This document shows, piece after piece, positions 1-64,000 of a stretch of 64,000 bases of DNA. Each line of letters begins with the position of its first letter. Positions within the stretch are counted from its first letter, which is position 1. Below the pieces are notes generated by a model. It was not told where the DNA came from and ran no database searches. It worked only from the letters and a program-made list of their open reading frames with translations. The position numbers were made by a program, and so were the translations under genes. The stretch comes from Oligoflexia bacterium. Its GTDB lineage: Bacteria > Bdellovibrionota_C > UBA2361 > JBGSMV01. Location of the stretch: assembly GCA_019694515.1 (NCBI GenBank), contig JAIBBU010000001.1:1-64000 (forward strand), read 5' to 3'.

Positions 1-27
1 GGCATTTTTGCTGATGCAAAAATTGCC
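1..27. repeat. 27-nt hairpin, copy 1
   Basis: An imperfect palindrome: GGCATTTTTGC and GCAAAAATTGCC can pair around a TGAT loop with one bulge. An identical copy lies at 101-127. Each copy sits next to a tRNA 3'-end-like sequence (copy 1 reads that way on the minus strand, copy 2 on the plus strand), so it may be a tRNA-gene terminator or part of a short duplicated element. It starts at the window edge, so more may lie to the left. Confidence 0.6.
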
Positions 28-93
28 AGAGAGAGGCGGATTCGAACCCGCCGACCGGCAGGGAGCTGGTAAGTTCGAATCCCCCTCTCTCCG
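28..93 (+). pseudogene. decayed tRNA-like sequence
   Basis: The outer bases can form an acceptor-like stem: AGAGAGA at 28-34 against TCTCTCC at 86-92, six of seven paired. The end, TTCGAAT then five C at 74-85, resembles the T-arm and 3' strand of a tRNA-Ser. The 5' side of the T stem (about 69-73) does not pair. Where a D-arm should be there is an antisense T-arm (35-52, GGCGG/CCGCC around ATTCGAAC), followed by a six-pair hairpin at 54-70. It is about 66 nt and cannot be a normal tRNA. It looks like a chimera of two tRNA 3' ends in opposite orientation, so I call it a remnant and not a functional gene. Confidence 0.35.
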
Positions 94-100
94 TATCTTT

Positions 101-127
101 GGCATTTTTGCTGATGCAAAAATTGCC
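101..127. repeat. 27-nt hairpin, copy 2
   Basis: Exact repeat of positions 1-27, downstream of the tRNA-like 3' end. On the plus strand it could serve as the transcription stop after a tRNA. Confidence 0.6.
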
Positions 128-164
128 TCTGCTGCATGAGGTAGATAATTCGAGAGCAGATTTT

Positions 165-365
165 CTGTCATTGCGAGCGGAGCGAAGCAAACCCTAACTT
201 TAAGTCGAAATTGACGCCCTATTGAAAAAATTAGGAAGAGTTTCTACACATTTTCCAGGCGACAGCTGTTGCCTGCGTGCTTGTAAAAAACTTTTGCGAT
301 TAACTAGGAGCAAAGCCTCCTTCGACATAATGTTAGGGATTGCTTCGCTTCGCTCGCAATGACAG
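165..365 (-). repeat. MITE-like element, family I
   Basis: About 201 bp between a left arm beginning CTGTCATTGCGAGCGG and an inverted right arm ending CGCTCGCAATGACAG. The arms pair over about 40 bases. The interior matches the family I filler at 6145-6358 in opposite orientation. It has no credible gene; open frames here only translate the repeat. It is probably a non-autonomous transposable or palindromic intergenic element. Confidence 0.8.
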
Positions 366-461
366 GAACTTGTCCTCGAATTGCGGAACTCGTGCAGCAA
401 TGACAACGGGCTAACATAGTGAACTAAACGGTGGCATCATGAATTTCGTGAGGTTTAGATT

Positions 462-1556
462 ATGCACACAATAAAAAAACTTCTTGGGCTTTCGCTCCTG
501 ATAACCCTCCTCCCCTTTTCCGCCTTTTCAGAACCCGATCTGCGAGTCGGCTTTTCTGGACCACTGACCGGACCGGCGGCTGCGTGGGGCATCGACGTGA
601 AGAATGTGCTGATCTTTGCGAACGAGAAACTTGCGCAGGGTCGTTATAAGTTTGTGATCGAGGATGATAAGTGCGATCCGAAGGAGGCGGTTACGATTGC
701 CCATAAATTCGCGGGTCCGGAAAAATTGCGGTATGTCTTTCTGGTAGCTGGTACGGTGACGTTGGCTGCCGCTCCGGTATATGGCCGCGCCAATATGCTC
801 GTAATGGCCCCGATTGTGACGCCGCGTGCGATCTCAAATCTGGGAGATTATCTTTTTCGTACGACCCCTGGCGATGGAGTAGCTGCCGGTGTGCTGGCTG
901 AAAAAATCGCGGCTAAGTATCGGAGCGTGGCGGTTTTAACCGAACAGTCGGAATATTCGACCGGGTTTTTAGAGGATTTCGCGGGCGCGGCGAAACGCAA
1001 AGGTTTGGCAATATCAAATGAGGATTACCTCCAGTCCGAGACGGACTTTCGAAGCAGATTGCTGCGCCTCGCCTCCAAGCAGCCGGAGGCGATGTTTGTT
1101 AATGCGAATACGGAGCGGGCGTTTGCTCTGATCCTGAAGCAGGCCCGGGATCTTAAGATCAAGCTGCCGATTTTTGGCGCATATATTCCAGGGTCGGCGG
1201 CGTTCTTAAAGCTGGCGGGCAATGATGCTGAGGGGATTATCTTCCCGGACTATCCCGACGCGCGCGTACTTTTGAACGCAGAGGGCCAGGCACTCTATAA
1301 AGAATTCGTTGCGCAGTATGGAAAGCTGCAAAGTTTTGAATATGCTTTTCCAGCCGTGCTGGAGGCTTTTCGCGCCTTTGACGCGGCTGTGCGCGACGGC
1401 GCCGACCCGAAAGGATATCTCCACAGCCGGGAGTTTAACGGGACGATGGGCAAGTTCTCCTTTGACCAACATGGAGATGTGATCGGAATCCAGCCTGCGC
1501 TCAAGATTATTCGAGGAGGCCAACCGGGCCTTTTAGAACTTACACAGGGCGGTTAA
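462..1556 (+). CDS. ABC transporter substrate-binding protein, branched-chain amino acid (LivK) type
   Basis: A 364-residue periplasmic binding protein of the type I fold (Peripla_BP_6/LivK-like). Residues 1-23 form a Sec signal peptide: basic MHTIKKLL, a hydrophobic core, and probable cleavage after AFS. The mature start, DLRVGFSGPLTGPAAAWG, is the typical opening of this family, whose members bind amino acids, amides, urea or aromatic acids and pass them to LivHMGF-type permeases. No permease or ATPase gene is adjacent, so it is an orphan component or works as a sensor. The ATG has a GAGG ribosome site about eight bases upstream. The family call is firm; the ligand is unknown. Confidence 0.85.
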   Translation: MHTIKKLLGLSLLITLLPFSAFSEPDLRVGFSGPLTGPAAAWGIDVKNVLIFANEKLAQGRYKFVIEDDKCDPKEAVTIAHKFAGPEKLRYVFLVAGTVTLAAAPVYGRANMLVMAPIVTPRAISNLGDYLFRTTPGDGVAAGVLAEKIAAKYRSVAVLTEQSEYSTGFLEDFAGAAKRKGLAISNEDYLQSETDFRSRLLRLASKQPEAMFVNANTERAFALILKQARDLKIKLPIFGAYIPGSAAFLKLAGNDAEGIIFPDYPDARVLLNAEGQALYKEFVAQYGKLQSFEYAFPAVLEAFRAFDAAVRDGADPKGYLHSREFNGTMGKFSFDQHGDVIGIQPALKIIRGGQPGLLELTQGG

Positions 1557-1562
1557 GAGCTC

Positions 1563-2633
1563 CTAGAACTCCGAGATAGATCGAGCCCGCTTGGGTCTTG
1601 CGCTGCGTTGAAAGGCTAATTTCAGCTCTTCGAGATCGGGAAAGCGATCCATTAGCTGCTGTGCTAATTTTTCCTGCCATTCTTCATGCACCGAAAAATA
1701 TAGCGAGGGCGAGGTCGATTTAGAACGCCATGCTTCGTGGGTCACAAGCTCGCGCCGAGTCTTATTTCCGTGAATGCGATGAATGCAGCTTGCGAGCTGA
1801 TCAAATCTCGAAAAGATCGTGCGCCCCTCGACATTATGCTTCATCAGCGCCCGGGCGAACTTCGCCAGCGCCTGGCCTGACACCGGCGCGGGGCAGATCT
1901 CTGCCACCTGCACGAAAGCCTCGCGGAATGGGTACCAAGCTTGAAGATCCGGTTGGTCGACAAAGATCGGTCGATCAAGCCGGCAGTGTGCAGCACGGCC
2001 AATGGCCTCGCGCTTGATCTCATCCTTGATGCCCCGGTCCGAAAGCAGCTGCACTAGTGGTCTGAACCCATTTTCCGGATCGCCTGCTACCCCTCTGAAA
2101 TGCGGCCTAAAATAGTCGGCCAGATACCGATCTGATGGTGAGGTTAATTGCGGTAGAATAACTCGTATCAGGTCATTGCACTCCCGCAGGATTAGCCATG
2201 CGTCAACCTGAGCTGATGTGAACCGGTTCGGGTTGCCATCGGAGTCCGGGCCGAATTCCTGTGAACTACGAATGCGCGGACGAAGGAGCTGGTCCGGAAT
2301 GAAATCTAGCAAACGTTGAATCCCATCCTTAAAATGCGGGAGCACGGAGTGCAGCTCGTCGGTGGTTAGAAGCTGGCGCAGTTCGTCGTTGGAACGGATA
2401 TGGCACTCGCCGTAGTCAAGTTGGCTTAGGTCCGGCGGGGGAATAAAAAGTTTTCGTATGATTGCTTCTCGTTCTGCCGCCGAAACTCTAGGGTGGCTTA
2501 ATCGATCCACCAGTCCGGCGTGACACTCAGTAGGATCAGGCCGCGGCTGATGGCGATCGCTGCGCGCATGGGATGGTTTAATTTCAGCTGATGAAAGATC
2601 GAGAGCTTCGGATCTGGCTTTCGAGGCGTGCAT
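1563..2633 (-). CDS. hypothetical protein, 356 aa
   Basis: I do not recognise this protein. It has no signal peptide or membrane segment. The N-terminal 45 residues are polar and probably disordered. The rest looks alpha-helical and soluble, with many Arg, Asp and Leu residues and a basic tail (RSARPKRARS). The ATG is preceded by AAGGAG at good spacing, which supports it as a real gene. It converges with the substrate-binding protein gene, only six bases between stop codons, and no bidirectional terminator is obvious. Confidence 0.6.
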   Translation of the reverse strand: MHASKARSEALDLSSAEIKPSHARSDRHQPRPDPTECHAGLVDRLSHPRVSAAEREAIIRKLFIPPPDLSQLDYGECHIRSNDELRQLLTTDELHSVLPHFKDGIQRLLDFIPDQLLRPRIRSSQEFGPDSDGNPNRFTSAQVDAWLILRECNDLIRVILPQLTSPSDRYLADYFRPHFRGVAGDPENGFRPLVQLLSDRGIKDEIKREAIGRAAHCRLDRPIFVDQPDLQAWYPFREAFVQVAEICPAPVSGQALAKFARALMKHNVEGRTIFSRFDQLASCIHRIHGNKTRRELVTHEAWRSKSTSPSLYFSVHEEWQEKLAQQLMDRFPDLEELKLAFQRSARPKRARSISEF

Positions 2634-2771
2634 ATAACTCCTTACCGCAGTAGTAGCTAGATTTCGCCATTCTCGCTAACAGCGCTATCGATTGCAAGCA
2701 AAGAGTAAAGCCGGTTTTCTCCTGGGGCGAAGGAGAAAACTCGGCATGCACCTGGTCCGTAGATGGTAGGC

Positions 2772-3032
2772 CTAGAGCAGTTCGCGTGCGACCGCTTCAG
2801 CTACCTTGTTGAGATCGGGATTGTAACTCCCGTCCCGCACCTGCTGTGAGATCCGCGCTAATTTCTCAGATCTGGGCTCCCCGGCAGCCTCGTTAAGCTG
2901 TGGTGACAGCTTGACTGCTTGCGAATCCCCAGAACGCGCCTGACTCACCGAGCTATCGGTGATTTTTGGTTCAATGGTCTTTGTGGTTTGATTAAGCGTC
3001 TCGAAAAGACGCGAAAGTCGATCAACTTTCAT
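2772..3032 (-). CDS. flgM: FlgM-family anti-sigma-28 factor
   Basis: An 86-residue protein whose C-terminal half (RSEKLARISQQVRDGSYNPD followed by LNKVAEAVARELL) has the pattern of FlgM: helix, turn with G-[ST]-Y, helix ending in a leucine pair. FlgM binds the flagellar sigma factor FliA and is exported through the flagellum once the hook is complete. The N-terminal half is polar and disordered, as in the family. I chose the internal ATG at 3032 because GAGG lies about seven bases before it; an upstream start at 3053 would add seven residues and bury that site. No other flagellar gene is in the window. Confidence 0.7.
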   Translation of the reverse strand: MKVDRLSRLFETLNQTTKTIEPKITDSSVSQARSGDSQAVKLSPQLNEAAGEPRSEKLARISQQVRDGSYNPDLNKVAEAVARELL

Positions 3033-3219
3033 GACACACCTCGTCCTTGACAATGGTGATTCTGGAAGTGCGAACTTCGCAAAATCACGATTTCCGATTT
3101 CAGCCGTCCATGGCCAATGACGAGAATCCCTTCTGCAAAGGTGGGATCGGTTGGATTCGTAGCAGGCTTTAGTGCTTTTTAGTAGCAGTTAACTTATTAA
3201 TCTGCTTGAATTAATTGAG

Positions 3220-3687
3220 ATGAAAATCAGAATTTTCTCATTGGGTCGCGTGAAGAGTGCCTTCGTGACAGAGGGGGTCGGCGAGTATCTGAAGCGGCTG
3301 AGGCCCTGGTGCCAGTGCGAATTCGAGCAGCTTGATACTGGCCGGTTTGGCGCATTAGCGCCGGAGCAGCAGAAAAAGAAGGAAGCGGAGCTGCTTCGAA
3401 AGCATATTGAATCCAGCGATTTTTTGGCGCTGTTGGAGCCTACGGGCAAGCAGTTTTCAACCACGAGCTTTAGTGCGTGGGTGCGGAAACGTCAGGAAGC
3501 CGCCGCAAAGCAGCTTATATTTGCGATTGGTGGACCTCACGGATGGGACGCGGAATTGCTGGAGGAATCCAAGGCGCAGATCGCGCTTTCGAGTCTTACC
3601 TTCACCTCTGAGCTTGCCCTAGTGGTGCTGGCCGAGCAGCTTTATCGCGCCTTTTCCATTATAAAGGGCCATCCATATAGCAAATAA
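3220..3687 (+). CDS. rlmH: 23S rRNA pseudouridine-1915 N3-methyltransferase RlmH
   Basis: 155 residues, the usual RlmH length. RlmH is a small SPOUT-class, SAM-dependent enzyme that methylates pseudouridine 1915 in helix 69 of 23S rRNA on assembled 70S ribosomes. Seen here: the SAM-loop motif IGGPHGW near residues 103-109 (IGGAxG in most members), the conserved stretch EQLYRAFSIIKG, and the C-terminal PYSK, which corresponds to the family's PYHK tail. The Tyr-His of the canonical tail is Tyr-Ser here. The ribosome site is weak. Confidence 0.93.
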   Translation: MKIRIFSLGRVKSAFVTEGVGEYLKRLRPWCQCEFEQLDTGRFGALAPEQQKKKEAELLRKHIESSDFLALLEPTGKQFSTTSFSAWVRKRQEAAAKQLIFAIGGPHGWDAELLEESKAQIALSSLTFTSELALVVLAEQLYRAFSIIKGHPYSK

Positions 3688-3794
3688 AAGGCTGCAACCT
3701 TGAGCTACTTAGTCCCCATAACCTTCGAGGGCACTCGGAGGCACCGAAGTCTATTCTCCCGTGCCGTTCGATGAATGTGCTAGAGTAACCGCCG

Positions 3795-4280
3795 ATGGGC
3801 AAAATAAAGAAGTTCGCTGTAATCAATATTCGTAAGATCACCGGCGGTAAAGATCCGATTCGCTTGGTGGAGGAGTTCATTTTGCGTCGCGGATTCGACC
3901 CGGATGAATGTTCAAAGGAAAAGACTCCTGACAACGCCCGCTGGATGCTGACTCTTCAGAACGGAGAAGAACTCGAAGTGTTAGTAGAGGGTATTAAAAA
4001 GCCATCAGAAACCACCATCTATATGGGGGTCAATGTTGCGACCGTGCCGGTTCGGGGCTCGGGCGATGTGCTTGCCGCGGCCTTAGAGATCGCCGATGGG
4101 CTCGTGGGCATAAAGGTCAGCTTGGTTGGGCATTATTTGGTGCTCAGCGCTAGTTTGGGAGCTGCCGGCATGACGGTGGAGGACATGGATTATCATTTCA
4201 AGTTAATCGAAGCCCAAGAATCCTGGTTTAAGGAGGCCCTGGCGGACGAACTGGGCTGGGAGAATGTGACCTCGCGCTAA
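3795..4280 (+). CDS. hypothetical protein, YbjN/secretion-chaperone-like
   Basis: 161 residues, soluble, no signal peptide. The alternation of strands and helices (a 'WMLTLQNGEELEVLVEG' region, a 'TIYMGVNVATVPVRG' strand pair, a 'LVLSASLGAAGMTVEDMDYH' segment and a C-terminal helix) resembles the YbjN/type III-secretion-chaperone-like fold. That is a pattern-based guess; no catalytic motif is visible. It lies between rlmH and the RAP-like gene on the same strand, about 100 bases from the first and 70 from the second. Confidence 0.6.
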   Translation: MGKIKKFAVINIRKITGGKDPIRLVEEFILRRGFDPDECSKEKTPDNARWMLTLQNGEELEVLVEGIKKPSETTIYMGVNVATVPVRGSGDVLAAALEIADGLVGIKVSLVGHYLVLSASLGAAGMTVEDMDYHFKLIEAQESWFKEALADELGWENVTSR

Positions 4281-4351
4281 GCACTGCGCTTTTGCCAATT
4301 TGATAGCCCTTAGGTCTCTGCTACACTTCCGCCCATGGAGGTCGAGGAGAT

Positions 4352-6067
4352 TTGAGCAGTGTTTCTCCCGCCGGCGATACGCCGCTAGACATTCAACGCC
4401 CTGAGGCTTCCGCGGATTTATTCGCCGTCGCTCCCCTTCCGCGCTTACAGCTGGTGCGCGGAACCTGTCCGCTGCTAGAGGCTGCTCCAGCCAAACTGGC
4501 TGCGCTCTTTTGCCCCGATCGAGACTGGCTGATACCCGAGAGTTTGCACCAGCATCCTCATCTCTCTGAGCTCCTGAATAGCGCGGTGACTTACTCCCTG
4601 GGTGATAAGGAGATGCCGCCCGAAGCGCTGCTTAAGATCGGGCGCTTCATGATTCAAAATTTAATTACGGGCAAGGCCGCGACTTATATGATCGCTGAGG
4701 GGCTGATCTCGGCGGCTCCTTGCTGCACGGTGCAGGAAGGCATTGCGCTTCGTGAGATGTACTTCGATCTTAAGCAGGCTGGGTTCGAACTGCGCCGCGA
4801 TGAGATCAGGCAAGCTTATACGGATCGGGTTGAAACCGAAATTCACGATGTCTTTAATAACTATAGCCACGGCTTCTCTACCGAGCAGGAGCTGCTGGAG
4901 TTAGCCGAGTTTACAGATCGCTGCAGTGTAAAATCCGAGGGATCGCGGCGCGAACTTAGAAAACTATTCGGCTATGTAACCAGCCACGGCTCAGCTGAGT
5001 TGATAGAGCGCTATATGGTGCTCGCCGCGCATAAGGGGCGGGGGCTGGGACTAGAGATTGAACCGCTGATTCATTACATGATTAGGCAGGTCAATGCTGC
5101 GCCCTATTCGTTGTCGGCCGGGGGGTTGATCGAGATCTGCAAGTTTTTTAACCGGGTTGAGGTCCGGGATGTGGATTGTGCCGGGACTATCGCGCGGCGC
5201 TTGGCGACGGAGGTTAAAGGTTTAAACCTGGAGGATCTGGCGGAGGTTGTACGCTTCATTTCACACAGCGGAGCTTCGCACGCGAAATTATTCCGGGAAA
5301 TCAGCGATCACGTTTTGCAGCTGCTCTCGAGGATCCCGGCTGAACGGCGCGCCCAATTAGATCGTTCGGAACTGAGTGCCATCGGTGATGTGCTCAAAGC
5401 TTTTGGCGATTTGAACTACCGCGATCAGAAACTCTTGAGCCGCGCTTCTCAGCTGCTGGAGTTGAATGCTGAACGGCTTGAGCTCGGAGTTCTGACAAGA
5501 TGCCTTTATAGCTATAGTGTGTTTGGAGCGCCCTATCTAGTTTTCAAATTATGGCAGCGCGTGATCAATACCGATCCGCATAAGTTTACTGCGCCCGAGT
5601 GCCTGCGGCTGCTTTGTTGCAGCTACGCATCGCAGGTTCGATTACCGCATCGGTTCATTAAGAGGGCTTCCAAAGTTGATGCCACTAAGGTGTATGGGCA
5701 TGGCACGCGGAGCGCCTTCGAGATTGGATTTGGCCGGCTGCTGCACTCGATCTTACAGGATGGAGTTACGCGGGGTGGTTCGAGATATTCGGTTACCCCC
5801 CACAAAATGGTGGCGGGATGTCAGGTAGACTATTTTGTGCGGTTCGCCAATGGGCGCCAGGTGGTGCTTGAGTGCGATGGCGAGCGGTTCCACCGGGTGG
5901 GCGGTACGAGCTCGATGAAGAGCCGCGGGAACGACGTAGTGCAAGCGGCGGCGCTCAAATATTTGAATTGTGCGTTAGTGCGGATTTCATTTGAGAGTTG
6001 GAAAGCGCTTTCGCTGGTAGATCGCGCCGCTTATCTGCGCAAAATTTTGAATAGCCATCAGTTCTAG
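4352..6067 (+). CDS. helical-repeat protein with C-terminal RAP-like domain
   Basis: 571 residues, starting at a TTG preceded by GGAGGTCGAGGAGA; a nearer ATG at 4334 runs straight into a stop. Residues about 90-430 are repeated helical pairs of roughly 38 residues (for example LSAGGLIEICKFFNRVEVRD, LNLEDLAEVVRFISHSG, LDRSELSAIGDVLKAFGDLN), like the OPR/FASTK repeats of organellar RNA-binding proteins. The C-terminus (about 485-565) fits the RAP domain, a restriction-endonuclease-like fold: VDYFVRFANGRQ, then VVLECDGERFH, then a final helix 'SFESWKAL...AAYLRKIL'. In eukaryotes such proteins bind and process mitochondrial or chloroplast transcripts; a few bacterial relatives are known. I infer sequence-specific RNA binding, possibly with nuclease activity. 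DUF559-type nuclease is the alternative for the C-terminus. Confidence 0.65.
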   Translation: MSSVSPAGDTPLDIQRPEASADLFAVAPLPRLQLVRGTCPLLEAAPAKLAALFCPDRDWLIPESLHQHPHLSELLNSAVTYSLGDKEMPPEALLKIGRFMIQNLITGKAATYMIAEGLISAAPCCTVQEGIALREMYFDLKQAGFELRRDEIRQAYTDRVETEIHDVFNNYSHGFSTEQELLELAEFTDRCSVKSEGSRRELRKLFGYVTSHGSAELIERYMVLAAHKGRGLGLEIEPLIHYMIRQVNAAPYSLSAGGLIEICKFFNRVEVRDVDCAGTIARRLATEVKGLNLEDLAEVVRFISHSGASHAKLFREISDHVLQLLSRIPAERRAQLDRSELSAIGDVLKAFGDLNYRDQKLLSRASQLLELNAERLELGVLTRCLYSYSVFGAPYLVFKLWQRVINTDPHKFTAPECLRLLCCSYASQVRLPHRFIKRASKVDATKVYGHGTRSAFEIGFGRLLHSILQDGVTRGGSRYSVTPHKMVAGCQVDYFVRFANGRQVVLECDGERFHRVGGTSSMKSRGNDVVQAAALKYLNCALVRISFESWKALSLVDRAAYLRKILNSHQF

Positions 6068-6144
6068 AAGCGCACCAGGCGCTTCGTTCGCAATTGTCGA
6101 TGTTAGATATTTCGAGGACATAATTCCTCTCCGTGCGCCAGGCT

Positions 6145-6358
6145 CTGTCATTGCGAACCCGAGCTTGTCGAGGGTGAAGCAACCCCTAACATTATGTCAA
6201 GGAAGGCTTAGTTTCTAGGTAAACCGTAGTAGTTTCTTATGAGCATTATGACTAGGGCTATTGGCTGGAAAATGCGCAGAAAAGTCTCCTAACTTTTTCA
6301 GTCCAGAGACCATTACGACTTAAAGTTAGGGTTTGCTTCGCTCCGCTCGCAATGACAG
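6145..6358 (+). repeat. MITE-like element, family I
   Basis: 214 bp. The left arm begins CTGTCATTGCGAACCCGAGC, a variant in which the usual GAGCGGAGCGAAGC is replaced by an ACCCGAGCTTGTCGAGGGTG hairpin. The right arm is the standard inverted TTGCTTCGCTCCGCTCGC ending AATGACAG. The interior is nearly the same as in the 27-28 kb array. The rest of 6068-6521 holds only flanking repeat-like sequence and no gene. Confidence 0.8.
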
Positions 6359-6521
6359 ATCAAAGCTTTCTTGTAGGAACTTCATCAACAGCGCAGCAAT
6401 TCTGTCCTCGAATTAGGTAATTCGTACAGCAATGACAGAGGTGCCAATGCAGGCAGGCATTCGGCCCCGAAAAAGGTCAAGCTTATAATCGCTAGCAGCG
6501 CCGCCTAGGCCGTCGTGCGTC

Positions 6522-8663
6522 CTAGTGCAGCTTCTTTAGCTGATCAGCGGGGAGCACCGCAATGGTCTTGGACTTCGAACGCTTGATGATCGGCGGTTTC
6601 TCCGGCGCTTCAACCTCCTCAAAGGTCGGGTCAGCTTCAAATACCTCTACGCCGGCAGGTTTTCCGCCTAATAGAAAATCATGTCCGCGCTGCTCCAGAT
6701 ATTGCTCGGGAATATCGAAGGCAAAGCGGCTCGCGTCTCTAAAGGTCCCCCCGAATCCGAAGCCGTCACCGGCTGCAAACATGCCGCGTGAAAAGGCGCG
6801 GGTAAGATAGAGGCGGCGTTTAGCCCTGGTCATGCCGACGTAGCATAGGCGGCGCTCTTCCTCGATCGCGGTAGGATCGTTCAGTGAGCGGTAGTGCGGA
6901 AGTAGCCCCTCCTCCATCCCCGTTAAGAAAACTACCGGGAACTCCAGGCCTTTGGCCAAATGCAGAGTCATCAGAGTGATGAATCCAGCCGGCACCGCCG
7001 ACTGCGGATCGGCATTGGCCTCCACCGGTTCGTCCGAGCCTGCCGTCAGCGCAACTCGATCGAGGAATTTTTGCAGGTTTTCGAGGTGCGAAAGTTCTTG
7101 CTCATCCCGCGCCGCAGCAATTGCCAATAGTTCATGCAGGTTTTCTAATCTGGAGGTTGAGGCGGCGTCTTTTGAAACCTTGAGAGTTGCTTCATATTCC
7201 GTCAGCTCTAAAATTTTAGCGACCAGCTCCGCCAGTCCTACCGAGCGTGCCAGCTCAGAAAGTTTTTGAAGCAAGGTTATGAAAGCTCTTAGAGGATTGG
7301 ATCGAGCCGCGAGTTCCTTGGCAGCTTCAAGCAAGGGACGTTTTGAGTCACGCGCTAAGGCGATCACAGACTTAACGGTCTGAGGGCCGATCCCGCGCGG
7401 CGGAGTGTTAATTACCCGGAGAAAGGCTTGATCGTCCGCTTCATTCGCCAATAGGCGCAGATAGCTTAGAATGTCCTTAATTTCTTTACGTTCGTAAAAT
7501 TTAAGTCCGCCGTAGATGCGGTAAGGGAGCCCGCTATTTAGCAACGCTTCTTCAAGCGCCCGCGACTGGGCGTTGGTGCGATAAAAAAGCGCGATATCAT
7601 TTAATCCGACACCGTGACTTAGCGCCTCGGAGATCTCTTGTGCAATAAATTCTGCCTCTTCGAACTCGTCATTGCCCAAATAAGTCACCAGACTGTCTCC
7701 GCGCGGCTGCTCTGTCCACAGTTTCTTATCTTTCCGGGATTTGTTTCTTTCTATTACAGCGTGCGCTGAATCCAGGATATTGGCGGTAGAGCGATAGTTT
7801 TGTTCGAGCTTAATAATTTTGGCTCCGGGAAAATCCTTTTCAAAATCAAGGATGTTGCGCAGCGTGGCTCCGCGAAAGGAATAGATCGATTGATCGTCGT
7901 CCCCTACCACCAGGATATTGCGGTGCTCCTTCACTAGATTGGCGATGATCTGATACTGCACTACATTGGTATCCTGATATTCATCTACCAGTACATAACG
8001 GAGGTTGCGCTGATATTTGGCTAATACCTCGGGGTGCTGAGTAAAGAGCAGCTGCGTGTTGCAGAGCAGATCGCCGAAGTCCATGGCGTTAGCTTTTAAT
8101 AGCGCCTTCTGATAGCGGTCGTAAATCGTGGCGGAGATATCTTCTTTTTGCAGCTTCGAATACTCTTCCGGAGAGATAAAGGAGTTCTTGGCGTCATCTA
8201 TAATTCTAGAGAAGAGCGCGGGAGGAAATTTCTTTTCATTCAAGCCGAGCTCGGAAATGATTCCCTTCAGCACCCCTCTGGTGTCTTGTTCGTCGTAAAC
8301 TACGAAAGAGTTCGAGTATCCCAGCAAGTGTGCGTGCTGGCGTAATATGCGCAATCCTGCGGCATGGAAGGTCGATACCCACAGCCGTGTCGACTGTTCT
8401 CCCAGGAGGATTCTCAGACGCTCGCGCATCTCTTCGGTGGCTTTGTTGGTGAAGGTCACCGCTAAGATCTGGGCGGGGTGAACGCGATGATTTAGGACCA
8501 GGTTTGCTACGCGACGGGTCAGAACTCGGGTTTTGCCACTCCCCGCTCCGGCGAGAATTAGGATCGGGCCGTCCCGATGGCGCACGGCTTCTACTTGCGG
8601 CGGATTTAGCTGCTCAAAAAGCTCCGGATGATTTTCCGGCATCTCTTCATCTTTCTTATTCAC
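6522..8663 (-). CDS. ATP-dependent DNA helicase, UvrD/PcrA/Rep family
   Basis: 713 residues, an SF1A 3'-5' DNA helicase used in repair and replication restart. Seen: the Q-motif 'LNPPQVEAVRH', Walker A AGAGSGKT (about 38-45), motif Ia 'AVTFTNKATEEMRERL', motif II 'VDEYQDTN', motif III 'VGDDDQSIYSFRGA', motif IV 'EQNYRST', motif V 'LMTLHLAKGLEFPVVFLTG' and motif VI 'EERRLCYVGMTRAKRRLY'. All are intact and the length is normal for PcrA/UvrD. The C-terminal tail after about 650 is less conserved and ends in a basic stretch. Translation may start at the ATG at 8663 or seven codons later (MPENHPE). Confidence 0.93.
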   Translation of the reverse strand: MNKKDEEMPENHPELFEQLNPPQVEAVRHRDGPILILAGAGSGKTRVLTRRVANLVLNHRVHPAQILAVTFTNKATEEMRERLRILLGEQSTRLWVSTFHAAGLRILRQHAHLLGYSNSFVVYDEQDTRGVLKGIISELGLNEKKFPPALFSRIIDDAKNSFISPEEYSKLQKEDISATIYDRYQKALLKANAMDFGDLLCNTQLLFTQHPEVLAKYQRNLRYVLVDEYQDTNVVQYQIIANLVKEHRNILVVGDDDQSIYSFRGATLRNILDFEKDFPGAKIIKLEQNYRSTANILDSAHAVIERNKSRKDKKLWTEQPRGDSLVTYLGNDEFEEAEFIAQEISEALSHGVGLNDIALFYRTNAQSRALEEALLNSGLPYRIYGGLKFYERKEIKDILSYLRLLANEADDQAFLRVINTPPRGIGPQTVKSVIALARDSKRPLLEAAKELAARSNPLRAFITLLQKLSELARSVGLAELVAKILELTEYEATLKVSKDAASTSRLENLHELLAIAAARDEQELSHLENLQKFLDRVALTAGSDEPVEANADPQSAVPAGFITLMTLHLAKGLEFPVVFLTGMEEGLLPHYRSLNDPTAIEEERRLCYVGMTRAKRRLYLTRAFSRGMFAAGDGFGFGGTFRDASRFAFDIPEQYLEQRGHDFLLGGKPAGVEVFEADPTFEEVEAPEKPPIIKRSKSKTIAVLPADQLKKLH

Positions 8664-8728
8664 AACAAGACAAACAGTACCGGAAAATCATCCGAGAGAG
8701 AAACTTTGCTTGAGCATCTTTAAGCTCT

Positions 8729-8923
8729 TTAGATTCTGGAGCTCACCTGTTGGTGATGCAGCGAGCGTTTCGACAGCGCAGGACCCCAAAGCGAACTGTA
8801 GCCCTGCGAATAGTGTTGCGCGCTACCGTGCAGCCCTGCCATCTCGGTGGCAAGGAGCTTTATCAAATAAAGGAGAGTGGCAAAGGCGGCCAGAAATTCA
8901 AAACCAAGCGAAATGTCGTCCAT
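8729..8923 (-). CDS. small membrane protein, 64 aa
   Basis: Starts MDDISLGFEFLAAFATLLYL, giving one hydrophobic segment (about residues 6-28), then a polar, probably cytoplasmic or periplasmic tail. The ATG at 8921-8923 is preceded by GGAGG with a five-base TTTTT spacer, an excellent ribosome site, which is why I prefer this frame over two overlapping plus-strand frames. No family recognised. It lies upstream of the helicase on the same strand and could be cotranscribed with it. Confidence 0.5.
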   Translation of the reverse strand: MDDISLGFEFLAAFATLLYLIKLLATEMAGLHGSAQHYSQGYSSLWGPALSKRSLHHQQVSSRI

Positions 8924-9092
8924 AAAAACCTCCAAATAAAAGTTTCAACAGCAGCGATTAGGACTCGAAAGTCAGGACCAGAGAGTAAAGGGCTAGGGCG
9001 TAAGAACTAGAAGGTCATCTCTCCAATTTCGTTACGAATCGAAGAGTCGTGTAGACTTCTATTCTTCTTCTATACCAGCAGCTTTATGCTAC

Positions 9093-9120
9093 TTCAAGTC
9101 TTTTTCTATAGTAGAATAAT
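9093..9120 (+). promoter_or_regulatory. candidate promoter for rlmE-mla genes
   Basis: The AT-rich gap before rlmE contains TTCAAG (9093-9098), a 16-base spacer and AATAAT (9115-9120), one mismatch from the -10 consensus. It is the best housekeeping-type promoter I see here, but the -35 match is poor. Confidence 0.3.
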
Positions 9121-9180
9121 GCCCGTCCTAACTTATTGCTTTGATTTGAGATTAAGAAGGTTCCGGAATACTCTTTAGGA

Positions 9181-9777
9181 ATGGGCCAGTATGTTCGCAA
9201 AGACCACCTCTACGAAAAAGCAAAAGAGGAAGGGTTTCGTTCCAGAGCTTCTTATAAACTCAAGGAGTTAGATCAAAAGCACGGTCTTTTAAAACCCGGG
9301 TTTAAAATCATAGATCTCGGGGCGTGGCCTGGAGGTTGGCTGCAGGTTGCCTCCGAGCGGGTCGGCCGGTCCGGAATGGTTGTGGGCATTGATCTCAAGG
9401 CGATTGAAGATCTGACGGACAGCCATATTCAGGTGATCACCGGCGATGTTTCTGACGACGCGGTTTTAACGCGCGCCTGTGAGATGGCAGGTGGACGCTT
9501 CGATCTGGTGCTCTCCGATATGTCTCCAAAATTAACCGGCATTCGTGAGGTCGATCGTTATGCCGCCATCGGCTGCGCGGATTTAGCGCTTTATGCCGCC
9601 GGAAAGTTGCTGCGGGCCGGTGGAAACTTTGTCACAAAGGTTTTTAAGAGTCCCGAAGTGGACCAGTTTGTGAAAACCAATCAAGCATTGTTTAATAAAA
9701 TGGTGCGATCCGAGCTTAAATCGACTCGCAAGAGCTCAAACGAATTCTATTTGATCGGATTTGGGTTCAAAGGTTAA
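9181..9777 (+). CDS. rlmE: 23S rRNA 2'-O-ribose U2552 methyltransferase RlmE
   Basis: 198 residues, FtsJ/RrmJ family. It methylates the 2'-hydroxyl of U2552 in the A-loop of 23S rRNA, late in 50S assembly. The SAM site reads DLGAWPGGW (45-53; DLGAAPGGW in most members), and the catalytic K-D-K-E tetrad is complete: K26 in SRASYKLKEL, D113 in DLVLSDMSP, K153 in FVTKVF, E188 in NEFYLIG. It is followed by the mla genes after 19 bases and may share their transcript. The sequence AGGA abuts the ATG, so the ribosome site is poorly spaced. Confidence 0.95.
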   Translation: MGQYVRKDHLYEKAKEEGFRSRASYKLKELDQKHGLLKPGFKIIDLGAWPGGWLQVASERVGRSGMVVGIDLKAIEDLTDSHIQVITGDVSDDAVLTRACEMAGGRFDLVLSDMSPKLTGIREVDRYAAIGCADLALYAAGKLLRAGGNFVTKVFKSPEVDQFVKTNQALFNKMVRSELKSTRKSSNEFYLIGFGFKG

Positions 9778-9796
9778 ATTTCCTTAGATTGGTCCA

Positions 9797-10591
9797 ATGA
9801 ACCCACTCGTTCTTACTGAAAATTTTGGCCGGCGCTGCATCGATCTCACCGAGGCGTGGGGCAAGGCCTGGATTTTTCTCTTCCGCACTATTACCGCAAT
9901 ATTCAGACCGCCCTTGCGGCTCTATCTGGTCGCCACACAGCTCTACCAGATCGGAGTCAATTCAACTTTGGTGATCTCGTTGATTGGGGGATTTACCGGA
10001 GCGGTACTGGCCGTGCAGGGTGAATATACCCTCTCCAAATTCGGCGCGACGGCTTTTACCGGGTCGGCGGTAGCGCTCAGTTTGATTCGAGAGTTAGGAC
10101 CGGTTTTGACTGCGCTGATGGTAATTGGCCGTGCGGGTTCGGCCATTACGGCGGAGATCGGTATTATGCGCATCACGGAGCAGATTGATGCGCTGCGATC
10201 GATGGCGGTCGATCCGATCAAGTATCTGATGGCCCCGCGCTTCTTGGCCGGCTTAATTGCGATGCCGCTTTTGTGTGGAATTTTTATTGTGGTCGGAATT
10301 GCAGGCGGATATACCGTCGGGGTCGGACTCTTAGGTTTGAGCTCGGGCACATTCATGAGCCAGATGATCACGGCGGTCGAAAGCATGGACGTTGCGTCGG
10401 GTTTCGCTAAGGCGCTGGTATTCGGATTTATCTTCGGCTGGGTGAGTTGCTTTAAGGGTTATACCTGCGGATTCGGCGCGGTGGGAGTGAATAAAGCTAC
10501 CACTCAATCCGTTGTGATTGCCTCGGTGGCTGTACTAGTCAGCGATTACTTTCTAACCAGCGTGCTTACCCGCGTGTTCATGGCCAGATGA
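9797..10591 (+). CDS. mlaE: MlaE-type ABC transporter permease
   Basis: 264 residues with five to six hydrophobic segments and the MlaE/permease-domain signature 'LVISLIGGFTGAVLAVQGEY', 'LIRELGPVLTALMVIGRAGS' and 'AEIGIMRITEQIDALRSM'. It is the inner-membrane channel subunit of the MCE/Mla complex that moves phospholipids between inner and outer membrane. Its stop overlaps the start of the ATPase gene by four bases (ATGA), so the two are translationally coupled. First gene of a four-gene mlaEFDC set. Confidence 0.95.
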   Translation: MNPLVLTENFGRRCIDLTEAWGKAWIFLFRTITAIFRPPLRLYLVATQLYQIGVNSTLVISLIGGFTGAVLAVQGEYTLSKFGATAFTGSAVALSLIRELGPVLTALMVIGRAGSAITAEIGIMRITEQIDALRSMAVDPIKYLMAPRFLAGLIAMPLLCGIFIVVGIAGGYTVGVGLLGLSSGTFMSQMITAVESMDVASGFAKALVFGFIFGWVSCFKGYTCGFGAVGVNKATTQSVVIASVAVLVSDYFLTSVLTRVFMAR

Positions 10592-11337
10592 TTTCCGTAC
10601 GCAACGTACATAAGAGTTTTGGTTCGCAGGTCGTGTTGGAGGACGTCAGCCTCGAAATCGAACCGGGCCGTACGACCGCAATTGTGGGTCCGAGCGGAGT
10701 CGGGAAATCGGTGCTGCTTAAGTTAATCATGGGCATCTTAGCTCCTGACTCCGGAGAAATATTGGTGTGCGGGGAGAACATCACGCAGGCCCGTAGCGAG
10801 CAGCAGAAGAACGCTATTCGCAGCTCGCTGGGCGTGCTGTTTCAATCTGCGGCATTGTTCGACTCGCTGACCATTTATGAGAACGTTGCCTTCCCGTTGG
10901 TCGAGAAATCCAAGCTCTCGCGGCGCGAGATTCATCGGCGGGTGGTAGAGATGCTGGAGTCACTGAGTCTGTTGCCGCATGCCTTTAACTATCCGGAAGA
11001 AATTTCGATGGGCATGCGTAAGCGCGTAGGCATGGCGCGATCTTTGATTACCAAGCCCAAGGTGCTGCTTTTCGACGAGCCTAATACCGGGCTGGATCCG
11101 CTGGTCGGTCAAGAGGTATATGATTTAATTAGTGAATCGCGGCAGAAATGGGGATTTACCGGAGTGGTAATCAGCCATGAGCTGCCCGAGGTCTTTCAAG
11201 TATCGGACCGAGTTGCGATGCTGCTCAATGGGCGTATCATTCTAGAGGGCACACCCGACGAAATCTGCAGCTCCAGCAACGAGGCGGTACAACAGTTTTT
11301 GAATGGAAAGGTAGATGGACCAATCAAAATCCACTGA
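10588..11337 (+). CDS. mlaF: MlaF-type ABC transporter ATP-binding protein
   Basis: 249 residues, the ATPase of the Mla complex. Walker A GPSGVGKS (34-41), Q-loop 'LFQSAALFDSLT', Walker B VLLFDEPNTGLDP and H-loop 'VISHE' are all present. The ABC signature reads EEISMGMRKRVGMAR, where the family normally has LSGGM: the first glycine is methionine. The last 23 bases overlap the MCE gene in another frame. Confidence 0.94.
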   Translation: MISVRNVHKSFGSQVVLEDVSLEIEPGRTTAIVGPSGVGKSVLLKLIMGILAPDSGEILVCGENITQARSEQQKNAIRSSLGVLFQSAALFDSLTIYENVAFPLVEKSKLSRREIHRRVVEMLESLSLLPHAFNYPEEISMGMRKRVGMARSLITKPKVLLFDEPNTGLDPLVGQEVYDLISESRQKWGFTGVVISHELPEVFQVSDRVAMLLNGRIILEGTPDEICSSSNEAVQQFLNGKVDGPIKIH

Positions 11338-11839
11338 TAAGGTGTCAAGCGAATCGCAGGTACCGCTCCCGCGGCGCGGCTTCACAATCGAGTTCATGGT
11401 CGGCCTCTTTGCGCTCGTAGGAGTGCTGGCGGCTGGTTATCTAGCGGTTGGTTTAGGCGACCTGCAGTTCGGCAGCTCCAATCAATACACGCTGTATGCG
11501 ATCTTCGATAATATCTCGGGACTCAAGAAGGGCGCCTCAGTTGAAATCGCCGGAGTGCAGATCGGAGATGTGACCGATCTTAAGCTCGATTATCCGGCGG
11601 CTAAGATTACGATGAATATTCATAAGGGCGTCCAGATCAGAGATGATGATATCGCTTCGATCCGAACCAAGGGTATCATTGGAGATCGCTACGTGAAGAT
11701 CTCGCCCGGAGCATCAGAGAAGTTTTTGCCGGAGAACGGCACGATGGTGGAGACCGAGTCGGTAATTGACATCGAGGACATTATCGGAAAGTTCGTGCAC
11801 AGTTTGGGTGGTGATAAAGACGAAGAAGAAAAGTCATAA
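11315..11839 (+). CDS. mlaD: MlaD-type MCE domain protein
   Basis: 174 residues. One N-terminal transmembrane helix (about 24-46, 'FTIEFMVGLFALVGVLAAG') is followed by a single MCE domain (about 58-140) with the typical 'FDNISGLKKGASVEIAGVQIG' start and 'IRTKGIIGDRYVKISPG' core. MlaD forms the hexameric periplasmic ring anchored to the permease and guides lipids. The C-terminus is short and acidic. It overlaps the preceding ATPase gene and is followed by mlaC after nine bases. Confidence 0.94.
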   Translation: MDQSKSTDKVSSESQVPLPRRGFTIEFMVGLFALVGVLAAGYLAVGLGDLQFGSSNQYTLYAIFDNISGLKKGASVEIAGVQIGDVTDLKLDYPAAKITMNIHKGVQIRDDDIASIRTKGIIGDRYVKISPGASEKFLPENGTMVETESVIDIEDIIGKFVHSLGGDKDEEEKS

Positions 11840-11848
11840 GGAGAGTTC

Positions 11849-12505
11849 ATGAGTAAGCGCCGTTGTTATTCGATCGTTTTGGGGATGTTGCTGGGCTTGA
11901 TTTGCAGCGGGGGCGCGGTGCCTGCACAGGCGGCGGACGGGCCGGCGGTGACGCAGCCGGGCAGCAGCGCTTCCCAGACTCCGCTGGGAGAGGTGCGATC
12001 CACGATCGATGAGCTGGTGCAGGCGGTCTCGGATTTTCCGGGGGAGGAACATCTTAAGCAGCGGCGCGACAAACTGCGCGCTATTATTACGCCGCGTTTT
12101 GATTTCCAGGAGATGGCGAGACTCTCATTGGGCACTAACTGGACGGTGGTATCTCCCGAGGAGCAAACCGACTTTGTTAAGGTGTTCTCCGATCTTTTAG
12201 CCAAGACCTATTTAGACCGCATCGAGAATATTCGTAAAGAAACGGTCAAAGTTAATACCGAAAAAGTGATCGACCAGAAGGCCATTGTTAAAACCCTGGT
12301 CACACATAAGGGTGAAACCTTCCCCATTGACTACAAGCTCGTGCACAAGGGCGAGCAGTGGAAGGTATACGATGTCGTAATTGAGAATATCGGGTTGGTT
12401 ACCAACTACCGTAATGAGTTTGCAGGTATCATTCGCAAAGAGCAGTTCGCCGGCTTAATGAAACGACTGCGCGAAAAAACCGGAGCTCAGGCAAAAGCCA
12501 GCTAA
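11849..12505 (+). CDS. mlaC: MlaC-type periplasmic phospholipid carrier
   Basis: 218 residues with a signal peptide (MSKRRCYSIVLGMLLGLICSG, cleavage near AQA at 28). The mature protein fits the MlaC/Ttg2D family: 'IITPRFDFQEMARLSLG', 'FVKVFSDLLAKTYLDRIENI', 'IDYKLVHKGEQWKVYDVVIENIGLVTNYR'. It shuttles phospholipids between the inner-membrane MlaFEDB complex and the outer-membrane MlaA complex. GGAG precedes the ATG. No mlaA or mlaB gene lies in the window, so the outer-membrane partner must be elsewhere. Confidence 0.93.
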   Translation: MSKRRCYSIVLGMLLGLICSGGAVPAQAADGPAVTQPGSSASQTPLGEVRSTIDELVQAVSDFPGEEHLKQRRDKLRAIITPRFDFQEMARLSLGTNWTVVSPEEQTDFVKVFSDLLAKTYLDRIENIRKETVKVNTEKVIDQKAIVKTLVTHKGETFPIDYKLVHKGEQWKVYDVVIENIGLVTNYRNEFAGIIRKEQFAGLMKRLREKTGAQAKAS

Positions 12506-12575
12506 GCACGCCTCGAAAGAGATTTCGACTCCGCTATCCGAGAAAAATAGCGCGGGAGAGCTCAGGCAATTTTCA

Positions 12576-14495
12576 CTAAGAAAGTCTAAGGCCTGTCGGA
12601 GCAGCCGGGGCCGTGGTGTCGGTAGTCAGCGGCCGTGGTCCATAGAGCGGCTTGGCCGCGCCTTTCTCCAGTGCTCCGAGGTCCGGATTAGCTCCCAGAT
12701 AGTCGTCATTCAGATTCGGCAGTCTTACCCCGGCATCAATCGCAGCCGCGCCATTCACCAAGCTGAAATCCCAATCTCCGGGACGGTAAGCAATCGCGGT
12801 ATGTCCGTTGCCTTCACCCCAGACATTTTCAACCTTCACGCACTGCGCCTTAGTTACAATCTTGTCGTGGCGTGAATTGCCGGTAGCGGAGCAGAAATCA
12901 TCTGCGACTGTGCTGTCACAGGCGGCATTGAAGGTTTTGTACCTCACGTTGTTAAGCTTGATTACATAGCTCGCGCTACTTTGGGGCGCCCAACCGTTGT
13001 AGTCGAAGTATGGATACCAGGCCCCGTTCTTTATGAACTGGTCGATATAATAGGTGCCCTCAATAGAATAGTAGGTGCCGTCACCCGGGTCGTTATCGAA
13101 GAAAAGATTATTTCGCATGTAGCTATTGCCCCAATCACCGGCTGCAACGCCGCCGGTATGCCAGGCAGCTTTGTAGGCGTTCGTGCTGTTGTGAAAAACG
13201 AAGCTACCGGAAGGACGCAGGTATACGCTGTTGACAACAAGGTTGTGGAATTTGAACGGCTTGTCGTTGACGTTATAGATCTCGTTTCGAAAAATATAGT
13301 TGGGACCGCCGTAGTTCGGCTGAGCCGAGATGCCGTTGAATGAGTTGGCGATTAGATTTCGAAATACCCGGATGTTGCGGCGCGACCCGTCAGTTTCAAT
13401 GCCGTCATCAGTCTGGTCGAGCAGCAGGTTGTGATGAATGTCTACGGAATTGGCGGCATACGCATAGGTAGTGCCTCCGTCATAGGTATCAATCGCATCG
13501 TAAAAGCTGCGGATGTCGTTGTTGCAAATCTCATGGCCAGTTCCTGCTACTGAGATACCGGTGTCGTCGTTCGAAAGATCGCGTCGCAACGGAGGCTCAG
13601 CTCCCAGCAAAGTGTTGTCGCAAATGTAAGCATTGTTGGCATTACCGCGGATTTGCAGCGCGGTCGGCTCGCAGCTTTTCACGACCGAGATCTTCAACCG
13701 CCGCAGCACCAGATTCTGCGAATCATCGGCCTTAAGTCCCATGCACGAATTCTTGATGGATAGATTTTCCAGTACGATGTTGGACTTGGAGCTTAGATCA
13801 ACTACAAAGCTTTGATTGGAGCTCGAACCATCGAATATTACCGTGTCAGGATTTTCTCCGCGGTAGGTAATTGGAGCCCCCGCCGAGCCGCTGCGTTGAA
13901 ATGTATAACGCCCGTAATTACCCGGTTTCAGAATGAAGACGGTTCCCGGGAGCGCGATCGCAGCGGTGTCAGCTGCGGCCAGTCCTTTATAGGGATTTGC
14001 GGCGCTGCCGTCTCCGCCGCCGCTTCCCGGAATAATATATTTGACCGCGGCCAGCGAAGTGGCAGCGGGTTCGGCGCGGGTTGAGAAGGTTTTAGTTTGG
14101 ATCGATGAGCCGCCATCGGCATCGCTCAGCGTTAACTCCGCTTCGTACTGGGTTGCCGGCGTAAGATTCAACAGACTCCCTGAGATGTAATTCCCGGGAT
14201 TGAAATTGAGCGACGTGGTGTTCTTCTCAACGCGCATGAACGGCAGCCCCTGAGACCAGCCCGCATCCCCGACGCGGCGATATCTAATGGTAACTCGGGC
14301 ATTGCCGTTGTCATCGCCGGTGATCGGCCAGGCAAACCCGGCCGACGAGAGGGTGGGGATAACAGCTTCCAGCGTGCCGGGGGTGGCGGCGTTCTGAGCC
14401 TGGGCCTCAGTGCTGAATGCAAAAGCAAGCGCCAATATCGGGGTTAAGGCCCATACGGTCCTGTAAAATAGGACACCCAAAAATCTACCGTTCAT
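12576..14495 (-). CDS. secreted right-handed beta-helix protein
   Basis: 639 residues from the ATG at 14495, which has GGGGGT upstream; a GTG four codons earlier is less likely. A signal peptide spans about 1-33 (cleavage near AQA). Next comes a fibronectin-III-like module (about 45-140, 'GWSQGLPFMRVEKNT', 'LTPATQYEAELTLSDADG'), then a parallel beta-helix (about 150-480) with the typical turns 'IVLENLSIKNSCMGLK', 'NLVLRRLKI', 'GHEICNNDIRSFYDAID', 'NIRVFRNLIANSFNGISA'. The family includes polysaccharide lyases and surface adhesins. The C-terminus ends after TTAPAAPTGLRLS, where another FnIII domain often begins. It probably acts on polysaccharide outside the cell; substrate unknown. Confidence 0.75.
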   Translation of the reverse strand: MNGRFLGVLFYRTVWALTPILALAFAFSTEAQAQNAATPGTLEAVIPTLSSAGFAWPITGDDNGNARVTIRYRRVGDAGWSQGLPFMRVEKNTTSLNFNPGNYISGSLLNLTPATQYEAELTLSDADGGSSIQTKTFSTRAEPAATSLAAVKYIIPGSGGGDGSAANPYKGLAAADTAAIALPGTVFILKPGNYGRYTFQRSGSAGAPITYRGENPDTVIFDGSSSNQSFVVDLSSKSNIVLENLSIKNSCMGLKADDSQNLVLRRLKISVVKSCEPTALQIRGNANNAYICDNTLLGAEPPLRRDLSNDDTGISVAGTGHEICNNDIRSFYDAIDTYDGGTTYAYAANSVDIHHNLLLDQTDDGIETDGSRRNIRVFRNLIANSFNGISAQPNYGGPNYIFRNEIYNVNDKPFKFHNLVVNSVYLRPSGSFVFHNSTNAYKAAWHTGGVAAGDWGNSYMRNNLFFDNDPGDGTYYSIEGTYYIDQFIKNGAWYPYFDYNGWAPQSSASYVIKLNNVRYKTFNAACDSTVADDFCSATGNSRHDKIVTKAQCVKVENVWGEGNGHTAIAYRPGDWDFSLVNGAAAIDAGVRLPNLNDDYLGANPDLGALEKGAAKPLYGPRPLTTDTTAPAAPTGLRLS

Positions 14496-14735
14496 CACGA
14501 CCCCCACTAACCAAAATTCTGTAACCTACTGAAAAAACGACATTTGTTCCTTGCTGGAGAACCAGCCTAATAACTAATGCAAAGAATGTGCAAAAAAAAG
14601 ACAAACCAGTATTTATCGAGGTTCCGGGGTCTCTAGGGAGCGGCGCTCCCGCTGATGGGGGTCATGGCTGGGGGCTCGTCCCTTACCTAGTCTGCAATTT
14701 GGATTCTTTGAGAAGTAGGCCTAGGTCAAACGCAG

Positions 14736-15404
14736 ATGGACGAATTTGATTCTGACAAAATATTTCCGACTCGAGTTGATCTCAAGAAACTATTTCCGCA
14801 GTCGTTTCGCTACGTGCTGGCGAGCAGCTTCTGGTTCTTAGTGGTCACAGCAGGCTTACTGGTCGCCAATCTGTACTTCTCGCTTGAAGTTCCGAGCGCG
14901 GAGCCTGTTTCAGGACAGCCCGAGGGGCTGGGTTCTCTTGTGGCTTATCTTTTAGATCGGCTGCTTTTGGCTAGTGTGGTCATTACTGTAATTAAGATTG
15001 GTTATGAAAGTCTCCACCATTTTTTGTATAGCTATACAACTGAGCTCGAACATCTGACGATTTCACGCGGTGTGTTGTTTCGCTCCCGTTTTTCTTTTCC
15101 GCTGGCGCGTATTAACGACGTGTCTCTAACGCGGGATCCGATCGAACTCTGCTTCTTGCTTTACACTTTAGATGTACTGACGGCTTCTCCAATCCTGCAG
15201 TCGGGATTGATCGAGGGGCTTCCTAAGAAGAGCGCGCTTGGACTGCAAGCCTATCTGCTGGCGCTGGTTGAATCTTCGCTGCCAAATATTAAAGAAGACG
15301 CCGCTATTAATGTTCAGAAGCGCGGCTTAGCACCCGAAGTAGCCGATAAGATTTTGCACCAGGAAGAAACCAAGGAAGAACCGGTCCCCTCGGTTCCGCG
15401 GTAG
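14736..15404 (+). CDS. PH-domain membrane protein (bPH2/YdbS-like)
   Basis: 222 residues. Two transmembrane helices (about 27-48 and 68-92) are followed by a bacterial PH domain (about 108-165) with the recognisable 'TISRGVLFRSRFSFPLARINDVSL' segment and 'LYTLDVLTASP', as in YdbS/YdbT-type proteins. Such proteins are implicated in membrane homeostasis. The tail (about 190-222) is polar and acidic. It faces the convergent small membrane gene at 15412 with only seven bases between the two ends. Confidence 0.7.
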   Translation: MDEFDSDKIFPTRVDLKKLFPQSFRYVLASSFWFLVVTAGLLVANLYFSLEVPSAEPVSGQPEGLGSLVAYLLDRLLLASVVITVIKIGYESLHHFLYSYTTELEHLTISRGVLFRSRFSFPLARINDVSLTRDPIELCFLLYTLDVLTASPILQSGLIEGLPKKSALGLQAYLLALVESSLPNIKEDAAINVQKRGLAPEVADKILHQEETKEEPVPSVPR

Positions 15405-15411
15405 ATTCCTT

Positions 15412-15603
15412 TCAATTTTGCGGCGGCTTTAGGGTCGAGATTCCCAGGGGGCAATACGCCGGGCACCACTGCACTAGGCCAGTAGCAATCGGAACCATTC
15501 CCAGCAGCCCCCAATAAGAGTTGAAATAAACTCCCGCAAAAAAGATAGCAAGCCCGACCAGAATTCGGATGCCGCGATCGATCTTACCCACATTTTTCGC
15601 CAT
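15412..15603 (-). CDS. DUF2892/YgaP-type small membrane protein
   Basis: 63 residues from the ATG at 15603, which has GGGGAGG about eight bases upstream; a start at 15645 would add fourteen residues and lacks this site. The sequence 'MAKNVGKIDRGIRILVGLAI', two short hydrophobic segments and 'GLVQWCPAYCPLGIST' with paired cysteines match DUF2892, the transmembrane part of YgaP-like rhodanese proteins, here without the rhodanese domain. Possibly linked to sulfur or redox handling; function unproven. Confidence 0.85.
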   Translation of the reverse strand: MAKNVGKIDRGIRILVGLAIFFAGVYFNSYWGLLGMVPIATGLVQWCPAYCPLGISTLKPPQN

Positions 15604-15680
15604 AGCTGCCGCCTCCCCAATGCTCGATCTGCGGCTATTATCCATCTTATGAGGCAGAGGCTCAACCTCTGAATCGTATC

Positions 15681-16409
15681 TTACGCTGCTTTATGCCAGG
15701 TTCTGCTATGTGGTTGTTGAGTTCGGTCAACAGAACATGCTCTTGCTGTTCCAAGCAGCTGCTTAAATTCTTCAGAGATTTCCAAGCAGCTGGGCAAAGT
15801 GGGGCGACCCCACCGCTTCAGCACCAGCTCATAGAACTGCTCGGCATTGTGAACGACGATTAACTCTTTACCCCGATGCTCGGGGCATTGATCGATCTGC
15901 GCACGGCGCTTCGCCGTATAGCGTGCCGAAAGCATCTGCACCGTCCGCGCTTTGAAGCTCCGTCTTGCAGCCGGGGAGCGGAGCGCTTTCAGGGTGCGGC
16001 GATAGGCAAAATACTCCTTAGCATCTCTGAAATCTCCGTACTTGTTAGTTTGGCGCCAGAAGCGGGGCGGATGAAATTCAATCAAGACATTGTCGATCTG
16101 AAAATCAACCATCCGCATATGGCCCCGTTCGCTTCGGCCAATGGCGATTTGCTGCGTTTTTCCGTCAATGATCTCAAAGTTCGGAATATAGCGGCGCAAT
16201 AGTTCGCCGCAAGCGGCTTCGGAGCGCGAAGCATAAGAATGTCCATGCAGAAGAAAATGCTGGTGAGGATGTGATGCCTCCCGTTCGGCTGTGGAGGGTA
16301 AGGTGTCATCCGCTCCGCCGCCCAAGATCAAGGTTAGATCGGGGAGCTTGAAGTCGGCTGCTTCTGTAATAGCGGTCTTACTGACCGCGAGTGACGAGTT
16401 TCGACGCAT
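15681..16409 (-). CDS. hypothetical protein, possible PD-(D/E)XK nuclease fold
   Basis: 242 residues, soluble. The central part has an E...(I/V)DGKTQQIAIG...MVDFQI...VLIEFHPP arrangement (about residues 64-115). A buried acidic residue in a strand followed by a strand-borne glutamate is typical of restriction-endonuclease-like folds, with a basic C-terminal half (KARTVQMLSARYTAKRRAQ). This is inference from motif spacing. The ribosome site is weak. The gene is isolated, with a 267-base gap to the divergent sigma-54 regulator; the last six bases of that gap carry its start-proximal sequence only and no other gene. Confidence 0.5.
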   Translation of the reverse strand: MRRNSSLAVSKTAITEAADFKLPDLTLILGGGADDTLPSTAEREASHPHQHFLLHGHSYASRSEAACGELLRRYIPNFEIIDGKTQQIAIGRSERGHMRMVDFQIDNVLIEFHPPRFWRQTNKYGDFRDAKEYFAYRRTLKALRSPAARRSFKARTVQMLSARYTAKRRAQIDQCPEHRGKELIVVHNAEQFYELVLKRWGRPTLPSCLEISEEFKQLLGTARACSVDRTQQPHSRTWHKAA

Positions 16410-16676
16410 TGCGCGAAGTACCCCTGGTTACCGTTGGTGATGCCGGGTGTTGATGGGGAATGCGCCTCCGAGCAGCGCTTTATGGATGCGGATTGCGTTC
16501 GATCGATTCGCGGGCGGCAGGACTGTACCTGGCGGACTTTTCTTGGGGTGATTTAAAACGCTGCGCAAGAATTATATATCTGCCCAGTAACAGTCTGATT
16601 TTGCAGGTGAAATAACTACGCAAAATGTTAAAACCCGCGCTCTCCTCCGATAATCCAATATAGTGGGGAGAAACTG

Positions 16677-18122
16677 ATGCTCCGCCTGTTTGATCGGGGG
16701 TCAGAGTTGGTAGGAATGGCGCAGGAACTTTCAGTATTGGTAATTGATGACGACCAGGCGGTTAGAAGCTCGCTTTGTCTAAATCTGGAACAGGCCCACT
16801 ATGCGCCTCGCGGCGTGGAGAGCGGTGTTCGCGCTCTGGAGTTATTGAAGACCGAAAAGTTCGATATCGTTCTTTGCGACCTAAGAATGCCGGAAGTTGA
16901 CGGGATCGAGTTTATCCGGCGTTGCAAGGAAGTTAATCCGCATACTGCAATTGTGCTGATGTCTGGGTTCGGATCGCATGAGTTAGCGCTCGATGCGATG
17001 AAGGCCGGGGCTTATGATTATATATCGAAGCCATTTGCGGTCGAAGAGCTGATTTTTACCCTCCGCAAGATTGAGGAACGAGAAAAGTTAAAGGAAGAGA
17101 ACGAGGAGCTAAAATCAGCGCTGACTCAAAAGTATAACTTTTCCAACATCATCGCGCAGAGCCAGAGCATGCGCGATATCTTTGAAACCGTTAAGCGCTT
17201 GGCCAACTTTAATACTACGGTACTGATCACCGGTGAGTCCGGCACCGGGAAAGAACTCTTGGCGCGCGCTATCCATCACAATTCTCCGCGGCGGGGCCGT
17301 CCCTTTATCGCCATCAACTGCGGCGCGATTCCCGAAAATCTAATGGAGTCGGAGCTCTTTGGACACAAGAAGGGGGCCTTCACCGATGCTTCACGGGATA
17401 AACGCGGGCTTTTTGAGGAGGCTTCAGGCGGCACAATTTTCTTGGATGAGATCGGCGAGATGCCTCCCCATCTTCAGGTCAAGCTTTTGCGGGCACTCCA
17501 GGAGCAGCAGATTCGCAGGGTCGGCGACGAGGAGTTAGTGACGATCGATGTGCGGGTGATAGCTGCGACGCTGCGGGACCTTGAAGAAGATGTGAAGATG
17601 GGGCGATTCCGCGATGATCTTTATTACCGTCTGAATGTCGTTTCGATGCATATTCCGCCGCTGCGTGAGCGGCCCGAAGACCTGCCGGTGTTAATCCAGC
17701 ACTTTCTTAAAAAGCACAATAAGCGGCTCGGCTTAAATGTAAAAGGAGTCGACCCGGAAGCGCTCCGCTGCATGCTGGCTTACTACTGGAAAGGCAATGT
17801 GCGGGAGCTGGAGAACTGCGTGGAGCGGGCGTTGGTGCTGACCGATAGCGAGATGATTGATTTAGAAAGTTTACCAGCGCAGCTTCGAAAACCTGCCGCG
17901 CCAGTAGCGGCTGTTTCACAGCTGGACTCGATCCCGGACGATAATCTATCGATTAAACAGCGCACTAAGGCACTCGAGGTTGATCTGATTCAAAAGGCTC
18001 TGAAAAAGACCGCCGGCAATCGCACCCATGCTGCGCGCGTGCTGGAGATTAGCCACCGCGCACTGCTATATAAACTCAAAGAGTACGGGCTTGCGGGCGA
18101 CTCCGAAGCGCAGGACGATTAG
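16677..18122 (+). CDS. sigma-54-dependent response regulator, NtrC family
   Basis: 481 residues. A receiver domain (about 17-130, phosphoacceptor D68 in VLCDLRMPEVDG), an AAA+ sigma-54 activation domain (about 155-390) with Walker A GESGTGKE (about 186-193) and Walker B 'GTIFLDEIGEM', and a Fis-type helix-turn-helix (about 435-475, 'NRTHAARVLEISHRALLYKL'). The loop that contacts sigma-54 reads GAFTDA (about 233-238) instead of the canonical GAFTGA. The start ATG has GGGGAG at ideal spacing. No partner kinase is adjacent; the hybrid kinase at 36626 is the only complete one in the window. Confidence 0.93.
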   Translation: MLRLFDRGSELVGMAQELSVLVIDDDQAVRSSLCLNLEQAHYAPRGVESGVRALELLKTEKFDIVLCDLRMPEVDGIEFIRRCKEVNPHTAIVLMSGFGSHELALDAMKAGAYDYISKPFAVEELIFTLRKIEEREKLKEENEELKSALTQKYNFSNIIAQSQSMRDIFETVKRLANFNTTVLITGESGTGKELLARAIHHNSPRRGRPFIAINCGAIPENLMESELFGHKKGAFTDASRDKRGLFEEASGGTIFLDEIGEMPPHLQVKLLRALQEQQIRRVGDEELVTIDVRVIAATLRDLEEDVKMGRFRDDLYYRLNVVSMHIPPLRERPEDLPVLIQHFLKKHNKRLGLNVKGVDPEALRCMLAYYWKGNVRELENCVERALVLTDSEMIDLESLPAQLRKPAAPVAAVSQLDSIPDDNLSIKQRTKALEVDLIQKALKKTAGNRTHAARVLEISHRALLYKLKEYGLAGDSEAQDD

Positions 18123-18146
18123 TTCAGAGATATTCTTTAGTCTGAG

Positions 18147-18755
18147 ATGATTCCAAAACGAATCGTATGTTTCGGGGCCAGCACGATCTATGGCCGCGTC
18201 GATCCCGAGGGCGGCGGCTTCACAGCGCGACTACGCGCCTGGCACGAGGGCAATGCACGCTCTAATGCGGTGTTTAGTTTAGGCATCGAGGGCCAGCGGA
18301 CCTCCGCGCTTTTGAAGCGCTTTTCACTCGAGGTGCCGCCACGTAATCCCGGCTTGGTGCTGATTAACACCGGCCTAAATGACACCCGGCGTGAAGGGTC
18401 GGAGAGCGCCCCCTGGTCTGTTCCGTTAGGTGAGTTCCGGAAGAACTTATCCGATCTGCTGCAGAATGCTAAAGCGCTCTGCGAGGTCGCTGTGATCGGT
18501 CCGTTTCCTATAGACGATACCCGCACCCGTCCGATAAGAATTGAACCGGTTTGGTATCTGCTAAGCGATGCGGCCGAAATTAATGCAGCGACCCGTGATA
18601 TCTGTGCAAAGCTTGAGGTCCCTTTTTTGGATCTGTTTGCAAAATGGAATGGCAAACCCAAACCGGAGCTGCTTTACAGCGACGGGCTGCACTGCAATTC
18701 CGCCGGGCATGCGTGGCTCTTTGAAGAGGCTAAGACCTTTATTGCATCCCGGTAG
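18147..18755 (+). CDS. SGNH/GDSL hydrolase
   Basis: 202 residues without a signal peptide. SGNH blocks are visible: block I 'CFGASTIYG' (Ser12), block II glycine near 'SLGIEGQRT', block III 'INTGLNDTR' (Asn), block V 'YSDGLHCNSAGH' (Asp and His of the catalytic triad). Members are esterases, lipases or acyl hydrolases; this one would be cytoplasmic. It starts 24 bases after the sigma-54 regulator and is probably read with it. Confidence 0.88.
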   Translation: MIPKRIVCFGASTIYGRVDPEGGGFTARLRAWHEGNARSNAVFSLGIEGQRTSALLKRFSLEVPPRNPGLVLINTGLNDTRREGSESAPWSVPLGEFRKNLSDLLQNAKALCEVAVIGPFPIDDTRTRPIRIEPVWYLLSDAAEINAATRDICAKLEVPFLDLFAKWNGKPKPELLYSDGLHCNSAGHAWLFEEAKTFIASR

Positions 18756-18854
18756 CTCTCTCTGGTTCGTAATAATAAACGGCCCAGGGGCCAGGGAACA
18801 ATCTCGATCTGTGCATCCAGAATGTGGTATTAGGCTGTTATCCTTTTTCCAGCG

Positions 18855-19439
18855 ATGTATATGCATATGAAGATGAGTGCGATTTTCTTGGCAGTAGTTT
18901 TTCTCGGTGTCGAGGTTCAGGCCGCGCCGATTTACAAGTGGAAGGATGCCGACGGCACGGTGCACTATGCCAGCAAGCCGGTTAATGCGAAGGCTCAGCC
19001 GGCGGACCTGCCGACCATTATGCGGGGTGAGGTCAAGATTCCTAAACAGATGTTAAGCAGCTGCGATCAGCACGGCGGCATTAACTGTCAGGCGGGAGCG
19101 GATAAGGATGGTTCGGTTATCTGCTATGATGGCTTTACCAATGCCGCAGCGCGTTATCGCTTTTCCTGCAACAGCCCCAAGCTGGAAATTACCGAGATCT
19201 CCGATCCCGACCAGGAGGGAAGCTTTAAGGTCTATGTGCGAAATTCTACATCAGTCGCCGCTTCAAGCGCCGCGATGTTCTTTAAGCCTTTGGATGGAAA
19301 AGAGATCAAGCTGGAGGGTCCCGCCGAGATTGAACCGTTTGGGTTGGTTGAATTTATGTTCCGCCCGAGCGGCAAACCGCTAGCGCTTGCTAAGGTAGAT
19401 ATTGGAAATCTAAACCTGACCTGCGCCAATTGTCCGTAA
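18855..19439 (+). CDS. DUF4124-domain secreted protein
   Basis: 194 residues. A signal peptide (start at one of the in-phase Met codons, MYMHMKM; cleavage near VQA about residue 23) is followed directly by 'APIYKWKDADGTVHYASKPV', the DUF4124 signature found in many proteobacterial envelope proteins. Residues about 85-110 contain a conserved-looking four-cysteine cluster ('SSCDQHGGINCQAG', 'VICYDG', 'FSCNSP'), and the C-terminus ends 'LTCANCP', so disulfide bonds are likely. Function unknown. Confidence 0.7.
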   Translation: MYMHMKMSAIFLAVVFLGVEVQAAPIYKWKDADGTVHYASKPVNAKAQPADLPTIMRGEVKIPKQMLSSCDQHGGINCQAGADKDGSVICYDGFTNAAARYRFSCNSPKLEITEISDPDQEGSFKVYVRNSTSVAASSAAMFFKPLDGKEIKLEGPAEIEPFGLVEFMFRPSGKPLALAKVDIGNLNLTCANCP

Positions 19440-19456
19440 GCGGCGGTGATGCCGCT
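19439..19456 (+). terminator. hairpin after the DUF4124 gene
   Basis: AGCGGC and GCCGCT form a perfect six-pair stem with a six-base loop, overlapping the stop codon. There is no clear T-run after it, so it is only a weak candidate for an intrinsic terminator. Confidence 0.3.
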
Positions 19457-19775
19457 CTTGTGATTCAGCTGCATGATGACGGGACAAAATTACTTCAAAA
19501 TTCATACTCAGCGTCCCGCTCGCACCCAGCCAGCACCCGGCTTCGGATTGCATCGTACCCTTTGGAGTGCAGGGCCGGTCTTCGCCCTCCCCTAAGTGGA
19601 AATACAATACTGTTCTTCGCCTCGAACCCGCTTCTAACGCGACAGCAGCCCGGTTGTGCCCTGAAAGGTACCACCAACACAGCAGAGCTAAAGGGCCTTC
19701 TGGCAGTGCAAAAAAAGTAATGATATCATGCGGTTAAATTAAGAACTGATCGGCGCAAAAGCTAATCTAAATAAT
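19457..19775. other. gene-free stretch
   Basis: About 320 bases with short open frames on both strands, none with a ribosome site or a familiar product. The middle (about 19500-19690) is G+C-rich and could fold, but I could not match it to SRP RNA, 6S RNA, RNase P or tmRNA. The last 50 bases are AT-rich and probably hold the promoter of the tldD-like gene. Confidence 0.4.
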
Positions 19776-21404
19776 ATGCTTCCAAAGTCGAGTATAGACC
19801 GCATTATCCCCATCCTGAAGAAGAGCGCTCGCCGTGCGCTCAGGATGCAGGTGCGCGGATTTCCCAAGCCCTACTACTGCTCTTTCGTGCTGCGCGATAT
19901 CAACTGGTTCAATACCTGGGCTGGCAGCGGCTCGATGTACCGCAATCGCGCCGACCATACGCGCAATGTTTATTGCGATATCCGGGTTGGCAGTTATCGC
20001 AACGATCAGGTTACCGATGGCGGCCTCAACGATAATGACGAAGAGCTGGATTCGGTTGGTCATGTCACGATGCCGATCGATGACACCAATTACGAGGGCA
20101 TGAAGCTCGCCCTTTGGCGTTTGACCGAAGCCAAATTCAAAGAGGCCCTGGCTGATTACAACCAAAAAGAGTCGCAACGGATCTCGATGATTGACCCTAA
20201 TAGCGACTTTGCGTCGTTCGTTAAGGTCCCTGCGGTGCGCTCCATCAAGTACGTTCAGCCCGAGAAGGTTGATGAGGAGAAGTGGGTAAAGTTCTGCAAA
20301 CGGGCGTCTGAATGGATGTCAGGACTGCCGCATGTGACCTCCTCCTGGGTAGAGTACGATTCAACCCAGGAAACCCGCATTCTTGTGAGTACGGAAGGCA
20401 GTGTGATTGTCCAGCACTCTCAGGTATTTTCGCTTTCCGCTAGTTTCAGGAAGCTGACCAAGGAAGGTTCCCATATCGAGCAGGAGATGGTTTTCAACGT
20501 CGGCCGCCAGAAGGAGCTGCCGGACATGCGCGCCTTTAAGAAGCAGGCGTTGCAGAAGCATGAGCAATTATTAAAACTAATGAATGCCCGAAAGATCCAT
20601 GCCTTCTCGGGCCCGGTGCTGCTGTGTCCGGGGCCCTCGGGGCTGCTCTTTCACGAAGCCATTGGGCATCGCTTGGAAGGCAGCCGCTTGCTCTCCAGCG
20701 GAGAGGGACAAACTTTCAAAGGCCAGGAGGGGAAGCCGGTTCTCAATCTAGAGCTTACTATCCGTGATAATCCCAAGCTCAAGGAATTCAAAGGACAGCG
20801 CTGCATCGGCGCTTACGATTTCGACGATGAGGGCAGCGCTGCTCAGGATGCGCTGCTGGTTGAAAATGGGGTGCTGCGTGATTTTCTAAATACCCGCGCG
20901 GCTACACGCAAGAAAAACTTCGCTCCCAACGGGCACGCCCGCAATAAGAAGTTTCAGCGCCCGATTAGCCGCATGGCGGTAACGATCATCGAGGGCAAGA
21001 AAGCGCTTAATATGCAACAGCTGCGTGAACTATTGATCGCCGAAATTAAGCGGCAAAAGAAGCCTTTCGGAATGATTGTGTACGAGACCGCAGGCGGCGA
21101 AACGGAGACCAACAGCTACGATTTTCAGGCGTTCTCGGGAGAGATCTCCTACGCCACCTTAATATATCCCGATGGTAAAGAGATTGTGGTGCGGGGGGTA
21201 AACTTCGTCGGGACGCCATTGCAGGCGCTTAACAATATTATCGCCATTGGAGATCAGCAGAGTATTGATAACGGCTACTGCGGCGCCGAGTCTGGATTTC
21301 TTCCGGTAACTACCATTTCTCCTGCTGTCTTGCTCCGGAACTTAGAGCTGCAGGCTCAAGAAGAGGAGCTTGTAACGCAATATCTTTTACCCAGCCCCCG
21401 GTAG
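19776..21404 (+). CDS. TldD/PmbA-family metalloprotease
   Basis: 542 residues. The zinc-binding motif HEAIGHRLEG (about 293-302, HExxxH) is characteristic of TldD, the catalytic partner of TldE/PmbA, which cleaves unfolded peptides and matures microcin B17. Also family-typical are 'GSAAQDALLVENGVLRDFLNTR' and the glycine-rich C-terminal half. It is longer than E. coli TldD by about 60 residues, mostly at the N-terminus. No tldE-like gene is adjacent, so the protein may act alone or with a distant partner. Confidence 0.85.
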   Translation: MLPKSSIDRIIPILKKSARRALRMQVRGFPKPYYCSFVLRDINWFNTWAGSGSMYRNRADHTRNVYCDIRVGSYRNDQVTDGGLNDNDEELDSVGHVTMPIDDTNYEGMKLALWRLTEAKFKEALADYNQKESQRISMIDPNSDFASFVKVPAVRSIKYVQPEKVDEEKWVKFCKRASEWMSGLPHVTSSWVEYDSTQETRILVSTEGSVIVQHSQVFSLSASFRKLTKEGSHIEQEMVFNVGRQKELPDMRAFKKQALQKHEQLLKLMNARKIHAFSGPVLLCPGPSGLLFHEAIGHRLEGSRLLSSGEGQTFKGQEGKPVLNLELTIRDNPKLKEFKGQRCIGAYDFDDEGSAAQDALLVENGVLRDFLNTRAATRKKNFAPNGHARNKKFQRPISRMAVTIIEGKKALNMQQLRELLIAEIKRQKKPFGMIVYETAGGETETNSYDFQAFSGEISYATLIYPDGKEIVVRGVNFVGTPLQALNNIIAIGDQQSIDNGYCGAESGFLPVTTISPAVLLRNLELQAQEEELVTQYLLPSPR

Positions 21405-21415
21405 AAAATTTTCCG

Positions 21416-22357
21416 TTGAGCGGGTTGGTTAGGCTCGGGATTAATTCTATAATCACGCCGATGAACCCGTTTCTTGGTGGTATAAAGCAGTTTTTTAGCT
21501 CTCTGGGCCATGCCATTTTTCCGGAATTCGCTCCGGGCTTTCGAACTAGACATCTGACCGAGGAGTTATTGCGGTGTGACGACCCTTTAGCAGCCGCAGA
21601 GGTTGCCCACTTACTGCAGCCCTTATTGCGCCCAAGTTATATACCCGGGAGCGACGGAGAGACCTCGCTCCCGAGTGCTGAAGAAACATCCGAGGTCGAT
21701 TCTGCAATCAAAACCCTGCTTACGCAGTTTGCAAACCCAGCCAACCAGCGTCTGAGGATCGCAATCATTAAGGCCCTCAGCGGGGGCGTGCGCCCTGATG
21801 TGATGGTCGTGATGGCGGAGGCGCTTCTAGATCCCGACCCTAATCTTTCGGCCGCTGCGGTCGATGCTTACATGGACACGATTACTACCTCGCGCCGGCA
21901 CGGACCGTTTGGAAAGAGGTGCGCACAAACGATCGGGCACAGTATATTAGATGCATTGGAGCTGCGCGCTTCCAGCCAACCCAAGGCTCCCGAGCCTGCC
22001 GACGTTTCGAAGAGTAGTGCTCGGCTACGCCGCTGGGCCCGTTCGCCGGCCGTGGCAGTTCTCTATGCATGTTGCAACCAGGGCAACCACGCTACTCCCT
22101 TAGCAGAGTTAATTGAAAATCCGATCTATGGGCACGACGATCGATACGACGCCGTCAAAGATATGGATGTACGGGCGGGTGAAGGATTCAGAAATTCGGA
22201 GATTCAAAAAGCGCTGAGGTCAGTAGTTCGATCGCGCGGGGATAGCTGGGAACTGCGGGTGATGGCAGATATCGCCCTGTTTCGCATGAGCGATGGAAAG
22301 CAGCGGCATTTCTCAATGGGTGCGTGGGATAAAGCTCTGGGTCTAGCGGAGATGTAG
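21416..22357 (+). CDS. hypothetical protein, HEAT-like helical
   Basis: 313 residues from a TTG at 21416 or 298 from the ATG at 21461 (MNPFLGGIKQ); neither has a good ribosome site, and I list the longer. The middle (about 95-165, 'LRIAIIKALSGGVRPDVMVV', 'ALLDPDPNLSAAAVDAYMDT') reads like HEAT or armadillo-type helical pairs. It lies 12 bases after the TldD-like gene and is probably in the same transcript. Function unknown. Confidence 0.55.
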   Translation: MSGLVRLGINSIITPMNPFLGGIKQFFSSLGHAIFPEFAPGFRTRHLTEELLRCDDPLAAAEVAHLLQPLLRPSYIPGSDGETSLPSAEETSEVDSAIKTLLTQFANPANQRLRIAIIKALSGGVRPDVMVVMAEALLDPDPNLSAAAVDAYMDTITTSRRHGPFGKRCAQTIGHSILDALELRASSQPKAPEPADVSKSSARLRRWARSPAVAVLYACCNQGNHATPLAELIENPIYGHDDRYDAVKDMDVRAGEGFRNSEIQKALRSVVRSRGDSWELRVMADIALFRMSDGKQRHFSMGAWDKALGLAEM

Positions 22358-22405
22358 TGTCGATCCATCAACTGCGTAATTAATCGAGAACTGACGCCGC
22401 TCCTT

Positions 22406-23305
22406 TTAAGCAGCTCTTAAATCTAAGGTGAGATGAATCTGCTTACACCGCAGGCTTTCCAAGGCCCTGGAGTCTTCGTCAAGTAATAGAGTGAAACTTA
22501 TAGTCGGTTGCCGGGCAGCGAGAGCGGCGTCCGCGGCGATAATTGCGCCGATGGCATCCTCGCCAAGATAGTCAGTCTTCCGCAGATCAAGAATCACGTT
22601 GTGCTTAGCCCTAGCCACAAATTGAGCTAACTCCTCAGCGAAGATTTTAGATTCAGAGCGACCATCAGAAATCTGGGTTGGTTTGCTGGTTAGGATCTCG
22701 GCCTCGCTGCGTGAGTCGTATTTGCGGGTCAGCGCGGGCCCCGACCAGTTTGGCCGCTCGCTGTCTTTGGTATCAAGCTTTACGCGCGGGAATTTGCCCT
22801 CTGTGTCTAATTGAGTAACGGCGATTGTGGAGGCTGAGGCAGCTGCTTTAGCGGCAGCCTGCAGATGTGCGTCGATCGAATGTGCAAGCCTAAAGGCCTC
22901 GGGCGTTATGCTCGGCGGTTGATGCCGCATTAGTCTAGTTAAATCACTGAAGAGGTTGGGTCTGCCACTCAGCCCAAGGTCCCTAAGGGGCTGCGATTGC
23001 GTATCCGATTGATAGAGCAGGAGGCTACGGGGATCCTTCAGAGCGCCAAGGACTATTCGACCGAAATCACTCCGGTGTAAACGGGGCAGCTCGCTGATAT
23101 CCAGCACCACCGAGAAATCTCTCGGAGCGGTGCAGAGATTCATCAGCGTCTCAAAGCTAAGATCGATTTGATTTCCGCTGCTAACGGCTTCGGGAGTGAG
23201 CTTAACCATCACCCGTGTCTCACTCCAGGGGGTGATTGTAACTCCCGGGCTAACGCTGACCGAGGTGTCGATCGCCTTTGGATGCGGATTTTTCAAATCG
23301 AACAT
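22406..23305 (-). CDS. protein with two STAS-like segments
   Basis: 299 residues. Two segments have the STAS/anti-sigma-antagonist pattern of a strand ending in Asp followed by a helix: 'FSVVLDISELPRLHRSDFGR' (about 83-102) and 'HNVILDLRKTDYLGEDAIGA' (about 238-257). Residues between about 150 and 215 are Ala/Ser-rich and probably a linker. Neither has the usual phosphorylatable Ser right after the Asp-containing strand turn (Asp-Ser), so any switching is unclear. This is inference from pattern. Confidence 0.5.
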   Translation of the reverse strand: MFDLKNPHPKAIDTSVSVSPGVTITPWSETRVMVKLTPEAVSSGNQIDLSFETLMNLCTAPRDFSVVLDISELPRLHRSDFGRIVLGALKDPRSLLLYQSDTQSQPLRDLGLSGRPNLFSDLTRLMRHQPPSITPEAFRLAHSIDAHLQAAAKAAASASTIAVTQLDTEGKFPRVKLDTKDSERPNWSGPALTRKYDSRSEAEILTSKPTQISDGRSESKIFAEELAQFVARAKHNVILDLRKTDYLGEDAIGAIIAADAALAARQPTISFTLLLDEDSRALESLRCKQIHLTLDLRAA

Positions 23306-23423
23306 GCGCCTATCCGATGGGTGAAACTATCCGGTCATTCTACTATGTTCTGAAACCTTAACCCACCTTAAAATTCATGGGGGTCGCATGCCCTTTTCTA
23401 GAGCCGAGCGGCTATTATGCGGG

Positions 23424-24998
23424 CTAGCTATTCAACCGTAACCTGATGTTGGTCAAAATATCTCTAAAGATTGCCCGCAACTGGGTGGCATCTTCGGTTG
23501 GATAATATTTCCCCGGTTTACTCGTTCGCAGATCGAGGTAGCTCCTTACATAACCATTCGGTTCATCAGGCCAGCTCAATGCGCGTTGTTGATCATTGGC
23601 TAATCGATTTAGGAAGAAATCCTTTCGGTGGAGAGTGTCATCGTTAAGGGTCTGGTAGAAATTGTCTGTAATACTTTCATTTTGCCCCACACCGATGGTG
23701 TAAAGTGAACAGCCCATATCACGCACGTAATCGCCCATCGCTAGGGCGGTTAAGTAAGGAAGTCGGCGTAAATTGGCGGAGTCATCGGTGCCGTCTAAGG
23801 GAAATAGTTGATAAAGCCGACCGGAAGTTTGATCACTGCTTTCAGTGCCGGGGACCCTAAAACGGATTTCGCTGGAGGTGCCCAAGCAATTTCCGATCGT
23901 GTCGCACACAGGATTCGAACCTGAATCGAAAGCTAATAGCCGCACTCCAGTTGTTGAATAGGTATCAGTACCGTTGGTGCGATACCAATGATTAATGTAA
24001 ACCGGAGGCTCCCCATTAGTCGCGTAAGAATACCATTTAGTTGCTGCGGTGGCGGGACTTGGAAACTCAGGAATGCCGGGCGTACCTGCCGGGGGCTGCC
24101 AGTTGGCAGTGGACACATTGGGGGCGCCGTCTGTGAAAAAGATCATAAAGCACGGCAGATTGGGCTGGGCCAGCTTCTTAGTACGAATACTTTCCCAACC
24201 CCTGAAAATGGCCTCTGAGGCGTTGGTACGCCCGGCAGCCGACAGCTGATTGTCAATCACGTTCAGCATGGCTGCCCGTTGTGTGTCAATCTGTTCGGCA
24301 GAATCGTAGTAGTCGTTGGCTTGCACCCGGGTTGTGGCAATTTGAGTGAAGGTATTAAGCGCTACCATGTCTCGCCCGGTGCCGCGCAGGGAGCTTACGA
24401 AATCGTGCGCGGCAATTTTTAGTGCCGCGAGCTTTGTGCCCTTCTCAGGATGATCGCCATCCACCAGCTCGGCCATCGATCCGGAATTATCCAGAACCAG
24501 CGATATAATTGCAGCGCGTGCTTCGGCCTGCGCACTCGCGGCTAAAACAGTGCCGGAATTAAATCCAGGAATCAGCCCCAAGACCAGCAGGCGTGGGCGG
24601 ATAGTCCCGCTGACCGTCATCCGCAGCCCTAAGACCGGGGCGCCCGGCTCTGCAGGTTCGCTCTCCGGAGCCGCCCAGGTCGCTTGCACCTGAATGCGGT
24701 CATCGCCGTAACCGGAGTGATTCAAATTTTCCTTGGCAATCAACGCGGCTTTATCGCTTGCGACCGCATTTGCAGCCTCCTGTTCTCCTCCAGTTGCGAT
24801 CGGTTTAATTAGAATGCGCGCGCCGGCCATAGCTCCGGCATCGACCGCGCGCTGCAGCTCTACCTGTGCTTTGTAATAGTTGGTCAAATCGACCGCCAGC
24901 CCCAGCACAGCCAGGATGCCAAAGAACATCAACAGAAAGAGCGGCAGCACCGCTCCGTATTGCTTGTCTTTTGGGCGCTTAGAATATTGTTGATTCAT
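23424..24998 (-). CDS. TadG-like pilus protein with VWA domain
   Basis: 524 residues. The N-terminus ('YGAVLPLFLLMFFGILAVLG' then 'LAVDLTNYYKAQVELQRAVDAGAMAGA') is the hallmark of TadG-type Flp-pilus-associated proteins. A von Willebrand A domain starts near 165 with the MIDAS motif LVLDNSGSMAE and continues to about 480, including 'CFMIFFTDGAPNVS'. TadG proteins anchor to the membrane and are thought to help Flp pili attach. It overlaps the upstream TadE-like gene by 20 bases and forms a three-gene set with it and the next. Confidence 0.85.
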   Translation of the reverse strand: MNQQYSKRPKDKQYGAVLPLFLLMFFGILAVLGLAVDLTNYYKAQVELQRAVDAGAMAGARILIKPIATGGEQEAANAVASDKAALIAKENLNHSGYGDDRIQVQATWAAPESEPAEPGAPVLGLRMTVSGTIRPRLLVLGLIPGFNSGTVLAASAQAEARAAIISLVLDNSGSMAELVDGDHPEKGTKLAALKIAAHDFVSSLRGTGRDMVALNTFTQIATTRVQANDYYDSAEQIDTQRAAMLNVIDNQLSAAGRTNASEAIFRGWESIRTKKLAQPNLPCFMIFFTDGAPNVSTANWQPPAGTPGIPEFPSPATAATKWYSYATNGEPPVYINHWYRTNGTDTYSTTGVRLLAFDSGSNPVCDTIGNCLGTSSEIRFRVPGTESSDQTSGRLYQLFPLDGTDDSANLRRLPYLTALAMGDYVRDMGCSLYTIGVGQNESITDNFYQTLNDDTLHRKDFFLNRLANDQQRALSWPDEPNGYVRSYLDLRTSKPGKYYPTEDATQLRAIFRDILTNIRLRLNS

Positions 24999-25578
24999 AC
25001 AGCAATCGCTCCGGTTCGTCAGGATCAGGTGATAGGAACAACCTGCCGATCATTGGAATCAGCGGTTTGTACCTTAGATATACTTCCCCCGTAGCGACTA
25101 CCCCATTTGAGAGCATCAGCGGCCGATGCTCCCCGTCGGCTGTTAGAAAATCAACCGCGTGATAACGTGCGCGGGTGCTGTCTGACAATCCCGCAGCAGC
25201 TTGCGGCGCGACGGCCGACCTAGTTTCACAACCAGAATCAAAATCGGTGCAGCTATTCACATACTTGAAGAGTGAAATTACCACTCCTAAATCGTTTTGC
25301 CCGTCAGCCGGATTGGCAAAGCCTAAAATATCGGTCCCTTGAATATACAGTGCGTTCTGGGCATCACTGACGCAATTTTGGAGAGTTGCCTGATCGTCAA
25401 TATCTCCACAGCGGCGAAACACGGAATATCCTGCTTCGCGGCTGAGCAGCGCCGCCGTCTGATGGATGCGCAAAACATTGCTGAATTCAAGGCAGGCAAA
25501 TGCAGCAAGTAACAGAACCGGTAGCACCATTGCAAGCTCGAGATAAACTACACCTTTGCTTTGCATACTACTCATCAA
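24979..25578 (-). CDS. TadE-like pseudopilin
   Basis: 199 residues. A hydrophobic N-terminus with the TadE pattern (GVVYLELAMVLPVLLLAAFA then CLEFSNVLRIHQTAALLSREAG) followed by a globular exported part with three cysteines. TadE-like proteins are prepilin-peptidase substrates or membrane accessories of Flp-type pili. The glutamate at the expected +5-like position (LELA) is present. Second gene of the set; two bases separate it from the upstream gene. Confidence 0.8.
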   Translation of the reverse strand: MMSSMQSKGVVYLELAMVLPVLLLAAFACLEFSNVLRIHQTAALLSREAGYSVFRRCGDIDDQATLQNCVSDAQNALYIQGTDILGFANPADGQNDLGVVISLFKYVNSCTDFDSGCETRSAVAPQAAAGLSDSTRARYHAVDFLTADGEHRPLMLSNGVVATGEVYLRYKPLIPMIGRLFLSPDPDEPERLLYESTIF

Positions 25579-25580
25579 TA

Positions 25581-26018
25581 TCAGTTTGTACTCGATTCCC
25601 TGCTGATCAGAATCTTAGCGATAAAGTTTACCGGAACAGTTTGCCAAAACATCTTCAGATTCGGATTAACCGAGAGCTGCATTAACTGAAATCCATCGCC
25701 GATCTGATCGCCGTCGCAACCCACGTCACCGGCTGTACAGATCCTGACCTGCGTGGTGCTGAGATCGACCCCCATGGCACCGGCTTTGCGCTTTACCCGC
25801 GATTTGAGTTCCCCCGCGGTCATAGTGCCTGAACTTAGTTGACGGTAAACCAAAGATTCCCGGGCGACAGAGCTTAGTGCAAACTGGACCGTTGCGGCGC
25901 GATAGAAGACCAGAGCGGTATCGCAAGCCAGCAATACTACGAAGAGGAACAGCACCATGGCGGTGGCTGATTCAACCATTACAGCGCCATGCTGACTGGA
26001 AGATCTATATTTGCGCAT
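25581..26018 (-). CDS. TadE-like pseudopilin
   Basis: 145 residues. The N-terminus 'HGAVMVESATAMVLFLFVVL' has the TadE pattern with a conserved Glu, then 'RAATVQFALSSVARESLVYR'. The C-terminal half contains two cysteines ('VRICTAGDVGCDG'), likely a disulfide. First gene of the tadE-tadE-tadG-like set. No tadA, tadB/C, flp or secretin gene is in the window, so the assembly machinery must lie elsewhere. Confidence 0.78.
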   Translation of the reverse strand: MRKYRSSSQHGAVMVESATAMVLFLFVVLLACDTALVFYRAATVQFALSSVARESLVYRQLSSGTMTAGELKSRVKRKAGAMGVDLSTTQVRICTAGDVGCDGDQIGDGFQLMQLSVNPNLKMFWQTVPVNFIAKILISRESSTN

Positions 26019-26395
26019 ACTTGGTCCCTGTACTTGCGTTTGAATAGGTTATGCCGACTTTGATCGAACTGATCTCATAAGCCCTGAAAAACAGGCAAAT
26101 CCGAATAGTTTGGGCGCGGTCCAGGCGGGGCTCTGGGTGGTAAAAACCGGCCTGAATTCCGGCCGTTGACGGCTTCCCCGCGCGCCGGAAAGCAGCGTAA
26201 TTACAGGCCTTTATAGCAGGTGGGAGCTACAGATTCCAGCGCCGCATGCAACCGGAAAACCGTCTCGGCGGAACACCTCTTCTAGTCTTAGTATTTATTT
26301 TATAAGTCGCGCATCCGGGCGGGGGTCGCTGCATCGGTATTTAAAGGGGGCTGGCCGAACCTTGCCTTCGGTCCGCTAGGTTTTGTTCAGGTGAA
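26019..26395. other. intergenic region between divergent genes
   Basis: 377 bases between the divergent Tad-like set and the receiver-like protein, so it must hold promoters in both directions. A small CGGCC/GGCCG hairpin around an EcoRI-like GAATTC lies near 26149-26165. An AT-rich patch at about 26286-26305 (TTAGTATTTATTTTATAA) could carry the rightward promoter. I checked for a c-di-GMP riboswitch pattern and did not find it. Confidence 0.35.
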
Positions 26396-27094
26396 ATGAT
26401 AACGCGCAGCAAACTAGTATTTAGGCGTATTCAGTCGCGACCGGTTAATCCCGATCTGCTTAGAAAGCCTGAGGCTCCTAATCCCTCCGAAATGGTCGAG
26501 CGCAGAAGCGAACATGGATTTACCGTGCTGGTAATCAACTCCAGCCAGGCCATGGCCAAAGAGATTACGATCCAACTGTCGCTCGACATTCCGGGCTGCT
26601 TAATCATGTATGCGCCGACTATTGAATTAGCCAAGTGGCTGCTCAGCCGCCGGGATATCGATTTGGTTGTATCGAGCGATATTTTGCCGGATGGAAATAT
26701 CTCCAAACTGCAAAGCGTGCTAAGAAAGATGAAGGACCCTCCCGACATGGTTGTGGTCGGAAATGTTCTGCTGCAAAGCACCGACAGCCTGGAAGAGATC
26801 GGATACCACTTTAGCAGATATCGGTGTCTTTCTCCCGAATCAGTCCAAACCGAGCCTCCAAAACTTGCACAGGTCATCACCGATCTAGGGCAGGATATTA
26901 GACATCACCTCAACAATCCGCTGCAGGCGATTGTAGCGATGGCGTTTGTGGCTCAATCCGGCAAAGCTGATGGAAAAGTGCTGGAGCAGGCGTTGGATTC
27001 GATTGAGAAGGTGGCTAAAAACATGTCTACGATCGTGAACGGTCTAGAGGAGAAGATCCGAGATGCGGTTGAGCCGCTGGCAACTAATCGTTGA
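26396..27094 (+). CDS. receiver-like plus HisKA-like protein lacking a kinase domain
   Basis: 232 residues. Residues about 42-145 resemble a receiver domain ('FTVLVINSSQAMAKEI', 'IDLVVSSDILPDGN') in which the phosphoacceptor-strand Asp is replaced (VVSSD). Residues about 160-215 resemble a HisKA dimerisation helix pair with the H-box DIRHHLNNPLQAIVAM (H170/H171). There is no ATPase domain after it. It may be a phosphotransfer or docking protein, or a remnant of a kinase. Good AGGTGAA ribosome site before the ATG. Confidence 0.6.
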   Translation: MITRSKLVFRRIQSRPVNPDLLRKPEAPNPSEMVERRSEHGFTVLVINSSQAMAKEITIQLSLDIPGCLIMYAPTIELAKWLLSRRDIDLVVSSDILPDGNISKLQSVLRKMKDPPDMVVVGNVLLQSTDSLEEIGYHFSRYRCLSPESVQTEPPKLAQVITDLGQDIRHHLNNPLQAIVAMAFVAQSGKADGKVLEQALDSIEKVAKNMSTIVNGLEEKIRDAVEPLATNR

Positions 27095-27244
27095 TGGAAA
27101 AACCAGATTTTGGTCTGCGCTTCCTGCCTGATGGGCCTTGACCTGCCATCGCTGTAGGAGCTCCGCTATTTGAAGATTGATTTCCTGTCATTGCAGTAGA
27201 TATTACATTTCTCCAGGACGAAACTCGTCTCCTTGCGCGCGGTC

Positions 27245-27353
27245 CTGTCATTTATCGGCCGGAAAATGCGCAGAAAATTCTCCTAAATTTTTTTAGTTTA
27301 GAGACCATTGCGACTTAAAGTTAGGGTTTGCTTCGCTCCGCTCGCAATGACAG
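27245..27353 (+). repeat. truncated MITE-like element, family I
   Basis: Begins CTGTCATT and then jumps straight into the family I interior at TATCGGCCGG; the right arm is complete to AATGACAG at 27353. It is a 5'-truncated copy that forms the start of the tandem array. Confidence 0.7.
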
Positions 27354-27457
27354 ATCGAGGCGCGCATGTAGGGACTTCATCAACAGCGCGGCAATTCCGT
27401 CCTTGAATGGCGCAACTCCTACAATGGTGGATGTTACATCTTTCGAGGACGATAATT

Positions 27458-27671
27458 CTGTCATTGCGAACCCGAGCTTGGCGAGGGTGAAGCAACCCCT
27501 AACATTATGTCGATGAAGGCTTTGTTTCTAGATAATCGTAAAAGTTTCTTACGAGCATTAAGACTACGGTTATCGGCCGGAAAATGCGCAGAAAATTCTC
27601 CTAAATTTTTTTAGTTTAGAGACCATTGCGACTTAAAGTTAGGGTTTGCTTCGCTCCGCTCGCAATGACAG
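27458..27671 (+). repeat. MITE-like element, family I, array copy 2
   Basis: 214 bp, the same length as the element at 6145-6358, with the ACCCGAGCTTGGCGAGGGTG-type left arm and the standard right arm. Confidence 0.8.
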
Positions 27672-27775
27672 ATCGAGGCGCGCATGTAGGGACTTCATCA
27701 ACAGCGCGGCAATTCCGTCCTTGAATGGCGCAACTCCTACAATGGTGGATGTTACATCTTTCGAGGACGATAATT

Positions 27776-27989
27776 CTGTCATTGCGAACCCGAGCTTGGC
27801 GAGGGTGAAGCAACCCCTAACATTATGTCGATGAAGGCTTTGTTTCTAGATAATCGTAAAAGTTTCTTACGAGCATTAAGACTACGGTTATCGGCCGGAA
27901 AATGCGCAGAAAATTCTCCTAAATTTTTTTAGTTTAGAGACCATTGCGACTTAAAGTTAGGGTTTGCTTCGCTTCGCTCGCAATGACAG
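27776..27989 (+). repeat. MITE-like element, family I, array copy 3
   Basis: 214 bp, offset exactly 318 bases from the previous copy; one substitution in the right arm (CTTCGCTTCGC). Confidence 0.8.
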
Positions 27990-28245
27990 ATCGAAGCGCC
28001 CATGCAGGGACTTCATCAACAGGGTAGCAATTCGGTGCTCGAATTGTGCAAGTCGTATAGCAATGGCAGAGCCGCGCGTTTAGACAGGTATTCCGTCGTC
28101 GCAGCTTGCAACCTCTGCCGTATCGCGGCCGGTTAGTTTCGGGTATCCCCGAACTTGCTTAAGTTTTTGATAGGGACGAAACTCTTGTAGTTGCACTAAG
28201 CGCAGGTTAGCCCTGCTTGAAAAGCTCTAATTATTGACTTATCGC

Positions 28246-28611
28246 ATGGACCCAGAAGTAATAGGCAATCGCTTGGATTTCGCCGACAGTGCGCTAACTG
28301 GATACCTCAGCTATTCCTATCAGCATCTTCATAAGACATGGAAAGAAATTGCGGCGGATACCCGTCGCGAGATCCTTTTGGAATGGAGGGCCGCTGTTAC
28401 GAAGGCTGGTTCAGCGGCGGATCTTTCAGCATATGAGCCCAGCAAGCCGATCGTGGAAGCTCTGCGGGAGCGTATTTTAGCCCGACCAGATTTGGGCCAG
28501 CATTTGAGGGCTTTAGAGACAGGCCCTTCTCCGGCCTCAGCCCATGATTTGCTTGCGAGAATATTTCGCCTGGCCGCACGAAATGTGCCGGATCGGCGGT
28601 CTGCGGTTTAG
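28246..28611 (+). CDS. hypothetical protein, 121 aa
   Basis: Not recognised. From the ATG at 28246 (a TTG four codons upstream is possible) it encodes 121 mainly helical residues: 'MDPEVIGNRLDFADSALTGY', 'TWKEIAADTRREILLEWRAA', and a C-terminal helix 'LLARIFRLAARNVPDRR'. No signal peptide. The ribosome site is weak. It sits just after the repeat array and before the hydrolase-like gene on the same strand. Confidence 0.45.
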   Translation: MDPEVIGNRLDFADSALTGYLSYSYQHLHKTWKEIAADTRREILLEWRAAVTKAGSAADLSAYEPSKPIVEALRERILARPDLGQHLRALETGPSPASAHDLLARIFRLAARNVPDRRSAV

Positions 28612-28698
28612 GGCAAGTCACGCTAGTCTCAGTCGAATCGCGCTCTCCAGTTCCGCTTGCATTTGAGTAGTGGCAGAGATGCTGTACCATTACATCTC

Positions 28699-29397
28699 AT
28701 GATGCAGGCTCTCCGTACCCACAGACCATTAGCTTTGGCCGCCGTTGGTGTGGCGACATTTGCCGCTCTGGAAGCGGCAAGCTTTGGGAGAAATCGCGGA
28801 GATGCTCATTTTGAAGCCAAAAAAACAATCGGGCCGCATAGTGAACTGGCGCACACCCGCATCGTGTACCTTTGCGGAGTAGATGCGGATGAAGCCAAGG
28901 TTTCAAGACATACTGAGGCTACCTGCGCTATTGGGGAGTTGGCTCTGACCCAGCCGTTTGAATTTATCTATTTTCATAATAACACTAACGGATTGCTGCT
29001 GGATTGGTTTGAGGCGGTGCAGTTTGGGGTGTTAACTACGCTTCATCTTCCTGATCCAGTCGCATCTTCGATGATCGACCTAGCGTATGCTGGCATTGTC
29101 GAAAGACTGGAGGCTGACCCTAATCATAAGGAGCTGCTAATAGGACATTCCGAAGGGGCACATTTCGCATTAGCGCTATCGCGAAGGATCGTGTGCGAAA
29201 AGCAGGCCTTGGCCGATCGAGTTTTTGTGCTTTACATCGAACCGATGGGCGCTGTTCGTCCTCCCTCAGAGATAGGCTTTGCTGAAGTTACGCCGGTTCA
29301 AGGCCATAAGCTTGATTTTTATTTGAGACAACGAACAAATTTAGCGCATGGTCTGAAAGTCGGAATGGAAGAATTAGAGCGACGCGCTAGCTACTGA
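28699..29397 (+). CDS. alpha/beta-hydrolase-like protein
   Basis: 232 residues from the ATG at 28699 (a TTG at 28657 would add fourteen). The N-terminus has a short hydrophobic run ('LALAAVGVATFAALEAASFG') that may be a membrane anchor or part of a strand. A nucleophile elbow GHSEG occurs near residue 150 ('KELLIGHSEGAHFALALSR'), after a 'RIVYLCGVDADE' strand, as in serine hydrolases with G-x-S-x-G. The expected acid and histidine are not certain. Substrate unknown. Confidence 0.55.
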   Translation: MMQALRTHRPLALAAVGVATFAALEAASFGRNRGDAHFEAKKTIGPHSELAHTRIVYLCGVDADEAKVSRHTEATCAIGELALTQPFEFIYFHNNTNGLLLDWFEAVQFGVLTTLHLPDPVASSMIDLAYAGIVERLEADPNHKELLIGHSEGAHFALALSRRIVCEKQALADRVFVLYIEPMGAVRPPSEIGFAEVTPVQGHKLDFYLRQRTNLAHGLKVGMEELERRASY

Positions 29398-29450
29398 TGG
29401 AATTTTTGAATAATCTGCAGGAACTTAACCGGTAAGCGTATTTCCAACCC

Positions 29451-31178
29451 TCACGCTGCTTTCTCAATCGCCTGCAGATTAGCCTGAATCTCGGTCTGTC
29501 CGTTGAATACCGAATAGTCAGGCTTGCACACGACATTCACGGTTGCCCCAACATTTAGCGCGGGATGGCTGGTCTGGCGCCATAAGAAACCAGCCAGATA
29601 GCGCTTGCCGTCGCTAAATGTTGCCTTTAAGTGCGCGTTCTTAAGGATTTTGACCTCTACCACCTTGAGCCCGGCTAATAAGATCTGAGGGCCGGGGTTT
29701 CCCATTCCGAAGGGCGCAAATTGCTCAAGCTCATGCACCAGATCCATCTCGATATCTTCAAGTTGCGCCTCGGTGTCAGCTTCGGCATAAGGAACGACCT
29801 CGATGCTGTCCAGTCTGCGCGCGCACTCGGCTTCGAAAGCCTCTTTGAAGGCTTCAATGCGGGCTTCTTCAACTGAGAATCCTCCGGCTCCTTCATGACC
29901 GCCGCATTTGATCAGATGTTCGGCGCAGGCTTCCAAGGCTTCAACCACACTGAAGCCTTTGATGCCCCGCACTGATCCTTTAAATATGCCGTCGGTATCC
30001 AGCCCCATGACGACTGCGGGGCGGTAGAACTGCTCCACCAGCCGCTGCGCTACTATGCCGATTACACCGGTATGAAATTCCTTATCCCAGACGACTAATC
30101 CCGAGGGCAGATAGCCCGAGCCCCGGATATACTCAACCGCGATCTCTTTCACTCGTAGCTCCGTTTCCTGGCGCTCGGTGTTCAGCTTGTTTAGCTGTCT
30201 AGCGACCCGTGCTGCCAGCTCGCTATCATCCGTAGTCAAAAGATCGATCACCATCTCCCCGTGCACCATGCGCCCGGCAGCGTTAAGACGTGGGCCAATA
30301 CCGAAGCCCACATTAGAACAGCTGACTTCGCCGTTGATCCCGATAACACTCTTTAAAGCAACTAGTCCCGGACGCTTGGTGGTACCAAGCAGATCAAGCC
30401 CGCGCTTAGCGATTACGCGGTTGGCTCCGATCAGCGGCACCATGTCGCAGATCGTTCCCAGGCAGGCAAGATCAAGATAGCTTCGTACATCGAGATTGGC
30501 TGCACGCGGAAGCTTAGAGCGCAGGCCCACAAGCAGATACCAAACAAGTCCCGAAGCGCACAATATTCCGCCGGCGAAGCCGCAGCCGCGCTGCTGGGGA
30601 TTAATGAACACATCCGCCCCGGGGGCGGCTGAACCGACATGGTGATGATCAATTACGATCGTCTTTAGACCCAGCGCCTTGGCGACGGCGATCTCTTTTT
30701 GGTTGCGCGTGCCGTAGTCTATGGCGATCAGCAGCTTGGCGCCCCAGTCTGCCGCAGCTTTGATCAAGCGCTCATTCAATCCGTAACCATCGGTGAACCG
30801 ATCCGGAACAAACACCCGGGTCTCAACCCCGGCGGCCGTCAGGAAATGATTGGCCTGCGCTCCTCCGGAGAGCCCATCTACATCGAAGTCGCAACAGATC
30901 GCGACCTTACCCCCACTGGCCGCAATCTCAGAGATCAATGCGCAGGCCGCATCCAGGTTTTTAAGCTTGCGCGGATCGGGCAATCCTTCTTTCAGGGAGG
31001 GGGCAATGAAATTCTTCAGATCCTGATCGGGCTTGAAGCCTCGTGCTGCCAGTATTCGCGCCGCGATCGATCCGAGTTTGAATTCACGCTCGATGTGTTG
31101 GGCTATTTGAGGCCGTTGCTGTTTTAGGCGGATACCCCGGTAGGCTGTACGAACACGATTATCGAGGAGGCGTGACAT
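29451..31178 (-). CDS. recJ: single-stranded-DNA-specific exonuclease RecJ
   Basis: 575 residues, the normal RecJ size. RecJ degrades 5' ends of single-stranded DNA in RecF-pathway recombination, mismatch and base-excision repair. Seen: the DHH-family motifs 'CCDFDVDGLSGGAQ' (motif I, DxD), 'IAIDYGT' (II), VIDHHHVGS (III, about 174-182) and 'LACLGTICDMVPL' (IV), then the DHHA1 domain ending with 'KCGGHEGAGGFSVE', and an OB-like C-terminus. All metal ligands appear intact. Confidence 0.95.
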   Translation of the reverse strand: MSRLLDNRVRTAYRGIRLKQQRPQIAQHIEREFKLGSIAARILAARGFKPDQDLKNFIAPSLKEGLPDPRKLKNLDAACALISEIAASGGKVAICCDFDVDGLSGGAQANHFLTAAGVETRVFVPDRFTDGYGLNERLIKAAADWGAKLLIAIDYGTRNQKEIAVAKALGLKTIVIDHHHVGSAAPGADVFINPQQRGCGFAGGILCASGLVWYLLVGLRSKLPRAANLDVRSYLDLACLGTICDMVPLIGANRVIAKRGLDLLGTTKRPGLVALKSVIGINGEVSCSNVGFGIGPRLNAAGRMVHGEMVIDLLTTDDSELAARVARQLNKLNTERQETELRVKEIAVEYIRGSGYLPSGLVVWDKEFHTGVIGIVAQRLVEQFYRPAVVMGLDTDGIFKGSVRGIKGFSVVEALEACAEHLIKCGGHEGAGGFSVEEARIEAFKEAFEAECARRLDSIEVVPYAEADTEAQLEDIEMDLVHELEQFAPFGMGNPGPQILLAGLKVVEVKILKNAHLKATFSDGKRYLAGFLWRQTSHPALNVGATVNVVCKPDYSVFNGQTEIQANLQAIEKAA

Positions 31179-31295
31179 AAATCAGCCATTAAAATACACC
31201 CCTGCACTTGGTATGTATAGTCTCGCGTGCCTGATAGTCACGCTCCGCAAAATTCAGATGGAAAAATCGAAGGTTGGATTCGCCATGCAGAGCGG

Positions 31296-31802
31296 CTAGG
31301 CCGCGAGCGATACGTCTCTGAAGGTATCCTCTTCCAGCAGATTGGACCGGCTCTCGACCATTACTTTACGCACGGTCTCGGCGGTCAGTGCAACGATAGT
31401 CTGCTCCAGGTTCTCCATGGATTTGATCAGTTCATCCATCTTTCGGCGGCTGGCTTCGTCCTGTTTGACGTTCGGTTCGAGCTCAGCCAGTCTAGCGAGA
31501 ATTCTGCTTTCAGCTTCAAAGATTGTTGAGCTGGCATGCGCCGCGATTGTGGGCGGCAAACGCATCGTCAAGTTCTCTAAAATCTTGTCGTAGTGCTTGA
31601 GGATCTGTTCACGCTTAGTAGCGGTTAGACCTTCCAGCTTTCGTAAGAGGCCGAACATCTCCTTGTTCATCAGGGCACGCTCCCGCGCAGCAATGCGCAA
31701 ACTAGCCAGCATGTAGCAAGCCAGCAGGAGCTGTAGCAGCGCCAAACCACCCATCAGGGCTGAGACGAGGGATATGGAAGAGTTGCTGATCTCACCCAAC
31801 AT
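31296..31802 (-). CDS. membrane-anchored coiled-coil protein
   Basis: 168 residues. One N-terminal transmembrane helix (about 12-34, 'LVSALMGGLALLQLLLACYM') followed by a largely charged, heptad-like region (about 40-155), probably a coiled coil. The layout is like MotA/TolQ-adjacent or chemoreceptor-like helpers, but I recognise no family. It is 117 bases upstream of recJ on the same strand. Weak ribosome site. Confidence 0.55.
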   Translation of the reverse strand: MLGEISNSSISLVSALMGGLALLQLLLACYMLASLRIAARERALMNKEMFGLLRKLEGLTATKREQILKHYDKILENLTMRLPPTIAAHASSTIFEAESRILARLAELEPNVKQDEASRRKMDELIKSMENLEQTIVALTAETVRKVMVESRSNLLEEDTFRDVSLAA

Positions 31803-31901
31803 AAGATTCTATAGGATGTAGATGCGCTAAAATGGGATTTGGAACCGAAATAGTTCAAAGGTAAACCCCAAGCAGGCCAATAGGTTAGCAACCGCCCAGC
31901 C

Positions 31902-32378
31902 CTACGAGGAGGAAATTTCTTTAAGAAAGTCCTCGAATTCTTTGAGCGGCCCCAAATATCCGGGGAGCCGTTTAGGTTCTGCCAGCTCCTTTACCTCTGC
32001 GACTGAGCACCAGCGCCAGCCCATAAACTCCAGGTCATGCTTATTGATATCGATGTCGTTATCCTTGCCGGTAAATCTGACCAAATAAAAAGTTTGTGAC
32101 TGTCCGCGCCAGCGTCCAAGTGCATAAGCGGGCGGACGATCAAATTCATAGTCGTGGACAGACCTGAGTCTTCTTACGATTTCGAAACAGCTAGGAGGAG
32201 CGCCTAACTCCTCTTCGAGTTCTTTCAGCACATTTCCCTCTAGCGATAACTCGGGCTCAATCCCGCCTTGAGGAAACTGCCAAATACCGCGCTCTTTCAT
32301 CCGCTCACCGAGCCAAAGCTTGTGCTCATGATTAAACACCAGCATTGCGACGTTGGGTCTTAAGGGCAGTTGATTCAT
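31902..32378 (-). CDS. RppH-like Nudix hydrolase
   Basis: 158 residues. Start 'LPLRPNVAMLVFN', 'KERGIWQFPQGGIEPELSLE', and tail 'LPGYLGPLKEFEDFL' match the RppH/NudH class, which removes pyrophosphate from the 5' end of mRNA and starts decay. The Nudix box reads GGIEPELSLEGNVLKELEEELG-like with two departures: the Glu in GX5E is Leu, and the Arg of REUXEE is Lys, while the metal-binding E-L-E-E-E-L-G core is kept. Its start overlaps the end of the GspE-like gene by four bases (ATGA). Confidence 0.82.
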   Translation of the reverse strand: MNQLPLRPNVAMLVFNHEHKLWLGERMKERGIWQFPQGGIEPELSLEGNVLKELEEELGAPPSCFEIVRRLRSVHDYEFDRPPAYALGRWRGQSQTFYLVRFTGKDNDIDINKHDLEFMGWRWCSVAEVKELAEPKRLPGYLGPLKEFEDFLKEISSS

Positions 32379-33889
32379 TCCATCGACCGATTTAATTGTT
32401 CGAACTGTTTGACTGAGATCATACCTGCTTTAAGCCGCCTTTCCAAGGAATGCTGAAGTGTGAGCGCAAGTCTGGACTGGGTCACGTCGGACTTCATGTA
32501 GACAGAGCTGACCGGCGCAAAGCCATTAAAGCCTGAGTAGTCGCAGAGATGACAGCCCGCTTCGCGGTAGAGACGGTACCCACGGCGATTAGACCCATCC
32601 AGATCGATTACGCGGCAGTGCGGACAGAGTGCCGGCAGTAGGCGCTGTACGATCACTGCTCGGAGGGCTTGCTGCAGGGTCAGCGCATCGACGCCGAGGT
32701 CCTTTAGTCTCGTGAACACTTCGGGGATCTCGCGGGCATGCACGGTGGTAATGACTAGATGACCAGTTAGCGCTGCTTGGAACGCGGTGCGGGCGCTGCT
32801 TGGATCGCGTACTTCGCCTAGCATAATTACATCTGGATCCTGCCGCAGGACTGCCCGCAGCGCAGCTTCGAAGGTGAAGCCGCTTTCCGGCGAGATGCAT
32901 GTTTGCGCGGCATTTTTGACTTCAGCTTCGATCGGATCTTCGAGGGTGACGCAGTTCAAATTAAGTTTAGTCAGCTCGGTCAGCAGCGCATACATGGCAG
33001 TGGTTTTTCCACAGCCGGTGGGGCCCGCCAAGATCAACATGCCTTCGTCGACTTCAAGCATGCTGCGCAAAGCCTGCAGGGCTTCAGGGTCCAGCCCCAA
33101 CTGCTCTAGCTCCATTGCGCGTCGATGTCCAATGATCCTGAGAGTAGCCTTCTCGCCGTGAAGGGTGGGGATGGTGCTGACACGGATGCCGACCCGCTTT
33201 TCCCCCGCGGCGATACTAAACTGTCCGTCCAAGGGTAACTGGTGTTGTGTAGTGTCAAGTTGCGCCAGCACCTTGATGCGGTTGATTAACTGCTGATGCA
33301 GAGCGAGTGAACCGAGAGGCCGGGCCTGATCTCGCAGTTCGCCGTTAATTCTGAGCCGTATGAAAGTACCTTCGAGGCGCGGAATGATGTGAATATCGGA
33401 AGCCTGCTTTGATACCGCGTAGTTCATTAACGCGGAGAGAAATCGGGGGACTTTGGCTGTGGAGAGCGGTTCCTCGACGGCCGGGGCGATTCCAAGTGCT
33501 GCTGCGCTGAGTTCGGGTAATTCTGAGGCGCTTTGCGCCAGAGCCTTTTCGTCACTGCTGTATGCCAGAAAAATCGCCTCCGCCAGGGTTTCCCCAGGCA
33601 CCTCGATCAGTCGCGGAGTGTGGCCGAGACTTAATCTTAGGGTGGGAAGCAGCTCCCGCGTTTGGCCTTGAGGCACTGCCAGACTGATCGTTTCAACACC
33701 CGCCGCTCTAAGGATTCCAAGTGGCAACACTCTCAGCTGCTTTGCCTGGAGGGCAGAAATTAGATCGCGTGCCTCTGCTGTAGAGCAACGGCTTAATACT
33801 TCGGGGGACAGAACCGCTACGGGACTGTTGTCTTCAGGCGCAAGCACGTCCGGCGAGATCTGAGATCTGTGAAATAGTTTATCGCCCAT
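32375..33889 (-). CDS. GspE/PilB-family secretion ATPase
   Basis: 504 residues. The N-terminal part (about 1-130) is a divergent MshEN/N1-like region. Next 'NYAVSKQASDIHIIP' (Asp box start), Walker A GPTGCGKTT (about 287-295), Asp box 'TLEDPIEA', Walker B 'VIMLGEVRD', His box 'TGHLVITTVHA', and a zinc-binding tetracysteine CPHC/CHLC (about 422-448). This drives type II secretion or type IV pilus extension. The gene is alone: no gspD-F or pil genes lie nearby. Confidence 0.88.
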   Translation of the reverse strand: MGDKLFHRSQISPDVLAPEDNSPVAVLSPEVLSRCSTAEARDLISALQAKQLRVLPLGILRAAGVETISLAVPQGQTRELLPTLRLSLGHTPRLIEVPGETLAEAIFLAYSSDEKALAQSASELPELSAAALGIAPAVEEPLSTAKVPRFLSALMNYAVSKQASDIHIIPRLEGTFIRLRINGELRDQARPLGSLALHQQLINRIKVLAQLDTTQHQLPLDGQFSIAAGEKRVGIRVSTIPTLHGEKATLRIIGHRRAMELEQLGLDPEALQALRSMLEVDEGMLILAGPTGCGKTTAMYALLTELTKLNLNCVTLEDPIEAEVKNAAQTCISPESGFTFEAALRAVLRQDPDVIMLGEVRDPSSARTAFQAALTGHLVITTVHAREIPEVFTRLKDLGVDALTLQQALRAVIVQRLLPALCPHCRVIDLDGSNRRGYRLYREAGCHLCDYSGFNGFAPVSSVYMKSDVTQSRLALTLQHSLERRLKAGMISVKQFEQLNRSME

Positions 33890-34053
33890 GGCTCAATGTG
33901 ATTTGGCCGCCGGCTTATTTCGAGTGGAAATAGCGGAAGCTTATGACATCGATTGGTTCGGACGATCACCTAGAAAGTTGACCCCTTTCCCCCGCAATTG
34001 GAATGGGGCTAGCTGACATGCGAAGCCCGCCCACTCCGGCGGTGGGGTGTCGG

Positions 34054-34260
34054 CTAGTGTAAGAAGGTCAGCAGGACCATTAAGATTACAACTATAGATC
34101 CAATCAGCGCGCAAAATCCGATCGTTTCCCCATCGATTCTAGTGAGTGTCGGATGGCTTGGATTGAGCGGCAAAAGAAAATTGACCAGGTTGCGAAGTCT
34201 CCCCTGCTCTCCTCGTCTGGACTTAAGTCCGCGCGCAGCACGTAAAGTTTCAAAGTTCAT
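34054..34260 (-). CDS. small membrane protein, 68 aa
   Basis: From the ATG at 34260, preceded by GGGAGGGGG with a four-base spacer, a very strong ribosome site; the longer reading frame to 34275 is ignored for that reason. The first 45 residues are basic and polar (MNFETLRAARGLKSRRGEQG), then a C-terminal transmembrane helix 'IGFCALIGSIVVILMVLLTF'. A tail-anchored arrangement. No family recognised. Confidence 0.55.
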   Translation of the reverse strand: MNFETLRAARGLKSRRGEQGRLRNLVNFLLPLNPSHPTLTRIDGETIGFCALIGSIVVILMVLLTFLH

Positions 34261-34464
34261 GATTCCCCCTCCCAAAATGGCGGCTTGAACGGCGCCTCAT
34301 TGGCTGCCCTTAACCGCCCCTGCGATATAAGATCCCCCCGCTTCCTTGCACCCTCTAATCCGGGCCAAGCGTCGATTTGCTTCAGCTACAGCAGAACTTA
34401 AGTCATGCTGCTAAGTTAGGGCTCTTAAGCTACAGTTGCCAGAACTGCTTCGGAGGGAAGTTTA

Positions 34465-34947
34465 GTGACGTATGTAATTTGGACCTTCGCGATTCTGCTA
34501 GTGATTTTGGGGCTGCTTGGCACGGTGTTGCCGGTGCTACCTGGAGCCCCTGCTCTCTTCGCAGGTTTAGTAATGGGCGCGTACGCCGACAATTTTAACC
34601 GTGTGGGAGGTGTGACACTCGCGCTTTTATCGGTGCTTTGTATCGCGGCATTGCTGATTGATTTCTATACCGTCGCGCGGGGCGCAAAACGCACCGGTGC
34701 GAGCAAATTAGCAGTGGTCGGCGCGTCGCTGGGGATGGTGCTTGGGATCTTTGGCGGAGTTATTGGTATTTTTATTTTTCCGTTTTTTGGCGCGCTATTG
34801 GGGGAGTTCATCGTGAGGCGAGATCTTTTGCAGGCCGGGCGCGCCGGTATAGGCACCTGGTTAGGGCTGGTCTTAGGCGTCGCCCTAAAGCTCACATTGA
34901 TGTGCCTAATGCTTAGCTTATTTATGCTGGACTATTTTGTCGGTTAG
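34465..34947 (+). CDS. DUF456 membrane protein
   Basis: 160 residues starting at GTG with GGAGGG upstream. Four to five hydrophobic segments and the DUF456 hallmarks 'LGLLGTVLPVLPGAPALFAG', 'GAKRTGASKLAVVGASLG' and 'FGALLGEFI'. Widespread in bacteria, inner membrane, function unknown. Confidence 0.9.
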   Translation: MTYVIWTFAILLVILGLLGTVLPVLPGAPALFAGLVMGAYADNFNRVGGVTLALLSVLCIAALLIDFYTVARGAKRTGASKLAVVGASLGMVLGIFGGVIGIFIFPFFGALLGEFIVRRDLLQAGRAGIGTWLGLVLGVALKLTLMCLMLSLFMLDYFVG

Positions 34948-35409
34948 TTTGGCCGCCGATTTGAATCGAAAAGATCTCCAGATAAGCCCGCGAGTTTACT
35001 AGAACTCGTTCCGTTAAATCGCTTCTAACGCCCGCGCACTCCAGCTTGCTTCCTCGCTTTCCTGCCACGCGATCTCTTTGCTCAAAATCTGCGAGGGTAG
35101 TGTGAGATGCGATGGTAATATTTACCCATAGCAGTAGCGCCCTTTCTCATCTGAGCTTCTTGGGTAGACGCATAGAACCTCTTTGGCCTGCGCCATGGAT
35201 CCAGTCCGAGGCGCAGGCTGAGGAGGGAGCGCTTGAAGGTTTTTTTGGCCCTGGATTGCTCATGACCCGAAACGCGGATCATGAGTGGTCCGGGACCTGC
35301 TCAGGTATGACCCACATGCTATCTGAAAGACCGGGACGTAATCTCTAACCAATCTCCAGCTTTCTGCGCCGATGGAAATCGACGCGATGTGGGAGAAAGG
35401 AGTGGAGGT
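34948..35409. other. gene-free stretch
   Basis: 462 bases. Short open frames occur in both directions, but none has a ribosome site or a recognisable product. The last 20 bases carry the AAGGAG site of the next gene. I see no hairpin or repeat that I can name. Confidence 0.4.
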
Positions 35410-36582
35410 ATGACGCTTGGGGCTGCAGGCCGATTGGCCGTTGCGGCCAGCCCTACTGCATCTCAGGTACTGCATCTTTGGGCAAAGGGCCGGTTTCTGC
35501 GTGAACTCGAAAGCCGGCTTGAGCCGCTCTCCATGGGTGAGTCGATGCCCGAGGCTGTTTGCTACGGGGTCGGCTGTGTGACGTCGCGGGGTGCGAGTTT
35601 GGGGGTGCCGCTCGAGACCGTCGGAACTCACCTGCTCGCGATCGACGCTGCGGTTACGCTCGGAATCACCAAGGCCAAGTGCCTGGTGGGTAAGCACATG
35701 TCCTTCGGGGCATTGCCTGCCGCGGAGCGTGCTGAAGCTCGAAGGCGCGCAAACGAGCATTTCAACCTGGTTGACCGCATTCAGCAGTGGAGCGGCTTCG
35801 ATCTCGAAGCGCTCTTCGATTCCACGCTGAAGCGCACTGACCAGTTTCGTGCTCAGGAGGAATCCTTCATTCGTCACTGTGGAGTGCCGAGGCCCGAGCT
35901 TTGGTACTTCGCATACCAGTTCCTGCATTTTGAGACCATTGCGCAGATGTATGGCGCCTGGCTCAAGGTAGGCTGGTCGATGATGGGGAACCGTGAAGCG
36001 AGCAAGATCGTGGAGCAGTTTCGCGCCGGCCAGCTTCCGCATGGCAGGTGTGAAGCGGCGCATGACAGCTTCACGCTGGCACAGGAGTGCGCCCGCTCCC
36101 GGGAGGAACGGATTTCATTCGTTTACTTTCCGGCAGCGCTTTCTTTGACCCGGAGGACCCAACCGGACGGCAGGGTTTCAATCAGTGTTGCGCCATACTC
36201 GACTTCGTTCCCGGAGGACCGCATTCTGCTGCGTCGCGGCGAACAGCCGGCGCGCAAGTTTCCGGATCCGCGTACGGTGGCCTGTCCGCATCTGCAGCGT
36301 CAGATCGTCGACGCGGGCGAGCGTTTCCGGGGACTGGTGGAGTTGGTACATGACCACATTCCGAATCTTCTCGATCGAACCGAACCGGGCGGCCTGAGGC
36401 TGTTGGATCGGGAGATCGAGGAACAGCAGGAGGAGCTTGGGAAATTTCGAGTTCAGGTCGGTCTCAAGTATCAGCAGGGACTGCGCAATCTGCGCGCCCT
36501 GCGCCTCGAACGCGCAGTTCTTTTGCGCGAGATGCTGCTGCCTCAACTGGCTCGGCTGATCGAAACCTTCGCGGTTTCGTAG
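35410..36582 (+). CDS. hypothetical protein, 390 aa
   Basis: Starts at the ATG at 35410 with AAGGAG seven bases upstream; a GTG seven codons earlier lies inside that site. I do not recognise the protein. It is soluble, with an Ala/Arg-rich helix region, an aromatic segment 'LWYFAYQFLHFETIAQMYGA' (about 158-177), and a C-terminal helical stretch rich in Leu, Glu and Arg (about 320-390). The coding sequence is visibly richer in G and C than its neighbours, with third positions mostly C or G, which suggests a foreign origin. Nothing in the surroundings explains its role. Confidence 0.55.
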   Translation: MTLGAAGRLAVAASPTASQVLHLWAKGRFLRELESRLEPLSMGESMPEAVCYGVGCVTSRGASLGVPLETVGTHLLAIDAAVTLGITKAKCLVGKHMSFGALPAAERAEARRRANEHFNLVDRIQQWSGFDLEALFDSTLKRTDQFRAQEESFIRHCGVPRPELWYFAYQFLHFETIAQMYGAWLKVGWSMMGNREASKIVEQFRAGQLPHGRCEAAHDSFTLAQECARSREERISFVYFPAALSLTRRTQPDGRVSISVAPYSTSFPEDRILLRRGEQPARKFPDPRTVACPHLQRQIVDAGERFRGLVELVHDHIPNLLDRTEPGGLRLLDREIEEQQEELGKFRVQVGLKYQQGLRNLRALRLERAVLLREMLLPQLARLIETFAVS

Positions 36583-36625
36583 GCTTTGAGCTAGACTGGT
36601 CGTGGGTCGTCGGGGGTTTAATAGA

Positions 36626-38773
36626 ATGTTTCATGGCGCTCCCCCCGGCCCACCTTTTGATGGGAATCGCATGGGCGACGCAGCGAAGAATAAGAGTGGC
36701 GCAGCGCGTAAGGTACGGGAACTAAAAATCGCCCCGCCTCAAGATTCCCCTGCCTTCCAATTCCCCGCACCGGGTGCCGAAGATAGCAACTACAAGCAGC
36801 TCGTCGAAACGACAACTAATTTGGTTTGGTCCGTAGATGCTGAAGGACGTTGGACCTTCGTTAACAAGGCTTCTGCCCAAATGCTAGGGTACCAGCCGAG
36901 CGAGCTTTTAGGGCGCTATTTTCATGAAACCCAAACACCCGAACAGGGGGCGCGCGACCTTAAGGTGTTTAAGGAGGTGTTGCAGGGCAAATCGTACTTC
37001 AATTACGAGACTGTACACATTCGAAAGGATGGCTCAACGGTTGATTTAAGTTTTAATGCCGTAGTTTCGCGAGATGCACAGGGGCGAGTTACAGGCACTA
37101 GCGGCACGGCCAGCGACATTACCGAGCGCAAACGCGCCGAGGAGGCACTTAGAATATTAGTCGAAGGTACAGCTTCGGCGACCGCGGAGAAGTTTTTTCG
37201 CTCTTTGGTTTTTCATTTGGCCCAGGCCATGCGTACCAAATACGCATTTGTCGGGCAGATCATCGGCAATGATCGTGAAAAGGTCGAAACCCTGGCAGTA
37301 TGGTGGGAAGATCATTACGCCGAAGATTTCATTTATACGATCGCTGGAACACCGAGTGAAACCGTAATCGGGAAGAAGATCCAGGTCTATACTAACGACC
37401 TGTATCTTAAATTTCCCACCGATCAGCATGTAATGCAGACCCAAGCGCGGGGCTATATGGGGGCCCCGATCTTTAGCTCCAATGGTGAGCCGCTTGGGGT
37501 TATGGCGGTATGGAGTGAAAAGCCGTTGGAGGACTGGGCTCCTGCACACTCTATCATGACAATTTTTGCGGCCCGTGCTGGAGCCGAACTAGAGCGCATC
37601 CATGCCGAACAAGAATCGCAGCTGCTGCATCGGCGGCTCCTGCAGTCGCAGAAGATGGAAGCGATCGGCCAATTGGCTGCGGGGGTAGCGCACGACCTTA
37701 ACAATGCACTGGGGGCGGTGGTTGGACATCTTGAGCTGATGCGCATGAGTCCGGGGCTCAGCCCCGATCTGGAGCGTTCGGCTACGATCGCTCTGGGAGG
37801 CTGTGAAAGAGCAGCGTCATTGATTGAACAGCTGCTGGGCTTTTCGCGGCAGGGCAAATACAACCTGGTCGAGGTGTCGCTGGGTAAAGTCGTGGCGGAT
37901 ACGATCCATTTTCTGGGGAAAGTGATCAATAAGGACATTTCGATAGTTCAGGAGGGACTTGGCGAAGATCTATTTCTGCTGGCGGACGAAGGACAGCTGC
38001 AACAAGCTTTGATAAATCTGATTTTGAATGCGCAGCAAGCCATGTCCGAACGGGGCACCATCACCTTCAGCTTTGGAAGTCAGGATGTGCTTAGCCCAGA
38101 ACGGTTTAATCCCCGGGCAACAGGCACCTCTTTTGTAACGTTGGCGGTCACGGATGATGGGCACGGGATCGCACCGGAGAATTTAGACAAGATCTTCGAG
38201 CCCTTTTTTACCACCAAATCTGAGGGCCAAGGCACCGGGCTGGGGTTGTCGATGGTGTATGGAATTACGCAGAATCATGGCGGCTGGATTGAAGTAGATT
38301 CAACTCCGCACGAAGGCACGACTTTTACCCTCTATTTCCCGCGCATCTTTAATACCGGCAGGGCGCAAGAGCGCGAGCTTAATCGCAAGCTCGGCTCGGG
38401 CTCCGGTAAGATCTTGATCGTGGACGATGAATCGGCATTGGTTGATTTGACCTCGTTGTTCCTGCAAAGAGCTGGTTTGGAATCGATTGGCTTCACCGCT
38501 GCTGAGCAGGCGCTTAAGTGGTTCAAAACCCATTGGAGAGAAATCGATCTGGTCTTACTCGACATGAAGATGCCGCAGATGAACGGTGCGGAATGCTTTA
38601 AGGCGCTGCGTAAAATCGATCCGCATGCGCAGGTGGTGATAATGTCCGGATATATTCAGGATCGCGCCGTGCAGCAACTGCTGGAAGAAGGAGCCATTCA
38701 TTTTTTTCAAAAGCCGGTGAAGTATCCCGAGATGATGAGCTGGATTCTACAGCAGCAGGCTAAGCGGATTTAG
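36626..38773 (+). CDS. hybrid sensor histidine kinase (PAS-GAF-HisKA-HATPase-REC)
   Basis: 715 residues from the ATG at 36626, with GGGGG nine bases upstream; a GTG at 36602 is also possible. Domains in order: PAS (about 52-175, 'TTNLVWSVDAEGRWTFVNKA'), GAF-like (about 190-330), HisKA with H-box 'GVAHDLNNALGAVVGHLELM' (His near 356), HATPase with 'LINLILNAQQAM', 'FEPFFTTK' and 'GTGLGLSMVYGI', and a C-terminal receiver (phosphoacceptor Asp near 645 in LVLLDMKMPQMNG, Lys in 'QKPVKYPE'). No transmembrane segment, so it is a cytoplasmic sensor. It starts 44 bases after the orphan gene. Likely signal: small molecule or redox through PAS/GAF. Confidence 0.93.
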   Translation: MFHGAPPGPPFDGNRMGDAAKNKSGAARKVRELKIAPPQDSPAFQFPAPGAEDSNYKQLVETTTNLVWSVDAEGRWTFVNKASAQMLGYQPSELLGRYFHETQTPEQGARDLKVFKEVLQGKSYFNYETVHIRKDGSTVDLSFNAVVSRDAQGRVTGTSGTASDITERKRAEEALRILVEGTASATAEKFFRSLVFHLAQAMRTKYAFVGQIIGNDREKVETLAVWWEDHYAEDFIYTIAGTPSETVIGKKIQVYTNDLYLKFPTDQHVMQTQARGYMGAPIFSSNGEPLGVMAVWSEKPLEDWAPAHSIMTIFAARAGAELERIHAEQESQLLHRRLLQSQKMEAIGQLAAGVAHDLNNALGAVVGHLELMRMSPGLSPDLERSATIALGGCERAASLIEQLLGFSRQGKYNLVEVSLGKVVADTIHFLGKVINKDISIVQEGLGEDLFLLADEGQLQQALINLILNAQQAMSERGTITFSFGSQDVLSPERFNPRATGTSFVTLAVTDDGHGIAPENLDKIFEPFFTTKSEGQGTGLGLSMVYGITQNHGGWIEVDSTPHEGTTFTLYFPRIFNTGRAQERELNRKLGSGSGKILIVDDESALVDLTSLFLQRAGLESIGFTAAEQALKWFKTHWREIDLVLLDMKMPQMNGAECFKALRKIDPHAQVVIMSGYIQDRAVQQLLEEGAIHFFQKPVKYPEMMSWILQQQAKRI

Positions 38774-38873
38774 CGCATTGGTGCGAAGGCCCAAATGTTT
38801 TGTTGCTGATCTCGGTGGCAGGACGGTGCTACGCGCGCAATTGTCGGAGTGACGCAATTCGAGGACAGATTTT

Positions 38874-39164
38874 CTGTCATTGCGAGCGGAGCGAAGCAAT
38901 CCCTACCAATTTGCCCGGCAGTGCGCATCCTCCGAGCCAGCGGGTAAGGGGATTCTCTCCCCATTAAAGCTGGGTAAAGTAATGCGTGGCTTGGAGTTAG
39001 GGTTTGCTTCGCTTCGCTCGCAATGACACTGGGCTTCGCTTCGCTCGCAATGACACTGGGCTTCGCTTCGCTCGCAATGACACTGGGCTTCGCTTCGCTC
39101 GCAATGACACTGGGCTTCGCTTCGCTCGCAATGACACTGGGCTTCGCTCCGCTCGCAATGACAG
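38874..39164 (-). repeat. MITE-like element, family II, with expanded arm
   Basis: The left arm starts CTGTCATTGCGAGCGGAG at 38874. The interior (about 38905-39000) matches the family II filler of 51653-51809 and 56780-56935 in reverse (CCATTTTGCC-type end and the GGGGAATC hairpin). The right arm is present six times in a row up to 39164. The remainder of 38774-39251 has no gene. Confidence 0.75.
39002..39163. repeat. 27-bp tandem repeat, six units
   Basis: Six units of 27 bases, ending in CGCTCGCAATGACA, each being the terminal arm of the dispersed element plus a CTGGG joint. The first unit has GGGTTTG where the others have CTGGGC, and the last has CTCCGC for CTTCGC. The period is a multiple of three, so it reads as a 9-residue repeat in all frames, which produces misleading open frames. 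No spacers, so not a CRISPR array. Confidence 0.92.
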
Positions 39165-39251
39165 GAATTGTGCGCCGAGCCTGCGACTTGTCTAACGAAG
39201 CGGGCGTGCGGAGAGGCAACAACCGCTAACGCCGCTCTGTCTTGGATCGCG

Positions 39252-40562
39252 TTACTGTCCGAGATTAGAATTAATCGCACCCACCAATCTTTCTTTGGTG
39301 CTCTTGTCTAGGACAATATCCAGACTGGTGCTGCTCAGATCGGATAAACTCATGCGGGAAACTGCGCCATTCGAATCGGATAACACTACACTATCAGGAA
39401 CTAACGCAGCGCCGTCTCCAATCTTAGCCGAAATCATTCTTGAGAAGGCCGCAACGGTTACCGGGACCGGGCTCGAATCTTCCGCCAGGTAGAAATTCAG
39501 CGCTGCCTGCGCTCCAGCTCGAGCTAAGCCCGCTTCCGTTTGACCATCATTATTTAGATCAGCATTCACGATGGAGACCCGTGGTCTTTGGGCGCTGTAC
39601 TGCGCTGAAACTTTGCCGGAGAGAGCATTGTAAACCAGCAATTTCCAGCGTCGGACTGCCTTGGCTTGTACGCCGCGGCCCAGTGCGAGAGGGCCTTGGC
39701 CGACTACGACCAGCTCGTCAATGCCGTCGTTATTGGAATCGAAGCAGGAGATTGCGGACACTGCCTCAGGGAAATTCGCCAGCTTGGTGGTACGCACCGA
39801 GCCATCGGCTGATTTGCGTACTTTCAAACTGCGTCGCGCGACTACCGCTAGGTCGGTTGCAACATCAGAATCGAAATTGCACCCTGCTACAATGGTGTCA
39901 CCGACATGTCCGAACCTGTATTCAGTTGTGGTATCGGCATCGCTTCGAATACGCCACTGCAGGGAATTTCTAAGCTGGGTGACTACAGCAAGTTCGCTGA
40001 TGCCGTCGCCGTTATAGTCACCGGGAGCTGGCACATCGCCGAATTTTCCGAATTTGATGGTGCTGTCTAGGGCGCCATTTTCAGCGTCAAAAATATTGAA
40101 ATTGAGATCACTTCTCGGCCCGCGCGCGGCTTTCTCCACGGTCAAGATGCTGGATTTTCCGCTGCCTGAAAAATCGAGTCCGACACCGCGGGTGCCGTTC
40201 AATGGGCCGCCCTCAACGCCGCGATCTGTAATCGTGACGCATAACTCGGGAGCTGGTGCGCTCTCGTTGTTTGAAGTGTCGAATGCAGTGACTGTAAAGC
40301 AGTAGAAGCCTGGATTCAGATCAAGCTGCTTCTCTACCTGCAGAGCTGTGTTGACGCTGGTGGCGTAGCTATGTGAAGCCTGGCCATATTTTAGGGAGTA
40401 ATTCCTAAGATCCGTACAATTTGAGCCATCCGCATTTTTCGTAACGGCATTCCAGCTGACCGAGATGGAGACAGCTGAGGCCGTGGAGGCGGCCAGAAAT
40501 ACACCGGCAGCTACTGCTGCTGATTTAATAAAACCCATTGTAACGACTGCTTTTTTACCCAC
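39252..40562 (-). CDS. secreted FG-GAP/VCBS-like repeat protein
   Basis: 436 residues from a GTG at 40562 with GAGGGG upstream. Signal peptide about 1-30 ('IKSAAVAAGVFLAASTASA'). A fibronectin-III-like domain (about 32-110, 'ISVSWNAVTKNADG', 'YCFTVTAFDTSNNES') with paired cysteines, then beta-propeller-type repeats with calcium-binding-like loops: 'GDYNGDGISELAVV', 'CNFDSDVATDLAVV', 'FDSNNDGIDELVVV', 'ADLNNDGQTEAGLA'. Exported, probably cell-surface or extracellular. Binding partner unknown. Confidence 0.8.
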   Translation of the reverse strand: MGKKAVVTMGFIKSAAVAAGVFLAASTASAVSISVSWNAVTKNADGSNCTDLRNYSLKYGQASHSYATSVNTALQVEKQLDLNPGFYCFTVTAFDTSNNESAPAPELCVTITDRGVEGGPLNGTRGVGLDFSGSGKSSILTVEKAARGPRSDLNFNIFDAENGALDSTIKFGKFGDVPAPGDYNGDGISELAVVTQLRNSLQWRIRSDADTTTEYRFGHVGDTIVAGCNFDSDVATDLAVVARRSLKVRKSADGSVRTTKLANFPEAVSAISCFDSNNDGIDELVVVGQGPLALGRGVQAKAVRRWKLLVYNALSGKVSAQYSAQRPRVSIVNADLNNDGQTEAGLARAGAQAALNFYLAEDSSPVPVTVAAFSRMISAKIGDGAALVPDSVVLSDSNGAVSRMSLSDLSSTSLDIVLDKSTKERLVGAINSNLGQ

Positions 40563-40833
40563 AACTAACCCCTCTGAACCTGATGCCCAGAGACTAGAGC
40601 AAGATCTATTCCTGCGCCACAGCTCGAGAAATTTGATGCAGTCCCTTGCCCCGTGCTTGGTGTGTCCCTCCAGCTGAATCTGAAATCGACGTGTTGAGGC
40701 AGCGGATTAACGCTTGGCGTCTTTTATCTACGTATTCTCCGCGGACTGCCGTAGGTCCTACACATAGACTATCTAGTAGATTCGCCTAGGGGTAGGGTTG
40801 ATTCAGCTGCTTTAGGTCAAAGAAATCAGTTCG

Positions 40834-43800
40834 TTAAGCCTTTTCTCCATCGGGATTATCTATAATTCCCTCCACAAAGATACGCTCATCCGGGTTAGAG
40901 ATCTTGTCTAAGATCACGCGCTTCATAATTGCCCGCACATTCGTGGTGGGCTTGAGCCGCGCAGCGATAGTGCTGCTCTCTCCCAGCGAGAAAACGAATT
41001 TCGCCTCTTGGGCGTTCTCCTCGTCATTGTTCCAACGCCGGAAATTATCGCGGATTTTGTCTGCTACCTTGACCACTTCAAAAATCTGGTTAACCAGCTT
41101 CTTGCGTTCATCGGAGGCGAATTTCTGGCCATCGGACATGCGCTCGTTATTCACCACATAGTCCCAGAGAGCGTAGAACTCGGCCTGTGAGAGGTCGGCT
41201 AACTGCGGGACCTTCTTGGCCATCATCTCCGCCTCGTAGGGCAGGAATTTCTCGCTGCCATCCTTCTTTAGCGGCGGATATTCGACGTTAATCACGATTG
41301 CGCGGCGCAGCAGTTCCGCAGAGAGCTCATCGGTTGCTGCATAGCCATTTTTGGGATTCATGGTCGCCCCCAGTAATACTGTCGGGTCGACCTTGATGCT
41401 GGGACCGTGATTCATATTGATACGGCGCCGGGAGTCAGTCAGAGAGTTCAGCATTTTGAGCACGCCTTGAGAGGCGGTGTTGATTTCTCCAAGCGTAACA
41501 ATCGTGCCCGGTGTTTGCACTGATTGCACTAGGTTGGAGATCACTCTGACCGTACCTTCATTCGGCTTGAAGTCGGTATCGTGGGTCAGATCTTCCTTTT
41601 CAGTTTGTTGATTGAATGGAATGTCCTTCAATCCGCGCGCTGTAAAGTGTGCGAAGATTGACCAGAGCACATCTTTACCACAGCCGGTCTCACCCTTAAG
41701 TATCAAGATACCGCTTTGGTCATGCTCCTGTATGGCTAGTTCTTCAGCCATGCGGTCCAGATATCCCTTAGTCCAATCATTTAACACCCAGTTGGGGTCG
41801 AATTTGGGCACCTCTGGAATCGTTTTTTCGAAGAACAGATCGGCATCCATTCTGGTGGCGGTAACGGCTGCTGCGGTATCCGGTGAGTCGAGATCAAACG
41901 GTACCGGCTGCCAATCAGGACGATATTCTCTGCCCGCGTCATCGCGCCAGACCAGCACCCCCCGGTCCATCGAGTCGCCAATCGGCTTGACCGTGGGCTT
42001 CCAGAAGAGCCGACTTGCAGGAAAAACTGGAAACGTTTGCTCGAGGAACTTTACGGTATTCGCTCCGACCTGCAGATTCGAGTTTTGAACCTGCAGCAGC
42101 TCTTTTTTCCGCTGGTCCAGCAGCTCTTCCAATTTGCGTTCTTCTCGTTCGCGAAATTCCGCCGGTACATCGATCAGCAGCGCGGTATGCCTCAACAACA
42201 ACGGATTTCTTGTGCGCCAGCGCGAAAGTTCCGTCGTATGCCCGATTTCTTTAAGAGCATTTTCGATATCCCCCAGAATAGCACGCGAATCTTCAAGCGC
42301 TTGAGCGATACGCGTCATGCGCTCTTGGTCTTCGCGGCATTGCTTGGAGTTGATCCGTTCTTCAGCCGTGCGCAGCAGCTCTTTGTAACGCTTACGCCAG
42401 TCGTCGCGCTTCTCCTCATCTACGATCAGTGCAGTAATACGCTCGAATTCAACAAATTCGCTGGAAACTTTGAGAGCGCTCAATTCCTTTAGAAAATGAG
42501 TGTCCTCCACCAGCTCCCGTATTTTGGGGAACGCGGCCCCCAGCTCCTTGTCGAGCTCGCCTCCCAGCCTTTTCTTGATTTCCATGGTTTGATCGCGGAC
42601 TGTTTCGTACTCGCTATCAACGCGCTGGCGCAGCGTGGTATCAACCAGAGTGAGGCTCTCCCGCAGTGCGCGAATTTCGCTCCACTGCTTATTCAAGCCA
42701 ATCAGATGTTCGGTACCCCACTTGGTCTGAGACAGGACTTTAGCGTGCTGCTTTAAGAGGCTCAGCAGACGCTCGGCTTCGAGTCCGTCGATTTTGTCGG
42801 CAATCAAGGTATCGACGGCCGCGAATACCTCGGGATATTCCGAATAGGTGGGCTGTTCCTTTAACTGTTCGACCCGCGCTGCTAAAGTGCGCAAAGCCTC
42901 TACTGTTCCCGCCTTTTCGACCTCGGGGGTGAGGCTCTCGGTTACCTGGGTCTTGGTCTTTTCGATGATATCTTGGCGATAGCTATCGACACGCGGAGCC
43001 GTCGGTGCTGCGGCGGCTTCCTTAGCCGCCTGGGGTTGAACCGGCGGCAAATTGATAATACGTGATTCCGAAAGCAATGCTTCAAGTCTGCGTCGTTCAA
43101 GTTCACGGGCTTCAGCCAGTCCATTCGGGCTGAACTCATGGATATTGGTGGCGGCCTGGCGCAAGCGCCCTGTTGAGTCGTGATAGAAAATATCTCCATG
43201 CTGATTGAAATCGAACACCTGTCCGACGTCCGGGATTCGTCCAGCGGGTTCCAAGGTGTCGCGTTCCAGTAGAACAATTGAGCGCGATCCCTTGTCTTCG
43301 CAAAGTACTGCCAGGAAATTTCCGTGCGGGTCGAAGCGCATCGCCACGGCCTCCCCGTCGATCGGCAGAGCGTGGTTAACGATTGTCACATTACGCGTAC
43401 CGTTTCGACCGGAGCTCGCCAGCAGATCAACGCTCTTCAGTACCCCATCAGGACTGATGAAGAACAGATTGCCGCGGCGTCCCGGATCAGTGGTGTAGCA
43501 AAGGGCCTGCTCATTCAACATGCGCGTGCCCTCGCGGTTGCCGACAATTGTCAGCACCTTACTTTTTAGATTTGCTGAAAAACCTAGGCCGTCGATCTGC
43601 CGGCCGCCGGAACTGTCGGCATATTCGGCGAGAATCGGCGTCTCCGCAATTTGCTCCGGACTAATGCGGGTGCGGTCATTAATCTGCGTTTTCTTCCAGC
43701 GCTCGATCGGCAGCGGTCGTAGATCCTCGTCAACCGTACGATAAACGAAGAGCGCCTTGCCCCGTTCCAGGATAATGTACTTCTCTGCTTCGTCTGTGGA

Positions 43801-44298
43801 GAGCCGAAATTCGAGCGTTGTGATTAACTCGTCCTTTAACGAATCCAACGTCGAGGCAGAGATACGGCCATTATCTTTGCCTGTGCGCTGCAGGAACGTC
43901 TTAAGCGCGACGGTTTCGCGCTCGTTCATTTCCAACTGTAACGTGAGGTCTTTGAAATTCAAGGTGGACCCACCGGCTTTCGCCGGATCGAGAGTGATCG
44001 ATTCTTTGCCGAGCGAGCGGAGATATTCGGCAATAAAACCGGCTTCGAGTACTAAGTGCGGGAAGAAATCTTTGGGAATTGCAACGGTCCGCTGAGATTG
44101 ATCAAAGAGGGTATAGTCCGTCCCTTGCCCGCTATTACGCTGCACCAAAACATAACTATTGGTAGCCGCTACGCCCGTTACCGCATCCCCCGCTTCGCTG
44201 AACAGATCTTCGGGCATCACGTTTACCTGCAGTGCGATGGTTCCAGCACGACGAGCGGTTTCGGTTGTTTTTGCTCTGCCAGCGGTACTTATTGTCAC
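40834..44298 (-). CDS. giant MoxR-like AAA protein with altered Walker motifs
   Basis: 1154 residues from a GTG at 44298 with GGAGG upstream; the GTGA overlaps the TGA of the VWA gene. Residues about 1-400 are beta-rich, including propeller-like strands ('AVAMRFDPHGNFLAVLCED', 'GQVFDFNQHGDIFYHD'). About 410-750 is charged and coiled-coil-like. An AAA+ domain fills about 850-1140. Its Walker A is GETGCGKD (869-876; Asp876 replaces Ser/Thr), its Walker B is TIVTLGEIN (Gly937 replaces Asp, Glu938 kept), sensor 1 is 'LLGATMNP' and a probable arginine finger is in 'AELLRRAIVINV'. MoxR-type ATPases remodel partners together with VWA proteins, and the next gene encodes one. Whether ATP is hydrolysed is doubtful. 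Confidence 0.8.
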   Translation of the reverse strand: MTISTAGRAKTTETARRAGTIALQVNVMPEDLFSEAGDAVTGVAATNSYVLVQRNSGQGTDYTLFDQSQRTVAIPKDFFPHLVLEAGFIAEYLRSLGKESITLDPAKAGGSTLNFKDLTLQLEMNERETVALKTFLQRTGKDNGRISASTLDSLKDELITTLEFRLSTDEAEKYIILERGKALFVYRTVDEDLRPLPIERWKKTQINDRTRISPEQIAETPILAEYADSSGGRQIDGLGFSANLKSKVLTIVGNREGTRMLNEQALCYTTDPGRRGNLFFISPDGVLKSVDLLASSGRNGTRNVTIVNHALPIDGEAVAMRFDPHGNFLAVLCEDKGSRSIVLLERDTLEPAGRIPDVGQVFDFNQHGDIFYHDSTGRLRQAATNIHEFSPNGLAEARELERRRLEALLSESRIINLPPVQPQAAKEAAAAPTAPRVDSYRQDIIEKTKTQVTESLTPEVEKAGTVEALRTLAARVEQLKEQPTYSEYPEVFAAVDTLIADKIDGLEAERLLSLLKQHAKVLSQTKWGTEHLIGLNKQWSEIRALRESLTLVDTTLRQRVDSEYETVRDQTMEIKKRLGGELDKELGAAFPKIRELVEDTHFLKELSALKVSSEFVEFERITALIVDEEKRDDWRKRYKELLRTAEERINSKQCREDQERMTRIAQALEDSRAILGDIENALKEIGHTTELSRWRTRNPLLLRHTALLIDVPAEFREREERKLEELLDQRKKELLQVQNSNLQVGANTVKFLEQTFPVFPASRLFWKPTVKPIGDSMDRGVLVWRDDAGREYRPDWQPVPFDLDSPDTAAAVTATRMDADLFFEKTIPEVPKFDPNWVLNDWTKGYLDRMAEELAIQEHDQSGILILKGETGCGKDVLWSIFAHFTARGLKDIPFNQQTEKEDLTHDTDFKPNEGTVRVISNLVQSVQTPGTIVTLGEINTASQGVLKMLNSLTDSRRRINMNHGPSIKVDPTVLLGATMNPKNGYAATDELSAELLRRAIVINVEYPPLKKDGSEKFLPYEAEMMAKKVPQLADLSQAEFYALWDYVVNNERMSDGQKFASDERKKLVNQIFEVVKVADKIRDNFRRWNNDEENAQEAKFVFSLGESSTIAARLKPTTNVRAIMKRVILDKISNPDERIFVEGIIDNPDGEKA

Positions 44299-46655
44299 GA
44301 TCTTACACCTCCAGTTAGATGAAAAGTTTTACGCATTATTTTGGCCAGGGCCCGCAGGGCTTCGTCGGGCAATTGATGAAAATCGGACGGCGCAACCACG
44401 TTGCGCTCACCGAAATAAGCCTTAGCTTCGCGAATATGCGGAGCATCGTTGGCGAGGTTGAAATTCATCACTACATATTTTTCTTGAGCTTTGCGGATCT
44501 CCGCGACGAGATCTTCTGCCACGAGGCCCTTATTGGCGCCTCCGTCAGAGAAAACGAAAACCGCACCAAAATGATCGCGGTGCTTTTTCAGCATCGAATT
44601 CATTTGAGCGATGGTTGGAAGAAGCGCCGCCCCAATATCGGAATGCTCTTCTTTGGCGCTAGTGAGCTGCATGAGTTTTGGCTTAACCTTGAAAATCGGA
44701 TTGTCGTAGTCTTGGTCGAAGCGCTTAATCTCCGTGGGCTGTTCGCCGATCAGGGTAATCGCGAAGGGAATGCCAAAGCTTTTTAGTGCGCGGGCCATGA
44801 AGACCGCCGCTTTTCGGGCCTGTCCGATTTTGTCATTTTTCAGCATGGATTTGGTGTTGTCTACCAGTAGCGCCACGATCATCCGCGGTTCTGTGGAGTC
44901 GATCGGAATGCGGCGTAATTGAATGCGCAGATCGCCAACCGGGACTTTTCTAGCCAGGACGCGGGTGTCGAGTTTGCTGCCTGTAAAGAAATGCTCCGAT
45001 CCATATCCCCAGGTTCTCTTCTTGGGCAAAAACGGGGCGAGCTCGGTGACGAAGCGTTGAAGTTTTCCTGTAACTGAGCGCTCCAGAGCCAGATAATTTC
45101 GAAATTCGGTTTCTTCCGCTGGGGTAAATCCGTTTTGTTCTAGGCGCCGGCGCTGCAGCTCTGCGCGCTTTTTGAGACCATTAGCCCGGGCGCTGCGCAG
45201 CTCCTCGTCCTCGGAGGAGCTGGGAGCAGCCGGGGCGCGATCGATCCCCAGCTCTTGGGCCAAGCGCGCTACTTCATCCTCCTTTTTTTGAAGCTCGTCG
45301 TCGGATGGAGCTTCGGCAAAATTCTGCGATGCGTCCTTATCAGAGGCAGATTTAGTCGTGATACCGGCGGGGAGTTCGCGCTTCAATGCAGCACCGACGA
45401 TTCCTCCGATCTTAAGCCGTGCCGCGCTTTCGAGTGTGGCGCGGTGAGACTGATTCAAATTTGCGGCGACGGTGTCGAGAGCTGATTGGATCTCAGGCGG
45501 CAAGACACTTAGATCTACTTCGTTTGGAGTAGCGGGGCCCGGAGCCGCTGTTTTTTTTGATTTCGAGCGCTTCTCGGAGACCGCCCCTTGCCCTTTCAGT
45601 TCGCTGGTCAAAACCCGCTTAAGGTGCTCCCCGCCGTTTAAAGCGATCAGCTCCTTCAGCTCCTGCTCCGCGGGAGTTAAAGAGGGCGACTTAGGTTTAA
45701 TTCTGAACAGTTTTTGGAAGGTGCGGCTTAATTTCGTTTGAAATTTGCGCTCTTCCTGCTGCTCACGCATGAAGGTCGTCGCAATCTGCAGCGCGACTCC
45801 GCGCTTAATCTGCTCCTCGATTCCCAGAGGCTCTAGGGCGCTGATTAAAGGCCAAATCTGCTTGCACAACAGAGCGTAATTGCGCGCATTTAGCGGCTCA
45901 AGCATATAGCTGTCGGTCAGCGGTGAGGCAGCGTTGGCAATCTCCAGCACCTTGGGGTTGCGAAGGTTTGGAATATCAGCGCCGCGCAGCCAGCGTCCGT
46001 AGACCAGATTCGTAGTAAATTGCAGGATCGGTGGGAGTTGATTGATGCTGCTGTCGATTTCAGCCAGCCGCTCCGCCATCGATTCAGCCAAAGTCTGCTT
46101 GGCGGCCGTGGAGCCCCCGGTGCTTTTTTGCAATACCCGCACCCGCTCAAGCGCGGTCTGGAGCAATCCGAAACTGTCCGGCGAAATCCCCTGTTCTTTG
46201 GCAAACTTTTGTCCTTCGAAGAGATATCGAAAATCGGTCGTGCGTGCGCCGGTAGCCTCCAGCCGGAGTTTGGCTAGGACCTGCTCTTCTGGCGCCAAGG
46301 CGATGTCGTCCAGGTTGTAGAAGATTGCTTTTGGTTCGAAGAGTTTCGGATCTAAGTCAAGCAGGGTTTGTCGCGTTCCGGCATTCAGTTCCTCGACCAG
46401 TTTAAGCGCCGCCCGGTCGACTGCGAGAGACCACCGTCCGTCGTCGGATGGCAAGACCTTGATTCCGTAGTTGCTTGAGAACAGTCGCGCCAGCTGCACG
46501 ATCTTGAAGCGCAGGTCCTGGGTCTCTTGTGCGCCGCGCGGAGTGCCAAGTCGTTCTTGCAGTTCTTCGCCTGAGATCTTGAGATCGCGCAGGATCTGAA
46601 AACGCTCTAGGTCGAGCGACTGGTCTGTTGTTTCGGTGGCTAATGCCGACGTCAT
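44295..46655 (-). CDS. VWA-domain protein, MoxR partner
   Basis: 786 residues. The N-terminal two-thirds is helical and charged with a low-complexity patch (about 350-520). A von Willebrand A domain lies at about 590-780 with the MIDAS motif VDNTKSM (D599; Thr replaces the first Ser of DxSxS), 'SDIGAALLPTIAQMNS' as the Thr/Ser site region, and 'VFVFSDGGANKG'. The layout (helical N-terminus, C-terminal VWA) is that of MoxR partners such as ViaA, NorD and CobT. It overlaps the AAA gene by four bases, so the two proteins are probably made in fixed ratio. Confidence 0.85.
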   Translation of the reverse strand: MTSALATETTDQSLDLERFQILRDLKISGEELQERLGTPRGAQETQDLRFKIVQLARLFSSNYGIKVLPSDDGRWSLAVDRAALKLVEELNAGTRQTLLDLDPKLFEPKAIFYNLDDIALAPEEQVLAKLRLEATGARTTDFRYLFEGQKFAKEQGISPDSFGLLQTALERVRVLQKSTGGSTAAKQTLAESMAERLAEIDSSINQLPPILQFTTNLVYGRWLRGADIPNLRNPKVLEIANAASPLTDSYMLEPLNARNYALLCKQIWPLISALEPLGIEEQIKRGVALQIATTFMREQQEERKFQTKLSRTFQKLFRIKPKSPSLTPAEQELKELIALNGGEHLKRVLTSELKGQGAVSEKRSKSKKTAAPGPATPNEVDLSVLPPEIQSALDTVAANLNQSHRATLESAARLKIGGIVGAALKRELPAGITTKSASDKDASQNFAEAPSDDELQKKEDEVARLAQELGIDRAPAAPSSSEDEELRSARANGLKKRAELQRRRLEQNGFTPAEETEFRNYLALERSVTGKLQRFVTELAPFLPKKRTWGYGSEHFFTGSKLDTRVLARKVPVGDLRIQLRRIPIDSTEPRMIVALLVDNTKSMLKNDKIGQARKAAVFMARALKSFGIPFAITLIGEQPTEIKRFDQDYDNPIFKVKPKLMQLTSAKEEHSDIGAALLPTIAQMNSMLKKHRDHFGAVFVFSDGGANKGLVAEDLVAEIRKAQEKYVVMNFNLANDAPHIREAKAYFGERNVVAPSDFHQLPDEALRALAKIMRKTFHLTGGVRS

Positions 46656-46803
46656 AAACTCTTTGCTTGCTCTTGACGTCCGGTAGATCGGATTCGCGAT
46701 ATGGAAACAGCTCTAAATCTGCAACCGTCCCACCCCCGCGCTCATTCCCCGGTTCATCCGCTCACATTGTTTATGCTCGAAAAGAATGAAAGTGTACGGG
46801 CGC

Positions 46804-48957
46804 TTAGTGGATCGGTGCGGATGGAGCTTGGTCCGGTTGTTCTAGGCTATTTGGCGCGGCCGCGGTCTCCGTCCCACCGTCGGCTTGATGACGCTCGATC
46901 GTTTCCCGCAGCACTTCCCGTAAGCCTTCCTCCAGCTGCCCCTGCTCCTCGATCTCCGCTGTAGTCGGTGCGAATTTGGTTCTCAAAAGTTCCTTGGACT
47001 CAGCGTTTAGCTCGGGGAAATCGCCCTGTACCGGAACGGTTTTATAGTCGTAGATCTTACGCTCGCCATTCTCCTCTCGCTCCCAGCGCAGTTCGGACCA
47101 GGGCACCTGGCTCTGGCTCATGCTGATCATGCGCTCATAGGGCATGTCCTCGGGCGCAATGGTGGATTTCGCGCCGGGCTGGTCATACCGGCCTTTGATC
47201 CGCACTGCCATCCGCATAGTAGCCTGCTGCACAGCCTGCTCGACATGTCTGCCGTTTCCGAAGTGGATCCCTTCTCTAGCTTTGAGGATCTCCATCAATA
47301 CGCTGCCGGCGCTCAGTACCTCAGAACTATATGAGAATTTATACCGGCCCATCTGCAGCTTCATGATGTCGATCAGCTGTCCGTTACTGTAGTCCTCGAA
47401 ATTAATCACGAAGGAAATTCGAGACTTCAGCCCGCTATTCGATTCCAGGAAAGGGATCATTTCCTTAGGATAACCGGCAAATATACCTACCATCCGATCG
47501 CGATAGTTGTAGAGATTGGGAACGATTGTATCGATCGATTCGCGTCCGTATGCGTCATTATTGTCGCGCGCTAAGCTGTATGCTTCATCTAGAAAGAAAA
47601 CACCGTCTAAGGCTTCCAGCATTTTCTTGTTGGTGAGAGGAGCGGTCTGTCCCGCATATTCCGCCACGATATCATTGCGCTTGACCTCAATCGTGTGACC
47701 CTTCTTTAGGAAGCCTGAGGCGCATAACAGCCTTCCAATCAGCCGCGCCACGGTGGTTTTTCCGACTCCCGGTGACCCGATCATGCAGATATGAACGGTA
47801 ATATTGAGATCGGGAAGACCTTCGAGCTTACGCGCATAGTTAAGCTTGACCACCTCCATGATCTCTTCCACCAGAGACTTCACATTTTTGAGCCCAATTA
47901 GTTCATGCAGCTCCTGGTAAGCCTTCTGATACATCTCGAGATTGGTTCCCGGTACTCCATCCATCAGCACCGGTAACTCTTCCGGTTTAGGCTTGATCGG
48001 ATAGCTGTTGGGTGGCGGGAGTTTGTCCTTGATCGCATCCTGCAGCAAATCTTCTTTTACCCCAAAACCATCCTCTTTCAGCCCCTTGACCCAAGCACCT
48101 TTAAAGGAGGTTTTAGGAAGCTCGGGAGCGGGAGCGGTCTTGGTCTGCTGCGCGGCCTTGGTGCGCTCTTGCTGCTTTTCCTCTTCAGATTTCTGGGGCG
48201 GAGGGGAGCTTCGAAATACCGCCCGCATGGTATTAGCTTCGACTAAGTGCGCCTCGGTGAAATCGATATCGACTCCCAGTGCTTGGAACATGCGGGCCCG
48301 ATACATGTCGGCTTTATGGAACTTGGCCCGATCAAGCATCGTCCCAATCAGCACTACATTTTGCATCTGGGCCTGAATAAAGCTCCCGTCCACTAGAGTA
48401 GCGTGATTCAGCGTGGCGTGATTAAAGATGGCATAGTCGAAATTTCCGCCAGCCAGTTCGGCTCGCGATAGGACGGCCGCTGTAAAATCACAACCATCGG
48501 CGCGTTGCACCTGACGAAAGATTACATGGTTGCCTTTGGCGTGCTCAAAGTGCGCCTGATTGAGAAAAGTCTTGCTGAAATCGGCTTGGTCCACGGTCGC
48601 CGATTCGAAGTGCGCGCCCTCCAGATTGCAGCCGATCAGGTTAGCCCGGGTGAGGTTGCAATGAGCGAGATTGATGCCCTTGAGATCGCGGTGCGATAGA
48701 TCGATTCCCGTAAGATCAATGGAGGTCGAAGGCCTTAGCGAGTTGAACTGCTGGACATCTCCGGAGAGCAGCAGTTCTCGCAATTTATGCTGAAGCTCGG
48801 TTGAGTTGGCGCTAACCGCCCGCTCAAAATCACTCTGAGAGGGAGGTACAGCGCTGCCGTTCTCTGAAATGGCAGGCACCGGCGGTAAGGCTCCCGGGGA
48901 GCTTGGCTCCCCGGGTTTGAAGAGGTTCGTGTGAGGATCAGCTGCTGCCCCGTTCAT
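46804..48957 (-). CDS. pentapeptide-repeat/CbxX-type AAA+ ATPase fusion
   Basis: 717 residues with AAGGAG before the ATG. About 70-245 is a pentapeptide-repeat beta-helix: 'IDLSHRDLKGINLAHCNLTR', 'ADFSKTFLNQAHF', 'AIFNHATLNHATL'. About 350-610 is an AAA+ domain of the CbxX/CfxQ/SpoVK/EccA group: Walker A GSPGVGKTT (about 391-399), Walker B FFLDEAYSL, arginine-finger region 'GLKSRISFVINFEDY'. Here all nucleotide residues are canonical. Pentapeptide repeats can mimic DNA or bind membrane-associated partners. The last 100 residues are acidic and Ala/Glu-rich. It is separated from TelA by 17 bases. Confidence 0.9.
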   Translation of the reverse strand: MNGAAADPHTNLFKPGEPSSPGALPPVPAISENGSAVPPSQSDFERAVSANSTELQHKLRELLLSGDVQQFNSLRPSTSIDLTGIDLSHRDLKGINLAHCNLTRANLIGCNLEGAHFESATVDQADFSKTFLNQAHFEHAKGNHVIFRQVQRADGCDFTAAVLSRAELAGGNFDYAIFNHATLNHATLVDGSFIQAQMQNVVLIGTMLDRAKFHKADMYRARMFQALGVDIDFTEAHLVEANTMRAVFRSSPPPQKSEEEKQQERTKAAQQTKTAPAPELPKTSFKGAWVKGLKEDGFGVKEDLLQDAIKDKLPPPNSYPIKPKPEELPVLMDGVPGTNLEMYQKAYQELHELIGLKNVKSLVEEIMEVVKLNYARKLEGLPDLNITVHICMIGSPGVGKTTVARLIGRLLCASGFLKKGHTIEVKRNDIVAEYAGQTAPLTNKKMLEALDGVFFLDEAYSLARDNNDAYGRESIDTIVPNLYNYRDRMVGIFAGYPKEMIPFLESNSGLKSRISFVINFEDYSNGQLIDIMKLQMGRYKFSYSSEVLSAGSVLMEILKAREGIHFGNGRHVEQAVQQATMRMAVRIKGRYDQPGAKSTIAPEDMPYERMISMSQSQVPWSELRWEREENGERKIYDYKTVPVQGDFPELNAESKELLRTKFAPTTAEIEEQGQLEEGLREVLRETIERHQADGGTETAAAPNSLEQPDQAPSAPIH

Positions 48958-48974
48958 TCACAGCTCCTTTTTTA

Positions 48975-50291
48975 CTAAGCCGCTTCGTCCAGGCTGCTGC
49001 CTTCTTCGTCAAGTTTGACGACCTCCAGCATCTTCATCAGCGTTTCGAGATCATTGCCGCGCTCAGCGAACTTCGCCTCGATGTCGTCCAGTTTCTGTGC
49101 GGCCTGAGCTAGTTTCTTGCGGTTCTCGACAAACGCATTGTTGATCGAATCCGATAGGACCTTTTGCGCCTGGGCCGACTTTTCCAGCAGCGCGACACTG
49201 ACTCCGGGCTTTCCGGCTTCGGCAAAGATGGTCTGCAATGCCTTGTCCAGGTTTTGCATGTTGATATCCACCAATTTATTGGTGAATTCTTCGCTGGCCT
49301 CGACGACTGCATTTAGTCCCTGCAGCTCGCGAATGCTGATGGCTTCGTCGATCTTGACCGTCCAGACCATGTCCTGAATCTGGAGCTGGTTCTTTAGCTT
49401 CGTGATGCCGATGCCCATGCCCTCTCTGATCATGCGGAAGTTATCTCCGCTCTGCCGGAGCATGGTGCGCATAGCCTTGACATGCGCCAGCTTCATGTCG
49501 AGCGCAGTCAAGGTCTGCTTCATCTGATGGATGTTTTCCAGGTCTTCATCATCAAAATGATCAAGCTTCTTTAGGCGATCACATTCCTTACGGTACTTCT
49601 CCTCGGTTTCGGAGATCTTCTCCTCCACCACGGCGCCTACAATCGTAAGTTGCGCGACGGTTCCTTTTACGTCTTTGATCTTGCCCGCCAAGCGGTTGTA
49701 GAAGAGCTCGACCTGGACGGCTTTGGTTTGGGTGGCGGTTCGGATTTCACCCATTAGATCCTGCATCTTCTCCCGTCCATCGATGAACTTCTTTAGCTTA
49801 TCGATCTTTACGAACGGCAGGGCACTGGCGAGCCTTTCCCACCAGGCTACGTTTAGATTTCCAATTCCAAGCTCCTGGAATTTCCGTTTCATGGCCTGTG
49901 CCAGCTCTCCGACCTCGCCCAGCTCTGCGGCCTTCACATTCTCTTTAAGGAACTTGGTGCCTTCTCGAGCAGTGCTGCGGGCACGCTCCTGGTAGTCGGC
50001 TCCGAAGTTATCGATCTCCATAGCGTCCCGGAGATTGGACTTGGCGGCGACATCCTTGACCATGCGGAGCTGTTCTTCCGTGAGCCGTGAGCGCAAGGCT
50101 CTTCCAACCTTCACGCTCATAACCTCCGGAAGTTCTGGGATGCGGCTAGGATCCGCCGAACGCTCTACGCCTGCCGTAGGCAGCACCGCGCCTTCGGTTT
50201 TTTCTTCCGTGGCCTGGGCTGCCATCTGAGCTAGTACGTTCAAGTCTGCGCTGGCGTTTGAGGGGGCCGGTGTTGTCACTGGTTCAGTCAT
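48975..50291 (-). CDS. telA: TelA family protein (toxic anion resistance)
   Basis: 438 residues, PF05816-like. The Pro/Thr-rich first 45 residues are followed by a helical bundle; key segments are 'AMEIDNFGADYQERA' (about 92-106), 'LKKLDHFDDEDLENI', 'LAHVKAMRTMLRQSGDNFRMI', and 'VWTVKIDEAISIRELQGLNA'. TelA occurs in tellurite- and stress-resistance (Ter-like) gene neighbourhoods and is often next to XpaC-like genes. Its ATG overlaps the stop of the upstream gene (ATGA) and has GGAG upstream. Confidence 0.9.
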   Translation of the reverse strand: MTEPVTTPAPSNASADLNVLAQMAAQATEEKTEGAVLPTAGVERSADPSRIPELPEVMSVKVGRALRSRLTEEQLRMVKDVAAKSNLRDAMEIDNFGADYQERARSTAREGTKFLKENVKAAELGEVGELAQAMKRKFQELGIGNLNVAWWERLASALPFVKIDKLKKFIDGREKMQDLMGEIRTATQTKAVQVELFYNRLAGKIKDVKGTVAQLTIVGAVVEEKISETEEKYRKECDRLKKLDHFDDEDLENIHQMKQTLTALDMKLAHVKAMRTMLRQSGDNFRMIREGMGIGITKLKNQLQIQDMVWTVKIDEAISIRELQGLNAVVEASEEFTNKLVDINMQNLDKALQTIFAEAGKPGVSVALLEKSAQAQKVLSDSINNAFVENRKKLAQAAQKLDDIEAKFAERGNDLETLMKMLEVVKLDEEGSSLDEAA

Positions 50292-50875
50292 TTGTTTCTC
50301 CTTGTCTTTGAAATTAAAGTTCGAAATAATCTGCCACCTAAATTTGCTGCTCCCATCGAGGCTTTGATTAGCGGATCAACAATTTGCTCTTTGACCTCTT
50401 CGGCGGAGGGAGTTTGAGGTTCATCAGCCAGCGAACGGCCTGAGCCGCTCATGCGCGCCATTAGACTGTCATGCGTTTTTTCAGTAGCGGTTGCTGCGCG
50501 GATCAATCGATCTGCATCCTGCAAATCGGAGCTCAGCTCGTCCCCCAGATCCTTTAGAGCAGCTTCGGGGTTGATCGCGCTGCTACGGTCAACAGGGGTT
50601 CCCGTTACCTCACGATGAATGCGGTCGATGCCATCGACGGCCAGAACATCCTCGACGCTGACCGCTCGCGCCGCCCTTTTGGCAGCAGCTCGCTCACTCT
50701 CAGAAAGACGGCTTGCCAGGCTTCGCGGGGCGCTCGTTTCGCCTACATCCGCTGCAATTTCGTCAATCGGAATTTCTGGTACGCGGCTCGAATCCAGCAC
50801 ATCAGCCGGCACCTCGGGCGCTGCCGCACCACCGGGGGGTGGCACGATGGGGTTAGTTGGCACCGGATCCGGCAT
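50288..50875 (-). CDS. TelA N-terminal-like small protein
   Basis: 195 residues from the third codon of MIM (ATG at 50875), placed six bases after GAGGAGG. Not a known family, but residues about 28-85 parallel the TelA N-terminus: SRVPEIP against SRIPELP, then SLASRLSESER against ALRSRLTEEQL, then EDVLAVDGIDRI against RDAMEIDNFGADY. The C-terminal half is different and ends in a basic TLISKTRRNK. I infer a shortened TelA paralogue or an assembly partner that uses the same docking module. It overlaps its two neighbours. Confidence 0.6.
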   Translation of the reverse strand: MPDPVPTNPIVPPPGGAAAPEVPADVLDSSRVPEIPIDEIAADVGETSAPRSLASRLSESERAAAKRAARAVSVEDVLAVDGIDRIHREVTGTPVDRSSAINPEAALKDLGDELSSDLQDADRLIRAATATEKTHDSLMARMSGSGRSLADEPQTPSAEEVKEQIVDPLIKASMGAANLGGRLFRTLISKTRRNK

Positions 50876-51419
50876 GATCATCCTCCTCAGTTAAACTTTC
50901 GAGATTTGGCAATCGAACGCCGTAGCGCTGAATGAAACTCGCGAGAGTGCGGTTGTGAGCCTCAAGGTTGGCGATCGTGCCGCCACTCATGTCTTTTTCG
51001 AATTGCCGTACCGTCGTGGCTAGGTCGGAGATGTGTTCGGCAGTAGCAATTAACTCAGGATTTTGTCCCGTCAGATCGGCGCGGTGCAGCCGGGCATGCT
51101 CGCGGACCATTTCCGGGACGAGCTGCAGCACCGGGGGTACATCTCTAGCGTAGAAAATTCCTTCGGGATAACTTTCGCAGCGGGCAGTAATACGGCCGAC
51201 TGTCTGGCAGAGGTCCTCGACTGTATCTCGGAGTGAACGCGAGATCAGCTCCTCGCGCGCCTCTCTGATCTGAGTCACCATTGAATTGCAGCTAGCTATA
51301 AAGCTGTCGCGGTAATCCTCGGTGATGCCGGGGGGCATGGAGGCCTGACGCAGCTCCGATGCTGTCGCGGCCTTGGGTTTGCCGATGCCGATTCTGTTAA
51401 GGAGCTCTCCCAGACCCAT
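50853..51419 (-). CDS. XpaC-like protein
   Basis: 188 residues, soluble, helical. The central part ('LRDTVEDLCQTVGRITARCE', 'VPPVLQLVPEMVREHARL', 'ISDLATTVRQFEKDM') resembles XpaC (5-bromo-4-chloroindolyl phosphate hydrolysis protein family), which commonly neighbours telA in Firmicutes. The typical N-terminal membrane helices of XpaC are not evident; instead there is a short 'MGLGELLNRIGIGKPK' start. It overlaps the next gene by 23 bases. First gene of the six-gene set, after a 405-base gap. XpaC assignment is tentative. Confidence 0.5.
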   Translation of the reverse strand: MGLGELLNRIGIGKPKAATASELRQASMPPGITEDYRDSFIASCNSMVTQIREAREELISRSLRDTVEDLCQTVGRITARCESYPEGIFYARDVPPVLQLVPEMVREHARLHRADLTGQNPELIATAEHISDLATTVRQFEKDMSGGTIANLEAHNRTLASFIQRYGVRLPNLESLTEEDDHAGSGAN

Positions 51420-51652
51420 TCGATTTCTGGCCCTGGCGGGCCAACCTTTTCCGATTAAAGAAGCAGTGTTTGTTTTGATTATGCGAGGGAGCGATCAAAG
51501 TGATCGGAGGAGCTGGGTCCGGCGAGTATACAGGGCCTTAGGTAACCCCCGGATGTACCAGGACTCCGTCGTAATAGTTAGAGAACAAGACCCGTGTGCA
51601 TTCGCGGAGTTCTGTCATCGCTTTACGTATTACCCAATTCCGGACAGATTTT

Positions 51653-51809
51653 CTGTCATTGCGAGCGAAGCGAAGCAAACTCTAACGCTACGGCACTGAT
51701 CGCTTTACATGACCTTAATTGGGAGGGGACCCCCCCTCGCTTCTTGCTTCGGGTCTGCGCAGCTCCAGGCGAAATGGTAGGGATTGCTTCGCTCCGCTCG
51801 CAATGACAG
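51653..51809 (+). repeat. MITE-like element, family II
   Basis: 157 bp: arm CTGTCATTGCGAGCGAAG, filler with a G-run/C-run hairpin around ACCCCCCCTCG, and inverted arm ending CAATGACAG. It sits in the 405-base gap (51420-51824) between the helicase gene and the XpaC-like gene; the other bases of that gap hold no gene and must contain the promoter of the six-gene set. Confidence 0.8.
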
Positions 51810-51824
51810 CACTGTAGAGGCCGT

Positions 51825-54800
51825 TTAGCTTATTATGCTCCGGGAGGCTTCTGCTGTAAGGCCGTAACGAACAACCACTCTGTCGACTACTAAGACGAGC
51901 TGACCGTTGTGCTGTCGAAGAATTCCGTTCTTTATCAGCCGTGCCACAGTTCCGTCGACCTGCAATCGATTCTCCGGATGTTCTACCTCAATTCCCAGAA
52001 GCTGCAGTGTGCTGCTGGTTAGTTGTGCAGCTTCAATCCCACAGGCATTTTTAGCAGCCAATATGGTCGCCGCTTCGATTTCTTCCGGGGAGATTCGGCC
52101 AATCAATCGCAGTGTGCCATCGAGGGCCGAGCGATCTCGAATCGCGATCGGAACTCCATCGGGGGCATAGAGAAACTCCCCCTGTTTTTTGATCTGCGAA
52201 GCCCTCAGCGCATCGGTCTCCGCTGCCTCGAAAGCCTGAATCAGCTCAGGTGCCGCCGTGTTTATACCGAATGCCATCCGCACCCGTTTGAAGGCCTCGT
52301 CACGATGGATGGGCGATTCGATACTTACCACTGCCCCGATGATAGTACGCAGATCTTCGATCGACGGTTGTTGACCGGAAGCGCCCTCAATATTTATCTG
52401 CGCCCTAGTGTAGGGCGTTACGATTCCTTCGGCCGCGCTGGCGAAGCGCGATTCGCGCTTGACCTCATGTTTAATCGGACGGTCGGCGCTTTCGAAAAGA
52501 GCGGGAGGGAGCTGCTGTCTTAGCTCGGTGAGGTGCTTGAGCAATTTTTCAGTCTGCGCCTCGGGGCTCTTTATCCAGTCGATAATCCACATGCGGTGCA
52601 GATTCCAACCACGCTTTTCGAGCGCTTCGGGCACTAACCGCTCCCGTTCGCGCGCCGAGTCCAGCTGCTGATAAACAGGTCCGTCCATCATGATGCCCAT
52701 TAGGAACCGCGAGCTGTCCCGGGGATCGACGACAGCTAGATCGAGTTTAATATTTGAAAGTCCGACATTTGACTCCACTTGGTAGCCTTTGGCTTCTAAA
52801 GCGGCTTTTACTGCGCTTTGGAAGGGATTTTCGACGCCGGTGCTGGCTTGAGCAGGTTGCTCCAGTGCACCCGAAGCAGCGTACTGCAAATATGATTTAA
52901 GAATGCGGCGCGCTTCAATCGTGGGTGAACCGATATCAAGGTCCTGCGGCGCAATTACGCTCAAAATGTCAGTGCTACGGCGGGCGCGGGTCATCAAGAC
53001 GTTCAGAGCGCGTTCAGGTTGAGGCAGGCTCAGGAAGCTAAGTGAGTCTCCGTGGCCCGCAGGTCCTTGGGAGTTAACCAGAATCACGATCTTATCGCGC
53101 TCATCACCCTGAGCATTCTGTACGGTCTTGACGAAGAAAGGCTCAGTCGTATGCGCTGCAAGGTAGCGTTTCAATCGCTCATTGCTGCCGGCTAGTTTTT
53201 CGACCGCCAAGGTGAGCTCCAAAGCTTCGGCCTCCGTGCCTACAATCATGCCGATTGATTCGTCCGGTGCTGTGTCTATATGTGCGAGCAAGGTGGTGAT
53301 TGCTTGCTTTGAAAGTTCGGTCTGGTTGACCTTGGTAAAGGTTAAGCCGGTCGCCGCCTTGCCGCGCTCACAGTCGGGCATGGTGGCAAGCAAGCCTCCG
53401 TAGAATTCTGTATTTGCCACCTTGATCATCCCCTCCCGAAGGCTGCGGTGATGCCAATTTAAGGTGCGTTTTGAAACGCCGGCGCGATTGAGCAGCTGCA
53501 AAATATTTTCGGGCGCCTGCTCCGCTACCGGCGCGCGATCTTCAAAGGTCGTCGATGGAGCCAGTTGTTTGCTGTCCCCAAAGACCACTACCTGGGAACT
53601 GCGCATCAGGGGACTGAGTGCGCGTATCGGCATGATTTGACTGCCCTCGTCAAATACCACCAGGTCAAAATCGATTGCTCCACGGGGCAGGAATTGCGCT
53701 GCTGTCTGCGGCGTCATCAAGAAGATCGGTTTTGTGGCCTGCAGAGCTTGACCAGCCTTGCCGAGCAGCTCGCGTAGTGGCAGCAGGTCTCGGTCTTTCT
53801 TCAGTTCATCGCACAGGACGCCATTTTGACCGCCCGTGTCGATACGGGGGATACCGCCCCAATGCCTTAGTGCCACGGCGGCGGCATTTTGCGAGAGTAG
53901 TTTGCGGTCGGCTTCCCGAAATTCCTCTATATATTTTTCATGCAGCGCATCTTTAAATTCGCCGGATGCCGGTGAATAGTTCAAAAAGTCCTCAGCTAGG
54001 CCCGAGAACCAACAGCTGCGCAGAGCCTCTTTAAGTTTTGTGCCCGAGGCTTCCCAGCTTTGTGCTTTGCGCACCAACTCTTCTTTTCCCGGGAACTCGA
54101 CGGAATTCAACAGCTCGACATAGCCGGCCAGCTCCTTTAGGCGATCAAGATTAGCCGCCCAGCCATTGATTGTAGTTTCTTGATCGGCGATCGATTGATG
54201 CGATAGTTTTTTATCGAAGAGCTCAGGATCAAAGCGCATGCGCTCACGCAGCTCCTGACGGGCCGCCAGGAAGTCGTCTATGGCTTGCTCTGCCTGATCC
54301 AGCTTGCCGCTATCGACCAAGGCGTAAAGCCGCTTGGGAGACTTGATTAATGCGCAAAATTTGTCGAATTCAGGGTGGGCGCTGGCCCGTTCGGTGAAGA
54401 GATTGAGGAAGCCCACGACGAATTCGAGCTGATTCCAGAAGGTCTGATCGCGGTTGGGCCCAGGGGTCCAACGCTCACCAAAGGTCTTCTTCCACTCAGG
54501 AGCTCCCCGTTCTGCTACAATTTTTAGTTTCTGAAATTCGATCAGCCGGTCGACTAGCTTGGCCTTGTCCGCAGTCTCTTCCGGCATTTTCCCGGGGAGG
54601 CATAACTCTCTAATGGCGCTTTCCAATATGGGGAGATTTTCCGAGGCGGGCTCTCCGCGGCTATGCAGCCGCACCTCATAATCAAGCAATTTTTTTAGAC
54701 GGTCTAAATTGGGAACACGCCATGCGTCCGGCTTGACCATCTTCCCAAGTTCGCTGCGCATTCTAAAGAACTGGCGGCCCGTGTTGATGACATTTGCAAC

Positions 54801-56519
54801 GCTCTCTTTGCTGCTGCGAAATACCGGACTGCTAAGCTCTACCTGACTGAAAAGAGCGCCGTCTTCGGTATAGAAATCGCTGATAAATCTTAGGAGCTGG
54901 ATCGAGCTCTTCAGCTCGGAGGCGGTCGCTTGTGTATTTAACCCCAGCTCTCCTAATACTGCATGGACTGCAGAGCGGGCCGCCGTTCCGCTCTCTGCGA
55001 CATGCTTCAGGGCGCCTTTGAGCGGTTCAATGTCGCGCAAGTCGGAACTTGTTAGGTGACACCCAAAAAAGGGGTGTGAAGACGGCATCCCGTTACTGGA
55101 GTAGTAGCGTTGTAAGCTATCACAGAGCCGTTCTGCGGCAGCGTAATCTTTGGCTGTCCATTGCCGCATCTCGGGGCTATCGAGGTCTAATAAATCTTGG
55201 TCGCGGCTGCGGTAGGCGATAAACTGGCTTAGCGCCTCATATCCGGTCACGCCCGAGCTTCTAATCTCGGAGGTAAGTGCTTTGGCGTGGTTATTTAGCC
55301 GGATCAGAGCTAATTCCAGGCGATCGACGGTCACTTCCCGTGCGATCTGAATCGGTTTACCGAGGTTGCGGGTCCGTCGAACCTCTTCGAGTACCGCAGC
55401 GCTTTTAGCCGAATCAGCGTATAGATCGAGCGCCAGGTCACCGAGCCCGCAGTTAGTTAACCATTTGCGAACCACCTGCAGCGCCGCTTTCTTTTCCGCG
55501 ATAACTAGGACGCGCTTCCCGGCTGACGCCGCGTTAACCAGCAAGTTTGCGAGAGTTGTGGTTTTGCCAGTGCCGGGGGGCCCCTCGACTACCAGGCTTT
55601 GTCCTCTAACGGCATCATCGATCACCCGGATTTGGGAGCTGTCGGCGTTCAGCACATCAAGGCATTCAAGCGGACCGCGCCGTTCATCGACGTTTTCGTG
55701 GGGGCGAATGAAGCTACTCTTCGCTGCAAACCCCTGCGCGAATAGCGCTGCTACAAAGGGGTTTAACCAGGGCTTGGCGTGCTCCGGCCAGTTATCCGGG
55801 TCCAGGTCGTCGAGTATGACCTGATTGCTAAAAGAGAACACAGCAGCGACGGCATGGGATGGCTCTACCCGACACTGTAGTGGGCTTGATTCCATAGCAC
55901 CCTTTAACGCTTCTAGATCAAGCGCTAGCGTTTGATGCTTGAGCGTTGGCAGCTCCAGCCGATAGCGGGTCTTGAGCACACGCGCTAGTGCGGGATTGAC
56001 CTGCCACTGAGAATCAGGTCCTGAAATCGAAAGCTCTCGAGTTTCGGGGTCTCTCCGGATTTCAATTGGCAGTAGCAATAGTGGAGCCGAGAAGCTCTTC
56101 CCAGATTTGGCATCGCTCCAACTGGCGGCGCCAATTCCGATGAAGAGCGAGTGTACCCCTCGTTCCTGTTGATAGAGTTGAGCTTGGTGTTCGAGAGTGA
56201 TCCAACGATCCTGCGAGCCCTCGATCTTTACTTTTTTGCCCGTAAGTAGATCGTCGATTAATGATGGTAGAGCTGCGGAGTCTAAGTGCACGCCCTCGGA
56301 GGAGCTGGCGGCTGCGGCGTTAAGCAGCGGATTTTCCAGCTCCCGTTCGATTAGCTGGGCCGAAGCTCGAGCTAGTCCGGCGCGCACCGCCATTTCGGTG
56401 CTTTGGTCTTCGCCCAGGCGATCAAAGTCGACGAGGTTGGATTTTTGGGACGAAGTGTTGGGGACCGCCTGGGGATTGCGGTTCTCAGCCTGCACTGTAA
56501 ATTTCAGATCCCCGCCCAC
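51825..56519 (-). CDS. DUF4011-like/SF1 helicase/DUF3320-like protein
   Basis: 1564 residues, starting at GTG. About 1-230 resembles DUF4011 ('FSAPLLLLPIEIRRDPETRE'). An SF1B Dna2/NAM7-like helicase follows: Walker A EGPPGTGKTTT (about 307-317), motif II 'FDEGSQ', 'VVFGDSKQLAPSTTF', and 'LPQPERALNVLMTRARRS'. About 1240-1350 is a Vsr/MTES_1575-type endonuclease-like domain ('GYQVESNVGLSNIKLDLAVV', 'ERERLVPEALEKRGWNLHRM'), but the usual I-E-x-D-G is I-M-M-D-G (M1277). The C-terminus is DUF3320-like ('VVSIESPIHRDEAFKRV'). Proteins of this layout include single-gene phage defence systems. It may belong functionally with the downstream set. Confidence 0.85.
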   Translation of the reverse strand: MGGDLKFTVQAENRNPQAVPNTSSQKSNLVDFDRLGEDQSTEMAVRAGLARASAQLIERELENPLLNAAAASSSEGVHLDSAALPSLIDDLLTGKKVKIEGSQDRWITLEHQAQLYQQERGVHSLFIGIGAASWSDAKSGKSFSAPLLLLPIEIRRDPETRELSISGPDSQWQVNPALARVLKTRYRLELPTLKHQTLALDLEALKGAMESSPLQCRVEPSHAVAAVFSFSNQVILDDLDPDNWPEHAKPWLNPFVAALFAQGFAAKSSFIRPHENVDERRGPLECLDVLNADSSQIRVIDDAVRGQSLVVEGPPGTGKTTTLANLLVNAASAGKRVLVIAEKKAALQVVRKWLTNCGLGDLALDLYADSAKSAAVLEEVRRTRNLGKPIQIAREVTVDRLELALIRLNNHAKALTSEIRSSGVTGYEALSQFIAYRSRDQDLLDLDSPEMRQWTAKDYAAAERLCDSLQRYYSSNGMPSSHPFFGCHLTSSDLRDIEPLKGALKHVAESGTAARSAVHAVLGELGLNTQATASELKSSIQLLRFISDFYTEDGALFSQVELSSPVFRSSKESVANVINTGRQFFRMRSELGKMVKPDAWRVPNLDRLKKLLDYEVRLHSRGEPASENLPILESAIRELCLPGKMPEETADKAKLVDRLIEFQKLKIVAERGAPEWKKTFGERWTPGPNRDQTFWNQLEFVVGFLNLFTERASAHPEFDKFCALIKSPKRLYALVDSGKLDQAEQAIDDFLAARQELRERMRFDPELFDKKLSHQSIADQETTINGWAANLDRLKELAGYVELLNSVEFPGKEELVRKAQSWEASGTKLKEALRSCWFSGLAEDFLNYSPASGEFKDALHEKYIEEFREADRKLLSQNAAAVALRHWGGIPRIDTGGQNGVLCDELKKDRDLLPLRELLGKAGQALQATKPIFLMTPQTAAQFLPRGAIDFDLVVFDEGSQIMPIRALSPLMRSSQVVVFGDSKQLAPSTTFEDRAPVAEQAPENILQLLNRAGVSKRTLNWHHRSLREGMIKVANTEFYGGLLATMPDCERGKAATGLTFTKVNQTELSKQAITTLLAHIDTAPDESIGMIVGTEAEALELTLAVEKLAGSNERLKRYLAAHTTEPFFVKTVQNAQGDERDKIVILVNSQGPAGHGDSLSFLSLPQPERALNVLMTRARRSTDILSVIAPQDLDIGSPTIEARRILKSYLQYAASGALEQPAQASTGVENPFQSAVKAALEAKGYQVESNVGLSNIKLDLAVVDPRDSSRFLMGIMMDGPVYQQLDSARERERLVPEALEKRGWNLHRMWIIDWIKSPEAQTEKLLKHLTELRQQLPPALFESADRPIKHEVKRESRFASAAEGIVTPYTRAQINIEGASGQQPSIEDLRTIIGAVVSIESPIHRDEAFKRVRMAFGINTAAPELIQAFEAAETDALRASQIKKQGEFLYAPDGVPIAIRDRSALDGTLRLIGRISPEEIEAATILAAKNACGIEAAQLTSSTLQLLGIEVEHPENRLQVDGTVARLIKNGILRQHNGQLVLVVDRVVVRYGLTAEASRSIIS

Positions 56520-56779
56520 CTACGCTCTCACAAGTCGAAAGGACCGACAAAACTAAGGTTTTGCTTAATTATGGGAGATTTTTGGGTATGTGTAGGAGCG
56601 CCAGAAGCGAGAGGTTCTTCAGACACTCTGCTAATTACCAAGCATAACTAGATCGATCTTTAAACGGGGCTGTCGCTCCCACCCGCACACACTCAGGCGA
56701 CAGCCCCCAATTTCTTATCCGTGACCTCAGCGATTGGCGGGAAATTCGCGATTGGAATCTGCTTTCGAAAACAAAATTC

Positions 56780-56935
56780 CTGTCATTGCGAGCGGAGCGA
56801 AGCAAACCCTAACGCTATGGCATTCATCGCTTTACATGACTTTAATGGGGAGGGGATCCCCTTCCCCCTTTCGTCGGGGTCTACGCAGCTCCAGGCAAAA
56901 TGGTAGGGATTGCTTCGCTCCGCTCGCAATGACAG
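56780..56935 (+). repeat. MITE-like element, family II
   Basis: 156 bp, same arms and filler as at 51653-51809. It occupies the middle of the gap 56520-57079; the rest has no gene, with repeat-like flanks near 56936-57000. Confidence 0.8.
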
Positions 56936-57079
56936 ATCAAAGCGCCCTTGCAGGAACTTCATCACCAGCGCGGCATTTCTGTCCTAGAAATATGTAACAT
57001 CTACCGCTCCTCATGTCGTAGGCGGGCGAAGGAGAGAGCCATCCCTCCCTTTGCCCGCCGCTGCGAAGCCGAGCTCGCC

Positions 57080-57766
57080 TTAGGTGTCAAACTCCGGAAT
57101 TTTGTTGGTCGCTCCCCCAGTGACGGGGTCAACGATGAAGCGCTCTTTTCCCTTCGTCCCGATCAGAATCCCTTTCCACGCCTGGATATCGTCGAATCCG
57201 TCCTTGCCCATCGTTACGTTGGAGGTCATATCCGCAGGGGTGGTAAGGATCAGCAGAAATTCCTTTCCGCCTAGTTTTCCGATCGTGACGGCTTGGCGCT
57301 CTGTACCGATGTCCACTACCAATCCTTCAAAACCATCAAACTTACCGCTCTTGGGGGTTCCATCGGGGGCTTTAACCATGCCATCAGCGACCCCATTAGC
57401 TTGAATCAACTCCCAGATGTGAGCACTCGAACGGAGAGCCGTTCGGATGTCTTCGGGCTGGAGAGTCTGCTTTGCGACATTCATCACTAAATCGACAGCA
57501 CCCTTGCCGGCTGCCAGAACCTCGTCCACCTTAGTGTGATCGGTACCAGCGGCCGCATCGGCCTCGCGTTTTGCTTCGTCGTAAGCCTTGCTAAAAGTTT
57601 CGCGAGCCTGGCCAAAGACCTTGCCGACGAGGTCGAATCCCTCATCGACCAGTTCCTTTATAGAGGGCACCTGATTCGGTCTTGTGCGAGGGCCCGGATC
57701 TGAAGCTGGTGTTTGTGGCCCCGGTGTTGTTCCTGGCTGGCCAGTGGGTTCGGATGTAGGTTCCAT
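57080..57766 (-). CDS. hypothetical protein with Pro/Thr-rich N-terminus
   Basis: 228 residues, GGAGA before the ATG. The first 33 residues are Pro/Thr/Gly-rich and disordered, like the N-termini of the TelA and TelA-like proteins downstream. Residues about 35-110 are amphipathic helices ('VDEGFDLVGKVFGQARETFS'). The C-terminal half (about 140-228) is beta-rich ('GFEGLVVDIGTERQAVTIGK', 'EFLLILTTPADMTSN', 'AWKGILIGTKGKERFIVDPV'). No family recognised. It may be a further part of the neighbouring system. Confidence 0.55.
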   Translation of the reverse strand: MEPTSEPTGQPGTTPGPQTPASDPGPRTRPNQVPSIKELVDEGFDLVGKVFGQARETFSKAYDEAKREADAAAGTDHTKVDEVLAAGKGAVDLVMNVAKQTLQPEDIRTALRSSAHIWELIQANGVADGMVKAPDGTPKSGKFDGFEGLVVDIGTERQAVTIGKLGGKEFLLILTTPADMTSNVTMGKDGFDDIQAWKGILIGTKGKERFIVDPVTGGATNKIPEFDT

Positions 57767-57849
57767 TGTAGATCTCCGTGTTTATGAGCCTTGGTTAGAC
57801 CAGAGGATTATGCAGGGCGGCGTTGAGAGTGTCGGCTCGTTTTAGAGAT

Positions 57850-58314
57850 TTAATCGAATGCCAAATTAAATCTTTTAATGTAGGCGTTGATTTCGGGCCT
57901 AAGTAGGTGATCGATCAAGGCATTTTCACTATTGCGAAGGGCCTCGGCGTACTGATGCTCCTCGGGTTTCTCACCGAAGTCGGTCTGGAATTTAACATAG
58001 GCGGCTAGAGCCCCCCGTAGTTTGTGAGTTGCGATTTCGGCGGACACCCTTCTGACAATCAGCTCGGGCAACGATATTGAGCCGCGATGCGACAGTGCTG
58101 AGCCAGCCTTGGTAAGATCCTCCAGCAACTGGCGGGCATTTTCCGGATCGACTCTGTATCCTTTTTCGGGATTACCAGCCACGTCGATCTGAGACCTGAG
58201 TTTTTTCAAACGCTGGGCGATGGCCTGTCCGATTGTTGCTGGCCGGTCTACTTCAGGCAGTCGTTCGCCATCCAGTCCCTTTTCTGCCCCAGATTCTTCA
58301 TGACAAGAAAGCAT
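57850..58314 (-). CDS. hypothetical protein, 154 aa
   Basis: All-helical soluble protein ('ATIGQAIAQRLKKLRSQIDV', 'ISLPELIVRRVSAEIATHKL', 'YAEALRNSENALIDHLLRPE'). GAGGGG lies upstream of the ATG. Not recognised. It is 83 bases upstream of the 228-residue gene on the same strand and probably cotranscribed with it. Confidence 0.5.
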   Translation of the reverse strand: MLSCHEESGAEKGLDGERLPEVDRPATIGQAIAQRLKKLRSQIDVAGNPEKGYRVDPENARQLLEDLTKAGSALSHRGSISLPELIVRRVSAEIATHKLRGALAAYVKFQTDFGEKPEEHQYAEALRNSENALIDHLLRPEINAYIKRFNLAFD

Positions 58315-58439
58315 CCCTCGGCCCCCTCTTTAATATGGCATTAGAACTGGCAGACTACACCGTTTTGGCTTTTTTTGATTATGTGATTTTTGTGAGCAAC
58401 TGTCGGGTCCATGAGTTATGCGATGCGGGGACAAATTTT

Positions 58440-58641
58440 CTGTCATTGTGAGCGGAGCGAAGCAATCCCTAACAGTATGTCGAAGGATGCTTTGATTCTA
58501 GGTAAATCGTAAAAGTTTCTTGCGAGCAGTAAGACTACAGATATTGGCTAGAAACTGCGAAGAAAATTCTCCTAACTTTTCCGGTCCAGAGACTATTACG
58601 ACTTAAAGTTAGGGTTTGCTTCGCTCCGCTCGCAATGACAG
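58440..58641 (+). repeat. MITE-like element, family I
   Basis: 202 bp, left arm CTGTCATTGTGAGCGGAG (one change), interior similar to 6145-6358, right arm standard. The rest of 58315-58731 shows no gene. Confidence 0.8.
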
Positions 58642-58731
58642 GAATTTTGTCCTCGAACTACGTAACCCCTACGGGAATGACAGCGTTGCGCGTCCAGACA
58701 GGTCGTCCTCGAAAGATGCTCCGATTGCTGG

Positions 58732-59406
58732 CTATTCGGGTGCTGCTATAACCCCGTAACGAGCCAGCACCTCTTCAATCGTCTTTAGCAGCGGCTTAAT
58801 CTGAAAGGGTTTGACCAGATAAGCATCCAGATCGGCGCCTAGCAAAGAATGATCTGCTGAGCTTAGATCGACGCTGCTGACAGCCACAATCGGCACGCGA
58901 TTGCCGTTTTCCCGCTGTTCTTCGAGCTCCCGAATTCTAAGCATGGCCTCCAAACCGTTTAGTTCGGGCATATAGATATCCATCAGCACCAGATCAAAAT
59001 TGGTATCGTGCACCGCGCGTACCGCTTCAAACCCGTTTGATGCAAGCCAAACTCGATATCCGCGTCCATCCAGTAGTTTCGCAATCAAGACCTGGTTCAC
59101 AGGATTATCCTCCGCAACGAGGATGGTAATTTCTTTGCCGTCCAGAGATAGGCGGCGAGGTGTAGAAGAGACAGAAGGAAGTACCAGCTCTTTAAGCAAG
59201 ATCTCTTCCTTCGAGAGCAGCTGTTTGAGCTGCACCACGGCTTCCTGAATAGCCTCGGTATATTCTCTTTGATGGGCGTCCAGGGGAGACTCCCGGAGGA
59301 GTTCACTCATCCCCCAAATTGACTGGAGGCAGCCTTTTACGGATTGTTCGAACTGCGGAGAGATCTCCGAACTGGTTTGTTCCACCGGTCCGTCTTTTGA
59401 CCCCAT
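58732..59406 (-). CDS. response regulator with degenerate HisKA-like domain
   Basis: 224 residues from the ATG at 59406. A longer frame to 59616 would run across the start of the divergent LOG gene and encodes nothing recognisable, so I reject it. Residues about 18-66 align with a HisKA helix pair: VKGCLQSIWGM sits where kinases have IRTPLNGILGM, but the phosphoacceptor His position is Gln21. There is no ATPase domain. Residues about 92-215 form a receiver: 'ITILVAEDNPVNQVLIAKLL', D143 in LVLMDIYMPELNG, K near 'AYLVKPFQIK'. It looks like the tail of a hybrid kinase turned into a dimeric receiver. Confidence 0.85.
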   Translation of the reverse strand: MGSKDGPVEQTSSEISPQFEQSVKGCLQSIWGMSELLRESPLDAHQREYTEAIQEAVVQLKQLLSKEEILLKELVLPSVSSTPRRLSLDGKEITILVAEDNPVNQVLIAKLLDGRGYRVWLASNGFEAVRAVHDTNFDLVLMDIYMPELNGLEAMLRIRELEEQRENGNRVPIVAVSSVDLSSADHSLLGADLDAYLVKPFQIKPLLKTIEEVLARYGVIAAPE

Positions 59407-59602
59407 ACCAATTAATATCGGCCTGTACGGTCGCAAGGCTTCGCTCGCGCGGTCCAAACAGTGCGCGCATTCTAGTCGAGATCTAAGAATCGCCCCTATC
59501 GGGGGGTAACAGAAAGTCTCAGAGCAATAAATGGCCATTTTGACGGAGGCCCGCCACTTTTGCGTCGAGACGCCATTATAGATCGAAAGCGTCGATTGTC
59601 TT

Positions 59603-60529
59603 ATGCAGCAAACCATTCAGCCGGAAGGCCAAAGAGCCGCCGTATCAACGTCCGCGGTACAGCCGTCCTCGGAGCTGGAAGTGCAGAGTTTTGGCGCTGG
59701 GGTTCGTGCTGTGACGGAAAGCGGCGAAGCTAGCCTGACCCCAAATGAAAATCCGACAGCTGCGCGCATGGCCTGGAGCGACACGGAGCAGCGGCTACTC
59801 GACGGGCCGCACGGCCGCTTAACGGAGTTACGGGATCTGCTGCATATTATGAGGGAGTTCATGGCTGCCTTTCGCGCGATGCACTTTATCGGACCATGCG
59901 TGACGGTCTTTGGCTCTGCGCGCTTTTCTGACGATCATCCCTACTATCAACAGGCACGCGAGATCGGCGCAAGACTCGCCCAGATCGGCTTTGCGGTGGT
60001 AACCGGGGGCGGTCCAGGTATTATGGAAGCTGCAAATCGCGGCGCGCAGGAGGCCGGCGGATTGTCGGTGGGAGCCAGCATCGAGCTGCCCTTTGAACAG
60101 AAATTTAATCGGTTTCTTGATAAGCATGTGCACTTTGATTTTTTCTTTGTTCGGAAACTAATGCTGCGCAAGTACTCCTGCGGCTTCATCGCGCTGCCGG
60201 GGGGTTACGGAACATTGGATGAGATTTTTGAAGTTTTAACCCATATTAAGACCGGAAAGATGAAACACTTTCCCGTGGTCTTGGTGGGTAAAGAGTATTG
60301 GGGCGGGATGATGGAGTTTCTCAGGAAGAATTCCCTGGGAGAAAAGACAATCAATCAAGAGGAACTCGATTCCATCTTTCTCACCGACTCACCGGAAGAG
60401 GCGGTGCAGCATGTCTTGAAGGTGTCTCAGGAACAGTTCGGGGTAAAGCGCGCCAAAGCGCCGAAACCCTCGAAGCTACTTTTTGAGAAACGGGCGATTC
60501 CCCATTCACAGCTTTTTCGAAATCTTTAA
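59603..60529 (+). CDS. LOG family (lysine decarboxylase-like) protein
   Basis: 308 residues. An unusual, probably disordered N-terminal extension (about 1-75), then a Rossmann-like LOG domain with 'VTGGGPGIMEAANRGAQEAG' and the phosphoribohydrolase motif PGGYGTLDE. LOG proteins cleave cytokinin or purine nucleoside 5'-monophosphates to base and ribose 5-phosphate; the family is often misnamed lysine decarboxylase. Divergent from the receiver gene, with 196 bases between the two starts for promoters. Confidence 0.9.
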   Translation: MQQTIQPEGQRAAVSTSAVQPSSELEVQSFGAGVRAVTESGEASLTPNENPTAARMAWSDTEQRLLDGPHGRLTELRDLLHIMREFMAAFRAMHFIGPCVTVFGSARFSDDHPYYQQAREIGARLAQIGFAVVTGGGPGIMEAANRGAQEAGGLSVGASIELPFEQKFNRFLDKHVHFDFFFVRKLMLRKYSCGFIALPGGYGTLDEIFEVLTHIKTGKMKHFPVVLVGKEYWGGMMEFLRKNSLGEKTINQEELDSIFLTDSPEEAVQHVLKVSQEQFGVKRAKAPKPSKLLFEKRAIPHSQLFRNL

Positions 60530-60559
60530 GCCGCGCCGACAGGGCTGGAGCGTGCAATC

Positions 60560-61390
60560 TTAACGTGCTGCCGACGCCAAGGCGGTATTTAGGACGCGCT
60601 GCATCCTGGTATGACGGGCGTGCGCGTCAAGGCGCTCGGCTTGGGACAGATGTGATCCCGCCTCTAGCAGCTGATTGAGCACCGCGAGCTGTTCGCCGAA
60701 CGGCTGGGCTCTCCAAAGCTCTACCGAGTTTCCCGTGTTTTCACCAAAGTAGTAGTCCTCGTGCTTATCGGCAACGGCTAGGTTGTTTAAATAAACGGCG
60801 GCGGGCCTGTTTCTCACCTGTGCGAAGGACTCATCAAACGCCAATGACAGCGGATCATAATATAGACACACTGGCCTCGAGAGAGATTCCGCCTGTTCCT
60901 GTGTAATGCGCCCATTTTGAATCAGAGGTTTATAGAGATTCAGCACATGCTGACGGGCTTCGACGATGCGGGCGCCGTTATCTTCGGCCACAAGTTTCAC
61001 CAGGGCGCGCTGATATGCTTCTCGCAGTGCTAGAGGTAACTTTGGATTAAACAGATCCTCCAGCATCAGGGGAGTAAATGCGCCTTGCGAAACGCCCAGT
61101 TGCCCGAGTACCCGCAGTGAATCGGAGTTTGGAATTACAATTGGACTGATCTGCAGATCGGCTAGCAGTGATGGGTGTGCAATATCAGAAAAAGTTTCAT
61201 CTACACCTACGGCAGCAAAGGTTCGGGTCGTTTCGGACCGCCCCATCAAACGACCGGCTGCAGCACCGGCACGGGAGTCGTCTCCCGAAGTATCGCGATT
61301 GACCGGGGTTCGTGGCAGGCAGCTGGTGATTAATGATGCTGTCAGAAGCAGCGCTGCGCCTACTCGGGTGTTGTGATGTTGGCTAGGCAT
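60560..61390 (-). CDS. predicted lipoprotein, 276 aa
   Basis: Signal peptide with a lipobox: 'ALLLTASLITSC', acylated Cys near residue 24. The mature part is helical and polar. A Ser/Asp/Arg-rich linker (about 30-45) follows. No known family. It lies 53 bases downstream of the RHS gene on the same strand, so it could be an accessory or immunity-type partner of the RHS protein; that is inference from position only. Confidence 0.65.
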   Translation of the reverse strand: MPSQHHNTRVGAALLLTASLITSCLPRTPVNRDTSGDDSRAGAAAGRLMGRSETTRTFAAVGVDETFSDIAHPSLLADLQISPIVIPNSDSLRVLGQLGVSQGAFTPLMLEDLFNPKLPLALREAYQRALVKLVAEDNGARIVEARQHVLNLYKPLIQNGRITQEQAESLSRPVCLYYDPLSLAFDESFAQVRNRPAAVYLNNLAVADKHEDYYFGENTGNSVELWRAQPFGEQLAVLNQLLEAGSHLSQAERLDAHARHTRMQRVLNTALASAAR

Positions 61391-61443
61391 TGTACTCTTT
61401 GTTTTTAGTAATTATCTTCCCATTCAAGTCTTTACTCAAATCG

Positions 61444-64000
61444 TTAAGGATATTGGGGCTGTAGCGGCGTATGCGCACTCCACATTCCTCCCCACATCGG
61501 TGAAAAGACCGGCGCGTAGGTAGCGGCCGGAGACTTTGGACCGTTGTGGATCCCGTACGCCTCCGATCTGAGCTGACTTCGGAGGGTGGCTGCAGGACTG
61601 GTCTCCAGTGAATTCCAGAAAACCCCTTCAGCCCAGAACAGGTACACTCCCACCACGCCTGTCAGCGCCTTTGCGGCCGCGCCTTTTCCTAGCGCATCGT
61701 TAATTATGGCTTTGAAGCCGACCGTTCCAACCCCGGCTGGAATAGATCCCTTCTTGGCCGTTTGGCTAAATAGATTCATCGCCGGATCCACCTTCTCGAC
61801 CTTTTTGCCAATCATGGTGCCATCAGAGTAAATCTCGACATGCCAGCTCTGTTCGTTGGGATTAGTGGTTGCCACGAAGCCGTAGGTGTTTCCCTCGCCG
61901 ACGAAGTGACCGTTGCTGTCAAAGACCATAACTACCTGGCCTCCCCGGCTTTGGGCATTGGTGTCCGAGCGTTCATCAAAATCCCCCGCGCGATATGCGA
62001 GCTGCACATCTCCAGTGTAGTTCAAGGCGCTACTCACCACATGCGCAGCGATCATCATTTCACCCATCGCTGCTGGTGACTGATAGCCTGAAGCTTCGAT
62101 ATTACGCGTGCTTGGCCAAGGGGACCGCGGTGAGTGGCCGTCTGGGTCTTTCAAGTTTATGGGATTATTAAGCGCATATGCATAGCGGTTGAGCGATTGC
62201 GGAACGGCCATGCTCGGAATCACAGTATCTGGAGTCAAAAATACTCCTAAGTTCGCATCATAGGCCCGTGCTTCGTAGTCGTAGATGGAAGGGGCCAAAA
62301 GTTCCCGACTGTTATACCACCTTTGCGGCCAAATTTGAGAGTTCGGGGGCGTTTCTGCAGCGCCAAAGGCGTTATAGGTCAGTCGTTGCACCAGGCCCAT
62401 GTTGCTGTCTAACACCACTCTTACGGTGCCCAGATGATCCGTTAGGAAATACCGCAGCTGCGAATTGGATTTCGATGCGACCAGATGATCCGAGGTAAAG
62501 TAGGAGTATTTTGGAGAGCCTGACTGCACGGTGTAGTCGGGATCGAAATTTAGCGAGGAAACAGATCCAGTAGTGACTCCAAATTTTGTGCCATCGCTGT
62601 CGTAATAATTTCGAGTAGTGCCCGAAGGGGTGCTGAGCTCGGTCACTTTGTTGTCGTAATTGTATGCAAAGCTCGAGGTGCCGGATCCGCCGGAGCTGGT
62701 ACGCAGCTTTAGATTGCCATTGGCGTCGTAGTTAAATAAATCGGTTGCTCCCAAGCATGGATTGCTTGCCACGGGACCCATACAAGACACGGCGTGACTG
62801 CCGCCCCCCCCGGAGAAGCCCCGTCCAAATTTTGCGTAAGTTGTAAAATTCGCAGAAGTTTCTTGGCTTCCGCCGCCATAACTTGAGGCTAAGTTAAATA
62901 ATGTCTTACTCCCCAATTTTGCAGCGGCACTGGCGGTTAACATCGAATTTGTATTGGTCGTCACGCTCAGGCGATTTCCGAGCGGGTCATATTGAAAGGA
63001 TTCCTGCCCTATGCCGTTAACGCTCCTGGCGCTTAGGCGATTCAGCAGATCGAAGTCATAACTTTCGGTGCGCGGTGCTGCTAAATCCTGGATAACAGTA
63101 ATGTTACCCACTAAATCTTCGGTGTACTCAAGGTTCAGCAGGTTTAGGTTAGGTGTTGTCCAGATCTTCTTGAGCATGCGGCTTCCGAGCAAGGTGCTTG
63201 GATCTCCTTCCCGATATTGCCGCTGCAGTGTTAGGGAACCGGTGCTCCCAAGTTGCCGTGAAAGTTCCTGATCGCGCGCTCCGTACTGGATGTTCTGAAC
63301 GATTGGGGTCTGATTGCTGGTACTAGGACCGGCGCTTAATCCGGCCAGCCGTCCCAGCGCGTCATACGAGTAAACTCGTACCTCTGGGCCCGGCAGATTC
63401 TTGTTCTTAATCTTACCGCTCAGCCAGAAATCAGTTGTAATTCTTTCCGTACGGGGAGAGATACCGGGCACGGCGAGGGTGGAGGTTTTAGCTTTAACTC
63501 TTCCCGCAAAATCGTAGCTAAGGCAGACATCAGAGATCTGTCCGTCAGCAGGAGTAACGGTAAGGATCTTCCTAGTGGCACGGCCCTTAGGATAGTCGGT
63601 GCCAATCGCATCGCAGCTTGTATCATAGGTGAAGACCGTAGAGTAGATCTTCGAATCCTGCGTGGTGGTACGTTCACGAATCCGATTCAGATCATCGTAG
63701 AAAAATTCTGTGTACGCCCCCTGCGGAAGTCCTCGCGCCAGATTGGCATCGCTTTGAGTCTTAAGGTTGCCATTTTCATCATAGGTAAATTTCCATACCG
63801 GACCCGACATGCTGTCGATATCCCCGTCTGCGGCGTTGGAAAGGTCGGCATCCTTCATGCCGATCAGTCGACCTAATCCGTCATAAAAATAGCGGGTGCG
63901 GCTGGTGTTGTTGGAGCCGCAGTTTCCCCGCCCATCAGCAAGACAGGTTTTGGTAATTTGGTCGCGCTCATTGTACTGGTACTGGGTCAAGTATATATCA
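61444..64000 (-). CDS. RHS repeat protein, 3' part
   Basis: The reading frame is open to the right edge of the window, so the start lies outside; 852 codons are visible. YD/RHS repeats fill about two-thirds ('TRYFYDGLGRLIGM', 'YDFDLLNRLSARSVNG', 'YDYEARAYDANLGVFLTPDT'), ending in the RHS core boundary 'LNRYAYALNNPINLKDPDG'. A non-RHS tail of about 230 residues follows, containing 'GQVVMVFDSNGHFVGEGNTY' and 'GVGTVGFKAIINDALGKGAA'. In RHS proteins the core forms a shell, and the tail is a variable effector. I cannot assign this tail a toxin fold. Confidence 0.9.
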   Translation of the reverse strand, partial: DIYLTQYQYNERDQITKTCLADGRGNCGSNNTSRTRYFYDGLGRLIGMKDADLSNAADGDIDSMSGPVWKFTYDENGNLKTQSDANLARGLPQGAYTEFFYDDLNRIRERTTTQDSKIYSTVFTYDTSCDAIGTDYPKGRATRKILTVTPADGQISDVCLSYDFAGRVKAKTSTLAVPGISPRTERITTDFWLSGKIKNKNLPGPEVRVYSYDALGRLAGLSAGPSTSNQTPIVQNIQYGARDQELSRQLGSTGSLTLQRQYREGDPSTLLGSRMLKKIWTTPNLNLLNLEYTEDLVGNITVIQDLAAPRTESYDFDLLNRLSARSVNGIGQESFQYDPLGNRLSVTTNTNSMLTASAAAKLGSKTLFNLASSYGGGSQETSANFTTYAKFGRGFSGGGGSHAVSCMGPVASNPCLGATDLFNYDANGNLKLRTSSGGSGTSSFAYNYDNKVTELSTPSGTTRNYYDSDGTKFGVTTGSVSSLNFDPDYTVQSGSPKYSYFTSDHLVASKSNSQLRYFLTDHLGTVRVVLDSNMGLVQRLTYNAFGAAETPPNSQIWPQRWYNSRELLAPSIYDYEARAYDANLGVFLTPDTVIPSMAVPQSLNRYAYALNNPINLKDPDGHSPRSPWPSTRNIEASGYQSPAAMGEMMIAAHVVSSALNYTGDVQLAYRAGDFDERSDTNAQSRGGQVVMVFDSNGHFVGEGNTYGFVATTNPNEQSWHVEIYSDGTMIGKKVEKVDPAMNLFSQTAKKGSIPAGVGTVGFKAIINDALGKGAAAKALTGVVGVYLFWAEGVFWNSLETSPAATLRSQLRSEAYGIHNGPKSPAATYAPVFSPMWGGMWSAHTPLQPQYP

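Follow-up and report, generated by a model that had tools for sequence, protein, structure and literature searches.

A set of six genes, whose products are predicted to be soluble and include two different AAA+ motors, is present in the stretch of 64,000 nucleotides analyzed here (hereafter the window). These genes fall into two modules: module A encodes an XpaC-like protein, a small protein resembling the TelA N-terminus, TelA, and a pentapeptide/CbxX AAA+ fusion, and module B encodes a VWA protein and a giant AAA+ protein. We tentatively read the locus as a soluble two-motor remodeling set, in which a TelA-XpaC assembly would be handled by the two AAA+ motors, with a helicase beside them, and we give this reading a probability of about 0.4. 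The two modules probably work together, as a distant relative, the Bdellovibrionales MAG HKST-UBA20 (G019), carries the same parts, in two places.

Layout of the six-gene set

All six ORFs are present with intact frames on the minus strand (40834–51419). They are transcribed in the order XpaC-like (50853–51419, 188 aa), small TelA-N-terminus-like gene 5 (50288–50881, 197 aa), TelA (48975–50291, 438 aa), pentapeptide/CbxX AAA+ (46804–48957, 717 aa), VWA (44295–46655, 786 aa), and giant AAA+ (40834–44298, 1154 residues). The first four genes are tightly packed, with overlaps followed by 17 bases before the pentapeptide/CbxX gene. The VWA gene begins 148 bases after the latter and shares four bases with the giant AAA+ gene (GTGA, 44295–44298). 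The initial annotation had described six same-strand, overlapping genes, and this description held: the GTGA overlap was found, as was the ATGA overlap between gene 5 and TelA (50288–50291), while the XpaC-like and gene 5 ORFs share 29 bases when gene 5 is read from its first ATG (50881) and the 23 bases first described when it is read from the second (50875). The names TelA, pentapeptide/CbxX AAA, VWA, and MoxR-like AAA also stood, as Pfam assigned these families, although narrowly for VWA. A seventh gene on the same strand, encoding a helicase (51825–56519) and not counted in the set by the initial annotation, is located about 400 bases upstream of the six, and the gap contains a repeat element.

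Module A: a TelA/XpaC-like pair beside an AAA+ motor

TelA and XpaC proteins are widespread stress factors. In Listeria, lmo1966-lmo1967, an operon of the XpaC-TelA type, reacts to a bacteriocin that acts on membranes, and mutation of telA makes the cells more sensitive to both nisin and tellurite (PMC12791056). The window set resembles such XpaC-TelA (YaaN) pairs in that an XpaC-like protein adjoins TelA and the Pfam families are passed or approached, but it adds a TelA-like gene, a pentapeptide/CbxX motor, and a nearby helicase. The window TelA is divergent and matches PF05816 with 45.8 bits (cut-off 30). The XpaC-like protein, taken alone, falls below the PF10112 threshold (E 0.031); its G019 counterpart (L030:8966-9517) passes with 32.4 bits (cut-off 29.8), and the two proteins match each other with a pairwise E of 1e-5. 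The XpaC-like label is therefore valid only through the G019 counterpart. A DUF6866_C identity for this protein was dropped, as its match in the window is below threshold and G019 gave none. Gene 5, which had been proposed to encode a TelA-module protein, has no Pfam match, but about 60 of its residues are similar to the N-terminus of the window TelA (pairwise E 1e-4). No separate ORF corresponding to gene 5 was seen in G019.

By a simple hydropathy scan, all six proteins lack a predicted membrane segment. The maximum hydropathy of the XpaC-like partner is 0.73 in the window and 0.69 in G019, versus 1.87–2.71 in the small neighbors of three ordinary TelA loci of the phylum; it should be noted that none of these three control proteins matches PF10112. 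The ordinary TelA loci thus have a neighbor with a membrane segment, and the window set has none. From these sequence features, we predict that the TelA-XpaC pair is soluble here and has no membrane anchor, which makes the initial suggestion that the motors act on TelA-bound membrane unlikely as far as an integral arrangement is concerned. A TelA/XpaC pair lacking a membrane anchor and standing beside dedicated AAA+ motors would represent a soluble, testable form of these proteins. Beside one ordinary TelA gene of the phylum, and convergent with it, a gene at L096:6749-7423 encodes a small protein whose membrane domain is of the superinfection-immunity type (PF14373).

The motor of module A combines pentapeptide repeats (Pfam Pentapeptide, 1e-25), expected to form a beta-solenoid, with a SpoVK/CbbX/EccA-like AAA domain (AAA, 6e-10; AAA_lid_6), in which both Walker A and Walker B are kept. 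Streptomyces right-handed beta-helix proteins likewise fuse a solenoid N-terminus to CbxX/SpoVK/EccA-type AAA+; the window protein differs from them in having a pentapeptide solenoid, one AAA+ domain, and a genetic link to TelA.

Module B: a VWA protein and a giant AAA+ protein

The giant protein belongs to the MoxR/midasin/NorQ class (AAA_5, 7.4e-20), and its partner matches VWA (4.7e-5) narrowly above the curated cut-off. In the predicted model of the VWA protein (mean pLDDT 75.9), the best solved matches are the Rea1 MIDAS domain and NorD. The model of the giant protein has a mean pLDDT of 71.2 and a pTM of 0.37, a value that makes its domain arrangement unreliable; its AAA+ domain is nearest to CbbQ/NorQ, in agreement with the sequence search. 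Three regions can be distinguished: a beta-rich N-terminus (residues ~20–385), a helical middle (~394–740), and the AAA+ domain (~840–1150). Based on the strand pattern, we suspect a beta-propeller in the N-terminal part, the top fold matches covering the AAA+ domain alone. By predicted fold, module B is a NorQD/midasin-like pair. Both partners have their best predicted-fold matches in the NorQ-NorD, CbbQ-CbbO, and midasin (Rea1) AAA+/VWA machines. In contrast to those machines, the window AAA+ protein has roughly four times the size and bears beta-rich and helical N-terminal parts, the VWA protein has a zincin-like N-terminus, and no target enzyme is encoded nearby.

Several catalytic positions have changed in the window proteins. 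In its N-terminal region, the VWA protein reads LEATGA where its closest relatives have HEVGHA, and the zincin motif (HExxH) is lost. Its MIDAS is DNTKS, with Thr for Ser. The giant AAA+ protein keeps Walker A, but its Walker B is GEIN, with Gly for Asp, where most relatives have DEIN, DEVN, or DEID. Module B might therefore be non-catalytic or decaying in the window. These losses were read from assembled metagenome-type sequence; those of the zincin motif and of the helicase nuclease site described below affect several positions, and the Walker B change a single residue.

The neighboring helicase

The SF1 helicase (1564 residues; DUF4011, AAA_11/12, MTES_1575, DUF3320) is a full-length match to PADLOC PDC-S37 (996 bits, residues 78–1541) and keeps most helicase motifs, as do PDC-S37/Hhe DUF4011 helicases. 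It differs from these in adjoining a TelA module and in lacking the nuclease residues: the MTES_1575 site FE/IECDG/YH has become FQ/IMMDG/YQ, with the Asp of the ID motif kept. These residues are present in Hymenobacter and Azospirillum homologs and missing from all three phylum genomes that encode a PDC-S37 helicase (the window, G019 at L030:3938-8788, and G021 at L070:7179-12542). As the loss is common to G019 and G021, it is old. Plasmids often carry helicases of this family, and the two plasmid loci inspected had none of the rest of the set. A LOG-family gene is found a few kb from the helicase both in the window (59603–60529) and in G021 (L070:1285-2100), with 51% identity between the two products.

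Distribution of the two modules

Among 46 genomes of the phylum (38 in one of the searches), modules A and B were found together in two, the window genome and G019, which belong to different families of one taxonomic order. G019 was the only other genome in which TelA of the window type, a full-length pentapeptide/CbxX fusion, or the VWA-giant AAA+ pair was found; the chance of a single genome with A coinciding with a single genome with B would be 1/45, a figure not corrected for ancestry. Other members of the G019 family have neither module. On one contig of G019, the order is helicase (divergent), XpaC, TelA, and pentapeptide/CbxX, with the helicase within about 200 bases of module A and unrelated genes on both sides. 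The pentapeptide/CbxX homolog directly after TelA is full length, with 35–37% identity. Another G019 contig carries the VWA gene and, cut off by the contig end, the AAA+ gene up to residue 435. Upstream of this pair is a gene for a 1546-residue protein with a HEFAH motif and an ABC1-kinase-like region (L014:3067-7707). Only the window showed all six genes in a row, and a single conserved six-gene operon was rejected, since G019 has the parts on separate contigs. The other TelA genes of the phylum (in G014, G035, and G044, plus a weaker match from G019) had no other parts of the set within the stretches read.

Outside the phylum, a VWA protein of the module B type was detected in 9/288 Peregrinibacteria and Gracilibacteria genomes (E <= 1e-20), in most cases with an AAA+ gene next door, and the TelA family was not found in those genomes with VWA-AAA+ pairs. 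This zincin-like VWA-MoxR pair of candidate phyla radiation bacteria appears to be an uncharacterized NorQD-like family. The Gracilibacteria pairs (L058, L059, L060, L062, and L063) are readable with TGA as glycine, and small paralogous proteins with a common N-terminal motif surround the pair in L059 and L061. Two relatives emerged from a scan of 84,980 species, in which absence means little because only two short peptide patterns were used. No matches were obtained for VWA against plasmids and phages (tblastn) or for TelA against plasmids, and viral contigs gave only ordinary CbxX proteins, none adjoining another part of the set. No paper joining TelA, XpaC, and MoxR was found in a literature search whose scope left aside most subscription journals and Ter-system papers.

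The prospect that all six genes recur together in unrelated genomes was thus borne out in part: both modules are present in a genome of another family, but on separate contigs, and module B occurs in other phyla without TelA. Likewise, the proposal of the initial annotation that the combination is one machine gains from the presence of both halves in the sole other phylum genome with either full-length half, but they do not form one conserved block.

Proposed function and alternative explanations

In our preferred reading, module A would provide a helical complex of the TelA-XpaC type that lacks a membrane anchor, together with a CbxX/SpoVK-type AAA+ motor bearing a pentapeptide beta-solenoid. 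The VWA protein of module B would use its metal site to hold a client by an acidic residue, and the ring formed by the giant AAA+ protein would pull the client or let it go. The client would most likely be the TelA-XpaC assembly or something attached to it, and envelope or chromosome stress would be the likeliest trigger. The helicase, with its degraded nuclease, would probably bind or sense DNA as a partner of module A. What we infer here is that the two modules act jointly, which client they have, in which direction they act, and what triggers them. It is doubtful that the locus defines a novel class, in which a NorQD-like pair and a pentapeptide-CbxX motor would act on a membrane-free TelA-XpaC and be coupled to a nuclease-dead DUF4011 helicase, sensing or containing DNA or envelope stress.

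A joint system is favored because of the co-occurrence in 2/46 genomes, the same module A order in G019, and the adjacency of the helicase in both. The co-occurrence could also be inherited rather than functional. It is quite possible that two unrelated sets have simply become neighbors, one being a TelA stress module plus helicase and the other a NorQD-like VWA-MoxR pair that acts on a different client, as the separate contigs in G019, the VWA-MoxR pairs without TelA in Peregrinibacteria and Gracilibacteria, and the 148-base gap between the modules would suggest; yet both modules are patchy, and the only other phylum genome with a full-length A is also the only other one with a full-length B. 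Outright decay into a mostly non-functional locus is very improbable. The catalytic residues lost from the VWA, AAA+, and helicase proteins (HEVGHA to LEATGA, the GEIN Walker B, and the nuclease residues) and the repeat elements at 38.9, 51.7, and 56.8 kb are what one would expect of it, but no reading frame is broken across about 15 kb, both motors retain Walker A, the CbxX motor also retains Walker B, the helicase retains most of its motifs, and the nuclease loss, shared with G019 and G021, is old.

We consider it unlikely that the set is an anti-phage or anti-plasmid conflict system like the MoxR-vWA ternary systems (Kaur et al. 2020, PMC7159879), in which case the helicase would act as sensor and the inactive nuclease and zincin would serve as binding domains. 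These systems resemble the window set in having a MoxR-vWA pair with another AAA+ protein, superstructure-forming repeats, and inactive enzyme domains, the last being a stated feature of theirs (PMC7159879), and both the 996-bit PDC-S37 match and the patchy distribution fit such a role. However, Pfam and NCBIfam revealed no VMAP, iSTAND, FtsH, effector, or VWA propeller domain in the six proteins, the beta-rich domain is on the AAA+ protein and not on VWA, and TelA is not mentioned in the ternary-system paper (PMC7159879). As each of the four published classes needs a component that was not found here, the window set is not filed among them, although it may work similarly. In addition, members of the helicase family also occur by themselves, and all three phylum carriers have a degraded nuclease site in this helicase.

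Surroundings and repeat elements

The genes around the set are housekeeping or ordinary ones (MlaE, UvrD, RecJ, a sigma-54 regulator, a PAS histidine kinase, the LOG family, and Tad-type genes), and no tRNA, mobility, or other clear defense genes were found around it in the window. This does not fit the expectation of a defense island, which likewise counts against a conflict system; the helicase is a candidate defense gene in PADLOC and adjoins the set in both the window and G019. PADLOC also matched the UvrD protein and the sigma-54 regulator, owing to shared helicase and AAA domains. An RHS-repeat protein is encoded at 61444–63990.

An element of about 155 bases with 32-base inverted ends (TGTCATTGCGAGCG...) is present at 38875–39028, 51653–51809, and 56780–56936; the second copy is located between the helicase and XpaC-like genes and the third upstream of the helicase. 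It looks like a small non-autonomous repeat. That these repeats delimit a transposable cassette was set aside, as the window contains 19 occurrences of the end sequence (0 expected). At 39004–39163, the element end forms a tandem repeat with a period of 27 bases.
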